From positions 7,732,001 through 7,796,000 of the forward strand of contig NZ_CP064689.1 in NCBI RefSeq assembly GCF_023100945.1: a DNA stretch of 64,000 nucleotides, given 5' to 3'. The position numbers were made by a program, and so were the translations under genes. The stretch is from Bradyrhizobium sp. 200. GTDB taxonomy: Bacteria > Pseudomonadota > Alphaproteobacteria > Rhizobiales > Xanthobacteraceae. This document shows, in pieces, positions 1 through 64,000 of the stretch (the stretch's first letter is position 1; every line of letters begins with the position of its first letter). The notes beneath the pieces are model-generated. The model searched no databases. It was not told the DNA's origin and worked only from the letters and a program-made list of their open reading frames with translations.

Positions 1-502
1 CACCATTCCCGAGCTCCTGTGCGACATGAGTTGAGCCCTTCTCAAGAAATGCATCGGCCATTGCCTCCGCATGCGTCTTGAACGACTCACGGTGCGAAAG
101 AGCCGCACCCGATCCGCAACCGGCCACCACGAGGGACCGCGCCAATTCCGGGTGGCGAATGCCAAACAGGAGCGCCGCGTAAGCTCCCATGCTCAAGCCG
201 ACGATGTGGGCCTTCCCCAAACCGAGTCCGCGAACAACCGCCGCGATATCGTCTGCGGCGTGGAAATGACCGTAGTCCTCGCTGCCAGTGGGAACATCCG
301 ATGGTGGATAGCCCCGGGCGTTGAAGGCGATGCAGCGGAATTCGCGAGAAAACCATCGCAGCTGCCTATCCCATTCCCGCGCATCTGATCCGAATTCGTG
401 CACGAAAACAATTGGTTGCCCTTGACCGACTTCTTCGTAATAGAGCCGGACGGATTTGGATGAAAGGTAAGGCAACGATCTCCTCCCAGTATGCGCCGAC
501 AT
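1..502 (-). CDS. Alpha/beta hydrolase, 3' end outside window
   Basis: Reading the minus strand from an ATG at 502 gives 167 codons that run off the window edge, so the C-terminus is missing. The protein starts MSAHTGRRSLPYL and shows the alpha/beta-hydrolase order: an early strand with YYEEVGQGQPIVFVHEFG (oxyanion HE-G region), then RGYPPS, then the nucleophile elbow GLSMGAY (GxSxG) near residue 105. The family hydrolyses esters, lactones or C-C bonds with a Ser-His-Asp triad; the His lies beyond the edge. It is divergent from the GntR gene at 628 with 125 bp between, so that regulator probably controls it. The substrate is unknown; an enol-lactone hydrolase-like role is possible but not shown. 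Confidence 0.8.
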   Translation of the reverse strand, partial: MSAHTGRRSLPYLSSKSVRLYYEEVGQGQPIVFVHEFGSDAREWDRQLRWFSREFRCIAFNARGYPPSDVPTGSEDYGHFHAADDIAAVVRGLGLGKAHIVGLSMGAYAALLFGIRHPELARSLVVAGCGSGAALSHRESFKTHAEAMADAFLEKGSTHVAQELGNG

Positions 503-528
503 TGGATCGGTCTTTGATCTTACTAATA

Positions 529-559
529 TCGTATGCCAAATCCTAGTCAATGCATACCA
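529..559. promoter_or_regulatory. Inverted repeat in divergent promoter region (candidate GntR operator)
   Basis: Between the divergent hydrolase and GntR genes lies TCGTATGC (529-536) and its near inverse GCATACCA (552-559), separated by 15 bp. FCD-type GntR regulators usually bind short palindromes close to their own promoters. The half site TGGTATGC recurs at 15822. Binding by the 628-1329 product is inferred. Confidence 0.45.
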
Positions 560-627
560 TCATCTCTATATTGAGAGCCAGCTACTTGGCGTCTACAAGC
601 CTATCGCGCTCTTGGAAGGGTTGATTC

Positions 628-1329
628 ATGCTCTCGCAAACCGAGCCAGAACAGATTCCCGACGAAGCATTGCCCGCGGTCGGGCAACGCGAACGCGTGC
701 AGCGCGCTATCGAGAACGATATCGCGGCGGGCAACTGCAAGCCGGGCCAACGTTTGGATGAACGGGAAATCGCAAGCCGGCTCAACGTCTCACGAACGCC
801 GGTCCGGGAGGCTCTCAATCGCCTGGCTTCGATAGGGTTGGTCGAAGCGCGGCCGAACCAGGGCTGCTTCGTTACGTCGATGACACTGCAGGACTTTCTG
901 CAGCAATTCGAGTTTATGGCGGATCTCGAAGCGCTTTGCGCGCGTCTTGCGGCCCGACGGATGGAGGAAGTGTCCCGGGCACGGCTTCGCCAATTGTCGG
1001 TTGCAGGTCAGCGTGCTGCCGAACAAGGCGACGTCGAGGCCTACATTCCCGTCAACCTCGAATTCCATCAGGTTATCTATTCGGCGACCAAGAACCGATA
1101 CTTGGAACAATCCATTCTCGATATACGGCGCCGCATGGCGCACTATCGCGGCTTCTCGATACGTCTGCCTGGACGGCTGGCGCGATCGGCCGAAGAGCAC
1201 GTCGCAATCACCAACGCCATCATGCGTTCCGATGCGGAGGAAGCGCATCGGCTCATGCGATGGCATATGGAATTGCTGAAACCGGAATCCTCGGATTTTC
1301 TTATCGCTATCTCTCAGACACTTTCCTGA
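628..1329 (+). CDS. GntR-family transcriptional regulator, FCD subfamily
   Basis: A 233-residue DNA-binding regulator. Residues about 24-90 form the winged helix-turn-helix typical of GntR proteins (GQRLDEREIASRLNVSRTPV, then REALNRLASIGLVEARPNQG). Residues about 100-220 fit the helical FCD ligand domain, with EFHQVIY and a late H in EEHVAITNAI as likely metal or ligand contacts. FCD members usually repress catabolic genes and release DNA on binding an organic acid. It is divergent from the hydrolase and convergent with the TTT binding protein gene. A decayed copy of its middle portion sits at 8811-9132. Confidence 0.9.
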   Translation: MLSQTEPEQIPDEALPAVGQRERVQRAIENDIAAGNCKPGQRLDEREIASRLNVSRTPVREALNRLASIGLVEARPNQGCFVTSMTLQDFLQQFEFMADLEALCARLAARRMEEVSRARLRQLSVAGQRAAEQGDVEAYIPVNLEFHQVIYSATKNRYLEQSILDIRRRMAHYRGFSIRLPGRLARSAEEHVAITNAIMRSDAEEAHRLMRWHMELLKPESSDFLIAISQTLS

Positions 1330-1351
1330 TTGAAGGGAAACGTGCAACTAG

Positions 1352-2323
1352 CTAAGTCGGCGATAGTCCGGCTTCGCGTATGATCGCTGCGTTCGCTTCG
1401 TATTCCTTCATCTGGAAGCGCGCAAAGGCCTCCGGGCTCTCGGAGCCCCTGGGCTCCAATCCCTCTTTGCCAAGCGCCTGGTGCAACGACTTGTCCGCTA
1501 TCACCGACTGGATCGCCGCGTGGAGCTTTGTGACGATGGCTGACGGCATCTTCGCCGGTGCGAAGAGGCCAAACCATGAAACCGAATCCATTCCCTTGAG
1601 GCCGACTTCGTTGGCTCCCGGAATATCCGGCATTACGGCAGAGCGCTCCGCGCTCGTTGCGCACAGCGCTACAAGTGCGCCTGAATTGACATGCGGCAGG
1701 ATCGTTGGCGGCGTTCCGATGATCATCGGAATGTTGCCGCCCAGAACGGCGGTAACGGTTTCCGCGCCGCCCTTGAAGGGAATATTCACAAGCTTGATTC
1801 CGGCGATCCTGGAGATCTGGACGGCGGGTATCTGGAATCCGACGTTGGAAGTCCCGTAGAACACGCCATCGCGTTCCGCTTTTGCTTTCGTGAGGAATTC
1901 TGCCCAGTTCTTCACGCCATAGCCGGCCGATACCGCGACGAGACTCGAACTCGTTGTAACCTGGGAAATCGGAGCAAACGCCGTCAGCGGATCATACGAC
2001 AGCTTCAACATTACCGGCGCGATCACTTGGGAGACGTTCGAGCCTAAAAAAAGCGTATGCCCGTCCGGCTCGGCGCGCAGCGTCTGCACCGCCGCGAGCG
2101 TCGAAGATGCGCCGGCAACGTTCTCGATCAGATGCTTGGCACCCAAAACGGCATCGAGGCGATGTGCAAATTGGCGCATCGTCAGATCGGCCGAGCCGCC
2201 CGGCGGGAATCCGACGAGGTAACGGATGATTTTCGTCGGGTACTGCTGCGCGCGCGAGGCGGTAGCCAATATGGCGGCTGCAGCAGTTGTAATCGAGCCT
2301 TGCAGGAAGCGTCGTCGGTTCAT
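1352..2323 (-). CDS. TTT-family (Bug) periplasmic solute-binding protein
   Basis: 323 residues with an N-terminal export signal containing paired arginines (MNRRRFLQGS, then an Ala-rich stretch ending at ASRA). The mature part has Bug/TctC-family hallmarks: IRYLVGFPPGGSADLTMR near the start, an EPDGHTLFLGSN segment, and a PFKGGAETVTAVLGG segment around residue 190. These proteins capture carboxylates for the tripartite tricarboxylate transporters. No TctA or TctB membrane gene is nearby, so it is an orphan receptor, which is common for this family. The ATG is preceded by a GGAGGATA-like ribosome site. It lies 164 bp after the thiolase gene, on the same strand as the TRAP operon, and may be its last gene. 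Confidence 0.88.
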   Translation of the reverse strand: MNRRRFLQGSITTAAAAILATASRAQQYPTKIIRYLVGFPPGGSADLTMRQFAHRLDAVLGAKHLIENVAGASSTLAAVQTLRAEPDGHTLFLGSNVSQVIAPVMLKLSYDPLTAFAPISQVTTSSSLVAVSAGYGVKNWAEFLTKAKAERDGVFYGTSNVGFQIPAVQISRIAGIKLVNIPFKGGAETVTAVLGGNIPMIIGTPPTILPHVNSGALVALCATSAERSAVMPDIPGANEVGLKGMDSVSWFGLFAPAKMPSAIVTKLHAAIQSVIADKSLHQALGKEGLEPRGSESPEAFARFQMKEYEANAAIIREAGLSPT

Positions 2324-2487
2324 TTCTTATCCTCCAGGTGTCCAGGCCGGGGCCGCCCTGGTATGCTCAATGCGCAGGTGCGCCTTGGGCGCTCAATTGC
2401 GCACTCGCTGCGAGGTTGGCCTACGCCATTTGGTGCGATGTTAAGTTCGGAATAGGTAGCTCTTTCCGTTTCGCCCGCCAGATCTAT

Positions 2488-3669
2488 CTAGGACGAACCA
2501 AACAGCGTCACGACCACGGCTCCGCCCAGACCGGCGTTATGCTGCAGGCCAATGCGTGCGCCGGGAACCTGCCTACTTCGTGCGGTGCCACGCAGCTGGT
2601 GCGTGAGTTCATAACATTGCGCAAGACCGGTAGCCCCCAACGGATGCCCTTTGGACAGCAGTCCTCCTGAAGGATTTACCACAACGTCGCCGCCATACGT
2701 GTTTCCGCGCTCATTGACGAACTTCTCTGCGCCGCCAACCGAGCAGAGCCCCAAGTTCTCGTAGCTGAATACTTCGTTTTGGGCGAAGCAATCATGCAGC
2801 TCGCACACATCAACGTCCTCGGGACCGACTCCCGCTTCCTCGAACGCCGAACGGGCCGCTTGGCGCACCATGCCCGCTCCGATGAGATCGGTCATCGACC
2901 GCCCCTCCAGCGCCGACGGCGTGTCGGTCGCGAGGGCCTGCGCCAGCACTTGCACCTTTGCACGAATGCCTCGCGTCGCGGCAAAGCGCCGGCTGACGAG
3001 GAGCACAGCGGCAGCCCCGGAGGTCGGCGGACAGGCCATCAACTTGGTCAGGACGCCAGCTACGATAGGCGGGCTAGCGAGGACCTCTTCCGGAGTGACT
3101 ACTTTACGGAATACCGCCAGCGGATTGTTGGCCGCATGCTCACTTGCCTTTGCGCGCACTTTGGCGAACGTTTCGAGGGACGTTCCGTAACGCTCCATGT
3201 ACTCCTTACCCGCCGCAGCGAAATACCGGATCGCCACTGGAAGGTCAGCCCGGCCGTACAGCTCGTCGACGACAGCGTCGAATTTGCCCAGCGGAGAGGG
3301 CCGATCCGCCCACGTCGTACCAAGAGCTCCGGGCTGCATCTGCTCAAATCCCACGGCCAGCACGCAATCTGCTGCGCCGCTCGCGATCGCCTTCCGGGCC
3401 AGATAAAACGCCGTTGATCCGCTGGCGCAATTGTTGTTGACGTTGATGATCGGGATTCCCGACATGCCGACTTCATACAGGCATCGCTGCCCGCAGGCAG
3501 AATCACCAAATACATATCCCGCGTACGCTTCTTGCACGTCGACATATGCAATGCCGGCATCCGCCAACGCCTCTCGTACAGCGGCCGCGGCCATCTCATG
3601 GTACGCGGGGTGATCCCCCGGCTTACGAAACGGCGTCATCCCAACGCCGGCGACGAGCACTTCTTTCAT
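2488..3669 (-). CDS. Thiolase-family protein (SCP-x-like acetyl-CoA acyltransferase)
   Basis: 393 residues, normal thiolase length. The nucleophilic Cys lies in NNNCASGSTAFYLAR near residue 90. The C-terminal half carries CELHDCFAQNEVFSYENLGL and NPSGGLLSKGHPLGATG, the pattern of the SCP-x/lipid-transfer-protein thiolases rather than classical acetoacetyl-CoA thiolases. Such enzymes cleave or form 3-ketoacyl-CoA, often with branched or bulky substrates, and some members are non-catalytic. It follows the acyl-CoA ligase by 13 bp in the TRAP operon. Uptake, CoA activation and thiolytic cleavage therefore appear to be co-expressed. No DUF35/OB-fold partner gene is seen. Confidence 0.88.
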   Translation of the reverse strand: MKEVLVAGVGMTPFRKPGDHPAYHEMAAAAVREALADAGIAYVDVQEAYAGYVFGDSACGQRCLYEVGMSGIPIINVNNNCASGSTAFYLARKAIASGAADCVLAVGFEQMQPGALGTTWADRPSPLGKFDAVVDELYGRADLPVAIRYFAAAGKEYMERYGTSLETFAKVRAKASEHAANNPLAVFRKVVTPEEVLASPPIVAGVLTKLMACPPTSGAAAVLLVSRRFAATRGIRAKVQVLAQALATDTPSALEGRSMTDLIGAGMVRQAARSAFEEAGVGPEDVDVCELHDCFAQNEVFSYENLGLCSVGGAEKFVNERGNTYGGDVVVNPSGGLLSKGHPLGATGLAQCYELTHQLRGTARSRQVPGARIGLQHNAGLGGAVVVTLFGSS

Positions 3670-3682
3670 GTGTTTAATCCTT

Positions 3683-5236
3683 TCAGACTGAGCGTTCCAA
3701 TCCTGTCCAATATTTTCGTCGGAGATCTTTCTTTAGGACCTTGCCCGCTGCACTGCGCGGAAGGCTGTCAACGATCTCGACGCTCTTGGGTGCCTTCACG
3801 CCGCCCAGACGCTCGCGCGCGAACTCACGCAGGGAGTCGGCCTCGACTGGGGCGCCGGGCCGCAACTCAACGATGGCCTTGACGGCCTCGCCCCACTTCT
3901 CGTCGGGTATGCCGATCACGGCGCAGTCCTTCACGGCGGTATGCGACATGAGCGCGGCCTCCACCTCCGTGGAGTACACGTTGAATCCGCCAGTGATGAT
4001 CATGTCTTTTTTTCGATCGACGATCGTCAGATAACCGTTCTCGTCGAGCTCGCCAATGTCGCCGGTGCGGTGCCAGGGCCCCCAGCGGCTCTGGGCAGTG
4101 GCATCCGGATTCTTGTAGTAACCCTTCATCACGGTGTCGCCTTGAACGATGATCTCCCCGCGGACGCCGGGCGCGAAAGCAATGCAGTCGTCGTCACAAA
4201 GGATTTCAACGCGCACGAAGGGAAAGGGTCGGCCAGCCGACAACAGTCGCGCCCGAGGAGCGGGCTTCCCGTCAACGAGGTGCTCGTCTGCGCTCAGCGC
4301 GCTAATTGCTCCCGGAACTTCGGACTGGCCGTACATCTGGGTCATCACTGGTCCGAACACCTCGATCGCCTCCACCAGCTTGTCCGGCGACATCGGCGCG
4401 GCACCATAGAGCAGATACTTCAGTGACGAGTAGTCGAACTCGCGCACATTCGGCTGTGCCAGGAGGACGTAGATGACTGTTGGCGGAAGAAACAGGATGT
4501 TGACCTTTTCATCCTGAATCTTCTGCAACAGCTTCTGCGGCTCGATTCCGTCCATCATCACCAGTCGGGCACCACGAGCGAGGAACGGCAGAGAGATTGC
4601 GCCCGCCGTGTGGCTGATGGGGGCGGCCACCAGCATCGTCATTCGTTGTGCTATGTTGAAGACAGACATGTGACTGGCGAACGTGTTGCTGAAGTTCCGA
4701 TTCGTCAGCATCGCCCCTTTCGAGCGCCCCGTTGTCCCCCCCGTTGCCATGATCATTGCCGTGCCCTCAGGGTCCCAGTCAGGCGTGAAGAAGCCGTCAG
4801 GCTGTGAGGCCATCAGGCCGCGCAGGGATAGTTCTCTGTCCAACTCTTCAAGGCAGACAAACAGGCGGATATTTGTGACTTGCGCTCGTATGCGCTGAAC
4901 GTCCTCCTTCCATCGTGACTCGAAGAAGAGCACGTCACAGTCCATGTCCTTCAGGAACTCGGCGTTGGTTTGCCAAGTGTTTCTCGCGTTGACTGGCAAC
5001 CAGACGCCCTCTGCCCGGCAGACGCCGAGGATCGCAATCAATGCTTCGGCTTTGTTGCCGCTGAGAACCGCGCCATGAAAGCCTTTCGAGAATCCCCGCG
5101 CAATCAACCCTCTGGCGATACGCACTGTCTTTGACAACGCCTCGGAGTAGGTCCAGACATCGCCGGCAGGGCCCTGCAGGCACACGGACGAAGAGTGCGC
5201 ACGTGCTCCTGCGTCGAAGAATCTTACGATGCTCAC
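3683..5236 (-). CDS. Acyl-CoA synthetase (class I adenylate-forming)
   Basis: 517 residues. Motifs in order: phosphate-binding loop MATGGTTGRSKGAMLTNRN (about 165-185), YGQSEVPGA (about 300), HRTGDIGELDENGYLTIVDR with the hinge Asp and Arg (about 395-415), KKDMIITGGFNVYSTEVE, and the catalytic Lys in PRSAAGKVLKKDLR near the C-terminus. This set predicts ATP-dependent ligation of a carboxylic acid to CoA through an acyl-adenylate. It starts with GTG overlapping the dctP stop codon by 4 bp (GTGA), so the two genes are translationally coupled. The acid is probably the one imported by the TRAP transporter, which is an inference from the operon. Confidence 0.92.
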   Translation of the reverse strand: MSIVRFFDAGARAHSSSVCLQGPAGDVWTYSEALSKTVRIARGLIARGFSKGFHGAVLSGNKAEALIAILGVCRAEGVWLPVNARNTWQTNAEFLKDMDCDVLFFESRWKEDVQRIRAQVTNIRLFVCLEELDRELSLRGLMASQPDGFFTPDWDPEGTAMIMATGGTTGRSKGAMLTNRNFSNTFASHMSVFNIAQRMTMLVAAPISHTAGAISLPFLARGARLVMMDGIEPQKLLQKIQDEKVNILFLPPTVIYVLLAQPNVREFDYSSLKYLLYGAAPMSPDKLVEAIEVFGPVMTQMYGQSEVPGAISALSADEHLVDGKPAPRARLLSAGRPFPFVRVEILCDDDCIAFAPGVRGEIIVQGDTVMKGYYKNPDATAQSRWGPWHRTGDIGELDENGYLTIVDRKKDMIITGGFNVYSTEVEAALMSHTAVKDCAVIGIPDEKWGEAVKAIVELRPGAPVEADSLREFARERLGGVKAPKSVEIVDSLPRSAAGKVLKKDLRRKYWTGLERSV

Positions 5237-6267
5237 TTCGACTCCCCTTGGCGCAACGCTGCAGCGACTGCGCTCTCAATCTTCGTCACAAGCTCGGGCC
5301 CGAGCGTGACCTTCCAACGGTCGAAGACGGGCTGAGCGGCTGTTTGCCAAAGCTCCATCTGCGCTTTCGACGGTTCTGCGACGTCGACGCCGAGCGACTT
5401 GACGGTATCATCGCCATTGGCCGCGGCCTTGCGGACGTTGGCAGTGAGCTCTCGCGTCGCTTCCTTCGCTGCTTCACGCACTATTTGCTGATCCTCCGGA
5501 GTCCAAGCACGCCAGACATTGTTCGAGATCATCACGTGGATAAGTTCGTTCCACGCATTCCACTTCGTAATGTGCTTGATACCGAGCGTGTGAGCCTTGA
5601 CAGCGACGAACTGTTCCATCGTAAGCGCCAGCCCGTCCACTGCGCCCGTCGCGAGCGCGGGCTGGAGTTCAGAGAAGGGCATGGTCGTCGGGTTCGCGCC
5701 AAGGGCGCTCATCAACTCCCCTTGCATGGGGGTCCCAACCGTTCGGATCTTCAAACCCTTGAGATCGTCGGGGACCACGACGCGCCGGCGCGAGTTCATG
5801 ATATGCACGTAGCCGTATTCTCCGCTGGCAAGCGTCTCGACGCCTGCTTTGCGCAGGATGTCGTAAAAGTCGCCTTGCAGCACCTCGGACGCCAGCACAG
5901 CATCGACAGCCATGTTGTTCCGCATGAGAAACGGCATGTTGAAGACGATCAACTCTTTGACTGTTCCGGCGTAATTTCCGGCCGTGCCGACAATGCAATC
6001 GATCAACCCCTGGCGCAAAGCGACGAGCTCACGATCTTGCTGGCCCTGCACCAAGCTGGAGCCCGGATACAGCTTGAACTTGATGCGCCCTTGGGAACGT
6101 TCGTTTACGAGCTTGGAGAACCGTTCTGCGGTTTGATACCAAAGCGTGCCAGGTGGCGAGACGAGCGAAATGCGGTATTCGGCTTTGTACGCCTGAGCGT
6201 GGGCGGTTTGCGGGACGTGCAGGGCAACCAGGGACAGTCCTTGAAGGAGCCGACGGCGACTAAGCAT
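5233..6267 (-). CDS. dctP: TRAP transporter substrate-binding protein (DctP family)
   Basis: 344 residues from the ATG at 6267 (MLSRRRLLQGLSL), which gives a twin-arginine-like signal ending near AHAQA; a longer reading frame extends upstream but lacks a signal. The mature protein matches DctP: PPGTLWYQTAERFSKLVNER at the start, LKGLKIRTVGTPMQGELMSA with the conserved Arg that pairs with a substrate carboxylate, and LQPALATGAVDGLA. It delivers an organic acid to the DctQM membrane complex. It sits 25 bp after dctM and overlaps the acyl-CoA ligase start by 4 bp. Confidence 0.92.
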   Translation of the reverse strand: MLSRRRLLQGLSLVALHVPQTAHAQAYKAEYRISLVSPPGTLWYQTAERFSKLVNERSQGRIKFKLYPGSSLVQGQQDRELVALRQGLIDCIVGTAGNYAGTVKELIVFNMPFLMRNNMAVDAVLASEVLQGDFYDILRKAGVETLASGEYGYVHIMNSRRRVVVPDDLKGLKIRTVGTPMQGELMSALGANPTTMPFSELQPALATGAVDGLALTMEQFVAVKAHTLGIKHITKWNAWNELIHVMISNNVWRAWTPEDQQIVREAAKEATRELTANVRKAAANGDDTVKSLGVDVAEPSKAQMELWQTAAQPVFDRWKVTLGPELVTKIESAVAAALRQGESK

Positions 6268-6292
6268 TCCAATCTCCTTGGTTTCTCGAGAA

Positions 6293-7591
6293 CTAGCGGG
6301 CGAGCGCGCGAGGCAGCCACAGCGCGAGCTGGGGCCAGGTGATGACAGCGGCGATGGCAACCGCGAAGCTCAGCATGAACCAGCCGACCCACGGCAGGGT
6401 GGCTTCGATGGGCACCTTCGCCAAGCGGCACGAAATCATCAGGTTGATCGCGAGGGGCGGTGTGAACTGGCCCAGCGCTATTACCATCGTGACCAGGACG
6501 CCGAACCAAACCGGGTCCCAACCAAACGTGCGGCCCAATGGGGAAAGCAGCGGAACGAACACGAGGAATATGGTCGTTCCCTCCATGACCATGCCGAGTA
6601 GCTTCAACACCACGAGTACGAGGACGAGCGTGCCGATACTGCCCAGTCGCATGTCACCGAACCACTGGACGATGGGTTCGGCGATCCCCAAGGTGCTTAC
6701 GCAGTACTGAAAAGCTCCTGAGAGCCCGAAGATGACGAGGATGCAAGCGGAGACCGTGGCCGACTCCGCAAGGATTTCGGGTAGATCGCGAAATTCGATG
6801 GTGCGGTGAATGAACAGGCCGACAAACAGGATATACGTGGCGGCTACTACGGCGGCCTCAGTCGGCGTGAACATTCCCGCGCGCATTCCGCCGAGAATGA
6901 GAATGGGTGTCGCCAGCCCCCAACTTGCCTCGCGCAAACTCTTCCAGAAGGGCGGCCTCGGCAGATGGGTCTCTCGGCTCCCGAATCCATGCCGTCTCGA
7001 GAGCCACCACGCCGGAGCGATCAAAGCGACACCCGCCAGCACCCCGGGAATCAGGCCCGCGATAAAAAGGTCGTTCAGCCCTGCGGCGGGCACGAGAATG
7101 CTATACACGACAAATGCGAGCGAGGGCGGGATCAGGATGTCAGTCGCGGTTGCAGCACCGACGACGGTCGCACTGAAGGCCGGCGGGTATCCAACGCGGG
7201 TCATCGAACCGAGCATGACGCTCCCGATCGCAGCCGCCAAGGCGGCCCCGGATCCTGATATGCCACCCAGAAGCATGGCAACGACAATACAGACTAGCGG
7301 CAGTATTCCTGGTCCGCGGCCGAGAAGTGCCGATGCAAAATCGATGATACGGGTCGCGATGCCCGATCGATCGAACGCGCATCCAACCAGCACGAACATC
7401 GGCAACGCCAGTAGCGGATATTTGCCAATGCCGGCGTCGAAGCTCTGCTGTACTGCAAACAGCCCGAACCACTCCATGCCGTCGCTCGTCAACATGATCA
7501 CGACGGTTCCAGCGGCGCCCAGCGCCACGCCGATGGGAACGCCGAACGCCATAAGAGCGATGAAGACAGTGAAAAGGATGAAAGTTGTCAC
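6293..7591 (-). CDS. dctM: TRAP transporter large permease (DctM)
   Basis: 432 residues, almost entirely hydrophobic with about 12 predicted membrane segments, the size of the family. Typical DctM elements are visible: the N-terminal MAFGVPIGVALGAAG, ISGSGAALAAAIGSVM (a serine/glycine-rich loop near residue 110), and PIVQWFGDM with a later FTPPLAINLM near residue 370. It forms the sodium-driven translocation unit in the inner membrane. Its start overlaps the dctQ stop by 4 bp (ATGA), indicating translational coupling. Confidence 0.94.
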   Translation of the reverse strand: MTTFILFTVFIALMAFGVPIGVALGAAGTVVIMLTSDGMEWFGLFAVQQSFDAGIGKYPLLALPMFVLVGCAFDRSGIATRIIDFASALLGRGPGILPLVCIVVAMLLGGISGSGAALAAAIGSVMLGSMTRVGYPPAFSATVVGAATATDILIPPSLAFVVYSILVPAAGLNDLFIAGLIPGVLAGVALIAPAWWLSRRHGFGSRETHLPRPPFWKSLREASWGLATPILILGGMRAGMFTPTEAAVVAATYILFVGLFIHRTIEFRDLPEILAESATVSACILVIFGLSGAFQYCVSTLGIAEPIVQWFGDMRLGSIGTLVLVLVVLKLLGMVMEGTTIFLVFVPLLSPLGRTFGWDPVWFGVLVTMVIALGQFTPPLAINLMISCRLAKVPIEATLPWVGWFMLSFAVAIAAVITWPQLALWLPRALAR

Positions 7592-8094
7592 GGAAGATCC
7601 TGCGCCTGGTCTTCAGTCGCACTTCCGCGTTCGGCGGGATTCATCCACACCCGCACGGCGGTCCAGAGTGCCAAGGGCGGAAACCAAACCGTATACAACC
7701 AGCGGGGCAGGCCGACGCCCGTGGTGGTCTCGCCCAGAGCGTACTCACCGATTGCCGATCTGGCGGAGAGTACGGCGATCATCAAGAACATGGCCGACGT
7801 CATGATGCGCGAATATAGACGCAACATACTTCGGCGCTTCTTCGTGCCGCCCGCGTAGATGAAGTCGATGCGGATGTGGGAGTCGTGAAGTGCTGCGTAC
7901 GCGGAACCCGCAAGCGTCAGGACGACCAGCAGGAACACAGAGAACTCCTCGGTCCAGGCGAAAGAACGGTTCGTCAGGTAACGAACGACGACGTTCGCAA
8001 AGGTGATCAGCACCAGTAGCGCCATGATGATGGCGCCCATGTTCTGCTCGGCAGACAGCCGCGGTGCCGATTGCCCGTTTGAAGACGATTTCAT
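7588..8094 (-). CDS. dctQ: TRAP transporter small permease (DctQ)
   Basis: 168 residues from the ATG at 8094 (MKSSSNGQSAPRLSAEQ). Four membrane segments and the family signature RSFAWTEEFSVFLLVVLTLAG are visible. DctQ pairs with DctM and helps dock the binding protein. An in-frame ATG at 8136 and a start at 8163 would add residues that run through the GGTACC repeats, so 8094 is preferred, although its ribosome site (ACAGGG next to the ATG) is close. It is the first gene of the operon dctQ-dctM-dctP-acyl-CoA ligase-thiolase and is divergent from the TetR-like regulator. Confidence 0.85.
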   Translation of the reverse strand: MKSSSNGQSAPRLSAEQNMGAIIMALLVLITFANVVVRYLTNRSFAWTEEFSVFLLVVLTLAGSAYAALHDSHIRIDFIYAGGTKKRRSMLRLYSRIMTSAMFLMIAVLSARSAIGEYALGETTTGVGLPRWLYTVWFPPLALWTAVRVWMNPAERGSATEDQAQDLP

Positions 8095-8128
8095 CCCTGT
8101 AACTTTATGGTATTTGTTTACACTATTT

Positions 8129-8176
8129 GGTACCATTGAATCCGGGTTTCGGTACCTTGTCAAGCGACTTGGTACC
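8129..8176. promoter_or_regulatory. Three GGTACC palindromes spaced by about two helical turns
   Basis: Identical GGTACC hexamers start at 8129, 8151 and 8171. The last two sit in the longer repeat GGTACCTTGT. They lie between the divergent dctQ and TetR-like genes, with start-to-start spacings of 22 and 20 bp. That places them on one face of the helix, as expected for cooperative binding by a dimeric regulator. The TetR-like product at 8220 is the natural candidate. Confidence 0.5.
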
Positions 8177-8219
8177 TTGTACTAGGGGCGCCCAAAGACT
8201 TTTCATTTCAGCAATTCGC

Positions 8220-8852
8220 ATGCGAACCACGCGCTCCGACGAACAGTTCCGCCACGAGTTGTCCGTCCTCCTAAAAGCCGAAGGGATTTCTCGCCTAGGC
8301 GTTGCCGACATCGCAACACGCCTAAGCTGCTCGCGACGCCGGCTTTATCAGGTCGCGCCTACCAAGGAAGGTCTACTCACGACGGTCGCGGAAGAAATGT
8401 TTGCAGACGCGTTGAGCCGAGGCTTCGCGGCCGCCCGTATGGAAAAGGGCTCTGCCAAGCGGGTGCTCGCATATCTTCGGGTCGGCAGTCACATCGCGAG
8501 TTCGCTGAGCGAAGCCTTCCTTCAGGATCTCGATTCATTGCCGGAAGCTTGCGCGGCCTTCGACCGCTACCAGATAGCGCGCGCAAACGGTTTGCGTGAA
8601 CTCATTGAGCAAGGCATATGCGAAGGTGAGTTCGTCCCTTGCAACGCACGATTGCTCGCGGAAGTCGTGCTCGGCGCCGCGCTTCGGTTACGTCGTCCCG
8701 AATTCCTGCACGAGATCGGCATGTCGCTACAAGAGGCTTTCGAGGAGGCCGCAGAACTGATCGTTTATGGCATGTTGCGGGCACACGATGTACGCGGTCG
8801 CGCAGGCTTGTCGAAGCGCGGGCGAACCAGGGCTGTTTCGTCACGTCGATGA
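8220..8852 (+). CDS. TetR-like transcriptional regulator with a replaced C-terminal tail
   Basis: 210 residues from the ATG at 8220 (MRTTRSDEQFRHEL). The N-terminal 55 residues form a TetR-type helix-turn-helix (EGISRLGVADIATRLSCSRR, then RLYQVAPTKEGLL). The helical ligand domain follows, with a C-terminal segment resembling TetR_C (LAEVVLGAALRLRRPEF, LQEAFEEAAELIVYGML). A longer reading from 8127 would pass through the GGTACC repeats and is disfavoured. The last 14 residues or so (LSKRGRTRAVSSRR) are read from DNA homologous to the 838-880 part of the GntR gene in another frame. The natural tail was therefore probably lost when that fragment arrived. It probably regulates the divergent TRAP operon. 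Confidence 0.78.
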   Translation: MRTTRSDEQFRHELSVLLKAEGISRLGVADIATRLSCSRRRLYQVAPTKEGLLTTVAEEMFADALSRGFAAARMEKGSAKRVLAYLRVGSHIASSLSEAFLQDLDSLPEACAAFDRYQIARANGLRELIEQGICEGEFVPCNARLLAEVVLGAALRLRRPEFLHEIGMSLQEAFEEAAELIVYGMLRAHDVRGRAGLSKRGRTRAVSSRR

Positions 8853-9132
8853 CGCTGCAGGACTTCCTGCAGCAATTCGAGTTTATGGCGGACCTCGAAG
8901 CGAGCGTCTTGCGGCCCGGCGGATGGAGGAAGTGTCCCGGGCACGGCTTCGCCAATTGTCGGTTGAGGGTCAGCGTGCCGCCGAACAAGGCGACGTGGAG
9001 GCCTACATTCCCTTCAACCTCGAATTCCATCAGGTTATCTGTTCGGCGACCAAGGTTCTTGGAACAATCCATTCTCGATCTACGGCGCCGCACGGCGCAT
9101 CACCGCGGCTTCTCGATACGTCTGCCTGGACG
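8811..9132 (+). pseudogene. Decayed partial duplicate of the GntR/FCD regulator
   Basis: DNA from about 8811 to 9132 aligns nearly base for base with 838-1176 of the intact GntR gene. Shared blocks include the segments encoding QDFLQQFEFMADLEA, EEVSRARLRQLSV and AYIPFNLEFHQVI. Small deletions (for example after DLEA and after SATK) break the frame repeatedly, and there is no start or helix-turn-helix part. It is a truncated duplicate filling the gap between the TetR-like gene and livM, not a functional gene. Confidence 0.85.
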
Positions 9133-9196
9133 TGCCGCGCAGGAGGCGGCGCGGCCAAGGACCGCGCTGGACCGCGCACCCGCCACGGGGCCTGGA

Positions 9197-10231
9197 TCAC
9201 TCAGGACGACCGGGCGCACCCTTTCGAGCCGAAATCCGCTGGCGCAGATAGTCGGCCAACCCCACCAGGCCCTTGGGCCAGCCCACCAATATTCCAACGA
9301 GCACGATCCCAAGTGCGATCTTGTTGCCGTCGCCTCCAATCGAGAGGAAGTTCTGTTGGGCAAGGATCAGCGACACGCCCAGGATCGGTCCTAGCAGCAC
9401 GCGGCGGCCGACCACGATGATTGCGGTCAGCATCACGACGAGAAAGTAGGTTTCGAACATATCCGGACCGACATACGCCCGTTGATAGGCATAGAGCCAT
9501 CCTGCCAGGCCGGTGATCGGCGCCGACAGCACGAACACCTGAAGTCTGACGCGAGATACGCTCAGCCCCGATGCGCGCGCCAACGGTTCGTTCATCTGGA
9601 CCATCAAAGCAGACAATCCAAGCCGCGAACCGCGAAATCGGACAACCAGCAGCACGGTGGCAACAAGCATACCGAAAGCGATCGGCCAGAGCTGGGCACT
9701 CGACTGCCCGCGGAAGGTCGCGAAACCGAACGGCAATTCCAGCTGCGGAATGCCGACAAATCCGTCCGAGCCGCCAAGCGCATCCGTGTTGAAGGTAATC
9801 TCCATGGCGACCACGGCGGCGGCGTAAGTCACCAGCGAAAACACGAATTCTTGCGTCTTGATTGTCGCCCACCCAAGGAGGTATGCCGCAACGATTGAAA
9901 GAGCGATGCAGACGGCCGCCGTCTGCCATCCATTGGCGTCGAACGAGGTCGAAAGGATCGCAGCCGAATAACCGCCAATGGCCCAAAAGATCGTATGGCC
10001 GAGACTCACCTCGCCGAGGTACGACAGCACCAGGTCGACGCCATAAGTCATGATGGCGAAGATCGCGATCGTGACGAACGTTCCATATACGAGCGGTGAG
10101 CCACCAAGCCATCCAGGCAGCATGTAGGTGATCGCCGCGCCGATGACCCACAGGGCCAGCCAGAGCGCCTTTTGATAGGGCGTTGAAATCATCATCCCGC
10201 GGGGCGCCTGCTCGGTTGTCGTGATGCTCAT
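9197..10231 (-). CDS. livM: Branched-chain amino-acid-type ABC transporter permease (LivM-like)
   Basis: 344 residues with about ten hydrophobic segments. It shows the LivM pattern GVDLVLSYLGEVSLGHTIFW near residue 65 and the EAA-like loop around GLSALMVQMNEPLARASGLS near residue 210. It is the last gene of the operon, and its start overlaps the LivH stop by 4 bp. With LivH it forms the inner-membrane channel. Family members import branched-chain amino acids, but also amides, urea or aromatic acids, so the substrate is open. The gene symbol names the family only. Confidence 0.88.
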   Translation of the reverse strand: MSITTTEQAPRGMMISTPYQKALWLALWVIGAAITYMLPGWLGGSPLVYGTFVTIAIFAIMTYGVDLVLSYLGEVSLGHTIFWAIGGYSAAILSTSFDANGWQTAAVCIALSIVAAYLLGWATIKTQEFVFSLVTYAAAVVAMEITFNTDALGGSDGFVGIPQLELPFGFATFRGQSSAQLWPIAFGMLVATVLLVVRFRGSRLGLSALMVQMNEPLARASGLSVSRVRLQVFVLSAPITGLAGWLYAYQRAYVGPDMFETYFLVVMLTAIIVVGRRVLLGPILGVSLILAQQNFLSIGGDGNKIALGIVLVGILVGWPKGLVGLADYLRQRISARKGAPGRPE

Positions 10232-11088
10232 CGGAAGCTAAGTCCCTTGGGGCGTGCAATCAGGAACAGCATGAGCACGCCAAAGATGGCGGCTGTGACA
10301 TAGGCCGGCGACACCAGCGCACCGAATAGCGCCGTGAATTGGCCGATAGCAAACGATGCAATGAGAGCCCCGCCCACGCTGCCCACGCCGCCCAGCACGA
10401 CGACGACGAAGGTAATGATAACTTCGTCGAAGCCCATACTGGTCAAGATCGGGCTGCGTGGCGCAACCAAAATCGCCGATGTGGCGACCAGCACCGCCTC
10501 GATCACGAAAATGACAACATAGACGACCCGCGGGTCGATGCCGAGAAGCTGAGCGAGCTTTGGATCTTCCGCGACCGCCCTGATCGACGAGCCCTGTGAC
10601 GTCCGGTTCAGGAAATACCAAACCGCCGCATAGAGGAAGAGTGCCATGACGAGCACGAGCAGATCCTGGGCGGTGAACCACACCGAATCCATACGGAATT
10701 GGATTCTGCTCAATTCGCTCCGAAAGGTCTGCGGCGCGCCTCCGAACAAGATGCCGGCTCCTCCCTGGAGCACATAGCCGATGCCGAGCGTGACGATCAT
10801 GAGGCTGGTAAGGTTCTGGGTCATCACCAGCCGGTTCATCAGCAGCTGCAACGCAATTCCGAGCACGATGAAGCAGACGACGGTGAGGGCTGCGGCGATG
10901 GGAAACGCCAATCCCATCCGCGTCAGGATGAACCAACAGACAAACGCAGCCAGCATGTACATCTGGCCGTGAGCAAAATTGACCAGCCGTGCTGCGCCGA
11001 GCAGCACCGTCCATCCAAGCGCAATGCACGCATAGCCGGACCCGATGACGAGGCCATTGACGATCTGCTGAACTACGTCCATCGACAC
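10228..11088 (-). CDS. livH: Branched-chain amino-acid-type ABC transporter permease (LivH-like)
   Basis: 286 residues, about eight membrane segments. Family hallmarks are GLVIGSGYACIALGWTVLLG and RLVNFAHGQMYMLAAF near the N-terminus, the loop SIRAVAEDPKLAQLLGIDP near residue 195, and VVVLGGVGSVGGALIASFAI near residue 230. It pairs with LivM in the membrane. It lies 2 bp after livF and overlaps livM by 4 bp. Confidence 0.9.
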   Translation of the reverse strand: MSMDVVQQIVNGLVIGSGYACIALGWTVLLGAARLVNFAHGQMYMLAAFVCWFILTRMGLAFPIAAALTVVCFIVLGIALQLLMNRLVMTQNLTSLMIVTLGIGYVLQGGAGILFGGAPQTFRSELSRIQFRMDSVWFTAQDLLVLVMALFLYAAVWYFLNRTSQGSSIRAVAEDPKLAQLLGIDPRVVYVVIFVIEAVLVATSAILVAPRSPILTSMGFDEVIITFVVVVLGGVGSVGGALIASFAIGQFTALFGALVSPAYVTAAIFGVLMLFLIARPKGLSFR

Positions 11089-11090
11089 CT

Positions 11091-11822
11091 CTAATGGCTC
11101 GCGCCGCCAAGATATGCGTTTACGATCATTTCGTGCTGCCGCATGGACGCCGCCTCGCCGTGGGCGACGATGCGGCCACGTTCCAGGAGGTATAATTCGT
11201 CGGCGACTTCAAGCGCGGCCCGGATGTTCTGCTCGACGAGAAGTACCGGCAAACCATCGTCCACCAGCCGGCGAATGACGATAAGCAACTCCATAATGAG
11301 GCGCGGGGCGAGCCCAACCGACGGTTCATCCAGCAGAAGCACTTTTGGGCCGGCGAGTAATGCACGGCTGACCGCCAGCATCTGGCGTTCGCCGCCGCTC
11401 AATTGTCCCCCCTTGTGGGAACGGCGTTCGTGAAGGCGCGGAAAAAGCGAGAGTACCTGCTCGCGGCTGTAGAGATGACGCCCCTCTTTATCGAGCGGCT
11501 CTCGCACGAGCGCGAGAGTTTCCGTCACGGTCAGTTCCGCGAACACATTTTTGCCCTCCGGGACGTGCTGCAATCCGAGATTCGCGATACGGTGAGGCTG
11601 TTGACCGAGGATGCTGAATCCGTCGAGGACAACGCTCCCAGTCACGCGCGGCGAACCGCGCGACCAGCCGGCCAGCGCATTGACCAGCGTACTCTTGCCG
11701 GCCCCGTTCGGCCCGGCCACGGCGATCATGCGCCCCGGGGGAATGGAGATACTAACCTTCTCGAGAGCGATACTGCCCCCGTAACGAACGTGAATATCCT
11801 CGGCGGCGAGCATCGGCTTCAT
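11091..11822 (-). CDS. livF: ABC transporter ATP-binding protein (LivF-like)
   Basis: 243 residues. Walker A is AGPNGAGKST (about residue 35), the signature motif is LSGGERQMLAVSRALLAGP, and Walker B is VLLLDEPSVGLAP, followed by the switch His region VLLVEQNIRAAL. The length and the LQHVPEGKNVFAELTV segment are typical of LivF. It is one of two ATPase subunits driving the LivHM channel. Its start overlaps the livG stop by 4 bp. Confidence 0.92.
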   Translation of the reverse strand: MKPMLAAEDIHVRYGGSIALEKVSISIPPGRMIAVAGPNGAGKSTLVNALAGWSRGSPRVTGSVVLDGFSILGQQPHRIANLGLQHVPEGKNVFAELTVTETLALVREPLDKEGRHLYSREQVLSLFPRLHERRSHKGGQLSGGERQMLAVSRALLAGPKVLLLDEPSVGLAPRLIMELLIVIRRLVDDGLPVLLVEQNIRAALEVADELYLLERGRIVAHGEAASMRQHEMIVNAYLGGASH

Positions 11823-12637
11823 TCGGTGCGCCCCAGATATGCTTCGATGACCTGAGTGTTCGTTTTAATTGCCGCCGGGGGGCCCTCAGCCAAATGCTTG
11901 CCGGCATCGATGACCACGATGCGGTCAGCGATCGACATGATCAGATCCATGTGGTGTTCGATCACAACGAGCGCCACGCCACGCTCTTTGAGCCGAAGCA
12001 ACAACGCGGCAAGATGCATCATATCCTCTCCGCCGACACCGGCGGCGGGTTCGTCGACGAGCAGCACGCGAGCTCCCTTGGCATAGGCGAGGGCAATCGA
12101 GAGTAACCGCTGCACGCCGTACGGAATGGCCGAAGGAACCTTGCTGTGATAACCTGAGCCGATGCCGAAATCCTCGAGCAGCGTCTTCGCCGCTTCTTCC
12201 GAACTCCGGGTACGCCTGTCGAGGCGCCAGGGCATGAGAACCGCTTCATAGAGCGGAGTGCCATGAACAGTGACAAGTGCCGCCTCGGCGTTTTGCAGGA
12301 CGGTGAGATCTCCGAAAAAGCTGTTCTGCTGGAATGTTCGGCGCAAACCCAGGAGAGCAAGTTGGTTGGTCGACCTCTGCGAGACGTTCTCACCATCCAG
12401 CACGACGGTGCCGGTGTAAATGACGCAGTTCGTGACGGCAGCGAAGCACGAACTCTTTCCGGCGCCGTTCGGGCCGATGATGCCCAATATCTCGCCTCCG
12501 ACCACCTTCCAATTCAGGTTGCTGAGAGCAACGAGTGCGCCGTAGCGCACTGTTATGTCAGAAACCTGGAGGGATGGCGGGATTGCGGCCAATGATGGCT
12601 GGTTACTTGACAAGCTCGAGTCTCCAGGCCGGACCAT
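11819..12637 (-). CDS. livG: ABC transporter ATP-binding protein (LivG-like)
   Basis: 272 residues. Walker A is IGPNGAGKSS, then RRTFQQNSFFGDLTV as the Q-loop region. The signature area is IPYGVQRLLSIALAY (LivG proteins commonly read LPYGxQR here), and Walker B is VLLVDEPAAGV with VIEHHMDLI as the switch region. The ATG used overlaps the upstream binding-protein gene by 35 bp; a later start nearer SLQVSDITVRYG is possible. It forms an ATPase heterodimer with LivF. Confidence 0.9.
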   Translation of the reverse strand: MVRPGDSSLSSNQPSLAAIPPSLQVSDITVRYGALVALSNLNWKVVGGEILGIIGPNGAGKSSCFAAVTNCVIYTGTVVLDGENVSQRSTNQLALLGLRRTFQQNSFFGDLTVLQNAEAALVTVHGTPLYEAVLMPWRLDRRTRSSEEAAKTLLEDFGIGSGYHSKVPSAIPYGVQRLLSIALAYAKGARVLLVDEPAAGVGGEDMMHLAALLLRLKERGVALVVIEHHMDLIMSIADRIVVIDAGKHLAEGPPAAIKTNTQVIEAYLGRTE

Positions 12638-13745
12638 CCACCACGCGGAACAGGCTCGGCTTTGTCAACATCTGGCCGTTCTCCGCGAACTGGACATCGC
12701 CAAAGTTGGTACCCTTGACGCCCTTGCCGCGGATGGCCTGTGCCACGACGGTCTTGTCGAGACTGTTCGTGCTTCGCACGGCGCTTGCCCACACGGCGAC
12801 CGCCTGAGCAGCGATCCCCGCTTCTTCGCCGGCCGCCCGACCCGTTTCGCGCTGATAGGCCTCGAAGAATTCCTTGGCGGCCGGAATGTCCTTCAATGGC
12901 TCCAACTCGGGCAGGTAGCCTGAACCGCTCACGATGCCATTGATCAATTCCTTCGACGCATTGACCACCTCGGGGGTGAGCAGCGTAATTCCTGCGACGA
13001 ACTGCGCGGTAATCCCGGCTTGACGGTATTGTTCGATAAGAGCCGACATGCCGGACGTCGCCGCATTGATCACAATGACCGCGTCAGGATTGGCAGCCTT
13101 CACGGCCGTCAGCGGCACGCGAAAATCGGTATGGCGAAACGGGAACTTCTCCGATAAAACCACCTCGATCGGACGCGATGCGGCCTTCAACCGATTTTCG
13201 ATAAGCTGACGAAAATCGTTACCGTACGCATCGTTTTGCACCATGATGGCGACGCGATTTGCCTTCTTGATGTCGATGACATAGTTGGCAATGGCCTCCG
13301 CATCGATTTCGTTCGAGCTGATAATGCGGATTGCCATGGCGTTGCCTTTTCCTGACAAGATCGCCTCGGCCTTAGCCGAGCATGTGATGTCAAGAATATT
13401 CGCGGCAGCAATAATAGGCTGCATCGCCAGCGCCACTGGGGAGTTTCTGCCCTCGAAGATGACGTCGGCTTTTTCGCCAACAAGCTCGTTGGCGCGGCTC
13501 ACACCGACCGCCGGTGTGCTTTCATCGTCTTTCTGTGACACCACAATCTTGCGGCCGAGCAGACCACCCTTTTTGTTGAGAAGTTCGACTTGAACTCGTA
13601 CGGCCGCCGCGGCGTCGATGCCGCTCGGACCGGCCGGCCCGCTCATTGGAAAGATGGTCCCGACCTTGATGTTCTGGGCCAAAGCTCCGCTTGCCGGGCC
13701 GAAAAACAGCGCGGCAACGAAGACTGACGATAATACCTTCCTCAT
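12603..13745 (-). CDS. Periplasmic ligand-binding protein of the LivK/amide-urea-like family
   Basis: 380 residues with a clear Sec signal (MRKVLSSVFVAALFFG, cleavage near ALAQ). The mature start IKVGTIFPMSGPAGPSGIDA and the later VSQKDDESTPAVGVSRANEL are typical of type I periplasmic binding folds in HAAT-family transporters. SGYLPELEPLKDIPAAKEF and the AGEEAGIAAQAVAVWASA region belong to the C-terminal lobe. It captures the ligand for LivGFHM. It follows the PEP mutase-like gene by 37 bp and is probably part of one operon with it. Confidence 0.9.
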   Translation of the reverse strand: MRKVLSSVFVAALFFGPASGALAQNIKVGTIFPMSGPAGPSGIDAAAAVRVQVELLNKKGGLLGRKIVVSQKDDESTPAVGVSRANELVGEKADVIFEGRNSPVALAMQPIIAAANILDITCSAKAEAILSGKGNAMAIRIISSNEIDAEAIANYVIDIKKANRVAIMVQNDAYGNDFRQLIENRLKAASRPIEVVLSEKFPFRHTDFRVPLTAVKAANPDAVIVINAATSGMSALIEQYRQAGITAQFVAGITLLTPEVVNASKELINGIVSGSGYLPELEPLKDIPAAKEFFEAYQRETGRAAGEEAGIAAQAVAVWASAVRSTNSLDKTVVAQAIRGKGVKGTNFGDVQFAENGQMLTKPSLFRVVDGPAWRLELVK

Positions 13746-13782
13746 TTGCTTCTCCCGATCTCTTTTGCTTCTGTCGCTTCGG

Positions 13783-14685
13783 TTAGTTGGTGTCCGGCTC
13801 TACGCTCCGCCGCTCTATGCGCAACAGAGTTTCCAGGTCGATCGTCTTGTGGATGGCCGATTGAACCGCCTCGTATCCGCCAGCCTCCCCGACGGTCCGA
13901 TCTTCCTTGCCGGACGCCATATCGCGATAGGCATTCTGCAGGCTGGTGTAAGCCGCAAGGAATGGCGTGGTGGGATCAACGACCAGGCGATAGCCGAGCC
14001 CGCTCAGGTCGGTCATAGTGAATTCCAGCGAAGCCACGCCGACTCCGACCAGCATGTACATCAGGGGAGGCCCAAGCCTCTCGCCAATAATGCGTACTTC
14101 GTCGGGCGTTTTAGGCAGCACAAAGAGCATGTCCGCGCCGGCGCGACGGTATAGCTCTCCGCGCCGCAAGGCTTCATCAATGCCCTCGCGGCGGGCCACA
14201 TTTGTGCGCGCGATAATGACAAGCTCATCGCGACGGCGAGCCGCTACCGCTTCCTCGATCTTCGTCACCATCAGTTCCGCAGGCACGCTGTGCTCAATGC
14301 CGATGTGATGATGCGCGCGCTTGGGCGTTAGCTGATCTTCGATTTCGATCGCAGCAAATCCGGCCGCTTCGGTCATTTGTATCGTTCGGCGCATGTGCAT
14401 GGGATCGCCCCACCCGGTCGCGCCATCGAGGATCAGCGGGGCCGAGCAGACCGTACGGATATCCAGCCCGACACGCATCATTTCGGTCAATGTGAGGTTC
14501 GCCTCGGTTACGCATTTCAAGTATCCTTGCGTACCGCCGCCTAGATACAGGGTGGAAAAACCAGCCTCTTCGGCGAGCCTCGCACTCAGAGGGTCGAACA
14601 CCACCGGGGCAAAAACCGGCGACTGGCTTTGCAACTGCGCCCTCAAACTAGGCATACGCATGTTTCCTTTTGCCGTTTCGGCCAT
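13783..14685 (-). CDS. Isocitrate lyase/PEP mutase superfamily protein
   Basis: 300 residues, the size of the PEP mutase/2-methylisocitrate lyase group. Visible are LYLGGGTQGYLK near residue 45, LDGATGWGDPMHMRRTIQMT (the metal-site region, DG..GWGDP), the IEIEDQLTPKR segment near 120, and ARTNVARREGIDEALRRGEL. The gating loop reads KRAHHH where lyases have KRCGH/KKCGH, so the catalytic Cys of the lyases is missing. A 2-methylisocitrate lyase function is therefore unlikely; phosphonate-type chemistry or an oxaloacetate/carboxylate hydrolase or decarboxylase is more plausible. It sits 3 bp after the crotonase gene. Confidence 0.85.
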   Translation of the reverse strand: MAETAKGNMRMPSLRAQLQSQSPVFAPVVFDPLSARLAEEAGFSTLYLGGGTQGYLKCVTEANLTLTEMMRVGLDIRTVCSAPLILDGATGWGDPMHMRRTIQMTEAAGFAAIEIEDQLTPKRAHHHIGIEHSVPAELMVTKIEEAVAARRRDELVIIARTNVARREGIDEALRRGELYRRAGADMLFVLPKTPDEVRIIGERLGPPLMYMLVGVGVASLEFTMTDLSGLGYRLVVDPTTPFLAAYTSLQNAYRDMASGKEDRTVGEAGGYEAVQSAIHKTIDLETLLRIERRSVEPDTN

Positions 14686-14688
14686 GGC

Positions 14689-15492
14689 TCAACGCCCCTT
14701 GAACCTTGGTTGCCGTTTTTCTGCGAACGCACGGCGGCCTTCGGCGTAGTCCTCGCTCGCGAAGCAGGCGGTCGCCATGGCTTCGACGGCAGATATGTCC
14801 TGGTGTTGAGGCGCCATCTGCGTGGTGGCAATGGCACGTTTTGCTGCACCGATCGTAAGGGGCGCATTGCCTGCGATATTTTTGACGAGTTCGTTCGCTT
14901 CCGCCGTGAGACGCGCTTTCGGCACGACCATGTCGACGACGCCGATGCTTTTCGCTTCATCCGCACCGAACTTTCGTGCCGAGAAGAAGATCAGCTTCGC
15001 GCGGGATGGCCCCACCAGATCGACGAGGCGCTTGATTCCGACATAGTCGTATCCGAGACCGAGCCTCGCTGCCGGTATCGAGAAGCGCGCATCATCGGAA
15101 GCGATCCGGATGTCACAGCACAACGCGAGAGCAACGCCACCACCGATGCAATAGCCGTCTATGACGGCGATGGTCGGCTTCTTCGTCGCCTCAAGAAGCG
15201 TCATGGAATCTTTCGCCGCCGCATCGTAGACGTGCACCGCCTCGCCGGTGCGAAGACTGTCAAATTCCGAGATGTCCGCGCCTGAGGCGAATGCCTTGTC
15301 GCCCGCGCCGCAAATAATCAGACACCGCAGACTTTCGTCTTGCTCGTAACGCCGGACGGCGTCCGCGATCTGATGCCACATGGCAAGCGAGATCGCGTTC
15401 ATCCGTGCGGGGTTCTCCAGCGAGAGCCATGCGACGCCGTCTGACGAACTGCGGACCGCACGCCCAACAGCATTTGGAGTGGACGAAGTCAT
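14689..15492 (-). CDS. Enoyl-CoA hydratase/isomerase (crotonase) family protein
   Basis: 267 residues. The oxyanion-hole segments are GDKAFASGADISEF and DGYCIGGGVALALCCDIRIA. At the position of the first hydratase Glu it has FSIPAARLGLGYDYVG, which lacks that Glu, so simple hydration may not be its reaction. Isomerase, dehalogenase or hydrolase activities exist in such variants. It precedes the PEP mutase-like enzyme and the liv genes in one run of minus-strand genes. That arrangement suggests a shared pathway for an imported branched or substituted acid. Confidence 0.88.
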   Translation of the reverse strand: MTSSTPNAVGRAVRSSSDGVAWLSLENPARMNAISLAMWHQIADAVRRYEQDESLRCLIICGAGDKAFASGADISEFDSLRTGEAVHVYDAAAKDSMTLLEATKKPTIAVIDGYCIGGGVALALCCDIRIASDDARFSIPAARLGLGYDYVGIKRLVDLVGPSRAKLIFFSARKFGADEAKSIGVVDMVVPKARLTAEANELVKNIAGNAPLTIGAAKRAIATTQMAPQHQDISAVEAMATACFASEDYAEGRRAFAEKRQPRFKGR

Positions 15493-15689
15493 TTCTGGTG
15501 ATCCTCAAGAGGGCTTTCGCCGTTGAATTCGGTCGCGGGCGAATCCGACATCGTCGTGAGCGGTCGCGATCCTCGATCGGACCAAGCGATCGGACGGCTT
15601 TGTCCGAAAGCCGCCGTCATTTCCCACTGCAGAAACGAAATAGCCTGCGGATGTTTGGGCGCTGAACCAACGAGTTCGAATCCGAGCAT
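15489..15689 (-). CDS. Small ORF upstream of the crotonase, unknown
   Basis: A 66-codon frame starting MLGFELVGSAPKHPQ that ends in a 4-bp overlap with the crotonase ATG. The overlap favours real translation as a leader gene. The sequence (FLQWEMTAAFGQSRPIAWSD and then a polar tail) matches no family I recognise, and it could be the tail of a lost gene. It lies downstream of the candidate operator at 15822. Confidence 0.3.
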   Translation of the reverse strand: MLGFELVGSAPKHPQAISFLQWEMTAAFGQSRPIAWSDRGSRPLTTMSDSPATEFNGESPLEDHQK

Positions 15690-15758
15690 TCAGTTCACTT
15701 GATGCCGCCCAAGCCGTTCGGATTTGCGAAGCCCAAAATCAACGAGTTGGCCAGCACG

Positions 15759-15852
15759 GCATCCCAAAATGGCATCATTTCCTCGGTTTTACGTGATGTA
15801 ATTACGGGGAGCCTAGATGTATGGTATGCCATTGTCAACAAATGGCATCCCA
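15759..15852. promoter_or_regulatory. Cluster of ATGGCATC half sites including a 12-bp inverted repeat
   Basis: TGGTATGCCATT (15822-15833) faces AATGGCATCCCA (15841-15852), matching at 11 of 12 positions around a 7-bp centre. Additional half sites are GGCATCCCA (15759-15767) and ATGGCATCATTT (15769-15780). The block lies in the 373-bp gap between the acyl-CoA dehydrogenase 3' end and the crotonase, in the promoter region of the crotonase-liv operon. TGGTATGC also occurs at the GntR promoter at 552-559 (complement). Confidence 0.5.
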
Positions 15853-15865
15853 ACACCTTCCCTGG

Positions 15866-17128
15866 CTATGCGTTCGAAGGCAAGGCGCGATTGCTCAATG
15901 CCGGCTCCCAGGCGGGCAGTTTCAATTCAGTAGCCTTCCGCAATTCGAGTCTCGCGATTTGATCGCGATGGACCTCGTCCGGTCCGTCCGCAAGTCGAAG
16001 CAGCCGCGCGGTAGCGTAGGCAGCCGCCAACCCGAAATCGTTGCTTGTGCCACCACCGCCAAAAACCTGGATAGCCCAATCGATCACGGTCGCGGCCATC
16101 TTCGGAACGGCAACCTTGATCATCGCAATCTCGGCCTTGGCGACCTTGTTGCCAACAGTATCCATCATATAGGCCGCCTTCAGCGTCAGGAGGCGAGCCT
16201 GCTCGATCATGATGCGCGCTTCGGCTATGCGCTCACGGGTGACGGATTGCTCAGCGACGGTCTTCCCGAACGGTCGACGCTGCTGACTGCGCACGCACAT
16301 TTTCTCAAGACTGCGCTCCGCCAGGCCCACGAGCCGCATGCAATGATGGATGCGACCCGGGCCAAGGCGGCCCTGAGCAATTTCGAAACCCCGCCCCTCT
16401 CCCAGCAAAATGTTATCTGCGGGCACGCGAACGTTGCGGAAGATCACCTCGGATGCCCGGTCCGGCACCCCGTAGAAGCCGAAGACAGGAATGGAGCGAA
16501 CGACCTCGATACCGGGACTATCCTTGGGGACGAGGATCATCGACTGTTGCCGATAGCGATCCGGACTGTCCGGCGCCGTCTTCCCCATGAAGATGATGAT
16601 CTTGCAGCGCGGATCGGTTGCGCCGGTCGTGTACCACTTTCGCCCGTTGACGACGTATTCGTCCCCCTCGCGCCGGATGTTGCTCTCGATGTTCGTTGCA
16701 TCGCTCGACGCGACGTCGGGCTCCGTCATCGCGAACGAGGAGCGGATCTGGCCTGCCAGCAGCGGCTCGAGCCACTGCTTCTTCTGCGCTTCGCTTCCGT
16801 ACCGGACCAGGACTTCCATATTGCCCGTGTCGGGCGCGGAGCAATTGAACACTTCCGGAGCCAGATGGGAGCGCCCCATGATTTCGCAAAGCGGAGCATA
16901 TTCGAGATTGGTCAGCCCGGGGCCGAGCAGAGAATCCGGCAGGAACAGATTCCATAGCCCTTGCTCCTTCGCCTGGAACTTCAATTCTTCCACCACGGGC
17001 TGAACCTTCCACGGACCTAGGTCCTCGGATTCGCGATAGAAGCGGGTCTCGTTCGGATAGATGTGCCTGGCCATAAAGGCCTGCACCTGCATCTCCAATT
17101 GCTCCACCCGCTGCGATTTCTCAAACAT
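15866..17128 (-). CDS. Acyl-CoA dehydrogenase, ACAD10/11 type
   Basis: 420 residues, full length. FAD/acyl-CoA domain motifs are [20 protein letters not shown] and [19 protein letters not shown] in the middle domain. [20 protein letters not shown] and [10 protein letters not shown] open the C-terminal helical domain. [20 protein letters not shown] with [10 protein letters not shown] near the end is characteristic of the ACAD10/ACAD11 clade. That clade works together with an APH-type kinase on 4-hydroxyacyl-CoA. The kinase-like gene is divergent next door, which supports this reading. A truncated, frameshifted relative lies at 23875-24372. Confidence 0.9.
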
Positions 17129-17181
17129 CCGTTTACTCCTCCATCGTCACCGCGGAATCTACTTCAACAACTATCGCCCGG

Positions 17182-17202
17182 CAATATCGTCAGACGATAT
17201 TG
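17182..17202. promoter_or_regulatory. Palindromic operator between acyl-CoA dehydrogenase and kinase genes
   Basis: CAATATCGT (17182-17190) and ACGATATTG (17194-17202) form a perfect 9-bp inverted repeat around CAG in the divergent intergenic region. The size and symmetry suit a GntR or TetR dimer. The GntR gene at 19166 in the same cluster is the likely ligand-responsive regulator. Confidence 0.5.
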
Positions 17203-17236
17203 ACAGACTAAATTGAAGGCCTATGCTCGTCGCCAG

Positions 17237-18295
17237 ATGGAAATCCGCAAAGAAATGAACGAGCCTGAAGCATCAACGGGGAGCAATTCGCCCCTTCCGG
17301 TTGACCGCCTGACGGACTGGTTGAACGACAACCTGCCTGGATTTAGGGGGCCCTTGCGGGTGGAGCGCTTTGCGGGCGGCCAATCCAACCCGACGTTCAG
17401 GCTCGACTCGGCATCCGGAAGCTACGTTCTGCGCCGCAAACCGACGGGGAATGTGCTGCCTGCGGCCCATGCCGTCGACCGGGAGTTTCGCGTTCTCGGC
17501 GCCGGAGGGTGCGCCGGCGTTCCGGTACCCCATGTTCACGTGCTCTGCATGGATCCCACCGTTATCGGCAGCATGTTCTATTTGATGGGTCGCGTGCCGG
17601 GTCGCGTCTTCTGGGATCCGCGGCTATCGGATATGTCGGTGCGGGACCGGGGCCAGATCTTTGGTTCGATGAATCGCGTGATCGCCGCAATCCACAATCT
17701 CGACCCGGACTTGATCGGGCTTGGCGATTTTGGCCCCCGCCAAGCCTATCTGACGCGGCAGGTGACCCGCTGGACGAAACAATATCGCTCCGCGGAAACG
17801 ACAACGAACGAAGCGATGGAGCAGTTGATCGAGTGGCTGCCCAAACATCTTCCGTCCGAGGGCGAATTACGCGTCGTTCACGGGAATTGTCGTCTGGACA
17901 ACGTCCTGATCCACCCGACCGAGCCCCGCATCGTCGCCGTGCTCGATTGGGAGCTGGCAACACTGGGAGATCCGATTGCCGATTTCGCCTACCACGCGAT
18001 GACATGGCGGATTCCGCCGGCGCTCTTTCGCGGCCTGGCCGGCATTGATTTCGTCGATCTGGGCATTCCCGACGAGCGGCAATATTTGACGCAGTACGTG
18101 GAATGCAGAGGTGTCAAGGTGCCCGAGAACTGGGACTTCTACATTGTCCTGAGCTTGTTCCGGATTGCCTCTATCTTGCAGGGCATCGCCAAACGCGCCC
18201 TCGACGGCACTGCCGCGAATGCGGACGCCGTCGACGTCGGAAGCAGAGCTGCGCCTCTCGCCGCGTTGGCCTGGCAGATGGCATCTCGGCTTTAA
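17237..18295 (+). CDS. APH-type phosphotransferase (ACAD-associated kinase) with altered catalytic motif
   Basis: 352 residues from the ATG at 17237; a TTG at 17213 or the ATG at 17255 are alternatives. The fold is the aminoglycoside phosphotransferase/choline kinase type: RFAGGQSNPTFRLDSASG as the nucleotide loop, YVLRRKPTG with the ATP Lys region, and VLDWELATLGDPIADFAY with the metal Asp. The Brenner-type motif expected as HGDxxxxN reads VVHGNCRLDN, so the catalytic Asp is Asn (codon AAT). Homologues phosphorylate the 4-hydroxyl of 4-hydroxyacyl-CoA for an ACAD partner. Here activity may be reduced or lost. The dehydrogenase gene follows after 28 bp. Confidence 0.85.
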   Translation: MEIRKEMNEPEASTGSNSPLPVDRLTDWLNDNLPGFRGPLRVERFAGGQSNPTFRLDSASGSYVLRRKPTGNVLPAAHAVDREFRVLGAGGCAGVPVPHVHVLCMDPTVIGSMFYLMGRVPGRVFWDPRLSDMSVRDRGQIFGSMNRVIAAIHNLDPDLIGLGDFGPRQAYLTRQVTRWTKQYRSAETTTNEAMEQLIEWLPKHLPSEGELRVVHGNCRLDNVLIHPTEPRIVAVLDWELATLGDPIADFAYHAMTWRIPPALFRGLAGIDFVDLGIPDERQYLTQYVECRGVKVPENWDFYIVLSLFRIASILQGIAKRALDGTAANADAVDVGSRAAPLAALAWQMASRL

Positions 18296-18323
18296 CGTTG
18301 ACCTATCCGAGAGAGTCGAAGTG

Positions 18324-19178
18324 ATGGTGACAGGAAAAGAACGTATCGGCGTAATCGGCGCAGGATTGATGGGCGCCGAAATTGCTTTCGTCCACGCCGT
18401 GGCCGGCCATGACGTGATCCTTTGCGACAAGATCGAGGACGCGTTATCGCGTGCCACGCGGCGCCTCAATGAAATATACGACAAAGGCGCATCGCGCTCC
18501 TTCTACGATCCACACCGCAAATCCGAGGTGCTGGGCGCCATTCGGACGACAGTCGACATGCGTGAACTTGCCGACCGCGAAGTGGTGATCGAAGCGGTCT
18601 TCGAGCAGCAGACCGTCAAGGAAGAAGTGTTGAAGGCGATTGACAGGATTTGCCGACCGGGGTGCCTGATCGCCACCAATACATCGACGATACCGATCAG
18701 CGTGCTCGCATCGTTTGTCTCACCCGAGCGCCGCGCCAGATTTGTCGGAACGCACTATTTCTCGCCTGTTTCGCGTATGAAATTGGTTGAGGTGATCCCG
18801 GCCATCGAGACCGACGAAATGACCGTCTCCGAGGTCATGCAGCTTTGCGGTGATATCGGCAAGACGCCCGTCAGAATCAAGGATGTCACGGGATTTGCCG
18901 TGAACCGATTGTTGCACGTGCTGATGATCGAGGCGGTGCGGCTCGTCGAGGAAGGCGTCGCAACGCCCGAGGACATCGATCTCGCCTGCCGGCTCGGTCT
19001 GGGTCACCCGATGGGTCCTTTTGAGTTGATGGATGCGACAACGTCCAGCCTCTGTCTGCAGGCACAGCAGATCATGTTCGATGCCTATGGCGAGCGCTTT
19101 CGGCCGCGGCCGTTACTCAAGCAGCGGGTCCAGGCCGGCTATGTCGGCGGTCGCGGCCGCAAAGGATGGCGCAATTGA
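18324..19178 (+). CDS. 3-hydroxyacyl-CoA dehydrogenase
   Basis: 284 residues from the ATG at 18324, the usual length of a single HBD enzyme. The Rossmann start is IGVIGAGLMGAEIAF, followed by VVIEAVFEQQTVKEE. The catalytic His region is GTHYFSPVSRMKLVEV, then VTGFAVNRLLHVLMIEA begins the C-terminal domain. HPMGPFELMDAT is the conserved substrate-side loop. It oxidises 3-hydroxyacyl-CoA to 3-ketoacyl-CoA with NAD. A longer frame from 18165 overlaps the kinase gene and is rejected. Its end overlaps the GntR gene by 13 bp. Confidence 0.92.
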   Translation: MVTGKERIGVIGAGLMGAEIAFVHAVAGHDVILCDKIEDALSRATRRLNEIYDKGASRSFYDPHRKSEVLGAIRTTVDMRELADREVVIEAVFEQQTVKEEVLKAIDRICRPGCLIATNTSTIPISVLASFVSPERRARFVGTHYFSPVSRMKLVEVIPAIETDEMTVSEVMQLCGDIGKTPVRIKDVTGFAVNRLLHVLMIEAVRLVEEGVATPEDIDLACRLGLGHPMGPFELMDATTSSLCLQAQQIMFDAYGERFRPRPLLKQRVQAGYVGGRGRKGWRN

Positions 19179-19897
19179 GCCGCGCGACAAAGCTCAAGCG
19201 AGCCCCCGCCCCCTCCGATTCGGCCGTCAGCGCATCTGACCGTATCGTGTCGGATGTTGTGCGAGGCCTCTACGACGGTCGATACGCTCCCGGCCAGCGT
19301 CTCGTTGAACCGGACCTGATGCAGCGATATGAGGTCGGCCGAAGCACCGTACGCGAGGCTATCAAGCGCCTTTCCGCGGTCGGGATCGCCACATCCCATC
19401 CTTTCCGCGGCGCGCAGATTCGCCAACTCTCACGCAAGGAGGCCCGCGACTTTCTGCTCATACTCGAGCTGATGATCGGCCTTGCCGCACGTCTGGCCGC
19501 CGCAAATATCGAAGAGCCGGGCCGTCGGCGTCAATTCAATGACGTTTATCGGCAATTGCTCACCTTCGCGAACGATCACGAATCCTACGAAATGGTCCGC
19601 GCGCGCGACCGATTTTACCGCGTGATGACCCGGATCGGAGACAACGCGGAGCTTGCGCGTTCGCTCCCGGATACTCAGGTTCATCTGGTGCGCACGCATC
19701 TGCGGGTGTCGGCGGAACAGCGCTTCGAAGATTATCGCCGTATAGGTGAAGCGATCCTCGGAGGCGATCAACAGGCCGCAGAATCGGCTGCGCGGAGACA
19801 CATTCGCCGCAGCATGACGATGCTGGATGAGCTGCCGGACGAAACCTTCGGTCCGGATTCCCCCGAATATTCCAACCCGGCTATCCAAGAGGACTAG
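19166..19897 (+). CDS. GntR-family transcriptional regulator, FCD subfamily
   Basis: 243 residues. Winged helix-turn-helix at about 25-90 (YAPGQRLVEPDLMQRYEVGR, then STVREAIKRLSAVGIA). The FCD-like helical domain follows (LLILELMIGLAARLAAANIE, then an H-rich RRHIRRSM near the C-terminus). It lies inside the beta-oxidation operon, overlapping the dehydrogenase by 13 bp and leading into the thiolase by 3 bp. It is therefore likely a local sensor of a pathway acid or acyl-CoA. The palindrome at 17182 is a candidate target. Confidence 0.88.
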   Translation: MAQLSRATKLKRAPAPSDSAVSASDRIVSDVVRGLYDGRYAPGQRLVEPDLMQRYEVGRSTVREAIKRLSAVGIATSHPFRGAQIRQLSRKEARDFLLILELMIGLAARLAAANIEEPGRRRQFNDVYRQLLTFANDHESYEMVRARDRFYRVMTRIGDNAELARSLPDTQVHLVRTHLRVSAEQRFEDYRRIGEAILGGDQQAAESAARRHIRRSMTMLDELPDETFGPDSPEYSNPAIQED

Positions 19898-19900
19898 ACG

Positions 19901-21101
19901 ATGCGTGAGGCAGTCATTGTATCCACTGCTCGCACGCCGATCCGTAAGGCTTACCGCGGCAGCTTCAACAACACTCAGGCGCAGACTTTGGGCGGACACA
20001 CAATAGCGGCCGCCGTCGCGCGTTCCGGCGTCGACCCGACGGAGATCGACGACGTGATCATGGGCTCTGCCATGCAACAGGGAGCCACCGGCGGCAACAT
20101 TGCTCGGCAATCGGCGTTGCGCGCCGGCCTGCCCGTGAGCGTGGCGGGCATGAGTATCGACCGGCAATGTGCGTCCGGCCTCATGGCCGTGGCGACGGGA
20201 GCCAAGCAGATCATTGCCGACGGCATGTCAGTGGTTGTGGCGGGCGGCCTGGAATCTATCTCCCTGGTCCAGAACGAGCACGCTAATAGCTGGCGCGCGC
20301 AGGATCCTGCGCTCGTGGCGAAAGTCCGGCGATTTACATGAGCATGCTGGAGACTGCCGAAATGGTCTCCCAGCGGTACAAGGTCGACCGCGCGCAACAA
20401 GATGCATTCGGCCTGCGCTCCCAGCAACGTACCGCTCACGCGCAGCAGGCAGGCTTCTTCGCCGATGAAATAGTGCGGGTCTCAACGACTATCCTCGTCG
20501 TGAACAAGGAGACCGGCCAGACGTCCGAGCAGCCGGTGACACTGACGCGCGACGAAGGCAACGGGCCCCAGACGAAGCTCGAAGATCTGCAGGCGCTCAA
20601 GCCGGCGTTCAAAGGCGGGCTGCAGCTTGGTCAAGGTGAATACATCACGGGCGGCAACGCCAGCCAGCTTTCCGATGGGCGGCGGCCCTGGTGCTGATGG
20701 AAGCCAAGGAGGTGGAGCGTCGGGGACTGGAGCCACTCGGCGTGTATCGAGGCATGCAAGTGGCGGGATGCGAACCAGACGAGATGGGCATCGGGCCTGT
20801 ATTCGCGATTCCCAAGCTGCTGCAGCAGCACGGTCTCAAGATCGATGACGTCGACTTGTGGGAACTGAACGAGGCGTTCGCTTGCCAAGTTATCTATTGC
20901 CGAGATCGGCTCGGTATCCCTGACGAACGTCTCAACGTTAACGGCGGGGCGATCGCGATTGGTCACCCGTACGGCATGTCAGGTGCCCGCATGGTCGGCC
21001 ACTTGTTGCTCGAGGGCCGCAGACGCCGCGCAAAGTACGGCGTCGTCACAATGTGCGTCGGCGGCGGCATGGGCGCGGCCGGCCTGTTCGAGGTGTTCTG
21101 A
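19901..21101 (+). pseudogene. Acetyl-CoA acetyltransferase (thiolase) interrupted by two frameshifts
   Basis: Three consecutive frames together give a complete thiolase of about 400 residues. The N-terminal part ends after LVAKV near 20325, where adding one base restores PAIYMSMLETAEMV in the next frame. The second break is near 20679 (GGG then CGG), where one added G restores [14 protein letters not shown]. All catalytic parts are otherwise kept: DRQCASGL (nucleophile), [19 protein letters not shown] and [12 protein letters not shown]. The remaining protein is undamaged, so the lesions are either very recent or sequencing errors. If intact, it would do the last thiolytic step of the cluster. 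Confidence 0.88.
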
Positions 21102-21889
21102 TGAAGGTTCGCGACAAGCACGTCGTCGTTACGGGCGGCGCGAGCGGAATCGGCAGGGCATTGTGCCAGGCCTTCGCGCGCGAAGGCGCACGGTCAATCA
21201 TCGTGGCGGATATCGATGAATCCGGTGCGGGCGCGGTTGCGGCCGAAGTCGGCGGACATGCTTCGCTGTGTGACGTAAGCTCCGAAGAGAACATCCGCCA
21301 TCTCATCGAGACTTCCGAAGCACGGTTTGGCCCGATTGACTTGTGGTGTTCTAATGCGGGGATTGCCGCCGGATTTCAGTCGGACTTCGTCAACGCGGCA
21401 GCTATCACCAATGACGTTTGGCACCGTGCCTGGTCGGTCAACGTCATGGCGCACGTCTATGCCGCGAGACATCTCATTCCCAAGATGCGGGCGCGCGGTA
21501 GCGGTTACTTCCTCAAAACCATATCCGCCGCCGGCCTGCTCTCCCAGATTGGCAGTGCCGTCTATGCGACCACGAAGCACGCCGCGGTTGGCTTTGCGGA
21601 GAATCTGGCACTCAGTCATTTCGACGATGGAATCCGCGTTTCGATTCTCTGCCCTCAAGGGGTCGATACCCCGCAATTGCGCGGCCTGCCGCGCGGTCCC
21701 CAATCGAACGATGGGGTGATGTCGGCCTCCGATGTGGCTGGGGAGGCAGTACGCGGCATTGAGGCGGAACGGTTCATGATCCTGCCACACGCGGAGGTTC
21801 ATGGCTATCTGCAAAACAAGACCGACGACATCGATCGTTGGATCCGAGGGATGGCACGCTTGCAACGGCAATTCCGGGCCGCCGACTAG
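21101..21889 (+). CDS. Short-chain dehydrogenase/reductase
   Basis: 262 residues from the ATG at 21101, which overlaps the thiolase TGA (TGATG). Classical SDR motifs are VVTGGASGIGRA (cofactor), CDVSSEE, CSNAGIAAG (NAG), a catalytic Ser in LKTISAAGLLS, and YATTKHA (YxxxK). The acidic residue after the second strand (VADIDE) favours NAD. It is probably an oxidoreductase for a hydroxyacyl or ketoacyl intermediate. In levulinate-type pathways an SDR interconverts 4-keto and 4-hydroxyacyl-CoA, which would suit the ACAD10/11 and kinase neighbours, but this is inference. Confidence 0.9.
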   Translation: MKVRDKHVVVTGGASGIGRALCQAFAREGARSIIVADIDESGAGAVAAEVGGHASLCDVSSEENIRHLIETSEARFGPIDLWCSNAGIAAGFQSDFVNAAAITNDVWHRAWSVNVMAHVYAARHLIPKMRARGSGYFLKTISAAGLLSQIGSAVYATTKHAAVGFAENLALSHFDDGIRVSILCPQGVDTPQLRGLPRGPQSNDGVMSASDVAGEAVRGIEAERFMILPHAEVHGYLQNKTDDIDRWIRGMARLQRQFRAAD

Positions 21890-22031
21890 AATTGTATTGA
21901 TCGGCTTCGGTACTTGCGCACACCCGTTAAATGTTCCTGCTTGACGGTTGCTACGCGCAATCGCGCAGGACGACGACCGGCAAGAATACAGACCTTATCA
22001 TTCAATCGGATCATACAGCCGTGAGGAGAGC

Positions 22032-22599
22032 ATGGAAAAATTGGTGAGCGACGCCTGCTGACGCTTTACGGATCGCTGATCGCATCAAGCTCGTCACCGA
22101 TGCCCTCGTCGGCTGTCCTAAACCGGTCGCCGCAGTTATCGAAGGATATTGCCTCGGTGGCGGCTTCGAACTCGCCCTCGCTTGCGACATCCGTATTGCC
22201 TCCATAAGCGCTCAATTCGGGCTTCCCGAGATTATACTCGGGATTTTGCCAGGCGGTGGGGACACAGTGCGCCTTACGAAAATTGCAGGCTCATCGGTCG
22301 CAAGGACGCTGACAATGGTCGGAGAGCCGATAGCTGCGTCGAGAGCCTTTGACCTGGGTCTTCTCGTCTCTGTCCATCCGCCCGAAGAATTGGCCGATGC
22401 CGCGCGGAAGCTTGCTGATCGCCCACCCTTCGCTCTCGCCCAACTGAAGTCGTCCTTGAATATCGCGATCGACACCGATACCGCGACAGCCTGCCAGACC
22501 GAGATCAAGGCATTTGCGCTTTGCTACTCGACGGCAGACAAGGAGGAAGGTGCCAATGCCTTCCTGCAGAAGCGAAAGCCGCAATTTACCGGCGCCTAA
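22032..22599 (+). pseudogene. Enoyl-CoA hydratase remnant with internal deletion
   Basis: A good ribosome site (GTGAGGAGAG) and ATG at 22032 start MEKLVSDAC then hit TGA at once. From about 22046 a second frame continues as PADALRIADRIKLVTDALVG, then AAVIEGYCLGGGFELALACD. It carries the hydratase Glu in GLPEIILGILPGGGDTVRL and the normal end in KRKPQFTGA. The first 60-80 residues of a crotonase are therefore deleted and the junction is out of frame. It is the last gene of the 17.2-22.6 kb cluster. Confidence 0.8.
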
Positions 22600-22689
22600 C
22601 GCTGGAGCCAATGGATCGCCACCTGCATGGCGTCCCTCATGCGCCGCCTTGGTGGATGTCGGTGCCCTGCAGACGACGCCGTTGCGACA

Positions 22690-22917
22690 GCACCGTCTGC
22701 ACTAGAGGTCGAGACGATAAGCCGTGAAGCGGTGCCACTGAACAAGGCCTTCTTCTCGTCTGCGATGCGCCGCTCACCATCCGCTTGAAGCTATTCCACA
22801 GTCCCGCATATCCGATACCCATCCTCTCCACCGGGAAGTTGCTTTCGAATATGCACTGATCAGCGCCGAACAACGCGATGCAGGTGGTGACGTAGGGCTC
22901 CCAAAGGCTTTCAAAAA
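22690..22917 (-). pseudogene. C-terminal fragment of an amidohydrolase-family protein
   Basis: The minus strand encodes FESLWEPYVTTCIALFGADQ, then CIFESNFPVERMGIGYAGLW and NSFKRMVSGAS. This is the end region of amidohydrolase_2-type enzymes (the FGADxCxFESNFPVxxMG motif). A frameshift near 22765 follows, since the other frame continues DEKKALFSGTASRLIV. No start or metal-binding half exists. It abuts the ImmA/IrrE fragment, which is on the opposite strand. Confidence 0.7.
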
Positions 22918-23585
22918 TTCAGCCCACGAAATTGGACATTACTGCATCAGCGGTCATGTTGACGCGCTGCTAAGTAAGGGCACGCACTATTCCCATGCCG
23001 GATTTCAATCCGCCGATCCACATGAGATGGAAGCGGATTATTTTGCCGCCGCTCTGTTGATGCCTGAGCCGCCATTTAAGAAGGCCATTGATGATCATCC
23101 AACAGGACTCGTGGGGATTGAAGCGCTGGCAAAGGCCTGCGAGACATCGCTCACGGCCACCGCAATTCGATATTCGTGCTTCACGCGCGACGGCGTCGCT
23201 ATCATCCCGAGCAAAGGAAAGGTCGTCGACTATTGTTTCATGTCCGAGGGACTAAAGGAAGCGAAAGGCTTGAAGTGGTTGCGCAAAGGCACGCCGGTGC
23301 CAGGCGGCACTATGACCGAGTCGTTCAACGCACGGCTTGAAAACGTTCGAACAGGTCAAAAGGCTTCAGGCGACGGAAACTGCGCGACTGGATGGATACT
23401 GAGCGCGGATACGACGTCACTGAAGAAGTTATTGGACTTGGGCAATACGGACGGACTTTGACGGTACTCACGTGTAACAGCCTGTCGGCGCGCGTGGAAG
23501 AAGCGGAAGATGAGGACGACGAAGAGAAGTTAATCGAAAGCTGGACGCCGCGATTTCGGAAGTCGCCATTCGCGCGGTCGGTTCG
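22918..23585 (+). pseudogene. ImmA/IrrE-family metallopeptidase remnant
   Basis: The plus strand from about 22918 reads AHEIGHYCISGH (zinc site HExxH at 22925), then HEMEADYFAAALLMP with the third zinc ligand Glu, and a domain continuing to LENVRTGQK. After a frameshift near 23350 a second frame gives RDWMDTERGYDVTEEVIGLG, then QYGRTLTVLT, an acidic stretch and SWTPRF, which looks like the native C-terminus. The N-terminal part is absent. Such proteins cleave repressors or act as stress regulators, often on mobile elements. Confidence 0.65.
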
Positions 23586-23874
23586 CTCCCAACGAACTTT
23601 GTGGCCCACCCACCGCTCCAACCCATGTGGCGCGAGGATGGCGAAGGCCAATGCAAGAATTTGCACTGGCCGCACCGTTTTACTGCCTTCAACACGACAA
23701 TTCGAATGTCCGGAATTCGATGCCGTATGGGACCGAATACATCGTGGCGGCCTGCCGGATCGACGGTGGTGTAATGCCTTGCGACTCCTGAAAGGTCTCA
23801 TCTTTTTTGGAAAACGCGATCTCGCTTATGGCATTCAACCTGCCGGAGCGAAGCGAGATTTGGAAAACATTTTT

Positions 23875-24372
23875 CCATTTACGGCCGTTGATAACGTAGT
23901 GATCGCCATCGCGCACGATCGAACTTTCGATATTGGTGGCGTCGCTCGACGCTACCGCCGGTTCGGTCATTGCAAAACAGCAGCGGATTTCACCTGCGAG
24001 CAACGGCTTCAGGCAGCGCTCCTGATGCTCTTTGGCACCGTAGCGCGCAAGCACTTCCATATTGCCGGTATCAGGCGCCGAGCAATTGAAGAGTTCGGGC
24101 GCGAGATGCGAGCGCCCCATGATTTCACAGAGCGGCGCGTATTCGAAATTGGTCAGGCCGGCGCCGTGGTCGCTCTCCGGAAGAAACAGATTCCAAAGTC
24201 CCTCAGATCTGGCTTTTGGCTTCAGTTCTTCGACAACTGGATAGACCTTCCAGCGGCCGAGCTCCTCGGCTCCTTGCAAAAGCGCTGTTCATTCGGGTAG
24301 ACGTGCCGATCCATGAACGATTCGATCCGCCGTTTAAGCGCGACGATTTTTTCGGCTCTGGATAAAGCATTG
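23875..24372 (-). pseudogene. N-terminal fragment of an acyl-CoA dehydrogenase
   Basis: The minus strand encodes [18 protein letters not shown], a frameshift near 24275, and then [20 protein letters not shown] through HYVINGRKW. This is closely similar to residues about 10-165 of the acyl-CoA dehydrogenase at 15866-17128, including the shared [16 protein letters not shown]. Homology stops after GRKW, so two thirds of the enzyme are missing. The 23586-23874 stretch beside it holds nothing I can assign. Confidence 0.8.
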
Positions 24373-24415
24373 CGGTCCTTCCAACTCCGTACGCGGCGAT
24401 CAGGGTTCTTCGCCC

Positions 24416-25957
24416 TTAGTGAATCGCGGCATACATGATTTTCTCTTCTGTGGCCTGGGCGGCTGTCATTTCCTCGACGATCCGGCCGCCCCGCGCCACC
24501 AAGATGCGGTCGGAGATCGCCATGACTTCCGGCAGATACGATGAGATCACGATGACGGCCTTGCCGTCGGCCGCCAGCGCGCGAATAGCGGCATGAATTT
24601 GCGGGATCGCGCCGACATCGACACCTCGCGTCGGCTCGTCGAAGATCACGACCGAGGGCTCCTGCGCCAGCGATTTCGCGACAACGACTTTCTGCTGGTT
24701 GCCGCCGGAATATTCCACGATTTTCAGGCTGCGCTTGAGGGCGGAGATGGAAAGCGCCTTGACCCAGCGATCGGCGATCTTCTTCCTCTGCTTGAGCGAA
24801 TAGAGCCACCGCCGCCTGCCCTTCGGCGAAGCCAGATAGCCGAGATATACATTATCATCCGCGGTCATGGTCTCGAAGAAACCGTCCAGTTTGCGGTCCT
24901 CGGTGATATAGACGATGCCATCCCGCACCGCCTGCCGCGGCACGCGGTAGCGGATCGGTCGGTCATTGAGATAGATAAGCCCGCCGCGCAGGAAATTCCG
25001 CTTGCGCGCGCCACAAATGACATGTGCGATCTCGGTGCGGCCGGAACCTACAAGACCGGCCATGCCGACCACTTCGCCTTCATAGACCGAGAACGACATA
25101 TTCTTCACGACGCTGCCCATCGTGACGTTCTCGATCGACAGCACCCGGCGCTTATCCTTGATTCTCTCCGCAGGCGGCTCGATACCCGCCACGCCTTCGG
25201 CTTCGACCGCCGCATAGTGCGTCGCGGCAATGTCACGACCAGCCATCATCCGCACGATCGCCGGCCGGTCGAGCCCCGTCGCCGGACCGGTATGAACGAG
25301 CTTGCCGTCGCGTAGCACGGTGATGCGATCGGCGACCTTCAGCGCCTCTTCGAGCGCATGCGAAATGAAGATAATTCCAACGCCCTGCGAGCGCAGGCTG
25401 TTCAGCAGATGAAACAAGTGCTGCATCTCTTCTGGCGTGAGACTCGCGGTCGGCTCGTCGAAAATGATAACTCGCGCATTGTGGCGTACCGCGCGCGCAA
25501 TCTCGACCATCTGCCGCTTGGCAGTGCCAAGCGTTTCGACCAGCGCGAGCGGATCGACATTGAAGTTGAGCGCCTGCTGCGACTGCTGGGCAGCGATATT
25601 GATCTTGCGATAGATGGTGAAGAATTTCTCCATGCCAAGTTCGAGATTCTGCGCGACGGTCATCGAGGGAACGAGGCTGGTCTCCTGATAGACCATGGCC
25701 ACGCCGTTTTTCAGCGCCTCGCCGGGAGACGAGAACGAAACCGGTGTCCCGCCCAGAATGTAGTCACCTGACGTCAGCTTGATGGCGCCGGAGATCGCCT
25801 TGCAGAGGGTCGACTTTCCGGCGCCGTTTTCTCCGAGCACCGCATGGATTTCACCAGGTCGCAGGTCGAAATCGACGCTGTCGATGGCATGAATGCCGCC
25901 ATAGATCTTGCTGCCGGCGACAATCCGCAGAACCGGCGCAACCTCAGCGCTACTCAT
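24416..25957 (-). CDS. Sugar ABC transporter ATP-binding protein (RbsA/MglA type)
   Basis: 513 residues from the ATG at 25957 (GGGAG ribosome site). Two ATPase domains are present. The first has GENGAGKSTLCKAIS, a signature-like LGTAKRQMVEIARAV and VIIFDEPTASLTPEE. The second has a degenerate Walker A (GLVGSGRTE, usual in this family), YSGGNQQKVVVAKSLAQEP and VVIFDEPTRGVDVGA. This is the standard CUT2 ATPase that energises ribose/galactose-type importers. It is the last gene of the operon, and its start overlaps the propeller gene stop by 8 bp. Confidence 0.94.
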   Translation of the reverse strand: MSSAEVAPVLRIVAGSKIYGGIHAIDSVDFDLRPGEIHAVLGENGAGKSTLCKAISGAIKLTSGDYILGGTPVSFSSPGEALKNGVAMVYQETSLVPSMTVAQNLELGMEKFFTIYRKINIAAQQSQQALNFNVDPLALVETLGTAKRQMVEIARAVRHNARVIIFDEPTASLTPEEMQHLFHLLNSLRSQGVGIIFISHALEEALKVADRITVLRDGKLVHTGPATGLDRPAIVRMMAGRDIAATHYAAVEAEGVAGIEPPAERIKDKRRVLSIENVTMGSVVKNMSFSVYEGEVVGMAGLVGSGRTEIAHVICGARKRNFLRGGLIYLNDRPIRYRVPRQAVRDGIVYITEDRKLDGFFETMTADDNVYLGYLASPKGRRRWLYSLKQRKKIADRWVKALSISALKRSLKIVEYSGGNQQKVVVAKSLAQEPSVVIFDEPTRGVDVGAIPQIHAAIRALAADGKAVIVISSYLPEVMAISDRILVARGGRIVEEMTAAQATEEKIMYAAIH

Positions 25958-27080
25958 TCCGATCTCCCGTTGATCTCTCGTCACTGACGGGCAACTCGGC
26001 GATCTTACCATGTCCCTTCGACACTACCAGAACACGGCCGCGGTCGTCGGCGACGGCGGTAACGCCATGAAGTTGACCCGAGGCCCGGCTGTGAAAGCTT
26101 TCAACGGCATGTCCTCCGGCGTCGAGGCGCGCCACCAAGCCATAGGATCGCGGCGGCGCCCAAGGCTTTTGAATGCCAAGTTTCTTGATGCGGCCGATCT
26201 GCGTGGGCTCCCGATAATCGAACGCCCCACCAAGGGTCGGTCCGACCCACAGATGGGGAGGGACGTTCTCCATCATCCGTGCCCGAAAGGCATGCTCGCG
26301 CAGGACGAATTCGGTGAGTTGCGTTCGCAGGGCAAAGAAGGCGAGCCAATAGTGCCTGCCTGTGCCCCGTGCTATTCGCGATGGATAGCCGGTAAAATTC
26401 TTCACGAGCACTCGCGATTTGCCGCCTGACCGCTCGAACTCGCGCAGCCGATGCGACCACGACTCCGTGACGAAGACGCTCTCCTCGTCGTGCGTCACCG
26501 CGACGCCGCCCGGCCAGTCGAGACCATCGGCGACAGTGCGTGCATTCGTCAGCGCAGCGTCGCATGTGATCAGGCGTCCGGAAGGCGAACGCTTTTGCAT
26601 GAGATCGGGTAGCCAGTGATCGGGCGCATTGTATCGGGACCCGTCAGTCACGAAGATCGTTCCATCGGAGGCAACGGCGGCCGCCGTCGGACAGTGGATC
26701 GCCTCGCCGTCAACCTTCTCGAGCCATCCCGCTATTTTGCCGGTGCCATCGACAGTACAAATCCCGCGTTCGGAAACGCAAACAACAAGGCCCGTTTTCT
26801 CAGACCATGTCAGGCCGCCGACCTTGCCTTCAAACCGGACAAACGGGCGGCGAGTCTCGAAATCCCGCCCTGTGCAGGCATAGATCGTCTGCCCCGCGGA
26901 TACATACAACGCACCCCTGCTGTCCAGCGTCAGCGCATCGGGTGAATCGAAGCCGTCTCCGAGCTGCCGCGCCCGATCCAGCCGTTGGTTTGGCGAGAAG
27001 CCGCCATCGAGCACCGGGATCGAGTGGACGTCCCGGTTCGGAAAGAAGATGCGGTCGACGATATCACGCGCTAGCGACAC
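25950..27080 (-). CDS. SMP-30/strictosidine-synthase-like beta-propeller lacking metal ligands
   Basis: About 376 residues from a GTG at 27080, overlapping the upstream fusion gene by 17 bp; a longer frame to 27308 is antisense-like and rejected. Propeller blades are visible as DSRGALYVSAG, SDGTIFVTDGS and THDEESVFVTES. The positions that bind the metal in SMP-30 enzymes (E, N, D) read SPDAL, WPGGV and GYPSRI here, so all three ligands appear replaced. It is paralogous to the C-terminal half of the upstream fusion, which keeps them. A non-catalytic or differently acting partner is likely. No signal peptide is seen. Confidence 0.8.
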   Translation of the reverse strand: MSLARDIVDRIFFPNRDVHSIPVLDGGFSPNQRLDRARQLGDGFDSPDALTLDSRGALYVSAGQTIYACTGRDFETRRPFVRFEGKVGGLTWSEKTGLVVCVSERGICTVDGTGKIAGWLEKVDGEAIHCPTAAAVASDGTIFVTDGSRYNAPDHWLPDLMQKRSPSGRLITCDAALTNARTVADGLDWPGGVAVTHDEESVFVTESWSHRLREFERSGGKSRVLVKNFTGYPSRIARGTGRHYWLAFFALRTQLTEFVLREHAFRARMMENVPPHLWVGPTLGGAFDYREPTQIGRIKKLGIQKPWAPPRSYGLVARLDAGGHAVESFHSRASGQLHGVTAVADDRGRVLVVSKGHGKIAELPVSDERSTGDRNE

Positions 27081-29235
27081 GGTCTGTCCTTGTAACCATT
27101 GGATGTTGCTCCGCGTCGTCCTGCTTGCCACGCGCCCAGTAGGAGTTCCATCCGGTCCAGGTCGGATCGGCGTCGGGCAAAGGAAGCCTGCCAATGCGGT
27201 TGTTTTCGAGGCCGCCGATATACAGGTAGCCCTTGTGCTCGCGCATCGAGGTAATGGTCGGATGCGAGATACCGCCGGGGTCCCACAACGACTCGTGCAC
27301 CTTGCCATTATCGTCGAATTTGATCACGCAGCCGAAATTGATGCCGGGACATAGCCATTCGTCGGGCGGTATCTGCTTCACCATCCGGGTGCGGAACGCC
27401 GGATCGGCCATCGCGAGGTCATAGACCGGGGATCGCAATCCGACCATGGCAAGCCAATAAGTGCCGTCGGAGGCGCGGTTGATGTTGTCGGGATAGCCCG
27501 GCAGGTTTTCGACCAGCAATTCCAGCGTGCCCGCCTTCTCGCCCTCGATCCAGTAGCGATAGATGCGGCACAGCCACGTGCTGACCCAAAGCACCGCGTG
27601 TCCGTCATGGGAGACGCAGACGCCATTGGGAAAAGCCAGGTTGGAAAGCACGGTCTGCGTCTTTCCGGTCGCCGGATCGTGGCAGACCAGGCGGCCATTG
27701 CCACGTCCTTCGAATCCGTCGAGCGCCCAGTCGGACAGATCGTAGCGCGTGGTGGCATCGCTGAAATAGATCTTGCCGTCGGGCGCGACGTCGAGATCGT
27801 CGGCAAGCCACAGCCGCGAATCGTCCTTGAAACGATACCAGGTGCGGTTGGTCTCGTCGGTAACCTTGAATACCGTGCGGTCGGGCTTGACACCGTAGAC
27901 ACCCATGCCCGCCACGCAAACAAGCAGGTTCTCGTCGCGGTCGAGCGCCATGCCGAGCGGACGGCCCCCGATCCGCGCAAACTCCTCGCGACGCTCGTAG
28001 TCCGGCGCAAGAAAGCGGATGATCGAGCCGTTGCGATTGACAGTATAGAGATTGTCGTGGCGGTCGAGGATGATGTCCTCGGGACCCTCGATGCGATCGA
28101 GCGCGATCGCCTGCGCATTCTTGAGCCGGTCGTTTTCCGCGAAAACCGTGCCGCTGCCGCGTTCGATCGAGGCCGGCGGAGAGAATTCGACGAGGCTCGG
28201 GCTGACATAGATCTTCTGGAGGATCTTGCTCTTGTTCTTGACGAACTTGACGTTGAAGCCCACCGCTGCCAGCAAGATCGCGCCGATCGCGCCCGTCGTC
28301 AGGCTGCCGTGGGTGCCGAGTTGTACCAGTCCGTTGATGAGCAGGAAGATGATCGCCGCGCCCATCAGCGCGCGACTGATGGTGCCGCGACCGCCGCTCA
28401 GACTGATGCCGCCAAGCACGGAGGCCGCAAGCGCGTTCACCTCCCAGCCAACTCCGGTATCGGTGCCGGCGCTGTTTTGCCGCGCCGCGTAAAGAATGCC
28501 GGCCAGAGACGCCAGCATTCCGGACAGAACGTAAGCGAGAAACAGGGAATGCCTGACGTTGATCCCGGCGTGCCGCGCGGCCTTGCGGCTCGAGCCGACT
28601 GCCATGATGTGAACGCCAGAGCGGATTCGCGTGAGATAGAGGTGCGCAATCACCCCGATGACAATGAGGCAGAACATATTGACGGGAATTCCAAACAAAA
28701 ATCCCGTGCCCAGGAAGTCCCAGGCCGTGCTGTCGGAGGACGCGCTGGCAAGCTCGGTCGCAAAGGCGCCGGTGATCTTGTTGTAGGCGGCGCGCAGGAT
28801 GATCAACACCACCATGGTCGTCAGGAAGGGACGCGTCTTGGCATACGCAATCAACCCGCCGTTGACGGCACCGATCAGCGCGCCCCAGCCAAGCACGGCG
28901 ACGATCGTCAGCGGCAATGGCCAGTCGCGCACCTGTATGAGATACAGCGTCAGGAAATCGGCCATCGCGAACACGGCCCCGACCGACAGATCGAGTCCGC
29001 CCGACAGGATCGAGATCGCCATCGCCATCGCCACGAAAGCCTGCTCGGGGAAGCTGCGCATCAATTGCTGCAACTGGGCGAGCGAGGTGTACCCGGGAAT
29101 GGTCAGGATGAAGACGACGAAGACCAGAATCAGCAGCGCGAACGGAACGATCGGCTCCATCCATCGCTTTTCGAGCAGTTCGCCGACCAGAAGCTGCGGC
29201 GAGTAACGATACCAGAAACGTCGTAGCGCATTCAT
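27064..29235 (-). CDS. Fusion of CUT2 ABC permease with SMP-30/strictosidine-synthase-like propeller
   Basis: 723 residues in one uninterrupted frame. Residues about 30-335 are an RbsC-type permease: repeated hydrophobic segments, MAISILSGGLDLSVGAVFAM, RRAxxH-like SRKAARHAGINVRHSLF, and VLGGISLSGGRGTISRALMG. Residues about 370-700 are a six-bladed propeller with the metal-site positions intact: IEGPEDIILD (Glu), AFPNGVCVSHD (Asn) and PGYPDNINRASDG (Asp). Such propellers hydrolyse sugar lactones or esters. As RbsC C-termini are cytoplasmic, the enzyme domain would sit at the inner mouth of the channel. It lies in the operon between the binding protein and a second propeller. Confidence 0.88.
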   Translation of the reverse strand: MNALRRFWYRYSPQLLVGELLEKRWMEPIVPFALLILVFVVFILTIPGYTSLAQLQQLMRSFPEQAFVAMAMAISILSGGLDLSVGAVFAMADFLTLYLIQVRDWPLPLTIVAVLGWGALIGAVNGGLIAYAKTRPFLTTMVVLIILRAAYNKITGAFATELASASSDSTAWDFLGTGFLFGIPVNMFCLIVIGVIAHLYLTRIRSGVHIMAVGSSRKAARHAGINVRHSLFLAYVLSGMLASLAGILYAARQNSAGTDTGVGWEVNALAASVLGGISLSGGRGTISRALMGAAIIFLLINGLVQLGTHGSLTTGAIGAILLAAVGFNVKFVKNKSKILQKIYVSPSLVEFSPPASIERGSGTVFAENDRLKNAQAIALDRIEGPEDIILDRHDNLYTVNRNGSIIRFLAPDYERREEFARIGGRPLGMALDRDENLLVCVAGMGVYGVKPDRTVFKVTDETNRTWYRFKDDSRLWLADDLDVAPDGKIYFSDATTRYDLSDWALDGFEGRGNGRLVCHDPATGKTQTVLSNLAFPNGVCVSHDGHAVLWVSTWLCRIYRYWIEGEKAGTLELLVENLPGYPDNINRASDGTYWLAMVGLRSPVYDLAMADPAFRTRMVKQIPPDEWLCPGINFGCVIKFDDNGKVHESLWDPGGISHPTITSMREHKGYLYIGGLENNRIGRLPLPDADPTWTGWNSYWARGKQDDAEQHPMVTRTDRVASA

Positions 29236-29256
29236 TAGTTATCCAACTTTCAGTCG

Positions 29257-29289
29257 GCGGACGCCCCGGGATTGGCCTTGGGCGTCCGC
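29257..29289 (-). promoter_or_regulatory. Intercistronic hairpin after the sugar-binding protein gene
   Basis: GCGGACGCCC (29257-29266) and GGGCGTCCGC (29280-29289) form a perfect 10-bp stem with a 13-base loop. It lies in the 81-bp gap between the binding-protein gene and the permease fusion. There is no T-run, so it is more likely an mRNA-stabilising or attenuating hairpin that favours binding-protein excess than a full terminator. Confidence 0.6.
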
Positions 29290-29316
29290 GCTAGCGGCTC
29301 TTTTGAGACGACCGCC

Positions 29317-30342
29317 TTATTCCTTCGGTACGACGAAGCAGTACTGGCGGTCGGCTTTGCCCGAGACCCAGTAGTTGGTGGTGTAGTAGGCGAGCTGCGT
29401 CGTTCCCGCAGGGCGGCTATCCTGCAACAGCGTCAACACGGCATTGACGATCGCCTCGCCCTGCGTATCGGCGCGATAGGACAGGTTCTTGGTGAACAGG
29501 CCCTGCTCCAGCATGTCGCAGTCGGCCGGTTGACCATCGCTCGCCACGAAGATCTTGACCTGGTCCTGCTTGCCAGCGTTCTTGACCACCTGCGCGGCGC
29601 CCGCCGTCTGAGGCCCCCACACGCTGAGGATGCCGCACAGATCCGGATTCTGCTGCAGGACGTTGGTGGTGATTTCGGAGGCCTTGTTGGCGTCCCAGTT
29701 CGACGGCTGCGACGACACGATCTTGATCGATTTGTCGGCATTGAAAACTTCTGTCGCGGCCTTGGTCATATCGAGCGAATAGGCCGCAGTTGCCTCACCT
29801 TGGATGATCGACACCTTGCCGGAGCCTTTTCCACCGCCGCAGGTCTTGACCACCTCTTCCGCCAGCATTCGGCCAAGCTTGGGTACGTCGGCACCGACAT
29901 AGGCGTCCGTCAACTGATTCGAAGCCATGTTGACCTGCACGACCTTGATGCCTGCATCCATTGCGCGCTTGAGTTCGCGCGCAAGCAACGTCGTGGTCGG
30001 ATTCCGCACCACCAGGATATCGGGCTTCTCGTTGATCAGCGAGCTCACAGCCTGGAGCTGGACATCCGATTTGAAATTGGGGTCGCGGACGATCAACTTC
30101 ATTCCGTAATCGTCAAAATGGGCCTTCATGACCCGCGTCCATTCGGATTCAAGGACGCCAAGCCATACCGGCACCCAGGCGACGGTCTTGCCCTTCACCG
30201 CGGTCTGAAATTTCTGGAGCAATTCCGCACGCGGATCGGCGGCCCGCGCCGTTCCAATCGATCCGGCTGCAAACGCGGCGATCGCAAGTCCCACCGCGCC
30301 GGCGAGAACGAATTCAAGGGTGGCCTTTTTGGTAATCGACAT
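29317..30342 (-). CDS. Sugar ABC transporter substrate-binding protein (RbsB-like)
   Basis: 341 residues with a Sec signal (MSITKKATLEFVLAGAVGLA, cleavage near ARAADP). The mature protein has the two-lobed periplasmic binding pattern: VAWVPVWLGVLESEWTRVMK, INEKPDILVVRNP, VVQVNMASNQLTDAYVGAD, then KVSIIQGEATAAYSLDM and FVASDGQPADCDM. It belongs to the type I (ribose-like) family that feeds CUT2 importers. Two cysteines in the C-terminal lobe and a third in VKTCGGG may form disulfides. It sits 66 bp after the first permease. Confidence 0.9.
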   Translation of the reverse strand: MSITKKATLEFVLAGAVGLAIAAFAAGSIGTARAADPRAELLQKFQTAVKGKTVAWVPVWLGVLESEWTRVMKAHFDDYGMKLIVRDPNFKSDVQLQAVSSLINEKPDILVVRNPTTTLLARELKRAMDAGIKVVQVNMASNQLTDAYVGADVPKLGRMLAEEVVKTCGGGKGSGKVSIIQGEATAAYSLDMTKAATEVFNADKSIKIVSSQPSNWDANKASEITTNVLQQNPDLCGILSVWGPQTAGAAQVVKNAGKQDQVKIFVASDGQPADCDMLEQGLFTKNLSYRADTQGEAIVNAVLTLLQDSRPAGTTQLAYYTTNYWVSGKADRQYCFVVPKE

Positions 30343-30408
30343 GTCGTTTCCTCCCTGATGCCTGAAAGCGTTGTTGCCTTCGTGCGTTGTGATGTCGTCG
30401 GTAGCCGG

Positions 30409-31410
30409 TCAATCGCCCTGCTTGGCAGTCTCCTCGTCGCGAGGATGAATGTAACTATCGAGCGTGATGGCCAGCAGCAGGACCGCGCCCTTGATCATGT
30501 CCTGGGTCTGGATGTCGAGGTTCATGATGGTCATCGCGTTGAGCAGCACGCCGATCAGCAACGTTCCCGCGATGACGCTGACGACGTTGCCCCGTCCGCC
30601 CACCAGACTGACGCCACCGAGTACGACGACGAGGATGACGTCGAAAATGATCGTCGATTCGGCGATCTGGAGATGCATCAGCGAGGTCGATCCCACCATG
30701 ATCACACCGCCGACGTAACCGATCGCGGAACAAATGGCGTATTCCAGCATCGTCAGCGGCCGCGTGGCCATTCCGGAAAGGCGTGCCGCCTGCGCGTTGT
30801 CGCCGTGAGCATAGATGAATCGTCCGAGCACCGTCCGCGACAGGAATAGATGCAGCAGCAGCGCATAGATCGCGAATGCGACCACCGGAACCGGAACACC
30901 TCCGAAGGTCGTACCGCCCAGCATCAGAAGCCAGTCGTGGCCGGGCTGCAAAAAGACCTGATAGTGTGGAACGACCAGGGCTCGCGTAACGCCGAGCACC
31001 AGAAGTCCCGACGCGAGCGTCGTGAACAGCGGCGGAATTTCGATGACCGACACCAGGTAGCCATTCGCAACTCCGATCCCGATCGACAGGAAGAGGCCGA
31101 AACCGATCGCAACGGACGGCGGCCAGCCGTTGTTGATCATGGTGACCGCAATCGCACTGGAACAGGCAAGCGAGGCGATTTGCGAGAGGTCTATTCCGCG
31201 CCCGATCACGACCACCGCCATGCCGAGTCCTAGGATTCCGAGGATGGAGATGCTGCGCGCGAGCGTGAACAGATTCCCGAGCGTGATGAAGCCCGTCAGC
31301 ACGACAGTTAGAACAAGGAAGAGAGCGAGCGTCACGCCGAGCACAATCGTCGACTGACTGGGCTTGTACCCGCTAACCCGCGGTTTGTCGGCCATCGCCT
31401 CGCTCGACAC
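30409..31410 (-). CDS. Sugar ABC transporter permease (RbsC-like)
   Basis: 333 residues with eight to ten membrane segments. Family marks are LGMAVVVIGRGIDLSQIASL, GDNAQAARLSGMATRPLTML (coupling loop) and VVLGGVSLVGGRGNVVSVIA. It is the first gene of the minus-strand operon and lacks any extra domain, in contrast to the fused permease at 27064. The two different permeases probably form a heterodimeric channel with the single ATPase protein. It is divergent from a GntR regulator at 31587. Confidence 0.92.
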   Translation of the reverse strand: MSSEAMADKPRVSGYKPSQSTIVLGVTLALFLVLTVVLTGFITLGNLFTLARSISILGILGLGMAVVVIGRGIDLSQIASLACSSAIAVTMINNGWPPSVAIGFGLFLSIGIGVANGYLVSVIEIPPLFTTLASGLLVLGVTRALVVPHYQVFLQPGHDWLLMLGGTTFGGVPVPVVAFAIYALLLHLFLSRTVLGRFIYAHGDNAQAARLSGMATRPLTMLEYAICSAIGYVGGVIMVGSTSLMHLQIAESTIIFDVILVVVLGGVSLVGGRGNVVSVIAGTLLIGVLLNAMTIMNLDIQTQDMIKGAVLLLAITLDSYIHPRDEETAKQGD

Positions 31411-31553
31411 GTCTACTCTCCCTCGCCGGCGAATGCGCGCGTTTCGGCGGCGTTAGTTTGGCTTTGCAGGTCCGACGGCTGGTTTTGATAACGGCCTCTC
31501 GCTGCCGTTCAGTACGCCGGGTCCACAAATACGGTTGTTAGTTGCATCTTATT

Positions 31554-31563
31554 TGTTATAACA
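31554..31563. promoter_or_regulatory. TGTTATAACA palindrome in the divergent promoter region
   Basis: A perfect 10-bp palindrome lies just upstream of the GntR gene and in the 176-bp region divergent from the sugar ABC operon. FCD GntR proteins often bind such TNGT-N-ACNA-type sites. It overlaps the first possible start codons of the GntR frame, favouring a later translation start. Confidence 0.55.
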
Positions 31564-31586
31564 GATTTATGCACGAGGTTCCCGAT

Positions 31587-32300
31587 ATGTCAACGACGAT
31601 CCCCGACGCGCTATCGACCGAGGGTGAGGCCGGCTCTGGTCAGTTCGGCCGGCAGATCACCAAGGAGAGCGTCAGCCAGCAGGCTTACGTCGCCATTCGC
31701 AACTCATTGATGCGAAGCCGGCTGAAGCCTGGACAAAAGCTCGTTGCGCGACAGGTCGCCGACGAACTCGGAATCAGTGTCACCCCGGTTAGAGAATCAT
31801 TGCTGCGCCTGGCTTCGGAACATGCCCTGATGATCGACGAGCGCGGAACGGTTATCGTCCCCGTGCTCACACTGGAACGCTGCATTGAAATTCGCGATCT
31901 GCGCATGCTGATCGAAGGCGAAGGCGCGGCACGCGCGGCCGCCCTTGTAACCCAGCCGGAGATCGAAAAGCTGCTGGCAATCCACGATCGCTATGTACGG
32001 ACCGAGGCCGACAGGAATTTTGCGGTAGCGTTGGCAGAAAACGAAAACTTTCATTTTGGTGTCTGCCGTCTCGCCAGATCGCCCACGCTATTTCGCGTGG
32101 TCGAAAATCTGTGGATGCAGTTCGGACCAATCCTTTCCTACCTTTACGACGCGCAGGCGCGGCCGTTTCACGGTCAGAAGCATGGGCATCTCCGCGTCAT
32201 CGAGGCTTTCCGGAAGCGCGATCCCGAGCTGGCCCGCAAGGCCATAAGCCAGGACATTCTCATCGGGGGCAAGACCCTTCTGGAAAAACTCAAGGCATGA
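31587..32300 (+). CDS. GntR-family transcriptional regulator, FCD subfamily
   Basis: About 237 residues from the ATG at 31587, which has GAGG eight bases upstream; in-frame starts at 31542 and 31569 also exist, but the first overlaps the operator. Helix-turn-helix: SRLKPGQKLVARQVADELGI, then SVTPVRESLLRLASEHA. The FCD domain follows with DLRMLIEGEGAARAAALV, ENFHFGVCRLA and a late H in GQKHGHLRVIEAF. It most likely controls the divergent sugar-type ABC operon and perhaps the acyl-CoA ligase 46 bp downstream. Confidence 0.88.
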   Translation: MSTTIPDALSTEGEAGSGQFGRQITKESVSQQAYVAIRNSLMRSRLKPGQKLVARQVADELGISVTPVRESLLRLASEHALMIDERGTVIVPVLTLERCIEIRDLRMLIEGEGAARAAALVTQPEIEKLLAIHDRYVRTEADRNFAVALAENENFHFGVCRLARSPTLFRVVENLWMQFGPILSYLYDAQARPFHGQKHGHLRVIEAFRKRDPELARKAISQDILIGGKTLLEKLKA

Positions 32301-32346
32301 GTTTGCTTGCCGCATCACAAAGAAGATAAAATGCAGATGGACGACC

Positions 32347-33954
32347 GTGTCGGATAAATTTTTCGATGATAGCTGCTCGGGCGGAGCGCTTCGTGAAGAG
32401 CAACACTACGACGATCGGCATATGCTGTGCTTTTCGGAGCGTCCCGTCACCCTTGCCGCGATGTTTGCCGATCTCGTGCACCGCTTTCCCGAGCGGCCGG
32501 CTATCGTCGAAGATCGCACGATCACTTACCGCGAACTCGACGAAGTAACCCGAACGATCGCAACTGGGCTGTCAGGCTGTGGCATAGCGCGCGGCGATCG
32601 CGTAGCGCTGTTCCTCGGCAATTGTTGGGAATTCCTCGCATGCGTCTTCGCGTGCAATCGTATCGGCGCCATCGTCGTTCCCATCGGGACGCGCCAGCGG
32701 CAGGCTGAGCTTGAATTCCTGCTGAACGACAGCGGAGCCAAAATATTGATCTTCGAAGCCGATCTCGCGGATGCTATTCCCTCGCGAAGCGCGCTTCCCG
32801 CCGCCATGCAAATGTTTTCCGTTCACTGCACGGCAAACGACGCGCGTCCATTCAGCGAACTTCTCGCCGCTGTATCGCAATCGCCGTTTTTGCCGGGTTT
32901 ATTCGAAGAAGATGTCGCCGTCATCCTTTATACCTCCGGAACCACGGGGCGGCCGAAAGGCGCGCAATTGACCCACCTCGGAATCCTTCATTCCGCGCTC
33001 ACCTTCGCGCGCTGTCACGGCCTGACCGAGGTCGACCGCGGGCTGGTCGCGGTCCCGCTGTCGCATGTGACGGGACTGGTCGGAGTTGCATTGTCGACCA
33101 TGATTGTCGGCGGCTGCGTAGTGCTGATGCGCCAAGCCTACAAGACTCCGGATTTTCTGGCGCTGGCGAGCCGCGAGAACATCACCTATTCGATTCTCGT
33201 TCCAGCCATCTACACACTCTGCGCGATGCATCCGAAACTTGGGTCCTACGATCTGACGTCCTGGCGGATCGGATGTTTCGGCGGTGCGCCGATGCCGGTA
33301 GCTACCATCGAGATGCTGGCCGAGAAGCTGCCGCATCTGCAACTCCTGAATGCCTATGGCGCCACCGAGACCACGTCGCCGTCCACCGTGATGCCACGAA
33401 CACAATGGCGCGATCATATCGACAGCGTTGGAGTGACGGTTCCCTGCGGCCGGATCAAGGTGGTCGATGATGATGGACGAGAGGTGCCACGGGGCGTGCC
33501 GGGCGAGCTCTGGATCGCCGGCCCAATGGTCGTGCCGGGCTATTGGCGACGTGCTGAGGCCAATGCGAGCGAGTTCGTCGACGGCTTCTGGCGCTCCGGC
33601 GATATCGGATCGATAGACGCTGACGGCTTCGTGCGTATATTCGATCGCAAGAAGGACATGATCAATCGCGGCGGCTTCAAGATCTTCAGTGCGGAGGTCG
33701 AGAACGTCATCAGCAGCGTAGAAGGCGTTCTCGAATGCGCGATCATCGGCCGCGCCGACCCCGTCCTCGGAGAACGCGTTCATGCTATGGTAGTCATTGC
33801 GGAGCAAAGCACGGTAACCGCGGATAGCGTTCGTGCGTTCTGCGCCGAGCGCCTATCCGACTACAAGGTTCCGGAAACCGTCACGGTACAAACCCTCCCC
33901 TTGCCGCGCAACGCGAACGGAAAAGTCCAAAAACTCCAATTGCGTGACGGCTAA
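32347..33954 (+). CDS. Acyl-CoA synthetase (class I adenylate-forming)
   Basis: 535 residues from a GTG start. Motifs: LYTSGTTGRPKGAQLTHLG (about 195), NAYGATETTSPS (about 335), FWRSGDIGSIDADGFVRIFD (about 415) followed by RKKDMINRGGFKIFSAEVEN, and the catalytic Lys in LPRNANGKVQKLQLRD. It activates a carboxylic acid, substrate unknown. It follows the GntR gene closely and precedes a ruined thiolase on the opposite strand. The pair resembles the ligase-thiolase pair at 2.5-5.2 kb, but with a different ligase sequence. Confidence 0.92.
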   Translation: MSDKFFDDSCSGGALREEQHYDDRHMLCFSERPVTLAAMFADLVHRFPERPAIVEDRTITYRELDEVTRTIATGLSGCGIARGDRVALFLGNCWEFLACVFACNRIGAIVVPIGTRQRQAELEFLLNDSGAKILIFEADLADAIPSRSALPAAMQMFSVHCTANDARPFSELLAAVSQSPFLPGLFEEDVAVILYTSGTTGRPKGAQLTHLGILHSALTFARCHGLTEVDRGLVAVPLSHVTGLVGVALSTMIVGGCVVLMRQAYKTPDFLALASRENITYSILVPAIYTLCAMHPKLGSYDLTSWRIGCFGGAPMPVATIEMLAEKLPHLQLLNAYGATETTSPSTVMPRTQWRDHIDSVGVTVPCGRIKVVDDDGREVPRGVPGELWIAGPMVVPGYWRRAEANASEFVDGFWRSGDIGSIDADGFVRIFDRKKDMINRGGFKIFSAEVENVISSVEGVLECAIIGRADPVLGERVHAMVVIAEQSTVTADSVRAFCAERLSDYKVPETVTVQTLPLPRNANGKVQKLQLRDG

Positions 33955-34011
33955 GCGTACACGCCGTTGATTTGAGCCGTTACACGTCTTTCAGTCACGA
34001 TTCCGGTCCCC

Positions 34012-34975
34012 TTACGCGATCCGTTCGATCAGCACCGAGAGACCCTGACCACCACCCATGCAAGCGTCAGGATGGGTCGACGGCCCTCGACGTCCTCGAG
34101 ATGTTGCAGGGCGGTGATCGCCATTCGCACGCCTGTTGCGCCGGGCGGATGGCCAATCGAGATGCCGCCGCCATAAAGATTTGTCGCGTCGCGTGGAATC
34201 CCGAGCTGCGCTTCCGCGTGCAGATTGACCGAGGCAAAGGCCTCATTGACCTCAAAATAGTCGATATCTGAAATCTTCAGGTTTTGGCGTTCGAGCAACT
34301 TACGTGTCGCGGGCACGGGGCCGCATCCCATTATGCGAGGCGGGACGCCGGCAATCGCGTAGTCAACGATCCTCGCACGGGGTCGCACCCCCGCCGCTTC
34401 AGCCGCGCCGCGCTCCGCAACCACTATGAAAGCCGCCCCGTCCGTTACACCGCTAGAATTGGCTGGCGTCACCTTTCCTCCTTCGCGGAAGATCGGCTTC
34501 ATGGATGCGATCTTCTCCGGTGCGATCGTCGCCGCGGAAATTCATCCTTATCGAAAGAATGCTTCGCCCTGCCGTTCGGTACGTCGATCGGAGCGATCTG
34601 CCGGGCAAGAAAACCGCTTTCCGCTGCTGCGCCGGCACGGCTCTGACTCGTCAGTGCGTATTCGTCCATTGCTTCGCGCGTATACTGATAATCCTCTGCG
34701 AGGTTCTCCGCCGTCTCGCCCATGAGCTCCAGGCTGAGCGGGTCGCGATAGGTCCAATCCAGTGCATCGATCATGACCTGCGGACCACGCTTGACACCTC
34801 AACGCGCGCCAGTGACCATATAGGGTGCGCGCGAAAAGTTCTCGCCGCCACCGGCCAGGGCCATTTGCGAATGACCGCTGGCAATGTGTTCAGCAGCCGA
34901 AATGATCGCCTGAAGGCCAGACCCGCAGGCACGATTGCGTTGGCGGGCAATTGTCGGCTCCAGTTTTACGCCGCG
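34012..34975 (-). pseudogene. Thiolase pseudogene, 5'-truncated with a nonsense codon and frameshifts
   Basis: Reading the minus strand, NRACGSGLQAIISAAEHIAS (nucleophile Cys) leads to YMVTGAR, an in-frame TGA near 34800, and then GVKRGPQVMIDALDWTYRDP. A frameshift after FDKDEFP (near 34520) is followed by REGGKVTPANSSGVTDGAA and YGGGISIGHPPGATGVRM. A second shift near 34070 precedes GGGQGLSVLIERIA and the stop at 34012. The first 70-80 residues are missing. The truncation point falls just before the LysR promoter, so it may mark a junction. Confidence 0.88.
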
Positions 34976-35051
34976 TCGACTCACAACCAAAAATTGTCTC
35001 AATCTTTTGCACGATCCCACTCGATCTGGCTTGGGATATGGTGTTGATTAC

Positions 35052-36008
35052 ATGCATGATACGAATTTTGCCGCTCTGCCCGTCAGCGGCCGGCGTTTAA
35101 CCGTCGTCTTCAGTCGACTTCAACACGTAGTCGCCGCGGCGGATTACGGGAGTTTTCGACAAGCCGCGCATGCATTGTCGATCACGCAATCGACGCTCAG
35201 TCGTTCCGTCCAGCTCCTCGAGCACTCGATTGGCGTCGTCATCTTCGAACGGTCAAGCGGTGGCGTTCGCGTAACGCCAGCAGGTCGTCACTTTCTGCGA
35301 ATGACGCGCTCGATACTTGAACAAATCGACGCGCTCATCGCATCAACAAGGGCGAACGGATCTGGTGAAGCAGGTCGTCTCGTCATCGGGTTCTGTACTT
35401 CGCTAACGGCAGGAAATTTGCGCGCGACATTGCTCGACTACAGAAAGCTGTTTCCGCAGGTCGAACTTGCCACCGTCGAGCGATCAAGAACGCGGCTCGC
35501 AACCGCACTTCGCAACGGAGTCATCGACGTCTGCATCATAACAGGCGACCCACAACCGTTCGATAGCAAAACTATTCCGCTATGGAGTGAACGAATTCTC
35601 GTCGTTTTGCCCAACGACCATCCGTTGGCTGCGCGCCAGATCATCTACTGGACGGATTTACGGGATCAGACCGTTCTGCTCAGTCATTATGATCCAGGGC
35701 GCGAGCTTGAGGATCTTCTGAACGCAAAGCTTGTCTTTCCTGAACACCGGCCTCGGATCGAACGCCATGACGTCAGCCGTGGCGTCATCAAAAGCTTGAT
35801 CGCCGTGGGATTTGGCATCAGCCTTGTGCTGGAATCCGATATCGGTGCCAACTTTTCCGGTCTGGTCTATCGGGAGCTGCGCGACGGAACCGGGCCGAGT
35901 CGTATCGGCTTTTCAGCGGTCTGGCGGTGCGACAACGAAAACCCTGCGCTCCAAAACCTCCTAAAATTGCTTGGCGAGCGCTATCCCTTCGGTCCGGTGG
36001 CTCCATGA
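35052..36008 (+). CDS. LysR-family transcriptional regulator
   Basis: 318 residues from the ATG at 35052; the frame extends to 34935 but that part overlaps the thiolase remnant. The LysR helix-turn-helix spans about 20-80 (LQHVVAAADYGSFRQAAHAL, SITQSTLSRSVQLLE, FERSSGGVRVTPAGRHF). The C-terminal effector domain has GRLVIGFCTSLTAGNLRATL and EHRPRIERHDVSRGVIKSLI. It is convergent with the DUF2274 gene, overlapping 28 bp. A LysR gene at the distal end of trb operons is common in alphaproteobacterial elements; whether it controls transfer is unknown. Confidence 0.88.
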   Translation: MHDTNFAALPVSGRRLTVVFSRLQHVVAAADYGSFRQAAHALSITQSTLSRSVQLLEHSIGVVIFERSSGGVRVTPAGRHFLRMTRSILEQIDALIASTRANGSGEAGRLVIGFCTSLTAGNLRATLLDYRKLFPQVELATVERSRTRLATALRNGVIDVCIITGDPQPFDSKTIPLWSERILVVLPNDHPLAARQIIYWTDLRDQTVLLSHYDPGRELEDLLNAKLVFPEHRPRIERHDVSRGVIKSLIAVGFGISLVLESDIGANFSGLVYRELRDGTGPSRIGFSAVWRCDNENPALQNLLKLLGERYPFGPVAP

Positions 36009-36223
36009 GACGCCCTTCGTGATCTTGCAAAAGCGCGGTCCGTTGCCATGAATCGCGCCAGCATTGGAGCGATCAGCTTTGCCGGATCATGCGCAGACTG
36101 GCCGCTCTCGCGCGCGAGGATTTCAGCGTAAGCAAGCAGATCGCGATGTACGGCTGCCGGAAGTTCGATCGTCAACTTCACGGGTTTATCGTCCGCGATG
36201 GCGCGGAGCTTGAGCTTCGCCAT
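35981..36223 (-). CDS. DUF2274 domain protein, trb-associated
   Basis: 80 residues from the ATG at 36223 (MAKLKLRAIADDKPVKLTIE). The sequence LPAAVHRDLLAYAEILARES followed by LIAPMLARFMATDRAF matches the short DUF2274 proteins found directly after trbI in conjugative elements of the Tn4371/alphaproteobacterial type. It resembles a ribbon-helix-helix DNA-binding protein, so regulation of transfer is a reasonable guess. It is the last gene of the trb operon, 10 bp after trbI. Confidence 0.82.
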   Translation of the reverse strand: MAKLKLRAIADDKPVKLTIELPAAVHRDLLAYAEILARESGQSAHDPAKLIAPMLARFMATDRAFARSRRASHGATGPKG

Positions 36224-36233
36224 GTGTAGCTCC

Positions 36234-37424
36234 CTATCCTTTGTATGGCTCAAGTATCAAGTCACGGTTGACGATGACCCGCACCGGGAAACCTGGCCGG
36301 ATTGTGAGCGTCGGTTGAATGTTGAGGTTCCGACGAACCACTTGCTGTCCGGTCTGATTGAGAGAACTGGTGGCCCCCTGACGGAGCGCCTGCAGAACGG
36401 CAGTGTTGGAGCCGGTATCCGCGCCAGATCCGAGCTCTGAACCTACACCGAGCAGTGTCGACAAAGCCGCTGCTCCGAGCACCTCTTTCCAATGGTTGTC
36501 GACCTCATCCTCGAGGCCGGAATACCCCGCGGCGTCTGCCCCCGGCTGTCTTTCGAGCACGATAGAGCGACCATTCGGCATGATCAGCCTCGTCCAGACC
36601 AGAAGCACGCGCGATTGTCCGAATGATACTCGGCTGTCATAGAGGCCTATCAAGCGGGCTCCCTGCGGGACAAGTCGAGCCCGACCGGTCGGTGTGTCAA
36701 AAATATTTTCGGTTACCTGCGCGGTAATCTGGCCCGGCAGATCGGAGCGGATCCCAGTGATGAGCGCTGCCGGAATGATGGTCCCGGCCTGAATCACGAA
36801 CGGCGAAGCCGGCTTGGCCAGACGGTCGGGACTAGTGGTTCGTCGGTCGACGGCCGCGTTAACGAACATGAGTTTGTGGTCTTGACCGTTTTGAGCAAAT
36901 GCGTCGTCAGTTGAAGCGGCTCCATTCGTGGTCTCGCTTGGCGTCGTTTGGGCGGGCGATGGGCGCGCAACGGTATTTGCAAAGACCTTGCTGGTGCGAG
37001 CCGCCTCACTCTCCTGGTTGACCCGTTGCTGCTCGGCATCGACTGCAAGCGGACCAGTTTGGGTCTGCGCTGCGACGATTGGACGGCCAAGATCACCGGG
37101 TAAAGGCGGCCCCAGTCGCGGCACGTCCGGAGGAATCGAGCCGTAGTCCTTGGGTAGGCTCGCAAGCTTGTCCGCCACATTGTGGTGATCGGTTGAGTAG
37201 AGTTCGTCCGCGGCAGGATCGCGCTTCTCGCGCGTTTGCAGGGCCAAGAAAACGGCAGCGGAAATGAGGGTCAGCGCCAACGCTGTGCCCCCAATCAGCG
37301 TGTTGCGCGAGAGACGCGTGACGTGCGGGCGCTCCGGCCGCAACCGAAAAGAACTTTCCTCCGCCTCGGGCGCCGACCGAACACCCGGCGCGTTTGTGGC
37401 CCCCTGTTCGGTATTGCTCATCAA
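36234..37424 (-). CDS. trbI: Conjugal transfer protein TrbI (VirB10-like)
   Basis: 396 residues. A cytoplasmic N-terminus of about 45 residues is followed by one membrane segment (LIGGTALALTLISAAVFLAL), then a proline-rich periplasmic region. The conserved VirB10 C-terminal domain carries IQAGTIIPAALITGIRSDLP, GARLIGLYDSRVSFGQSRVL and VWTRLIMPNGRSIVLERQPG. It spans the envelope as the core-complex scaffold. The start overlaps the trbG stop by 4 bp. Confidence 0.94.
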   Translation of the reverse strand: MMSNTEQGATNAPGVRSAPEAEESSFRLRPERPHVTRLSRNTLIGGTALALTLISAAVFLALQTREKRDPAADELYSTDHHNVADKLASLPKDYGSIPPDVPRLGPPLPGDLGRPIVAAQTQTGPLAVDAEQQRVNQESEAARTSKVFANTVARPSPAQTTPSETTNGAASTDDAFAQNGQDHKLMFVNAAVDRRTTSPDRLAKPASPFVIQAGTIIPAALITGIRSDLPGQITAQVTENIFDTPTGRARLVPQGARLIGLYDSRVSFGQSRVLLVWTRLIMPNGRSIVLERQPGADAAGYSGLEDEVDNHWKEVLGAAALSTLLGVGSELGSGADTGSNTAVLQALRQGATSSLNQTGQQVVRRNLNIQPTLTIRPGFPVRVIVNRDLILEPYKG

Positions 37425-38398
37425 GATCTCCCATCGGTTCTGATGATGCGGACCTTTTGCTGGTCCTCGCCCCCCAGTCGCAGTTCGGCGGCCGCGAATA
37501 GCCGGTCGACTATCAGGACGTTGCCGGACACCCGGTAGTTGACGAGCCCGGTCTTGCCGTCGGGGTTAATAACGAACAGCGGGGGCATCTCGCCTTGCCC
37601 TATGGCGGGCGAGAACTCGATGTAGACCTTTCGGCCGTCGTCAAAGGCGCTAACGGGGCGCCAGGGAGGATTGTCGCCCTCAAAGGCGTATCGATAGCGC
37701 CGTTGGGCAGGGTCCGGAATGAAGGGCTTGGGCGGGAGCGCACGACCGTGCGCGGCTCGGTCTTCAGGATAGAACCAGGAGACCGATGGCATGTATGATT
37801 TTTCACGCGAGCGCAGCTCGATCAGGTAGGTCCGCCGATCTGTGTTGAGAACGAGGTTGGTTTCGATGGCGGCTCGGGTCGGCTTGACCATGATGTGGAC
37901 CCGCCGGGTGTCGCCACTGCCGCTCTCGGTATCTCCGACCACCCAGCGCACCGTGTCGCCCGCGGATACGGGTCCGGAGCCGATCAATTGCTCCCCTGGC
38001 TCCAAGGCAATGTCCGTGATCTGTCCAGGCGCCGCATAGATTTGATAGAGCGCGCCGGGGCTATATGGAAACACCTGCACCGCGTTGAAATACCCGGCCT
38101 TCCGAGGCTGAACGCGAGCCGCATCATTGGCGCTTTCGATCCGTTCAACGGGTGCTTCGGCTTCCTTCTCCTTGCCACCCCGCGCTGGCGTCCAGGCGGG
38201 TGGGACGTGAAGGGAGCGCGGCCGATCGTCTGCAAGCGCCGGCTGATTGGGCAGCGGAGGGATTTCGTTGTCATAACTGATCTGCGGAGGTTTGAATGTC
38301 GTGCATCCCGCAAGGGCATATGCGCAGATCAGGAGAGCCGGAAACCCCTTCCCCATCTTCATTCGCAGTGAACGTTGATTTGTCGGCATCACTGTCAA
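37421..38398 (-). CDS. trbG: Conjugal transfer protein TrbG (VirB9-like)
   Basis: 325 residues; the signal has a lipobox-like YALAGC, so it may be a lipoprotein, with the true start perhaps at MKMGKGF. The VirB9/CagX body shows VQVFPYSPGALYQIYAAPGQ, TDIALEPGEQL, VKPTRAAIETNLVLNTDRRT, SWFYPED and RVSGNVLIVDRLF. It is an outer-membrane core component that pairs with TrbI. It overlaps trbF and trbI by 4 bp each, indicating translational coupling. Confidence 0.93.
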   Translation of the reverse strand: MTVMPTNQRSLRMKMGKGFPALLICAYALAGCTTFKPPQISYDNEIPPLPNQPALADDRPRSLHVPPAWTPARGGKEKEAEAPVERIESANDAARVQPRKAGYFNAVQVFPYSPGALYQIYAAPGQITDIALEPGEQLIGSGPVSAGDTVRWVVGDTESGSGDTRRVHIMVKPTRAAIETNLVLNTDRRTYLIELRSREKSYMPSVSWFYPEDRAAHGRALPPKPFIPDPAQRRYRYAFEGDNPPWRPVSAFDDGRKVYIEFSPAIGQGEMPPLFVINPDGKTGLVNYRVSGNVLIVDRLFAAAELRLGGEDQQKVRIIRTDGRS

Positions 38399-39087
38399 AA
38401 CTCCTTGGACCAGTTGATGGCGTTGACGTAGATGCCAAGGGGGTTTTTGCGCAGCCGATCAATGTCGCGCGGCGGTTCCACGACAACGCTTACGATGGCG
38501 CTCCACCGTTCGGTGGCGGCAAGCTGACCATTCTCGTAGCGGCGTTCGATCCAGGCGATACGGAAGCTGTCGGGCGAGGCCCTGATCACACTGGACACTT
38601 CGACAGCTACCTGGGTCTTCCCGACTTTTGTGAAGGGATCGTTGTTGCGGGCGTAGTCGTTCAGCGCCGTTGCGCCGCGATCGGTTGTAAAATCGTAAGC
38701 CCGAAGCCAATCCTCGCGTAGCACGATGGCGTCCATTGGAAGGCCGCGGACATGCTCGATGAAGCGGGCGAGATGGAAGGCGATTTGAGGGTCGGTTGCC
38801 TTGTAGGTCGAACTTGCCGTCGCGACCGCCTTTGCTTCGCCGAGGCGATCGACTTCAACGACCCACGGCGTAATTGACCCCTGTGTCGACTGCCAGACGA
38901 GAGCGGCGGCAAAGCCGGCAGAGAGGAGCAGACAACCAAAGGCCATCAAGCGCCAATTCCTGGCCTGGACACGCGCCGAACCGATCCGATCATCCCAAAC
39001 CTGCGCGGCTTTTTGGTAAGGCGTAACCGGCTGAGGTGCGCGGCCATAGTGAACGGCCGATCGTTTGAACATGCTTGACCTCGACAT
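38395..39087 (-). CDS. trbF: Conjugal transfer protein TrbF (VirB8-like)
   Basis: 230 residues: a short cytoplasmic N-terminus, one membrane segment (WRLMAFGCLLLSAGFAAALV), then a periplasmic VirB8/TrbF domain with ITPWVVEVDRLGEAKAV, FIEHVRGLP and the end TERWSAIVSVVVEPPRDIDR LRKNPLGIYVN. It is an inner-membrane assembly factor of the mating channel. There is a 69-bp gap to trbL upstream and a 4-bp overlap with trbG downstream. Confidence 0.93.
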   Translation of the reverse strand: MSRSSMFKRSAVHYGRAPQPVTPYQKAAQVWDDRIGSARVQARNWRLMAFGCLLLSAGFAAALVWQSTQGSITPWVVEVDRLGEAKAVATASSTYKATDPQIAFHLARFIEHVRGLPMDAIVLREDWLRAYDFTTDRGATALNDYARNNDPFTKVGKTQVAVEVSSVIRASPDSFRIAWIERRYENGQLAATERWSAIVSVVVEPPRDIDRLRKNPLGIYVNAINWSKEF

Positions 39088-39156
39088 AGGAGAAATCGGA
39101 CGTGGGTGGCGTTGTGCGTTTGAAGAATTCTGAGAGGTGATCCGATGGTGCTGATC

Positions 39157-40386
39157 TCAGCGCTCTGTATCCCTGAGATCGACGGAGGCCCCGCCTCCGC
39201 CGTGGTCCCCAGACCGCAGCGCCTGCGTAGTCGCCGAGACACCATGACTGACCGCCTGTCCACGTTTCATGCGGCGAACCCAGGCGGGTGCGCTTCCGGA
39301 AGAAGCGTCCGCGCCGCCGGCTTCATCGCCCGCTGCATTTGATTTGCCAAAGCGAGCGGCAAGCGATCGCAGGGGACTCGATGCCGAAGAGGCGCCCGTC
39401 CCCCCGGCCTGCGATCCCGTCCGAAACGCGGATCCCGTGCCGCCTATGAGTGCGCTGCCTCCCCTCGCCGCTCCTCCAACAATGCTGCTGGTGAGAGCAG
39501 CCCCGCCTGCTGTGAGTGCTGCTCCGGCAGCTACCACGCCACCTGCGGCCATCGTGGTTCCGACGGCTGCACCGGCCCCAAGTTGCGGACCGCCTGATAC
39601 AATACCGTTGGCGATTCCGGGCCCGAAGATACCGAGGCCCAGCAACGAGAGGGCAGCGAGCACCAGTGCCATCGCATTTTCGATCGTCGGCTGATTGCCA
39701 CCAAACCCCGAGGTGAACTGGGAGAACAGGGTCGATCCGATGCCAACGATGACGGCGAGCACCAATACCTTGACGCCGGACGAGATGACGTTCCCGAGTA
39801 CGCGCTCGGCTGCGAAGGCCGTCTTTCCAAATAGGCCAAAGGGAATCAGAACGAAGCCGGCTAGCGTGGTCAGCTTGAACTCGATCAAGGTGATAAAAAG
39901 CTGGATGGCGAGAATGAAGAACGTCAGCAACACGACGATCCAGGCAAACAGCAGCACCACGATCTGTACAAAATTCTCGAAGAAGCTGACGTAGCCCATC
40001 AGCCCCGAAATCGATTCAAGGATCGGCCGTCCGGCGTCCAGGCCGACCTGGGCGATCCGCCCAGGTCTCAAGAAATCTGCGGACGACAAGCCCGTTCCAG
40101 AGGCCTTCAATCCCAGACCGGCAAAGCTCTCGAAGACGATGCGGGCCAGGCTATTCCAGTTCCCGATGAGGAAAGCGAAGACGCCAACAAACAAAGTCTT
40201 CTTGACCAGGCGAGCGATGATGTCCTCATCTGAGCCCCAGACCCAGAACAGGCCCGCCAGCGTGATGTCGATGGCTACTAGTGTGGACGCGAGATACCCG
40301 ACCTCATTTCCCACCAGGCCAAAGCCAGAGTCGATATAGCGGGTGAACGTCTCCAGAAACTGGTCGATGATGCCGGTACCACCCAT
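39157..40386 (-). CDS. trbL: Conjugal transfer protein TrbL (VirB6-like)
   Basis: 409 residues. The N-terminal two thirds contain six to eight membrane segments, starting GIIDQFLETFTRYIDSGFGL, with VLLTFFILAIQLFITLIEFK in the middle. The C-terminal third is low-complexity Ala/Gly/Ser, as in other TrbL proteins. It forms the polytopic inner-membrane channel component. It follows the trbK-like gene immediately in the usual order J-K-L. Confidence 0.92.
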   Translation of the reverse strand: MGGTGIIDQFLETFTRYIDSGFGLVGNEVGYLASTLVAIDITLAGLFWVWGSDEDIIARLVKKTLFVGVFAFLIGNWNSLARIVFESFAGLGLKASGTGLSSADFLRPGRIAQVGLDAGRPILESISGLMGYVSFFENFVQIVVLLFAWIVVLLTFFILAIQLFITLIEFKLTTLAGFVLIPFGLFGKTAFAAERVLGNVISSGVKVLVLAVIVGIGSTLFSQFTSGFGGNQPTIENAMALVLAALSLLGLGIFGPGIANGIVSGGPQLGAGAAVGTTMAAGGVVAAGAALTAGGAALTSSIVGGAARGGSALIGGTGSAFRTGSQAGGTGASSASSPLRSLAARFGKSNAAGDEAGGADASSGSAPAWVRRMKRGQAVSHGVSATTQALRSGDHGGGGASVDLRDTER

Positions 40387-40761
40387 CTATCGCTCCGTCG
40401 GCTGAGGTGCCGGAAACAAACCGGACGGCAAACGGCTCTGATTCTTGAAGGGCGGATACGGCGCGGAGTCAGAATCAGGTCCGACCGCTTTGTGCGGAGT
40501 GTCGCTGCTCTGCTTGAGGAATTGGCGGCACTGTTCCGCCCAAACCTTTCGGCATTCGGCAAGCCTATCCGTTTGCTCGTAGCTAACCGAACGGCATCTC
40601 TCGAGTTCGGCCGCTATCGGGTCGGATCCCTGAGCGGCCGATGCGGTAGCCTGAGGCTGATTGTCATCGCCGCGCAGATGGACCGTGCAGGCAGCAGCGA
40701 GCACGACGGCACAGATTGTCGCGCCGAGAGACAGCGCCTTAAACGCCTTGATATCGCTCAT
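40387..40761 (-). CDS. trbK: TrbK-like lipoprotein (putative entry exclusion)
   Basis: 124 residues. The signal MSDIKAFKALSLGATICAVV ends in the lipobox LAAAC. The rest is polar with two further cysteines (ERCRSVSYEQTDRLAECRKV and WAEQCRQF). The position between trbJ and trbL, the size and the lipoprotein signal fit the variable TrbK proteins, which block redundant entry of related elements. The call rests mainly on context. Its start overlaps trbJ by 4 bp. Confidence 0.78.
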   Translation of the reverse strand: MSDIKAFKALSLGATICAVVLAAACTVHLRGDDNQPQATASAAQGSDPIAAELERCRSVSYEQTDRLAECRKVWAEQCRQFLKQSSDTPHKAVGPDSDSAPYPPFKNQSRLPSGLFPAPQPTER

Positions 40762-41495
40762 TGGTGGAACATCTGCACTGTCTGGGGTTGGTAACCTCGG
40801 CTCTGCGTCAGGAAACGCCGAAGTTGCTCCCTGCCCTGGTCCTGAGCGGCCGTTCGCTGAGCTGACTCCAGATTTTGCGCGCGGCTCTGAGCGGCGACTG
40901 TTGCGGTGAGATCGGCCAGTTGTTGTGCCTGAAGCGCGAGAATCTGATTGCCGGCCTGGCTCGCTTGCAGTGCGCCTGTTGCACCCTGGCTTGCAGTGAC
41001 GAGCGTCGACATCTGGGTGCGGTTGGTGTCGAGGTTACCTACCACTGTGGCCTGCACCCGCATGGCATCTTGAAAGCCCGCGACCGAGTTTTGCCAACGG
41101 ACCTGAGCATTGGCGACGAGTGCCTGGTCCGTGAGGTTTGGGGAGGCTGGCGCGTACGTGGTAGAGAACGCGCGATCGATTTGCTGGATATCGAAGGAGA
41201 TGCGCTGGGCTTGGGCGAGCAATTGCTGCGTACGCTGGATCGACTGCTCCAACTGCTGCAACGACAAATATGGCAAGCTCGCGAGATTCTTGGCTTGATT
41301 GACCAGCATCTGCGCCTGATTCTGCAGCGATGTGATCTGGTTGTTGATCTGCTGCAGAGCTCGTGCGGCGGTCAGCACGTTCTGGGCGTAGTTGTTGGGA
41401 TCAAACACAACCAGCTGCGCCGCTGCAGGTCGAAGTGCCTGTATCGTCCCGAGACCGACCAGAGTGGCGGCGACAAGCCCCCTGAAGCGCCTCAT
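40758..41495 (-). CDS. trbJ: Conjugal transfer protein TrbJ (VirB5-like)
   Basis: 245 residues with a Sec signal (MRRFRGLVAATLVGLG, cleavage near PAAAQ). The mature protein is helical and Gln-rich: FDPNNYAQNVLTAARALQQI, QAQMLVNQAKNLASLPYLSL, then long coiled-coil segments to the C-terminus. It is the minor pilus or adhesin component of the mating apparatus. It overlaps trbE by 4 bp. Confidence 0.93.
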   Translation of the reverse strand: MRRFRGLVAATLVGLGTIQALRPAAAQLVVFDPNNYAQNVLTAARALQQINNQITSLQNQAQMLVNQAKNLASLPYLSLQQLEQSIQRTQQLLAQAQRISFDIQQIDRAFSTTYAPASPNLTDQALVANAQVRWQNSVAGFQDAMRVQATVVGNLDTNRTQMSTLVTASQGATGALQASQAGNQILALQAQQLADLTATVAAQSRAQNLESAQRTAAQDQGREQLRRFLTQSRGYQPQTVQMFHQ

Positions 41496-43933
41496 CGAAG
41501 GATCTCCTGCTTTGCCAATTGGGGAATGAGGTCACAGGCCCAGGCGAGATTGCGGGTCTTGAGCCATCCATTCACGAAATTCTTGCGGCCTTGTTCAGCC
41601 AACACCTGCTCGATCAGAGCCTGGTCGGCCTTGGAGGAAGCGGCGGTGAAGGCAAGGGCGACCTCGCCAAGTCCGAGTTCGAACAGGCGATTGCCCCGGC
41701 GTGACTGGCAGTAATAGTCTCGCTTAGGAATCGCCCGCGCCAGGATCTCGATTTGCCGGTCATTGAGCCCAAATCGCCGGTAGATCGTCATGATCTGCGG
41801 CTCGATAGCGCGGTCGTTGGGCAGCAGAATCCGGGTCGGGCAACTCTCGATGATAGCAGGCGCGATTGCGGAACCATCGATGTCTGCCAGCGATTGGGTC
41901 GCAAACACGACCGACGCATTCTTCTTGCGAAGCGTCTTCAGCCACTCACGGAGCTTGCCGGCAAAGTCCGCATCATCAAGCGCGAGCCAGCCCTCATCGA
42001 TGATGAGCAGCGTTGGACGCCCCTCGAAGCGGCTTTCGATCCGGTGAAAGAGATGGGACAGGACCGCCGGCGCAACGGCGGTTCCGATCAATCCGTCGGT
42101 CTCAAAGACCTGGACCGATGAGGTGCCGAGGTGCTCATTCTCGGCATCGAGCAGCCGGTCATAGGGGCCGCCGAGGCAATAAGGCTGGAGCGCCCGCTTC
42201 AGGACATTCGACTGGAGGAGGACCGAGAGGCCGGTGAGGGTGCGCTCCTGGCGAGGAGCCGATGCCAGCGAGGTCAGCGCAGTCCAGACATGATCTTTGG
42301 TCTCAGGGGTGATGTCGATCTTTTCTCGCGACAAGATTGAGGCGACCCATTCTGCTGCCCAGCCACGCTCGGAGACGTCATCGATCCCCGCAAGCGGCTG
42401 CAGGGACACAAATTCATCCGTTTCTCCCACGACCGCGCCGCCGAGGTCATGCCAGTCGCCGTCCATGGCCAACGCCGCTGCGCGCATCGATCTGCCGAAA
42501 TCGAAGGCGAAGACCTGTGCGTCCGGATAGCGGCGGAACTGCAGGGCCATCAACGCCAGGAGTACCGACTTGCCCGCCCCTGTCGGGCCAACGACCAGGG
42601 TATGCCCGACATCTCCCACGTGGAGTGAGAACCGAAACGGCGTGGATCCTTCCGTCTTGGCGAAGAACAGCGGGGGCGCCTTGAGGTGATGGTCCCTCAC
42701 CTCGCCCGCCCACACCGCGGACAAGGGGATCATATGGGCGAGATTGAGCGTCGAGATCGGGGGCTGGCGGACGTTGGCGTAAACGTGTCCCGGCAGGCTG
42801 CCGAGCCAGGCCTCGACCGCATTCACGGTCTCGATCATGCAGGTAAAATCGCGACCCTGGATGACCTTTTCCACCAAGCGAAGCTTTTCGTCGGCAGCCC
42901 TTGGATCTCCGTCCCAGACGGTGACGGTCGCCGTAACAAAGGCCTCGCCGAATTGATTGGTACCGAGTTCCTGCAGGGCCGCGTCGGCATCGATCGCCTT
43001 GTTCTGGGCGTCGGTATCAAGAAGGGCCGATGCCTCATTGGTCATCACCTCCTTCAAGATCGCAGCGATTGATTTGCGTTTGGCGAACCACTGGCGCCGA
43101 ATCCTCGTCACAAGTTTTACGGCATCGGTCCGGTCGAGCATGAGCGCCCGGGTCGACCAGCGGTAAGGAAATGCCAGACGGTTCAGGTCATCCAGAATCC
43201 CGGGCACGGTCGCGGTCGGAAAACCAACGACTGTCAGCACCCGCAGATGGGCCGCTCCCAGCATCGGCTCAAGACCGCCAGTCAGCGGCTGATCGGCAAG
43301 CAACGCGTCGAGATACATGGGAATTTCGGGGACGCGTACGCGGTGGCGCCTGGTCGAGATCGTTGAGTGCAGATAGGTCAACGTTTCCTGATCATCGAGC
43401 CAGCCACATTCCGGCATGAAGCCTTCGATGAGTTGGAGGACCCGGCTGGTTCGATCGACGAACCCGGCCAATACTTCCCGTGTGTCTGCGCCGACGGTCC
43501 GGTTGCTACCCTCGTAAAGGAGCCGCTCGGCCAGGGCCGCTCCTTCGGCGGGCGGCAGATAAACCAAAGTCAGGTAGTAGCTGGACTCGTAATGGGCGCC
43601 GGCCTCCTCGAACTGGGCCCTGCGCTCGGCGTCGACCAGAGCGGACGCGACATCCGGGAACGTGTTCGGCGGATAGGCCCCGGCAGCGTGACGCTGCGCC
43701 TCAACAAACAGGGCCCAGCCAGATCCAAGGCGACGCAAGGCATTGTTCAGGCGCCCGGCGACGGCGACGAGTTCGGCAGCTACCGCGCTGTCGAGATCCG
43801 GCCCTCGAAACTTCGCCGTCCGCTGAAACGACCCATCCTTGTTCAGGACAATGCCCTCGTCAACAAGGGCAGCCCAGGGCAGAAAATCCGCTAAGCGCGC
43901 ATTCGAGGAACGATACTCGGCAAGATTCATCAT
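41492..43933 (-). CDS. trbE: Conjugal transfer ATPase TrbE (VirB4-like)
   Basis: About 813 residues from the ATG at 43933 (MMNLAEYRSSNARL); the longer frame to 44068 overlaps trbD and is rejected. Walker A is VVGPTGAGKSVLLALMALQF (about residue 455), followed by FAFDFGRSMRAAALAM. Walker B is TLLIIDEGWLAL (about 655), then the FATQSLADIDGS and SCPTRILLPNDRAIEP region typical of VirB4. It powers pilus assembly and substrate passage at the inner membrane. Confidence 0.94.
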   Translation of the reverse strand: MMNLAEYRSSNARLADFLPWAALVDEGIVLNKDGSFQRTAKFRGPDLDSAVAAELVAVAGRLNNALRRLGSGWALFVEAQRHAAGAYPPNTFPDVASALVDAERRAQFEEAGAHYESSYYLTLVYLPPAEGAALAERLLYEGSNRTVGADTREVLAGFVDRTSRVLQLIEGFMPECGWLDDQETLTYLHSTISTRRHRVRVPEIPMYLDALLADQPLTGGLEPMLGAAHLRVLTVVGFPTATVPGILDDLNRLAFPYRWSTRALMLDRTDAVKLVTRIRRQWFAKRKSIAAILKEVMTNEASALLDTDAQNKAIDADAALQELGTNQFGEAFVTATVTVWDGDPRAADEKLRLVEKVIQGRDFTCMIETVNAVEAWLGSLPGHVYANVRQPPISTLNLAHMIPLSAVWAGEVRDHHLKAPPLFFAKTEGSTPFRFSLHVGDVGHTLVVGPTGAGKSVLLALMALQFRRYPDAQVFAFDFGRSMRAAALAMDGDWHDLGGAVVGETDEFVSLQPLAGIDDVSERGWAAEWVASILSREKIDITPETKDHVWTALTSLASAPRQERTLTGLSVLLQSNVLKRALQPYCLGGPYDRLLDAENEHLGTSSVQVFETDGLIGTAVAPAVLSHLFHRIESRFEGRPTLLIIDEGWLALDDADFAGKLREWLKTLRKKNASVVFATQSLADIDGSAIAPAIIESCPTRILLPNDRAIEPQIMTIYRRFGLNDRQIEILARAIPKRDYYCQSRRGNRLFELGLGEVALAFTAASSKADQALIEQVLAEQGRKNFVNGWLKTRNLAWACDLIPQLAKQEILR

Positions 43934-43941
43934 GGAAGGAC

Positions 43942-44205
43942 TCACGTGGAGAGGTGACCAGGGATACGAATGTGCCGGCGCGTGACCTCGACAAACTCTA
44001 GATCGTGCTTCGCCGCCCAGACGGCCGCCATATGACCGATGAACCAGAGCAAGAGACCGGCAAGCCAAAGGCGCAGGCCGAGGCCCAGTGCCGCGGCCAA
44101 AGTGCCGTTTAAGATGGCAACGGACCGCGGTGCCCCACCCATCAGGATCGGCTCGGTCAAGGCGCGATGCACGGGCGCAACAAATCCTGGGATCTGCTCA
44201 TCCAT
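43942..44205 (-). CDS. trbD: Conjugal transfer protein TrbD (VirB3-like)
   Basis: 87 residues, MDEQIPGFVAPVHRALTEPI then LMGGAPRSVAILNGTLAAAL with two membrane segments and an end at RRHIRIPGHLST. The size and the PVHRALTEP start are typical of TrbD. It is an inner-membrane subunit working with TrbE. Its ATG overlaps the trbC stop by one base (TGATG). It was found inside a longer frame that continues past the real start. Confidence 0.92.
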   Translation of the reverse strand: MDEQIPGFVAPVHRALTEPILMGGAPRSVAILNGTLAAALGLGLRLWLAGLLLWFIGHMAAVWAAKHDLEFVEVTRRHIRIPGHLST

Positions 44206-44531
44206 CAGATCACCACGCCGCCGCCGAACGAGAAGAACGACAGAAAGAAGCTCGATGCGGCAAACGCAATCGACAGACCGAACACGATCTGGACCAGCCG
44301 ACGAAAACCACCCGACGTGTCGCCGAAAGCCAGCGACAGGCCGGTCACGATGATAATGATAACGGCGACGATCTTGGCGACCGGGCCTTCGACCGACTGC
44401 AAGATCTGGTTGAGTGGTTGCTCCCACGGCATATTCGAGCCTGCGGACCGGGCCGGCGTAGCGAGCAGGCAGAAGGCCGCAATTGTTGCGGTCGTAACGG
44501 CCCTTTGGCCGAGAGGTGATCGGCAGATCAT
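44205..44531 (-). CDS. trbC: Conjugal transfer protein TrbC (VirB2-like pilin)
   Basis: 108 residues from the ATG at 44531. A cleavable signal (FCLLATPARSAGS) is followed by MPWEQPLNQILQSVEGPVAK and two membrane segments containing FGDTSGGFRRLVQIVFGLSI, the classic VirB2/TrbC pilin arrangement. Processed TrbC forms the pilus fibre, in RP4 with help from TraF, whose homologue lies at 62771. It overlaps trbB and trbD by one base each. Confidence 0.93.
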   Translation of the reverse strand: MICRSPLGQRAVTTATIAAFCLLATPARSAGSNMPWEQPLNQILQSVEGPVAKIVAVIIIIVTGLSLAFGDTSGGFRRLVQIVFGLSIAFAASSFFLSFFSFGGGVVI

Positions 44532-45508
44532 CACTGGTCTCCTGATGCTGAGAGGCTGTAGTCGCCCGACGTCCCCAGCCCGGTGACGTGAGCAAGTTCG
44601 GAAAGGCGGCGATCGGCGCCACGGCCAGTAAGAACGGCTATGACGTTCACGGTTTCGGCGATCAGGGCGCGGGGCACCGTGACGACAGCCTCCTGGATGA
44701 GCTGCTCGAGCCGGCGTAAGGCTCCGAGCGCGCTGCCCGCGTGGATGGTACCTATTCCACCGGGATGGCCCGTGCCCCAAGCCTTGAGCAGATCGAGCGC
44801 TTCGGCCCCGCGAACCTCGCCGATCGGAATGCGATCGGGACGCAGGCGAAGCGATGAGCGCACCAGGTCCGAAAGCGACACGACGCCATCCCTGGTGCGC
44901 AGAGCCACAAGGTTTGGCGCCGTGCACTGGAGCTCTCTTGTATCTTCGATGAGAACGATGCGATCGGAAGTCTTGGCGACTTCAGCGAGCAGCGCATTTG
45001 TGAGGGTCGTTTTGCCAGTTGACGTTCCGCCGACGACCAGTATGTTTTTGCGTGAACTAACGGCTTTCCGCAGCGCTTCAGCCTGTTCTGAAGTCATGAT
45101 CCCTGTCGCGACGTAGTCGTCGAGGGAAAAGACAGCGACGGCCGGTTTGCGGATCGCGAATGCTGGAGCGGCAACTACCGGCGGCAATAGACCTTCGAAG
45201 CGTTCGCCTGTCTCGGGGAGTTCGGCCGACACGCGGGGTGCGCCGGCATGCACTTCGGCACCCACATGATGGGCAACCAGCCGGATGATGCGCTCGCCGT
45301 CGGGCGCGGACAGGGTTTCTCGGGTGTCCACCAAGCCACTCGACAGCCGGTCGATCCACAATCGGCCGTCGGGGTTTAGCATCACCTCGACGATTGAAGG
45401 ATCTTCCAGAAAGCGCGCGATCGCGGGGCCAAGTGCAGTGCGCAGCATGCGCGCGCCGCGAGATATTGCCTCCGATTGAATGGAATGGATTGTCACCACC
45501 GCCCCCAC
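44531..45508 (-). CDS. trbB: Conjugal transfer ATPase TrbB (VirB11-like)
   Basis: 325 residues from a GTG start. Walker A is [17 protein letters not shown] (about 160), the Asp box [16 protein letters not shown], Walker B-like [19 protein letters not shown] and the His box [13 protein letters not shown]. This is the hexameric cytoplasmic traffic ATPase. It heads the trb run B-C-D-E-J-K-L-F-G-I. The 186 bp upstream (45509-45694) holds no gene and is the likely place of a promoter, because in this element an insertion separates trbB from its usual upstream neighbours. Confidence 0.94.
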
Positions 45509-45694
45509 AAATGAAGTCGCCCTCGAGCGACTTCAGTTGGGGTCAATTAGAAAGGGCAGTCATGTCTCCGCGCAATAAGCGGGATGTTGGGTTCGCGGCC
45601 TGGCGTAGAAAAAGAAAGAGTGGGGAATGTCGGATTCCAAACGGAGCACAGATTCGCAAGAGACGGCTTGGAGACCGGGCACAGGCCGGTTAGT

Positions 45695-47089
45695 TCACCA
45701 TTCCGCCGCCTCGCGCGCCTCGAGAATAGCTCCCTCGACGGGCACCATGACAAATTCCGCTTGGCTGTTTCGCTCTGCAAACGGCCGCGCAAACGACGCG
45801 TACAGATGCTCGATCAACGTTCGAAGCCACGGCACAGCGAACCAGAGCAATGCGGCTGCCTGAAAGGCCACACTGATACCAAACGCCAACTGATAGGCGA
45901 TTAGCGGATAGTGACCGTCCTGAGATGACCACTGTCCGACAATAAGCCCGATCCCGTACTGAACCGCGAACGCGGCGCCAAAATGTGCTAGGTTCAACGC
46001 ACCATTTGCACGCGCGGCAAGGCCTTGCGGAAAATAATCGGCGATCATCGCATAGCTGAGGACCGTTGCCGCCCCCATAACTGACACGACAGACCACGGA
46101 AGAAGCGACGGCATCGGCAAGCGGAGGATGACTGCAAGCTCAGCCACAATGAACACCCCTCCCATGGCCGCCAGCAGCACTTCGGCCGTTATGCCGCGTC
46201 TGCGCAGACGATCCGCCATCACGCCCAGCAGCAATGCTCCGAGACTGATTCCAAGGGCCATGATGAACAGCTGCGTCATGAGACTCTGCCGATCAAGCCC
46301 TTCCACATCCGCAAGCCAGGGCGCAGCCCAGAGCGACTGTTGCGCCCACGACGAGCCGATGCAGGCTGCCGACAGCGGCGCAAGTCTCAGGAACCGCACG
46401 TCGGAATAGACAGACCACAATGTAAGTTGCTGCCGGGAAGTCGTCGAGGCTGCTTCATTGATGGCATCTTGCGGCACGGCGAAGTAGGTGAAGGCGGCTA
46501 TGGCGATCGTTACAAAGGTCAGGACTTCGAAAAGACTCCGCCAGCCGATCCAGTCCAATACCCAATCGGTTGGTGCCGTTGCGGTGACGGCTCCAAGCGA
46601 CCCCAGCATGATCATGCAGCCGTTGACGAGCGCGATACGCTCCTTCGGAAACCAGATGACCACGGCCTTAAGCCCTGCCATCAACGAGGCCGCAACCCCA
46701 AGCCCTATCATGGCACGCGCAAGAAGAAGCTCGGAAAATCCCGTTGCGGTACCGAACAGGGTCGCCCCTCCAGCCGCCATCACCAGTAACACGCTCTGGA
46801 CGCGCCGCGGTCCATACCGATCGAGAAGGACGCCAATGGGAATCTGGACGCCTGCAAAGACCAGGAAGTAGACCGACGCGAGCAGCCCCGTTTTTGCGGC
46901 ATCAAGTCCAAATTCGGATGCCAGCGCTGGAGAGATGGAGGCGTTGATTGTTCGGAAGAGGAAGGAAAGATAGTAACTAGCGGCAAACGGAAGGAAGACG
47001 GCCAGGATCAGTCGCCACCATTTCTGGCGCGGGTGATCGCCGACGTCTCGATATTCATCAGCATCTGGCGTTGCTTGTAGCGACGCCAA
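45695..47089 (-). CDS. Major facilitator superfamily transporter
   Basis: 464 residues, twelve membrane segments. The start is a TTG with GAGG just ahead of it. The MFS loop motif is GVLLDRYGPRRVQSVLLVMA between segments 2 and 3, and its echo MADRLRRRGITAEVLL follows segment 8. The FPFAASYYLSFLFRTINASI start resembles the NNP/ACS-type anion symporter branches, but the substrate is not evident. It follows the CopG-like gene by 19 bp and is not part of the standard trb set, so it counts as cargo within the transfer module. Confidence 0.9.
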   Translation of the reverse strand: MASLQATPDADEYRDVGDHPRQKWWRLILAVFLPFAASYYLSFLFRTINASISPALASEFGLDAAKTGLLASVYFLVFAGVQIPIGVLLDRYGPRRVQSVLLVMAAGGATLFGTATGFSELLLARAMIGLGVAASLMAGLKAVVIWFPKERIALVNGCMIMLGSLGAVTATAPTDWVLDWIGWRSLFEVLTFVTIAIAAFTYFAVPQDAINEAASTTSRQQLTLWSVYSDVRFLRLAPLSAACIGSSWAQQSLWAAPWLADVEGLDRQSLMTQLFIMALGISLGALLLGVMADRLRRRGITAEVLLAAMGGVFIVAELAVILRLPMPSLLPWSVVSVMGAATVLSYAMIADYFPQGLAARANGALNLAHFGAAFAVQYGIGLIVGQWSSQDGHYPLIAYQLAFGISVAFQAAALLWFAVPWLRTLIEHLYASFARPFAERNSQAEFVMVPVEGAILEAREAAEW

Positions 47090-47108
47090 ATCCTCGTATC
47101 CAGCTTGA

Positions 47109-47774
47109 TCACGCCGGCCAGCAGAAGGCGTTTGGCAGGTGACGAAAGTTGGAATTGCTGCCGCCCTCCTGGGCGGCAGCGGACGATTCGTGTTTGACGC
47201 TTACATCGCCTCGCGAACCGGCGCCGTTCATGACGTATGTCGGCTTGGGCTCGACTAGCTCATCCTCGTCGATCGTCGATTTCAAGCCGTTGAAGCGTGT
47301 CGCATTGAGGCGATCGATCGTCTCCTGGATAAGCGGGCGGTCCTGCCGAACCCGCTGATCGACCTGTTCGGCCAAAACCTTGAAGCGCTCGTCGCCGAGC
47401 TGGCAGGCATCTCGCTGTTGCTGTTGCGGCAGAGGCGGCATCACAGCGAGGTGATATCGTGCATGCAGCGCGACCGTCTCAGCGATCGTCCGAAAATTGC
47501 GTTCTAGAGAGTCGAATCGGGCATGTATATCGTCAAAACTCTGCCGCACCGGATTCTCTGGAGGACGCGGATTCAGAAATTGTGCAAGCGCAGCCTCCAC
47601 GACCATGCTCTTGCCTACGCCCGGACGTTCAGTCGCAGCTTCGAGTTGCTCGTGAATCTTCTCGGTGATCCGGATGGTTACTTTGCGGGTTACCAAGGAA
47701 TTCCGCTTGTGATGTGACGATTTGGCCAACGCGGCCTGGCTGGCTTCCAGATCGGATTCGCCGTGGAGCTGCAT
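47109..47774 (-). CDS. CopG-like (ribbon-helix-helix) protein, extra copy
   Basis: 221 residues from the ATG at 47774 (GGAGAAG ribosome site). After a polar leader of about 30 residues comes RKVTIRITEKIHEQLEAATE with GVGKSMVVEAALAQFLNPRP, a ribbon-helix-helix motif. Then follow RFDSLERNFRTIAETVALHA and a C-terminal segment typical of CopG proteins that accompany traG. A shorter relative sits in the normal place beside traG at 56925. This copy has extra N- and C-terminal extensions. It may have drifted to regulate the MFS gene. Confidence 0.78.
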   Translation of the reverse strand: MQLHGESDLEASQAALAKSSHHKRNSLVTRKVTIRITEKIHEQLEAATERPGVGKSMVVEAALAQFLNPRPPENPVRQSFDDIHARFDSLERNFRTIAETVALHARYHLAVMPPLPQQQQRDACQLGDERFKVLAEQVDQRVRQDRPLIQETIDRLNATRFNGLKSTIDEDELVEPKPTYVMNGAGSRGDVSVKHESSAAAQEGGSNSNFRHLPNAFCWPA

Positions 47775-47841
47775 TTTCGTTCTTCTCCGTACTCTGAGCA
47801 CACCGATCGAGGCCGCAACGATTGCGGTGGATTGATTCTGC

Positions 47842-47955
47842 CAAAGGGTGATTGGCTCTGACGAAGACGACAGAAAAGCAGCATCGCGGACGGTGCAACT
47901 ATCGACGGTGCCGATCGTATCCTGGCGTAGCGAAAGAAGGGATTAGCGGTTGACT
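47842..47955. repeat. Imperfect direct repeat, copy 1
   Basis: About 110 bp resembling 56819-56926 in the same orientation. The best part shares GATCGTATCCTG, then a GGGATTxGCGGTTGACT block. It lies just upstream of the extra CopG-like gene. The 347 bp from 47808 to 48154 holds no other recognisable gene. Confidence 0.7.
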
Positions 47956-48154
47956 GGTCATTTACCTATAAATCCGGTGGCTGACGCTCCGAAGCTGATG
48001 TCCGCTTCGCTTCCAGAGCGTTGCAGTTGCTGCGCAGCAGCGAAATGGCGCGATGCGCCAGCAACCGACCGTAGTTGTCCTTACTGATCGCAGTCGATAG
48101 CAATCGAACTCTGTCCCATAAGCAATCTTACGACGGTCAAGCAAAAATCCGAGT

Positions 48155-48694
48155 TTGTTCGCGACCTGCGAAGTCCAATTGAATTTTGCGCCAAGTTCAC
48201 GGAATTTGTGCCCGCTCCAAGAAGCTAGGCGTTCAGGACCGAAGCGGTCTTCTGAACCGCACTTTGCGTATCTCTGTGAGCCAGTTGGTGCCGAATTTCC
48301 GACGTTAGCAAGCCTACTGGGACCTAGCCCTCAAGCGCGGAACATCGCTCCACCCGCCCTTTCAGCACGCCAGGATAGGAACTTTCACGGTGTTGCCCCC
48401 CGGTCAAGCCATGTACGAAGGGGCTCAAAGTGGTGCAGCGCTCTAAGGAACGCGTTGGCCAATGGTGGTATCGCCTATCTCAATGAAAACATTCGCTATG
48501 CTTATGAAGCTCCCGTGAGCATGTATCTGTTTGCTAGTGGACGTTATCGCAAAGAGAAAGAGGAATACCGACCGGTGCTGGTCGGGCTCAATCTCCTGAG
48601 GATCAAGGAGGCTGACTATCGGAATTTCGCCCAAAGCTGGGTCAAATGGCTTCAGGTCTCCGAAATTGAAGCGACGGTGGATGAAGTCGCTTAA
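48155..48694 (+). CDS. Hypothetical protein, possibly only the C-terminal part genuine
   Basis: A 179-codon frame with no recognised family. The first 95 residues are Arg/Ser/Pro-rich and look like non-coding sequence read through. The last 80 (IAYLNENIRYAYEAPVSMYL, then SGRYRKEKEEYRPVLVGLNL and SWVKWLQVSEIEATVDEVA) have normal protein composition. This may therefore be the tail of a truncated gene or a short gene starting near 48521. No signal peptide or membrane segment is seen. It lies between direct-repeat copy 1 and the aminotransferase gene, on the opposite strand to both neighbouring operons. Confidence 0.3.
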   Translation: MFATCEVQLNFAPSSRNLCPLQEARRSGPKRSSEPHFAYLCEPVGAEFPTLASLLGPSPQARNIAPPALSARQDRNFHGVAPRSSHVRRGSKWCSALRNALANGGIAYLNENIRYAYEAPVSMYLFASGRYRKEKEEYRPVLVGLNLLRIKEADYRNFAQSWVKWLQVSEIEATVDEVA

Positions 48695-48876
48695 TTGCTG
48701 CTAACACTCAATCAGGTACCACTTCCCAGAACGCTACCCTCGCGCCCGCACTCTTGGCGGGACGTACAGGCGCTCAGCGGCCGACGCGATGGAGCAGGCG
48801 TGCACCAAAATTGCTCGATGCGCAGACGACCTCTCGGCCGAGCGATGCCCAGATCCATGAATCGCCCTTCAGTTAG

Positions 48877-50827
<1,951 letters not shown>

Positions 50828-50846
50828 CGTTCCACTCCGTTCCGGA

Positions 50847-53800
50847 TCAAGACGCTTGGCGGGCGCGATGGCCGTAAAGACGCGCTGCGGCTTCCTCAGA
50901 CAACCGTCCTTCGAACAGATCGCGTTCGATCAACGCCGACGCGCGCTCCTTCGGGTTGCCTAAGCCGCCGCCTCCCGGCGTGTGGACGATGAGCCGGTCG
51001 CCCGCCTCGATCGTCTGCAACCCCTTCCCTGCGATCGGACGTCCCGACCGGAGACCGACGTAACCAGGCGCTCCGCTGTCGCCTCCGAGACGGCCGCGAG
51101 CGGGGTTCTCGATCCGCTCGAAGGCAGCGCTGAGCCGGAACGCCGTCGCTTCGGTGTTCTCGACTTCGATGACCTGGCCGAGTCCGCCGCGCGTGCGGCC
51201 CGGACCGCCGCTGTCGGTCCGGAGTTCCTTGCGCCAGAAGATGAAGGGGATCTGCGTCTCGGCGATCTCGATTGGCATGCAGTGGATGCCGGTCGGGAAA
51301 GCCGTCGCCGACAGTCCATCCTTCGTGAATCTCGCGCCCATCCCGCCGCTGGTGGTCACCGCCAGCGAATAGTTGCGCCCCTTGCGCTCGCCTTCAGCGA
51401 AGGTGCCGCGCAGAGCGATGTTCCACATACAGGAACTGCCTTCCGCCGGAATCCGCTCCGGCAGCACCTGCGCGAGGCATCCGAAGACCAGATCCGGAAG
51501 CATCTGTCCAATCACGTGCCGCGCTCCGACCGGCGACGGCTTCTTCGCGTTCACGATGCTGCCTTCCGGCGCACCGACGGTGAGCAGCGACAGCGAACCG
51601 GCGTTGTTGGGGATGTCGCCGGCAATGGCGCAACTGACGGCGAAAGACGTGTAGGCAGTCGCATACGTCAGCGGCACGTTGATGCCTTTGACGACCGCCG
51701 CGGCGCTGCCGGCGAAGTCGATGGAAATCCCTTCATCATGGATCGTCAGTGACGCGCGCAGCGTCAGCGGCTCGTTGTAGCCGTCAACGATCATCTCGCT
51801 GGTCCAGGTTCCCTTCGGCAGCGACGTGATCTCCTTGAGCACCGCATCGCGCGACCGCTCGAAGATGAAGTCGGCCAGCGGCGTAAGATCGTCGAGCCCG
51901 AACTGGGCCATGGTCTCCTGAAGACGTTTCACTCCGACGTCGTTGCACGCCGCCAGCGAATAAGTGTCGCCGACGGTATCGACGGGCAGCCGCGTGTTGG
52001 CCTCGATCATCGCGACGAGTGTCTCGTTCACCGTGCCCTGATCGATCAGCTTGATCAGCGGAATATAGAGCCCTTCGGCGAAGACGTCGGGCGCCTCGGT
52101 CCCCGCGCCCAAGCCGCCGATATCCATCAGGTGGCTGGTGCAGGCGAACAGCGCGACGCACCTGGATTCCTGGAAGCAGGGCGTGACGACGACGAAGTCG
52201 TTCAGATGGCCGGTGCCGAGCCAGGGATCGTTCGTGATGTAGGCGTCGCCTGGTCTCATCGTTTCGATCGGGAAGCGACGAATAAAGTGCTTCACGGACT
52301 CGGCCATCGTGTTCACATGCCCCGGTGTACCGGTGACGGCCTGCGCCAGCATCCGGCCCGACAGGTCGAACACGCCGACTGAGACGTCGCCGCAAGCACG
52401 CACCAACGGACTGAAAGCGGTCCGGATCAGGACCTGCGCCTGCTCCTCGACGAGAGCCAGCAGACGATTCCAGAGGACCTGGTGGCGGATCGCGGAATTG
52501 GAATTCCGGGCGTTCATTGTCTGCTCCTGGGCAGCGACGCGTTGCATGACGATGCAGCCGTCCCCGTCGATCGAGGCGGAGAAGCGCGATGTCACGTAGG
52601 TGGATGTCTCGTCTTCCACGATGAGCGCGGGACCGCTGATGGTCGCGCCCTTCTCCAACCGAGACCGCCGATAGACGGGAACGACAATCGACTTGGAGGT
52701 CGTGCCATCGAACACTTCGCGCAGACCGGCATCCGAAGGTTCGCCGGTGCGCTGCACCGGCGCGGTCGGTTCGACGGCCTGCAGCGCGGTCGAGACGGTG
52801 ACCGACCAGCTTAGGACCTCGATGGCCGCGCCTGGAATGAAGCGAGTGAAGAGGTTTCCATAGAGATCTTCGAACAGTTCGCGCAGCACGGTTCCGGTCA
52901 GAGGCTTGGACCGATCCGGCAGCACGACGGAGATTTCGTGTCCCTGCCCGACGTAGCGCATGTGCGCCACGCGACGTTCGATGAGCCCGCCGCCATCCAC
53001 CTTGACGAGTGCGGCCGCATCCGCGGTCATTCTGTCGAGGAAGACGCCGATCTCCTCCGGATCGGCAGATGCGAGGTTGACGTGTTTGCTGCGGATCAAT
53101 TCGAACGAGATCGGCGCCTCGAGGAAGCCAACCGCCGAGCCGACGCCTGCGTTGCGCGGCACCACCACCTTCTTGATCCCGACCTTCTCAGCGACCCACG
53201 CGGCATGCAGCGGAGCGGCGCCGCCGAACGCGATCATCGTGTGGTCCGCGATCGGCTCTCCTCGCTCGGCCGCGTGCACGCGCACCGCGCTCGCCATGCT
53301 CTCGCAGACCGTTTCGGTGACCGCGAAGGCCGCAGTGCTGGTCGAGAGGCCGAGCTCCTTGCCGATCGAATCATCCAGGGCGCGCGAGGCGGCCTCGGGA
53401 CTGAGTTCAACCCGCCCGCCAGCAAATGCCGCAGGATCCAACAGACCTAGCGTTAGGTCGGCGTCGGTAACCGTCGCGGCGGAACCGCCGTCAGGATAGC
53501 AGGCTGGACCCGGCTGCGATCCGGCGCTTTGCGGTCCGACGGTCACTCGCCGGAGCCGGTCGACGCCCGCAATCGATCCGCCGCCCGCTCCGATTTCGAC
53601 AAGTTCGACCGCGGGAATACGAAGCGGCAGACCGCTACCCTTCATGAGGCGGTGTGTCCGGTCGACTTCGAACGAATTGGCGGTGATAGGCTCTCCGTCC
53701 TGAATGAGACAGATTTTCGCTGTCGTACCGCCCATATCGAACGACACCACGCGCTTGTCGCCCAGGCTGCGCGCGCGCTGCGCCGCGTAGATCGCGCCAC

Positions 53801-54623
53801 CGGCCGGACCGGATTCGACCAAACGGATCGGATACCGGCGTGCGGTCTCGATCGAAGTCAATCCACCTCCGGACGTGACGAGGAACAGCCGGCCGGAGAA
53901 GTTTGCGGTGGCAAGCGCCGCTTCCATCCTCTGCAGGTAGCCGTTGATCAGAGGCTTGACGTAAGCGTTGCCGGCGGCCGTCGACGTGCGTTCGTATTCC
54001 CGGATTTCCGGACACACGTCCGACGACATGGTGATCGACAGGTCCGGCAGGACGTCTTCCAGGAAACGCGCCGCCATCTCCTCATGGGAGGGATTCGCGT
54101 ACGAATGCATGAAAGCGATGGCGACGCTTTCGACGCCGCTGGTCTTCAATTCTTCCGCGATCTTGGCGAGTTCGATCAGGTTCAGACCGAGCTTGACGTT
54201 CCCCTTCGCATCCATGCGCTCGCTGACCGTGTAGCGGCGTTCGCGCGAAATCAGAGGCAGCGGCTTGGAGATCTGCAAATCGTATTGATCGTAACGTCCT
54301 TCGCTGCCGAGTTCGAGGACATCCCGGAAGCCGGCGGTGGTAATCAGCGCCGTCTTCGCGCCCTTACGCTCGAGCACCGCGTTCGTGGCGAGCGTCGTTC
54401 CGTGGATGAAGACGTCGACCTTGGAGAGGTCGAGCTCGACGGTGCGCAGGAGCTGCTTCGCTCCGTTCATCAGCCCGACCTCGGGCTGCGCGACGGTCGT
54501 GAGAACCTTGCGGGTAAGCCTGCCGAATGGTCCATCCAGCACCACGTCCGTGAACGTGCCGCCGATGTCGATGGCGAGGCGAATTTCTGTCGTCCTGGTC
54601 AAGTAAGGTACTCCGACGTGCAT
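50847..54623 (-). CDS. Fused hydantoinase A/B (5-oxoprolinase-type) protein
   Basis: 1258 residues from the ATG at 54623. The first ~690 residues are HyuA: RLAIDIGGTFTDVVLDGPFG (ASKHA-type nucleotide fold), VFIHGTTLATNAVLERKGAK, VSFDMGGTTAKICLI, EIGAGGGSIAGVD. The remainder is HyuB: IRHQVLWNRLLALVEEQAQV, GTPGHVNTMAESVKHFIRRF, YITNDPWLGTGHLNDFVVVT and TPGGGGLGNPKERA at the end. Such enzymes use ATP to open hydantoin or 5-oxoproline rings or carboxylate ketones. Fusion of A and B is known for 5-oxoprolinases. The start is 4 bp after the iclR stop. Confidence 0.92.
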   Translation of the reverse strand: MHVGVPYLTRTTEIRLAIDIGGTFTDVVLDGPFGRLTRKVLTTVAQPEVGLMNGAKQLLRTVELDLSKVDVFIHGTTLATNAVLERKGAKTALITTAGFRDVLELGSEGRYDQYDLQISKPLPLISRERRYTVSERMDAKGNVKLGLNLIELAKIAEELKTSGVESVAIAFMHSYANPSHEEMAARFLEDVLPDLSITMSSDVCPEIREYERTSTAAGNAYVKPLINGYLQRMEAALATANFSGRLFLVTSGGGLTSIETARRYPIRLVESGPAGGAIYAAQRARSLGDKRVVSFDMGGTTAKICLIQDGEPITANSFEVDRTHRLMKGSGLPLRIPAVELVEIGAGGGSIAGVDRLRRVTVGPQSAGSQPGPACYPDGGSAATVTDADLTLGLLDPAAFAGGRVELSPEAASRALDDSIGKELGLSTSTAAFAVTETVCESMASAVRVHAAERGEPIADHTMIAFGGAAPLHAAWVAEKVGIKKVVVPRNAGVGSAVGFLEAPISFELIRSKHVNLASADPEEIGVFLDRMTADAAALVKVDGGGLIERRVAHMRYVGQGHEISVVLPDRSKPLTGTVLRELFEDLYGNLFTRFIPGAAIEVLSWSVTVSTALQAVEPTAPVQRTGEPSDAGLREVFDGTTSKSIVVPVYRRSRLEKGATISGPALIVEDETSTYVTSRFSASIDGDGCIVMQRVAAQEQTMNARNSNSAIRHQVLWNRLLALVEEQAQVLIRTAFSPLVRACGDVSVGVFDLSGRMLAQAVTGTPGHVNTMAESVKHFIRRFPIETMRPGDAYITNDPWLGTGHLNDFVVVTPCFQESRCVALFACTSHLMDIGGLGAGTEAPDVFAEGLYIPLIKLIDQGTVNETLVAMIEANTRLPVDTVGDTYSLAACNDVGVKRLQETMAQFGLDDLTPLADFIFERSRDAVLKEITSLPKGTWTSEMIVDGYNEPLTLRASLTIHDEGISIDFAGSAAAVVKGINVPLTYATAYTSFAVSCAIAGDIPNNAGSLSLLTVGAPEGSIVNAKKPSPVGARHVIGQMLPDLVFGCLAQVLPERIPAEGSSCMWNIALRGTFAEGERKGRNYSLAVTTSGGMGARFTKDGLSATAFPTGIHCMPIEIAETQIPFIFWRKELRTDSGGPGRTRGGLGQVIEVENTEATAFRLSAAFERIENPARGRLGGDSGAPGYVGLRSGRPIAGKGLQTIEAGDRLIVHTPGGGGLGNPKERASALIERDLFEGRLSEEAAARLYGHRARQAS

Positions 54624-54627
54624 TAGC

Positions 54628-55428
54628 TCAGATGAGCAGCGATTTAAGAGATTCCGCCTTCCGTCTGCACAATTCGACGAAGCGCGCGAATTCCGCATCG
54701 GTCAGCGTTGGTGATTTTTTGCAGTTGAGATTGAGCGTCCCGAAGACGGATCCGTCGTGACGATGCAGCGGGAAGGCGACCGTGCGCCAGCCCATGACGA
54801 ACTCGTCCTCCATGACGCTGTATCCGCGCGCTCGCGCCGCGACGATCTCCTTGCGGATGACGGACTTGGCGGTGATCGTCGCCTCGGTCTGGGCAACGGG
54901 CTTCAGTTTGGCGAGATAGTCCGCAAGCTCTGTCTCCGGCTTCAGTCCGAGCAGTACGCGGCCGGCCGCCGTGCAGTAGGCGGGAAAGCGGACGCCAACG
55001 CCGAGCGTTCGCGCCATGAGCTGCAGCGGCATTGTGTACGCGACGACCAGCACCTCTTCACCGTCGAGAACGCCGACGAGGCACGACTGGCCCGTGATCC
55101 GGCTGAGCTCTTCGCAGGCCGGCTGGAGCACTTGCGCATGTCCGCCACTGCTAAGGAAGGACGTCGCGAAGCGGACTACTTTTGGCGTCAGTCTGAAGGT
55201 GCGGCCGGCCGTTTCGGCGTAACCCAACGCCCGTAGCGTATGGAGAATGCGCCTGACGCTCGGCTTCGGAAGGTCGGTGGCTCTCGCCAGATCACTGATC
55301 GTGAGGGCTTCCTGATGATCACCAAGCTTCTCGATGACCTTCAGGCTGCGCGACAGCACCTCGAGGAAATCCGGTCCTTTGCCCGCTGCTTGGCGTTTCT
55401 TGGCATCTTCGGCGCGTAGCTTTGTCAT
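54628..55428 (-). CDS. IclR-family transcriptional regulator
   Basis: 266 residues from the ATG at 55428 (MTKLRAEDAKKRQAAG); a longer frame to 55611 covers the operator and is rejected. The winged helix-turn-helix is EALTISDLARATDLPKPSVR, then RILHTLRALGYAE. The effector domain has SCLVGVLDGEEVLVVAYTMP, RFPAYCTAAGRVLLGL and YSVMEDEFVMGWRTVAFPLH, close to the PcaR/PobR branch that senses aromatic or dicarboxylic acids. It is co-directional with the hyu genes. Matching palindromes upstream of it and of the TTT gene suggest self-regulation and operon control. Confidence 0.9.
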   Translation of the reverse strand: MTKLRAEDAKKRQAAGKGPDFLEVLSRSLKVIEKLGDHQEALTISDLARATDLPKPSVRRILHTLRALGYAETAGRTFRLTPKVVRFATSFLSSGGHAQVLQPACEELSRITGQSCLVGVLDGEEVLVVAYTMPLQLMARTLGVGVRFPAYCTAAGRVLLGLKPETELADYLAKLKPVAQTEATITAKSVIRKEIVAARARGYSVMEDEFVMGWRTVAFPLHRHDGSVFGTLNLNCKKSPTLTDAEFARFVELCRRKAESLKSLLI

Positions 55429-55557
55429 TTCGAATGATCCTCGGCTAGGATAGACAGCCGCGGATTTCGGCCCTTGGGCCAAATTCGATGACCTGTGGGG
55501 TGCCTGCTGCGGCAACCTCCCGGAGAAGTTTATCGCCGAAACCACACGACCGCCTAA

Positions 55558-55572
55558 CGTACATTTGTACGA
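55558..55572. promoter_or_regulatory. Candidate IclR operator, site 1
   Basis: CGTACATTTGTACGA, an inverted repeat of GTACA/TGTAC around a 3-bp centre, lies 130 bp ahead of the iclR start. The same pattern occurs at 56706-56720 in front of the TTT gene. The 279-bp gap 55429-55707 holds no gene. Confidence 0.6.
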
Positions 55573-55707
55573 TTTTTGTGTAGTGTCAAATACGGTTGCT
55601 GACGGTTGCATTGGCTTTGCCGCGGGGGCCCTCGAGCACGATCGAGTAACGGTTCAGGCGCGGATGGAGGAATCATTCCGTCCGCCCACGCGTCTGTCTT
55701 CGAATTC

Positions 55708-56682
55708 TCAAGTGGCGGCGAGGCCAAGCCGCTTGACGAGATTTGTCCACGCCTCTTGCGTCGCGGCAACCTCGGCCGCCGCATCCCGAGCGACCGTTGG
55801 TCTGCCCACCACGAAATTTTGCTTCATCACGGCCTGCATCGCGGGACCGGAAATGATTTTGGAGAAGGTCTTTTCCAGGATATCCGCTATGTCTGCAGGA
55901 AGTTTTGCTGGACCAAAGAAACCAATGAAGCCGCCCCGCCAGTCGAATTCAGCGGGGTAGCCCAGCTTCTTGAAAATCGGAATGTTCGCGAAGCCGTCGA
56001 CTTCCTCGGGCGACAAGATCGCCAAAGCCTTCACCGCGCGCGCTTCAATCTGAGGCGCGAGCGTAGCCATCGTGCCCATCGTGCAGGCCACCTGGTTGCT
56101 CAACACGTCGTTAAGCATCAGCGCCTCGCCCTTGTACGGCACGTGAACCATATCGAGCTTGTTGTAGTCGGAGAACAGCTGCTGGAAGGCGTGGCTGGTC
56201 GTGCCAGCGCCAAAGCTCCCGAAAGCGAGTTTGCGGCCGCGGGCGTAGGCGACAAACTCTTCCAAAGTGTTAGCTGGAGATGCCACAGGGACTACGAACG
56301 GCATTACCGTCCGACCGAGAGATCCGATCGTCGTGAAGTCGGCAACCGCATCGTACAGTTTCTGCGGGGCAACGGCGGGCGCTTGCACAAGGCTTGACGA
56401 ATTGAACAGCAATGTATGCCCGTCGGGGGCGGCACGCGCGACTTCCGCGGAGCCGATCATGCCTCCTGCGCCTGCCCTATTATCTACGATTACCGTCTGT
56501 CCGAACTCAGTCGAGAGATTTTGCGCGAGCGAACGAGCCAGCACGTCCACGACGCCGCCCGCAGGGAACGGGCAGACCAACCGTATCGTCCTAGATGGAT
56601 ACCCGGCAGACCAGGCGAAACGAGAAGAGCCCATTGCCGCCGCGCTAACCGCCGCGAATTGTAACAGCCTCCTCGTAATCAT
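55708..56682 (-). CDS. TTT-family (Bug) periplasmic solute-binding protein
   Basis: 324 residues from the ATG at 56682, which has GGAGG four bases upstream. Signal peptide MITRRLLQFAAVSAAAMGSS, cleavage near FAWSAG. Bug-family marks are IRLVCPFPAGGVVDVLARSL, DNRAGAGGMIGSAEVARAAP and DGHTLLFNSSS, with VHVPYKGEALMLNDVLSNQV in the second lobe. It binds an organic acid, presumably the substrate of the hyu-rraA-aminotransferase route. No TctA/TctB genes are present; the MFS gene at 45695 is the only membrane transporter nearby. Confidence 0.9.
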   Translation of the reverse strand: MITRRLLQFAAVSAAAMGSSRFAWSAGYPSRTIRLVCPFPAGGVVDVLARSLAQNLSTEFGQTVIVDNRAGAGGMIGSAEVARAAPDGHTLLFNSSSLVQAPAVAPQKLYDAVADFTTIGSLGRTVMPFVVPVASPANTLEEFVAYARGRKLAFGSFGAGTTSHAFQQLFSDYNKLDMVHVPYKGEALMLNDVLSNQVACTMGTMATLAPQIEARAVKALAILSPEEVDGFANIPIFKKLGYPAEFDWRGGFIGFFGPAKLPADIADILEKTFSKIISGPAMQAVMKQNFVVGRPTVARDAAAEVAATQEAWTNLVKRLGLAAT

Positions 56683-56692
56683 AGTGCCTCCT

Positions 56693-56721
56693 ATCGTACG
56701 GTAAGCGTACAGTTGTACGAT
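56693..56721. promoter_or_regulatory. Candidate IclR operator, site 2
   Basis: TATCGTACG (56693-56701) and CGTACAGTTGTACGA (56706-56720) give overlapping inverted repeats directly ahead of the TTT binding-protein gene. The second matches the site at 55558 in 14 of 15 positions. Confidence 0.6.
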
Positions 56722-56818
56722 AATTAAAGCACTGTTCTTTGACTGCGTCAAACGACGTCAGCGGTCCCTGCCTGGCCAAATTATGAGCGCGGCTCGCAGC
56801 CCGGCGCGATGCATTTTG

Positions 56819-56926
56819 CAAGGAGTGATTGAGTCTGTCCGAGATGATAGCAGCCTCGTGGACGCTGCAACCGTTGACGACGGCGATCGTATCCTGACGT
56901 GGCGAAGTAGGGATTGGCGGTTGACT
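56819..56926. repeat. Imperfect direct repeat, copy 2
   Basis: Second copy of the ~110 bp repeat seen at 47842-47955. It ends within the last codon of the CopG-like gene beside traG. The two copies are about 9.0 kb apart and bracket the aminotransferase-to-TTT operon. Confidence 0.7.
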
Positions 56927-57374
56927 AACTCTCGCCGGCGTCGTCCTTGCCGCGCACGGCGTTCTCCGCGTCATGAGATTCGACACTCACCTCCTTCAGC
57001 ATTGTGGACCCGCTGGATAACCGTCGCCCGAGAGCTTCGACAAAGCGATCATAGCGCTCAGCGCCCTTGGCGCGCGCTGCAGGGCTCGACTGCTCCGGCA
57101 GCGCCGGTGTGGACGTTAGCCAGAAACGGATGAACAGCGCGATTGTCTCCAGCGTGATCGTGTCGTTGCGTTCCAGGCGTTCGAGCACGCGCACGATTCG
57201 ATCTAAGCGCTTGGCGATAGCAGCCTCTCGCCGGTCAGAGTCGTCGGGCGAAAGGAACGAGGCGATCGCAGCCTCGGCAACCAGCGACTTGGGCTTGCTG
57301 TGACGCGTTGCAAAGGCCTCTAGGCTAGCGAACGTCTCTGGATCGAGATAGATGCTGAGCTGGGCCTTTTTCAT
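56925..57374 (-). CDS. CopG-like (ribbon-helix-helix) protein of the transfer region
   Basis: 149 residues from the ATG at 57374. MKKAQLSIYLDPETFASLEA with KSLVAEAAIASFLSPD forms the ribbon-helix-helix. The helical tail has RLDRIVRVLERLERNDTITL and IALFIRFWLTSTPALPEQS. It sits 10 bp after traG, the usual position in trb-type elements, where trbB would normally follow. A DNA-binding or relaxosome/regulatory role is assumed from the family. The long frame to 57590 overlaps traG and is rejected. Confidence 0.82.
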   Translation of the reverse strand: MKKAQLSIYLDPETFASLEAFATRHSKPKSLVAEAAIASFLSPDDSDRREAAIAKRLDRIVRVLERLERNDTITLETIALFIRFWLTSTPALPEQSSPAARAKGAERYDRFVEALGRRLSSGSTMLKEVSVESHDAENAVRGKDDAGES

Positions 57375-57384
57375 GCTCACCAGC

Positions 57385-59361
57385 CTAGAGATCCATCGGA
57401 TCGTCGGGGTCGATGGTGACGGAACGTGCGATGCCCTGCATCGAACGGCTCGGAGCCCTCGCCTGCACGGCATCGGCGTCGCCATCATCCGGCGCGGCAT
57501 CGAACTCGTTCTCAGCCAGCGGTGCCCCAATGACGACATCCTCGTGTTGCGGCAACTCGGGCTCACGGCGAATGCCGCTGTTGGGATCACGGGACCTCCG
57601 CTTCACCTTCGCGAGGAGTTCGACAGAGGGTTGAATTGGCGTGCGGCCTGACCAATCGTCCGCCCGCGCGACCAAAGTGACCGGACGGGCGGGAGATGGC
57701 TTCAAGACTCGGCGCTTCAGCTGCGCATCCTCATAGTATCGGACCTTGCTGGCGCGCACTGGATGCACCCCCGAGACCATTACGATCGCCTCGTTAGGTG
57801 AGAGCTGCATGACTTCCCCGGGCGTAAGCAGCGGCCGCGATGTTTCCTGGCGGCTGACCATGAGGTGCCCAAGCCAAGGGCTTAGGCGGTGTCCAGCATA
57901 GTTCTTCATTGCGCGCATCTCGGTCGCGGTCCCAAGGGCGTCCGACACGCGTTTGGCGGTGCGCTCATCGTTGGTCGAAAACGCTACCCGGATGTGGCAG
58001 TTGTCGAGGATAGCGTGGTTCGGCCCGTAGGCGCGTTCGAGCTGGTTCAGGCTCTGGGTGATCAGAAAGCTGCGAATGCCATAGCCCGCCATGAAGGCAA
58101 GCTGGCTCTCAAAGAAGTCGAGACGGCCGAGCGCTGCAAATTCATCGAGCATCAGAAGTAGTTTTTGCCGTCGTCGATCGGTGTCGAGGCTCTCGGTCAA
58201 TCGCCGTCCGATCTGATTGAGCACGAGCCGCATCAGGGGTTTTGTGCGAGCGATATCGGATGGCGGCACGACAAGGTAGAGCGAGATGGGCCGGGGTCCG
58301 TCAACCAGATCGTGGATGCGCCAATCGCTCCGTCCCGTGACCTTGGCGACGACAGGATCGCGATAGAGCCCCAGGAAGCTCATCGTGGTCGACAAAACGC
58401 CAGAGCGTTCATTCTCGCTCTTGTTGAGGAGCTCGCGCGCTGCCGAAGCGACCACGGGATGAACGCGTTCCCCGAGATGCGGGGTCGCCAACATCGCATT
58501 CAGCGTCGCCTCGATCGGGCGTGACGGATCAGACAGGAAGTTGGCGACGCCGGCGAGTGTCTTGTCGGCTTCCGCGTAGAGGACATGCAGGATCGCACCA
58601 ACCAGCAAGGAATGGCTGGTTTTCTCCCAATGATTCCGGCGCTCGAGCGCGCCTTCGGGATCGACGAGAATGTCCGCGATATTTTGGGCGTCCCTTACCT
58701 CGCAGTCTCCTTTGCGTATCTCCAGGAGAGGGTTATAGGCCGCGCTTGCCTGATTGGTTGGATCGAACAGCAGCACGGGCCCAAAGCGTGCACGCCAGCC
58801 CGAGGTGAGCTGGAAATTCTCGCCCTTGATGTCGTGGACGATGGTGGAACTGGGCCAGGTTAGCAGAGTCGGAATAACCAGGCCGACACCCTTGCCCGAG
58901 CGGGTCGGCGCAAAGCAGAGCACGTGCTCAGGCCCGTTGTGCCGGAGATATCGGCCATCAAAGCGGCCGAGGACGACGCCGTCATGTCCCAAGAGGCCCG
59001 CGCGCCGAACCTCCCGCGTATCGGCCCAGCGCGCCGAGCCGTAGGTGGTCACCTGCTGAGCTTCCTTCGCCCGCCATACCGAGAGCATGATGGCGATACC
59101 GATGGCGGCGAACCCGCCGCTTGCGGCGATGCAAGCGCCTTCGACAAATATCTTCGGCGCGTAGGCGTCGAACTGGAACCACCAGATGAAAAAAGCAAGC
59201 GGTTGATAGATCGGCCAGCGCCCAACCGTGAACCAGGCAGGCCCGAGCTGCGGTTGATAGGCGAGACGCCAGGCCGTCCACTCGGTCGCCCCCCAAACGA
59301 AGGCGAGCACGACGATCGAGACAAAGAACACCTGCCCCCAGAGAATCTTGGTCGCGGACAT
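57385..59361 (-). CDS. traG: Type IV secretion coupling protein TraG/VirD4
   Basis: 658 residues from the ATG at 59361. Two membrane segments occupy the N-terminal 110 residues. Walker A is FAPTRSGKGVGLVIPTLL, followed by STIVHDIKGENFQLTSGWRA. Walker B is LLLMLDEFAALGRLDFFES, then YGIRSFLITQSLNQL and HIRVAFSTNDERTAKRVSDA. It links the relaxase-DNA complex to the Trb channel. It lies 89 bp after the relaxase gene and 10 bp before the CopG-like gene. Confidence 0.95.
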   Translation of the reverse strand: MSATKILWGQVFFVSIVVLAFVWGATEWTAWRLAYQPQLGPAWFTVGRWPIYQPLAFFIWWFQFDAYAPKIFVEGACIAASGGFAAIGIAIMLSVWRAKEAQQVTTYGSARWADTREVRRAGLLGHDGVVLGRFDGRYLRHNGPEHVLCFAPTRSGKGVGLVIPTLLTWPSSTIVHDIKGENFQLTSGWRARFGPVLLFDPTNQASAAYNPLLEIRKGDCEVRDAQNIADILVDPEGALERRNHWEKTSHSLLVGAILHVLYAEADKTLAGVANFLSDPSRPIEATLNAMLATPHLGERVHPVVASAARELLNKSENERSGVLSTTMSFLGLYRDPVVAKVTGRSDWRIHDLVDGPRPISLYLVVPPSDIARTKPLMRLVLNQIGRRLTESLDTDRRRQKLLLMLDEFAALGRLDFFESQLAFMAGYGIRSFLITQSLNQLERAYGPNHAILDNCHIRVAFSTNDERTAKRVSDALGTATEMRAMKNYAGHRLSPWLGHLMVSRQETSRPLLTPGEVMQLSPNEAIVMVSGVHPVRASKVRYYEDAQLKRRVLKPSPARPVTLVARADDWSGRTPIQPSVELLAKVKRRSRDPNSGIRREPELPQHEDVVIGAPLAENEFDAAPDDGDADAVQARAPSRSMQGIARSVTIDPDDPMDL

Positions 59362-59450
59362 AGGCCCAGAAGCGCGCGCCCCGCGCACCCACGCAACGAC
59401 AATATCTCTGGTGTCGCGGTCGCGCGCATCGCAGCGCAGAGATCGGCGGG

Positions 59451-61181
59451 TCAGAGGGAAAGGTCGCGCTTGCGTCCAAAGCTCCAGTCGACGCCGCCGG
59501 GACCGGCGATGCCACTTACTTGCCTGCCAAGTTCGCGCTCAAGGGACGGTATCCAGGGCACGAGCTGAAAGCCCAAGCCGTTGTCGATCATGGCGAAGCG
59601 GCCGGAGGCGAGCGACAGCCTTCGGCGATAAATCCCTGAAACATATCCGCCGGATTCAGCCGGCATATGCGCCAGCCCCGTTTCCTCGGCCAAGCGCCGG
59701 CCTACTGTATCAAGCTCGCGGTTGCGCAGGGTTTCGATGAGGTTGCGGCGGCCGAGGACGACCTTGTCGCCATCGCGGCGGACGAGGCCACGTTCCGCCA
59801 GCGCGTCGATCCGACGATCGAGCGCGGCGCGGACCTCGGCACCGAAACCGGCGCGCGAGAGATCGGCGGATTCGCGGGCAACCAGGCGCCGATCGAGCCA
59901 GGTCGCCCCTTCGGCCACTACCTGCTGATCGAGATTGAGATCCGAGCGGACGGCCAGCGCGATCCGCTGTCGGCCCCTCGCATCCTCAAAGCGGCGCAAC
60001 TCCACAATGCCACCGATCGGCCCGTCGCCGGCCGTATCGATGTCGGGAAGCTTGAGATGATGCACACGCCCGTCGATCCCGTCCACCACGGCAAACGCTG
60101 TTCCCCTCAGCTCGTCGTCGAGCCCGCGGGCGATGAGACGGCCCATTACGGGTTCGCCGTGGCCTTCGCCCTCGAGAGCCCACGATAACGGCGCGCGAGA
60201 TGCACCATCCCTTGCCAGGCTCTTGTGCAGCCGCTTGATGATATCGCCGCGTTCGCCCAGCGCCCGCAAGCGCTGTTCCGCATCAGCGGCCAGAACCCAG
60301 CGCGCGGGGCCGGCTGGTTCAGCAAGCCCGAGCCGCTCAAGGGCCCGCATCCGGCCGATCCGGGTCTCCCGCAGCGGATCGCGCCCCGCGTCACGTTCGG
60401 GGCGAAGATCGACCACCCCTTCTGCCCTTCCCGCTTCGCGGGCAAGCACCCGGTCGAGGCGTGTCCAGCGTTCAACGGTAACCTCGGCTTCAAGGTTACG
60501 TCGCACCTCAAGTTCTGATCGCGGACCTAACTCACGCGTGACGAGGTCTCCTGCCCGCGCGCGCAATCCAGTTCCGATGTAGTCGCGGCTGATGACGAGG
60601 TCGGAACCGTCGTCAGCGCGGCCGCGCACGAGAATATGGATATGGGGATGCTCGGTATTCCAATGGTCGACGGCGACCCAGTCGAGCCGTGTGCCGAGAT
60701 CACGCGAGGCCTGATCCATGAGCGCGCGGGTAAAGCTCCGCAGGCTTTCCAGTTCGGCGGCATCGTCCGGCGAGACGATGAACCGAAAATGATGCCGGTC
60801 GCCGTCGCAGCGTTCCGCGAAAGCCTGGCCGTCTGCATCATCCCCCGCAGCATCGAAGAGCTTCCCGGGTGATCCATCGCGGGTGACACCGTCCCGTTTG
60901 AGATAACCGATATGAGCCCGCAGTGCGCCAGGCGACCGCATCCGGCGTACGACACGTGCCTTGACCATGGCGCCGCGGGCGCGATTGTTGAGGAGCCGTG
61001 CCGCGGCAACGCTCGCCGCACGGCCGCGCCCGAAGGACCCGTTTCTCTTAACTCCGCCTTGTGAGAGACCGCCTGCCTTCTGCGCGGCTCTGAGGGCCTG
61101 CGCGAGAGAGGATTTTGTCTTGGGCGCGCGCGTCGAACGGATACGGCCTGGACGGATGCGGAAATCGTCGTTGCGGCTCAT
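59451..61181 (-). CDS. Relaxase (VirD2-like with DUF3363)
   Basis: 576 residues. The N-terminal part contains basic stretches and GALRAHIGYLKRDGVTRDGS. The three-His metal motif is WNTEHPHIHILVRGRADDG (about residue 175), and SRDYIGTGLRARAGDLVTRE follows. The long C-terminal half corresponds to DUF3363, ending at SFGRKRDLSL. It nicks oriT and is transferred attached to the strand. A catalytic Tyr candidate is Y in HIGYLKRDG. It is divergent from a small gene at 61473; the gap between carries inverted repeats. Confidence 0.92.
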   Translation of the reverse strand: MSRNDDFRIRPGRIRSTRAPKTKSSLAQALRAAQKAGGLSQGGVKRNGSFGRGRAASVAAARLLNNRARGAMVKARVVRRMRSPGALRAHIGYLKRDGVTRDGSPGKLFDAAGDDADGQAFAERCDGDRHHFRFIVSPDDAAELESLRSFTRALMDQASRDLGTRLDWVAVDHWNTEHPHIHILVRGRADDGSDLVISRDYIGTGLRARAGDLVTRELGPRSELEVRRNLEAEVTVERWTRLDRVLAREAGRAEGVVDLRPERDAGRDPLRETRIGRMRALERLGLAEPAGPARWVLAADAEQRLRALGERGDIIKRLHKSLARDGASRAPLSWALEGEGHGEPVMGRLIARGLDDELRGTAFAVVDGIDGRVHHLKLPDIDTAGDGPIGGIVELRRFEDARGRQRIALAVRSDLNLDQQVVAEGATWLDRRLVARESADLSRAGFGAEVRAALDRRIDALAERGLVRRDGDKVVLGRRNLIETLRNRELDTVGRRLAEETGLAHMPAESGGYVSGIYRRRLSLASGRFAMIDNGLGFQLVPWIPSLERELGRQVSGIAGPGGVDWSFGRKRDLSL

Positions 61182-61211
61182 CTTGCCCGCCGCGAGGTGT
61201 CGAAAACTGAG

Positions 61212-61299
61212 GAAGAACAGCGCCCTGGCAAAATTGGCAAGGTGTGCCAGTTCTTCGCAATGTTTGGGGCATGGTTGAGATTGCTGATATTTCTCAACC
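61212..61299. other. Candidate origin of transfer (oriT): nested inverted repeats beside the relaxase gene
   Basis: GAAGAAC (61212-61218) pairs with GTTCTTC (61250-61256), and inside it CTGGCA (61225-61230) pairs with TGCCAG (61245-61250). A second repeat, GGTTGAGA (61273-61280) and TCTCAACC (61292-61299), follows. The region 61182-61472 carries no gene and starts just upstream of the relaxase, the usual oriT location. The nic site is not identified. Confidence 0.5.
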
Positions 61300-61472
61300 G
61301 ACCGACCGGCCGCACCTTGCGGCTTTTATCCTGCCATCCGCGGTCGGCATCGTCTGAGCAAAGCGACACTCTCACCAGCCGGCGAAGATTAGACAGGGCG
61401 CATTGGCAGTAGACGTATGTTGTAACCATGCTGCCGGATGGTCCATAATTGCGATGCGACAGGGATAAAGAG

Positions 61473-61697
61473 ATGACGCGGTCTACCCGAAACGGAGGGG
61501 ATGCCAAGCTGCTTGGCGAAGCCATTGAAGCGCTTCGGGAGCTGGTCTCACGCGCGCAAAAAGCCAACGATCGATCGTTCGACGACGGCCAATCGGTTGA
61601 CGCATGGCAGGGTGATGAACTCAGAGCCGCGATAAAGCGTGCCGAAACAGTGCTCGCGAAGGCGGAGGCTGCAATAGCTGAGCCCTCTCGAGAGTAG
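61473..61697 (+). CDS. Small helical protein of the transfer region, unknown
   Basis: 74 residues from the ATG at 61473, with AGGGATAAAGAG just before it. MTRSTRNGGDAKLLGEAIEA is followed by REANLVxRAQ-like helices and an Ala/Glu-rich end (RAETVLAKAEAAIAEPSRE). No family is recognised. The composition is that of a soluble helical protein, and it stands alone on the plus strand between the oriT candidate and the lytic transglycosylase. It may be an accessory relaxosome protein, but only position suggests that. The 165 bp after it (61698-61862) holds nothing recognisable. Confidence 0.5.
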   Translation: MTRSTRNGGDAKLLGEAIEALRELVSRAQKANDRSFDDGQSVDAWQGDELRAAIKRAETVLAKAEAAIAEPSRE

Positions 61698-61862
61698 AAG
61701 GCAGCCAAGTCAGCGCATCCGCGTGGGTTTGGAAACCAGCGATTCATGTCAAGAGCTGTCTGACGTGCAGCGGCCGGACGCTTACCGGCCTCTTCCTCCG
61801 CTCTCCCGATCACTTCAGAACTCTCCAAGACCTCCGACGGCCAGTGACGAATGCCATTTCAA

Positions 61863-62768
61863 TCATCGGGATCGCATCTCGTTTGATCGACGCACAAACA
61901 TGCCTTCGGCACGCGGCTTCAGAACAGATGGACTCGCTGCAGATTGCGTTTGCGAAGACGATTTCAGAAGCAAAGTAGATGGTGATTGACGGTCGGCCGA
62001 CACGCTCTCGAGCTGCAACGGAAAGAGTGGAGCTTGCTGCCAGGGGACGATGCGGCTGCCGATGGAAGTCCCACCATTACGGGGGTCGGGATCAAGAATC
62101 GGCGCGAGCGCAGCTACGTACGCCTGGGCCTCTGCTGGAAGCGGTCGACCTGTGGCCAGGTGCTGTTCATAACGCTCTGGACCTGCATTGTAGGCAGCAA
62201 GGAATCCGGGCGCCCCGAAACGGTCGAGCATTTCCCGTAGGTACGCCGCACCTGCCATGATGTTGTCGCGCGGATCAAGGGGATCGATGCCTAGCCCGTA
62301 TCTGACGCTTAGTTCAACCCAGGTCCGTGGCATGATTTGCATCAAGCCGAGAGCGCCCTTGGGCGAAGCGGCTTGTTCGTCACCCGCGCTCTCGCGTTGC
62401 ATGACTGCGCGGATCCAATGCGGCGGGATTGCAAATCGACGGGATGCCTCGGCGATAAAGGGTGCAAAGGATTCGACGGGCGATGCGCGGGACGAACGCG
62501 ACCCAGATGCAGTCGATTCACCACCTGCCATCGCGTCAGATGGCAGCACTGTCGGCAGAAGAACGCCGGTAAGGAAGGCTGCGAACCGAATAAACCGGAA
62601 GCATGCCATGCTGCTCGCGGCTGTCAGGGGTAAAGCGCTTTTGCGCCGGCGGCGCGGCCGCCCCGGAGCGTTGCGCGCGTTGGCCATCGCAGACGTGCTT
62701 GGTATGGAGGAATGATGGCGCGTTCGATCAAACAGAGGAATGACAGATTTTTCGGGAGAGGCGATCAT
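61863..62768 (-). CDS. Lytic transglycosylase (SLT family)
   Basis: 301 residues from the ATG at 62768, 2 bp after the traF stop. An internal ATG (MACFRFIRFAAFLTGVLLP) would give a cleaner signal peptide and may be the true start. The SLT domain is complete: IRAVMQRESAGDEQAASPKG with the catalytic Glu, ALGLMQIMPRTWVEL, DPRDNIMAGAAYLREMLDRF and FLAAYNAGPERYEQ. It cuts peptidoglycan locally so that the mating channel can cross the wall (VirB1-like role). It is in the usual place between traF and the relaxase. Confidence 0.92.
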   Translation of the reverse strand: MIASPEKSVIPLFDRTRHHSSIPSTSAMANARNAPGRPRRRRKSALPLTAASSMACFRFIRFAAFLTGVLLPTVLPSDAMAGGESTASGSRSSRASPVESFAPFIAEASRRFAIPPHWIRAVMQRESAGDEQAASPKGALGLMQIMPRTWVELSVRYGLGIDPLDPRDNIMAGAAYLREMLDRFGAPGFLAAYNAGPERYEQHLATGRPLPAEAQAYVAALAPILDPDPRNGGTSIGSRIVPWQQAPLFPLQLESVSADRQSPSTLLLKSSSQTQSAASPSVLKPRAEGMFVRRSNEMRSR

Positions 62769-62770
62769 GA

Positions 62771-63280
62771 TCACTCCTCGCTGGTCCATACAGGCACTGC
62801 CTTGCCGATGACGGATGAGTGGGGGACAAGCCCAAAGTAGCGGCCGTCCAGAGAGTCTTCCGATTGCCAATTCATGAGAAAGAGCTGGTCCGCGCCAACG
62901 ACGCGGCATCCTTGCCAAACAGGCGTGGGACGGCCGCGGCTATCGCGTGCGAGCGCTTCACCCATGTCGACCGCATTGACCGAGATCGTCAGCCCTTTCC
63001 TGCAGACCGTTTGTCCAGGAAGCGCCAGCACGCGCTTGAGCATGGGAACACCGATCGGCAGATAGCCGTTCAGATCGAGAAATGTCGCAAGCGGTTCGGG
63101 TGGTCGGACGGCCACGAGTTCGGTGACCGCAAGCCTGCCGACCGGCTGCAACTGGTAGAGACCGATTGGAACGCTCTTCGAGGCGTTCCATATGTAGGCT
63201 GGCGTCGCCTCTCCCATTGTCGACATGACAAGGGCAACAGCTCCGAACGTCACAACAATTGTCGCCAACCGATTTCTCAT
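62771..63280 (-). CDS. traF: TraF-type S26 signal peptidase (pilin-processing)
   Basis: 169 residues from the ATG at 63280 (MRNRLATIVVTFGAVALVM). After one membrane anchor comes the catalytic Ser region NASKSVPIGLYQLQPV. The Lys region is GVPMLKRVLALPGQTVCRKG, and the end is ADQLFLMNWQSEDSLDGRYF and VIGKAVPVWTSEE, the S26/TraF signature. In RP4, TraF cyclises the TrbC pilin. It overlaps the DUF2840 stop by 4 bp (ATGA), so the two are coupled. Confidence 0.93.
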   Translation of the reverse strand: MRNRLATIVVTFGAVALVMSTMGEATPAYIWNASKSVPIGLYQLQPVGRLAVTELVAVRPPEPLATFLDLNGYLPIGVPMLKRVLALPGQTVCRKGLTISVNAVDMGEALARDSRGRPTPVWQGCRVVGADQLFLMNWQSEDSLDGRYFGLVPHSSVIGKAVPVWTSEE

Positions 63281-63741
63281 GGGGCAAACCTTTTCCGGCG
63301 TAGCCAGGCCTGATGGCGCGCACGGGTGTAAGGCCGCGGCGTCTCGTTCACGGACAAGCGGTTGTGGACGTGATGCCAATGGTCCGGGGCGACGTCGGCC
63401 GGATGGATGTCGAGCGCCTCCACGGCGTCGATCAGTTGCAGCACGCGCTCGACCTTCGGCCAGCCGGTCAGCCGCAACAGAGGGTCACCGCCGGGTTTGA
63501 CCCAAGGCACCGTCGAATAGCGTTGCCCGGGCGTCGCTGCGCGCAAAATGTCGACACGCGAGATGACCGTGCCAAAATCGTTGGACGCCCATCGAACGAA
63601 CGCAAAGACAGTTCCAGGCGCGAATGACAGGATACGCCGGCGGCGATCGATGACCTGTTCCGCCACCGCGCGGCCGAACCGAATTCGATTCTCGATGCGC
63701 TTTTCGAGCCACAAAAGCTCGACGGTCGTGAGGTCAGTCAC
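63277..63741 (-). CDS. DUF2840 domain protein of conjugative elements
   Basis: 154 residues from a GTG at 63741 with GGAGG five bases upstream; the longer frame to 63879 has no such support. The sequence TDLTTVELLWLEKRIENRIR, FGTVISRVDILRAATPGQRY and ALDIHPADVAPDHWHHVHNR matches DUF2840, which sits directly before traF in Tn4371-type and alphaproteobacterial elements. The function is unknown. A parA-like gene is usually found upstream; it is not recognisable in the remaining 259 bp. Confidence 0.88.
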   Translation of the reverse strand: MTDLTTVELLWLEKRIENRIRFGRAVAEQVIDRRRRILSFAPGTVFAFVRWASNDFGTVISRVDILRAATPGQRYSTVPWVKPGGDPLLRLTGWPKVERVLQLIDAVEALDIHPADVAPDHWHHVHNRLSVNETPRPYTRARHQAWLRRKRFAP

Positions 63742-64000
63742 GTCATCCTCCCAAGTTTGTAAAGAGATATGCGGAAGGGCAGACTCCGACGCACACAGGT
63801 GCGGTCGCGTCTGGGCCGCGTGGCTGTCCTGCCGTAAGCGTACGTGTCTCGACCGCTTCTTGCCGGTTGCTTTGGCCAAGCAAGCGTCGGGTGGATGCGT
63901 GCGACTTTGCAGCCCGCGCGCTATCCACAGCCCACTGGGAGGTGCGATCCGTTAGAAAGAATCCGAAGGATTCCAGGTTAGGAAAGTTACGGGGCGAACT
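63742..64000. other. Window end without a supportable gene
   Basis: 259 bp upstream of the DUF2840 gene. All frames are short and have biased composition, and none resembles the ParA protein usually found here. It may contain the promoter of the DUF2840-traF-transglycosylase operon. The far end could hold the tail of another gene, but nothing can be assigned. Confidence 0.5.

Follow-up and report, generated by a model that had tools for sequence, protein, structure and literature searches.

The window, that is, the whole 64-kb stretch of DNA that was analysed, contains a five-gene operon for a ribose-type ABC importer in which one of the two permeases runs, within a single open reading frame, into a propeller that by its domain matches is of the strictosidine-synthase-like (SSL) kind. 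Directly downstream of this fusion lies a gene for a second propeller, overlooked in the initial annotation. The candidate metal site is kept by the fused propeller in all 91 copies compared, while it is absent from the second propeller. We give about even chances to the reading that the permease-borne propeller is a metal hydrolase which opens a lactone or ester as it emerges on the inner side of the importer. The genes stand in the order permease 1, binding protein, permease 2-propeller fusion, second propeller and double ATPase, as follows.

30409..31410, minus strand: permease 1, without propeller (Pfam)
29317..30342, minus strand: substrate-binding protein, Peripla_BP_4 (Pfam)
27064..29235, minus strand: fusion of permease 2 and SSL propeller, 723 aa (Pfam), single frame in 91 of 91 loci
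28264..29061, minus strand: BPD_transp_2 permease domain, fusion residues 59-324 (Pfam)
28147..28239, minus strand: positively charged stretch and linker past the last membrane span, residues 333-363
27166..28146, minus strand: SSL propeller, fusion residues about 364-690, with E386, D387, D479, D480, N537, D583 and N584
25950..27080, minus strand: propeller 2, free-standing, metal site lost; the likely GTG start overlaps the final 17 bases of the fusion
24416..26011, minus strand: double ATP-binding subunit with two ABC_tran stretches; an ATG at 25957, overlapping the end of propeller 2, is the likelier start
31542..32300, plus strand: GntR/FCD regulator, divergent from the operon (Pfam)

The fusion matches four Pfam models above their cut-offs: BPD_transp_2 (residues 59-324, 113 bits), SSL_N (residues 364-408, 52.2 bits), Str_synth (residues 479-566, 75.7 bits) and SGL (residues 392-599, 50.7 bits). 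The initial annotation had described an RbsC-type permease continuing in frame into a propeller, and this description has held up: the two parts are joined in frame in 27064-29235, and the stop between them that would have spoken against it is absent. The search for the same fusion elsewhere, which it had proposed, was equally successful. In all 91 loci (L042-L132) the match exceeds 450 residues, extends into both parts and lies in a single open frame, and both domains are present in 118 of the 120 database relatives listed, the exceptions being P0024 and P0043 (433 aa each), which lack the permease domain. The 91 loci are a biased sample, having been selected for matching the whole fusion best, and a propeller-only search of 289 class genomes provides a less biased check; all nine matches of at least 54% identity sit in frames of 713-739 aa. 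An assembly artefact or a frameshift as the source of the fusion is ruled out by the 91 loci together with these nine close matches. The family is widespread among bacteria of soil and sea, with members in three phyla or more, and its domain architecture is already known to databases, where it is precomputed. To call this the most unusual single gene of the window was therefore too strong, and also too narrow, the unit being the five-gene operon with its two propellers.

This unit is well preserved. Among the 77 loci with room for it, chosen likewise as best matches to the fusion, 75 have the five genes in order according to a script and the other two are complete by inspection; L042, L044, L046 and L048 have a similar regulator gene in the same position. 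The assignment to the ribose-type importers is based on the BPD_transp_2 matches of the two permeases (113 and 99.9 bits, with a cut-off of 26.8), the Peripla_BP_4 binding protein and the ATPase with two ABC domains. In these respects the system resembles the CUT2 importers RbsABC, AlsABC and LsrABCD; it differs from them in having two dissimilar permeases, one of which bears a C-terminal enzyme-like domain, and an extra propeller gene. Among the NCBIfam transporter models listed, equivalogs included, not one reaches its cut-off for the transporter genes of the operon, and the 64 kb contain no RNA families at the gathering threshold and no tRNAs.

A cytoplasmic location of the fused propeller, as assumed in the initial annotation, is favoured by prediction from the number of spans and the charges of the loops. 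Averaged over the family, hydropathy predicts 10 spans at two of the three cut-offs, and residues 333-345, just ahead of the propeller, carry a mean net charge of +3.7 (92 rows). Hydropathy of the single sequence yields 7 spans, which would not place both ends inside and thus disagrees with a cytoplasmic C-terminus. No hydrophobic signal is present at the start of propeller 2. A search of the open-licence literature brought up no account of RbsC topology, judged by titles and the beginnings of abstracts.

The initial annotation spoke of an SMP-30/strictosidine-synthase-like domain, of which the six-bladed SSL kind stands and the sugar lactonase does not. SSL_N and Str_synth are both present, as in SSL hydrolases of the N6P superfamily, and SGL is not the top propeller model as it would be in an SMP-30/gluconolactonase (50.7 versus 75.7 bits for Str_synth). 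The Glu, Asn and Asp that the initial annotation assigned to the metal are indeed intact (E386, N537 and D583), and D479 is a fourth candidate position. E386, D387, D480, N537, D583 and N584 are invariant in 91 of 91 fusions; position 479 is Asp in 88 copies and Asn in three. By mapping from known motifs, we take E386, D479 and D583 as candidate metal ligands; the tool alignment of the fusion with an SGL-type protein from its own genome covers only N537 among the candidate metal positions. Two strictosidine synthases aligned with the fusion have Gly at the positions of N537 and D583, and the rice protein 8kg3 keeps both residues. A strictosidine synthase proper, with its metal ligands lost and its catalytic Glu present, is not what is encoded here, as the fusion keeps Asn and Asp and has Thr662 opposite a Glu of the synthase, presumably the catalytic Glu309. 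At the position which we take to correspond to the catalytic His115 of PON1, the fusions have Arg in 67 and His in 11 of the 91 copies, a point against the hydrolase reading. The propeller is also more conserved than the permease carrying it, with identities of 83.7 versus 72.7%, 65.5 versus 53.1% and 59.3 versus 42.2% in three groups, but against G025 its dN/dS is higher (0.076 versus 0.033 for the permease), which runs counter to a slower change of the propeller. PMC4215206 describes SSL proteins as mostly appearing to retain four metal ligands and as likely hydrolases, and reports demonstrated hydrolysis for one protein with three of the four. With this SSL branch the fused propeller shares the SSL_N and Str_synth domains as well as the conservation of the candidate metal positions; it differs from the members covered there in being joined to a membrane transporter. 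From these likenesses we infer that it may bind a metal and act as a hydrolase.

Propeller 2 does not appear to be decaying. Its dN/dS is 0.171 against G025 and 0.177 against G004, the latter with a saturated dS of 2.03. In a midpoint-rooted tree of 22 rows per propeller and 11 free-standing SSL proteins, propeller 1 and propeller 2 form one clade each (supports 100/100 and 100/99), and the free-standing proteins fall outside both; several independent fusions are thus unsupported. Its maintenance in the loci with room, under purifying selection by these ratios, shows that a propeller without that metal site is useful in this operon. This lends some weight to the foremost alternative, namely that the fused propeller is a sensor which, from the cytoplasmic side, binds the incoming substrate or the product and trans-inhibits the transporter, the metal serving for binding only. 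Cytoplasmic regulatory domains are known on other ABC importer families, for example in MetN and ModC, and so provide a precedent. However, six candidate active-site residues that are invariant in 91 of 91 copies, in a domain changing more slowly than its permease, are more enzyme-like, and we regard a sensor as unlikely. The same conservation would suit an enzyme that hydrolyses the imported compound and is merely tethered, the fusion giving proximity without mechanical or kinetic coupling; since bacterial SSL proteins with comparable motifs also occur on their own, catalysis could do without the permease. Against this stand the single fusion clade (22 rows) and the fused state of all nine close matches in the 289 class genomes, which suggest that proximity matters, and simple tethering seems rather improbable to us. 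A purely structural role, in which a propeller dimer organises the transporter or recruits the CoA ligase, could appeal to the back-to-back arrangement of the propeller genes and to their single clades, but it leaves an invariant candidate metal site in just one propeller unexplained and is very improbable.

The cargo was approached through the genes around the operon, which in the window are the following.

32347..33954, plus strand: AMP-forming acyl-CoA ligase
23689..24279, minus strand: broken remnant of an ACAD10/11-type dehydrogenase, directly behind the ATPase
21053..21889, plus strand: short-chain dehydrogenase
18165..19178, plus strand: 3-hydroxyacyl-CoA dehydrogenase
17213..18295, plus strand: APH-family kinase related to the ACAD11 kinase domain (LvaA-like), 385.8 bits to 3dxp and 237.4 bits to ACAD11 8v3v
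15866..17128, minus strand: intact ACAD10/11 (LvaC)-type dehydrogenase, 468.8 bits to human ACAD11 2wbi
14689..15492, minus strand: enoyl-CoA hydratase

At the place of the broken gene, the relative G025 has a full-length match that is 76% identical. The intact dehydrogenase has the R..H..R helix and the catalytic Asp, two features pointed out in PMC12440821, where residues for 4-phosphoacyl-CoA recognition are suggested; aligned to human ACAD11 2wbi, it contains [12 protein letters not shown] and ADGPDE. Both stretches recur in 12 of 12 neighbouring ACADs of the window's clade, consistent with those residues. In this clade an ACAD10/11-type gene lies beside the operon in 12 of 21 loci, and whole genomes hold only two to four such matches at 1e-80 (eight genomes); it is absent from four of the 21 loci although their contigs run on (L044, L049, L053 and L062). 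Outside the clade, the motif occurs in only three of 70 loci. In Salipiger (L048), a short-chain dehydrogenase, an ACAD, an APH kinase, a CoA ligase and a regulator adjoin the transporter. This is the only one of the 91 loci with a close relative of the window's kinase near the operon, a search at 1e-20 of the flanking stretches covered for the remaining 20 loci of the clade having brought up none, and the kinase is thus no general neighbour; a related kinase is encoded elsewhere in eight of eight genomes tested. L105 has a weak kinase match (113 bits). L126 has an annotated phosphotransferase-family gene, beyond the reach of the kinase search. Six of the 12 annotated plasmid loci (L124, L125, L128, L129, L131 and L132) have no listed acyl-CoA gene in the stretch examined.

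The CoA ligase, the ACAD10/11-type dehydrogenase and the matching kinase nearby suggest that the cargo is not a sugar but a hydroxy acid able to form a lactone. The sugar lactone of the initial annotation, imported by a system with a sugar-lactonase tail, could call upon the SGL match above cut-off, sugar-type permeases, a binding protein that, among solved structures, matches allose-binding proteins best and binders of ribose and other sugars next and sugar-phosphate genes near the operon in Pantoea (L125). It fits less well with Str_synth outscoring SGL and with the CoA ligase, ACAD10/11-type and beta-oxidation genes adjoining the window's clade, and appears improbable. In Shinella (L123), the stop of a gene for a degradative HMG-CoA reductase (TIGR00532, 434 bits) shares one base with the start of permease 1. 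Mevalonate also lactonises; as a general cargo it is unsupported, this reductase having a relative in no other of the 91 loci.

In the hydrolase reading that we prefer, the importer would consist of permease 1, the permease 2-propeller fusion, the double ATPase and the periplasmic binding protein, and the propeller, which permease 2 would bear on its cytoplasmic tail, would be a hydrolase that uses a divalent metal and belongs to the SSL branch within the N6P superfamily. The lactone (or ester) of a hydroxy acid would be opened on leaving the channel, and since ring opening yields a charged acid, the product would leak back poorly and could go straight to CoA ligation. For the window's clade, the reading has a 4-hydroxy acid as this product, passing through the CoA ligase to the kinase and the ACAD10/11-type dehydrogenase and on to beta-oxidation. 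Propeller 2 would be a catalytically dead partner, which probably pairs with the fused propeller or senses the product. The CoA ligase, APH kinase and ACAD10/11-type dehydrogenase of the window and of L048 are reminiscent of 4-hydroxy acid catabolism by Lva and ACAD10-ACAD11, to which the operon is linked by gene neighbourhood alone; unlike the present system, the pathways in the accessible parts of PMC12440821 and PMC11342911 begin with levulinic acid or 4-hydroxy fatty acids, and no such transporter is named there.

Titles and beginnings of abstracts in the open-licence literature searched offer no functional description of the fusion, and the passages available from PMC6759348 and PMC6710368 contain nothing on a permease-SSL fusion. 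In Deinococcus, according to PMC12362111, a beta-propeller lactonase is likewise fused, but to a soluble enzyme (Cu/Zn-SOD) and not to a transporter. It is possible, though we advance this only tentatively, that the family represents a new class of vectorial catalysis, in which the permease of an importer converts the cargo on exit and an obligate dead-enzyme partner may gate or sense; the five-gene unit would have arisen once, move between phyla and swap its binding protein for different lactonisable acids. Enzymes fused to ABC permeases are, to our knowledge, rare. An active-looking and a dead-looking propeller within one operon would amount to a built-in control. If the propeller acts on the cargo, the system may serve as a simple model for the coupling of transport and chemistry. 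It would also provide a transport entry into 4-hydroxy acid catabolism, and a physiological job for a group of bacterial SSL proteins that are often annotated as strictosidine synthase, although according to PMC4215206 the majority of them are probably hydrolases.

A permease that continues in frame into a propeller, as the initial annotation had proposed, is borne out: the minus-strand frame 27064-29235 runs uninterrupted for 723 residues, and both domains lie above the Pfam cut-offs.

Pfam domains of the fusion, all above cut-off (fusion residues)
59-324, BPD_transp_2
364-408, SSL_N
392-599, SGL
479-566, Str_synth

The permease part is similar to ribose and arabinose permeases and reaches the cut-off of none of the listed NCBIfam transporter models. 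In a sequence search at E 0.001, the fused propeller (propeller 1) had only eight sequences as solved relatives, all of them strictosidine synthases apart from the rice protein 8kg3; a profile from ten propeller copies additionally reached diisopropylfluorophosphatase and the lactonase Drp35. The fusion is the third gene of an operon.

Genes in operon order
30409-31410, minus, permease 1
29317-30342, minus, binding protein
27064-29235, minus, permease 2 fused to propeller 1
25950-27080, minus, free-standing propeller 2
24416-26011, minus, double ATPase

As read from the sequence, propeller 2 has a likely GTG start inside the last 17 bases of the fusion, and a likely start of the ATPase lies inside the last 8 bases of propeller 2. 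The operon was followed in 79 loci from named genomes, out of the best 80 of 578 relatives, and in 12 of 15 plasmid matches. Among these best matches to the fusion, in which other arrangements are possibly under-sampled, 77 loci extended far enough to either side, and in 75 of these a script found all five genes in place. Looked at by eye, the two misses also proved complete: propeller 2 of L129 begins just beyond the script limits, and in L094 the binding-protein genes are doubled in tandem. This pair (7930-9895), in an otherwise usual operon, could serve two ligands. A propeller-only search of 289 genomes of the class gave nine matches with at least 54% identity, all in frames of 713-739 residues, below which identity falls to 40% or less, with free-standing proteins and second propellers. 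It is certain that fusion and operon are real. The architecture is already present in databases as a domain string; no paper on the fusion was found, judging by title and abstract start, in the open-licence literature.

Of the 59 genomes of the near set, not counting the window's own genome, 18 contain a match of almost full length, and some of them contain two or three. Even draws, own genome counted, gave the fusion in 7/289 genomes of the class and 11/398 of the phylum. It occurs in at least Pseudomonadota, Actinomycetota and Thermodesulfobacteriota (the last as one MAG); among the named loci are Rhodopseudomonas, Bradyrhizobium, Salipiger, Paraburkholderia, Pantoea, Amycolatopsis, Thermocrispum and a Desulfobacterales MAG. 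Of 8000 candidates scored in the protein collection, 4271 match the propeller, and the permease domain is also present in 118 of the 120 propeller matches listed.

By the pattern of regucalcin and PON1, we take E386, D479, N537 and D583 to be candidate metal ligands. All 91 aligned fusions share E386, D387, D480, N537, D583 and N584, while residue 479 is Asp in 88 of them and Asn in three. Of the candidate metal positions, N537 was the only one covered when the propeller was aligned with an SGL-type protein from the same genome. The place presumably corresponding to PON1 His115 is Arg in 67 fusions and His in 11, so a PON1-like His dyad is not conserved. For PON1, PMC7766523 lists E53, N168, N224, D269 and N270. 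Three free-standing bacterial strictosidine-synthase-like (SSL) proteins (L154, L155, L156) align with the fused propeller in GPE, DD, ANGV and DN motifs, the fused propeller reading PNGV for ANGV. The fused propeller is likely an enzyme, a reading supported by PMC4215206, according to which most SSL proteins appear to retain four metal ligands and probably hydrolyse.

Propeller 2 is homologous to propeller 1 (profile comparison, E 1.4e-42), but of the two just propeller 1 looks active. In 88 copies the place of D583 holds Ala, Gly, Ser or Cys, followed by Arg (87) or Lys (one); both residues of the acidic pair 479-480 are gone, Asn is kept at the N537 place in just 18, and the E386 place is Asp in 85, Glu in two and Thr in one. 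Its own motifs, WxxDL, ExW, KPWxP and HxRxxGxxHG, are invariant in ten of ten aligned copies. Propeller 2 is under purifying selection: its dN/dS is 0.171 against the 97% relative (G025) and 0.177 against a second relative (G004), where dS is saturated. In a tree, 22 sampled propellers 1 form one clade and 22 propellers 2 another, many of the same pairs recur inside both, and 11 free-standing SSL proteins, of which L157-L164 were used in the tree only, fall outside. The simplest reading of this topology is one fusion event, one recruitment and long joint travel of both propellers.

Identity to the window copy is higher in propeller 1 than in the permease part: 83.7% versus 72.7% for the 21 loci of the near clade, 65.5 versus 53.1% for the 36 of the next group and 59.3 versus 42.2% for the remaining 34. 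The dN/dS of propeller 1 is likewise lower than that of the permease against G004 (0.153 versus 0.206), but higher against G025 (0.076 versus 0.033).

A hydropathy scan called seven spans for the single sequence; averaged over 92 rows, it called nine at a strict cut-off and ten at two looser ones. From first to last, hand-drawn loops have mean net charges of +1.9, -0.8, -0.4, +2.0, -2.8, +6.3, -0.9, +2.0, -0.1 and +3.7, where the final value belongs to the segment just before the propeller. Positive loops of membrane proteins tend to lie inside (the positive-inside rule), and with ten spans the charges fit an arrangement in which both ends are inside. Both propellers would be predicted to meet in the cytoplasm, since the N-terminus of propeller 2, as read, carries no hydrophobic signal.

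In the window's clade (fusion identity at least 72%), the fetched flanks of 12 of the 21 loci contain an ACAD10/11-type dehydrogenase; these 12, spanning Nitrobacteraceae, Sneathiellaceae and Roseobacteraceae, are related and not independent events. Of the nine others, five end close by at a contig end (L043, L047, L050, L051, L061) and four do not (L044, L049, L053, L062). Eight genomes of 6.7-10.4 Mb have just two to four matches each at 1e-80, so the chance of such a gene in a 23-kb locus would be about 1%. All 12 copies carry a 12-residue motif and ADGPDE, in agreement with residues suggested in PMC12440821 for 4-phosphoacyl-CoA recognition; a kinase-then-elimination route for 4-hydroxy acids is described in PMC11342911. 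Of the 70 loci that do not belong to the clade, three have the motif (L093, L120, L126). The window also has an APH kinase related to the ACAD11 kinase, a 3-hydroxyacyl-CoA dehydrogenase, an enoyl-CoA hydratase and, divergent from the operon, a GntR regulator and a CoA ligase. In Salipiger (L048) the transporter forms one block with a short-chain dehydrogenase, ACAD, APH kinase, CoA ligase and regulator. The region's beta-oxidation pathway is partly decayed.

Other features of the window
19901-21101, 22246-22599, 23689-24279 and 34029-34502, beta-oxidation genes that are broken or incomplete
36234-45508 and 57385-62918, conjugation genes, right of the operon
50847-54698, hydantoinase A and B in a single 1283-residue frame

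The fragments comprise N and C parts of thiolase that lie in separate frames, an enoyl-CoA hydratase piece, an ACAD remnant and a thiolase C-terminal piece, and intact beta-oxidation genes lie close to them. Because of the conjugation genes, the operon may be carried on an integrative conjugative element; the set includes TrbI, CagX, TrbL, CagE_TrbE_VirB, a T2SSE-type ATPase, a coupling protein, DUF3363 and SLT. An IclR regulator adjoins the hydantoinase frame.

Neighbours in other clades vary. In Shinella (L123) a degradative HMG-CoA reductase (8579-9904) has a stop that overlaps the permease 1 start by one base, making this operon a candidate importer of mevalonate or mevalonolactone. The Desulfobacterales locus (L101) has a CoA ligase and an enoyl-CoA hydratase, Paraburkholderia (L122) CoA transferases and MaoC hydratases, L121 and L131 alcohol and aldehyde dehydrogenases, and Pantoea (L125) sugar-phosphate genes. 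In the stretches fetched, an acyl-CoA gene is annotated in none of L124, L125, L128, L129, L131 and L132, six of the 12 annotated plasmid loci. Allose binders are the best solved matches of the binding protein, which speaks for a sugar-like or polar cargo. The fusion may couple transport to catalysis. Lactone-forming hydroxy acids would be fitting cargo where the neighbour is an ACAD10/11-type gene or HMG-CoA reductase, and we infer that they may be the common denominator of the cargo.
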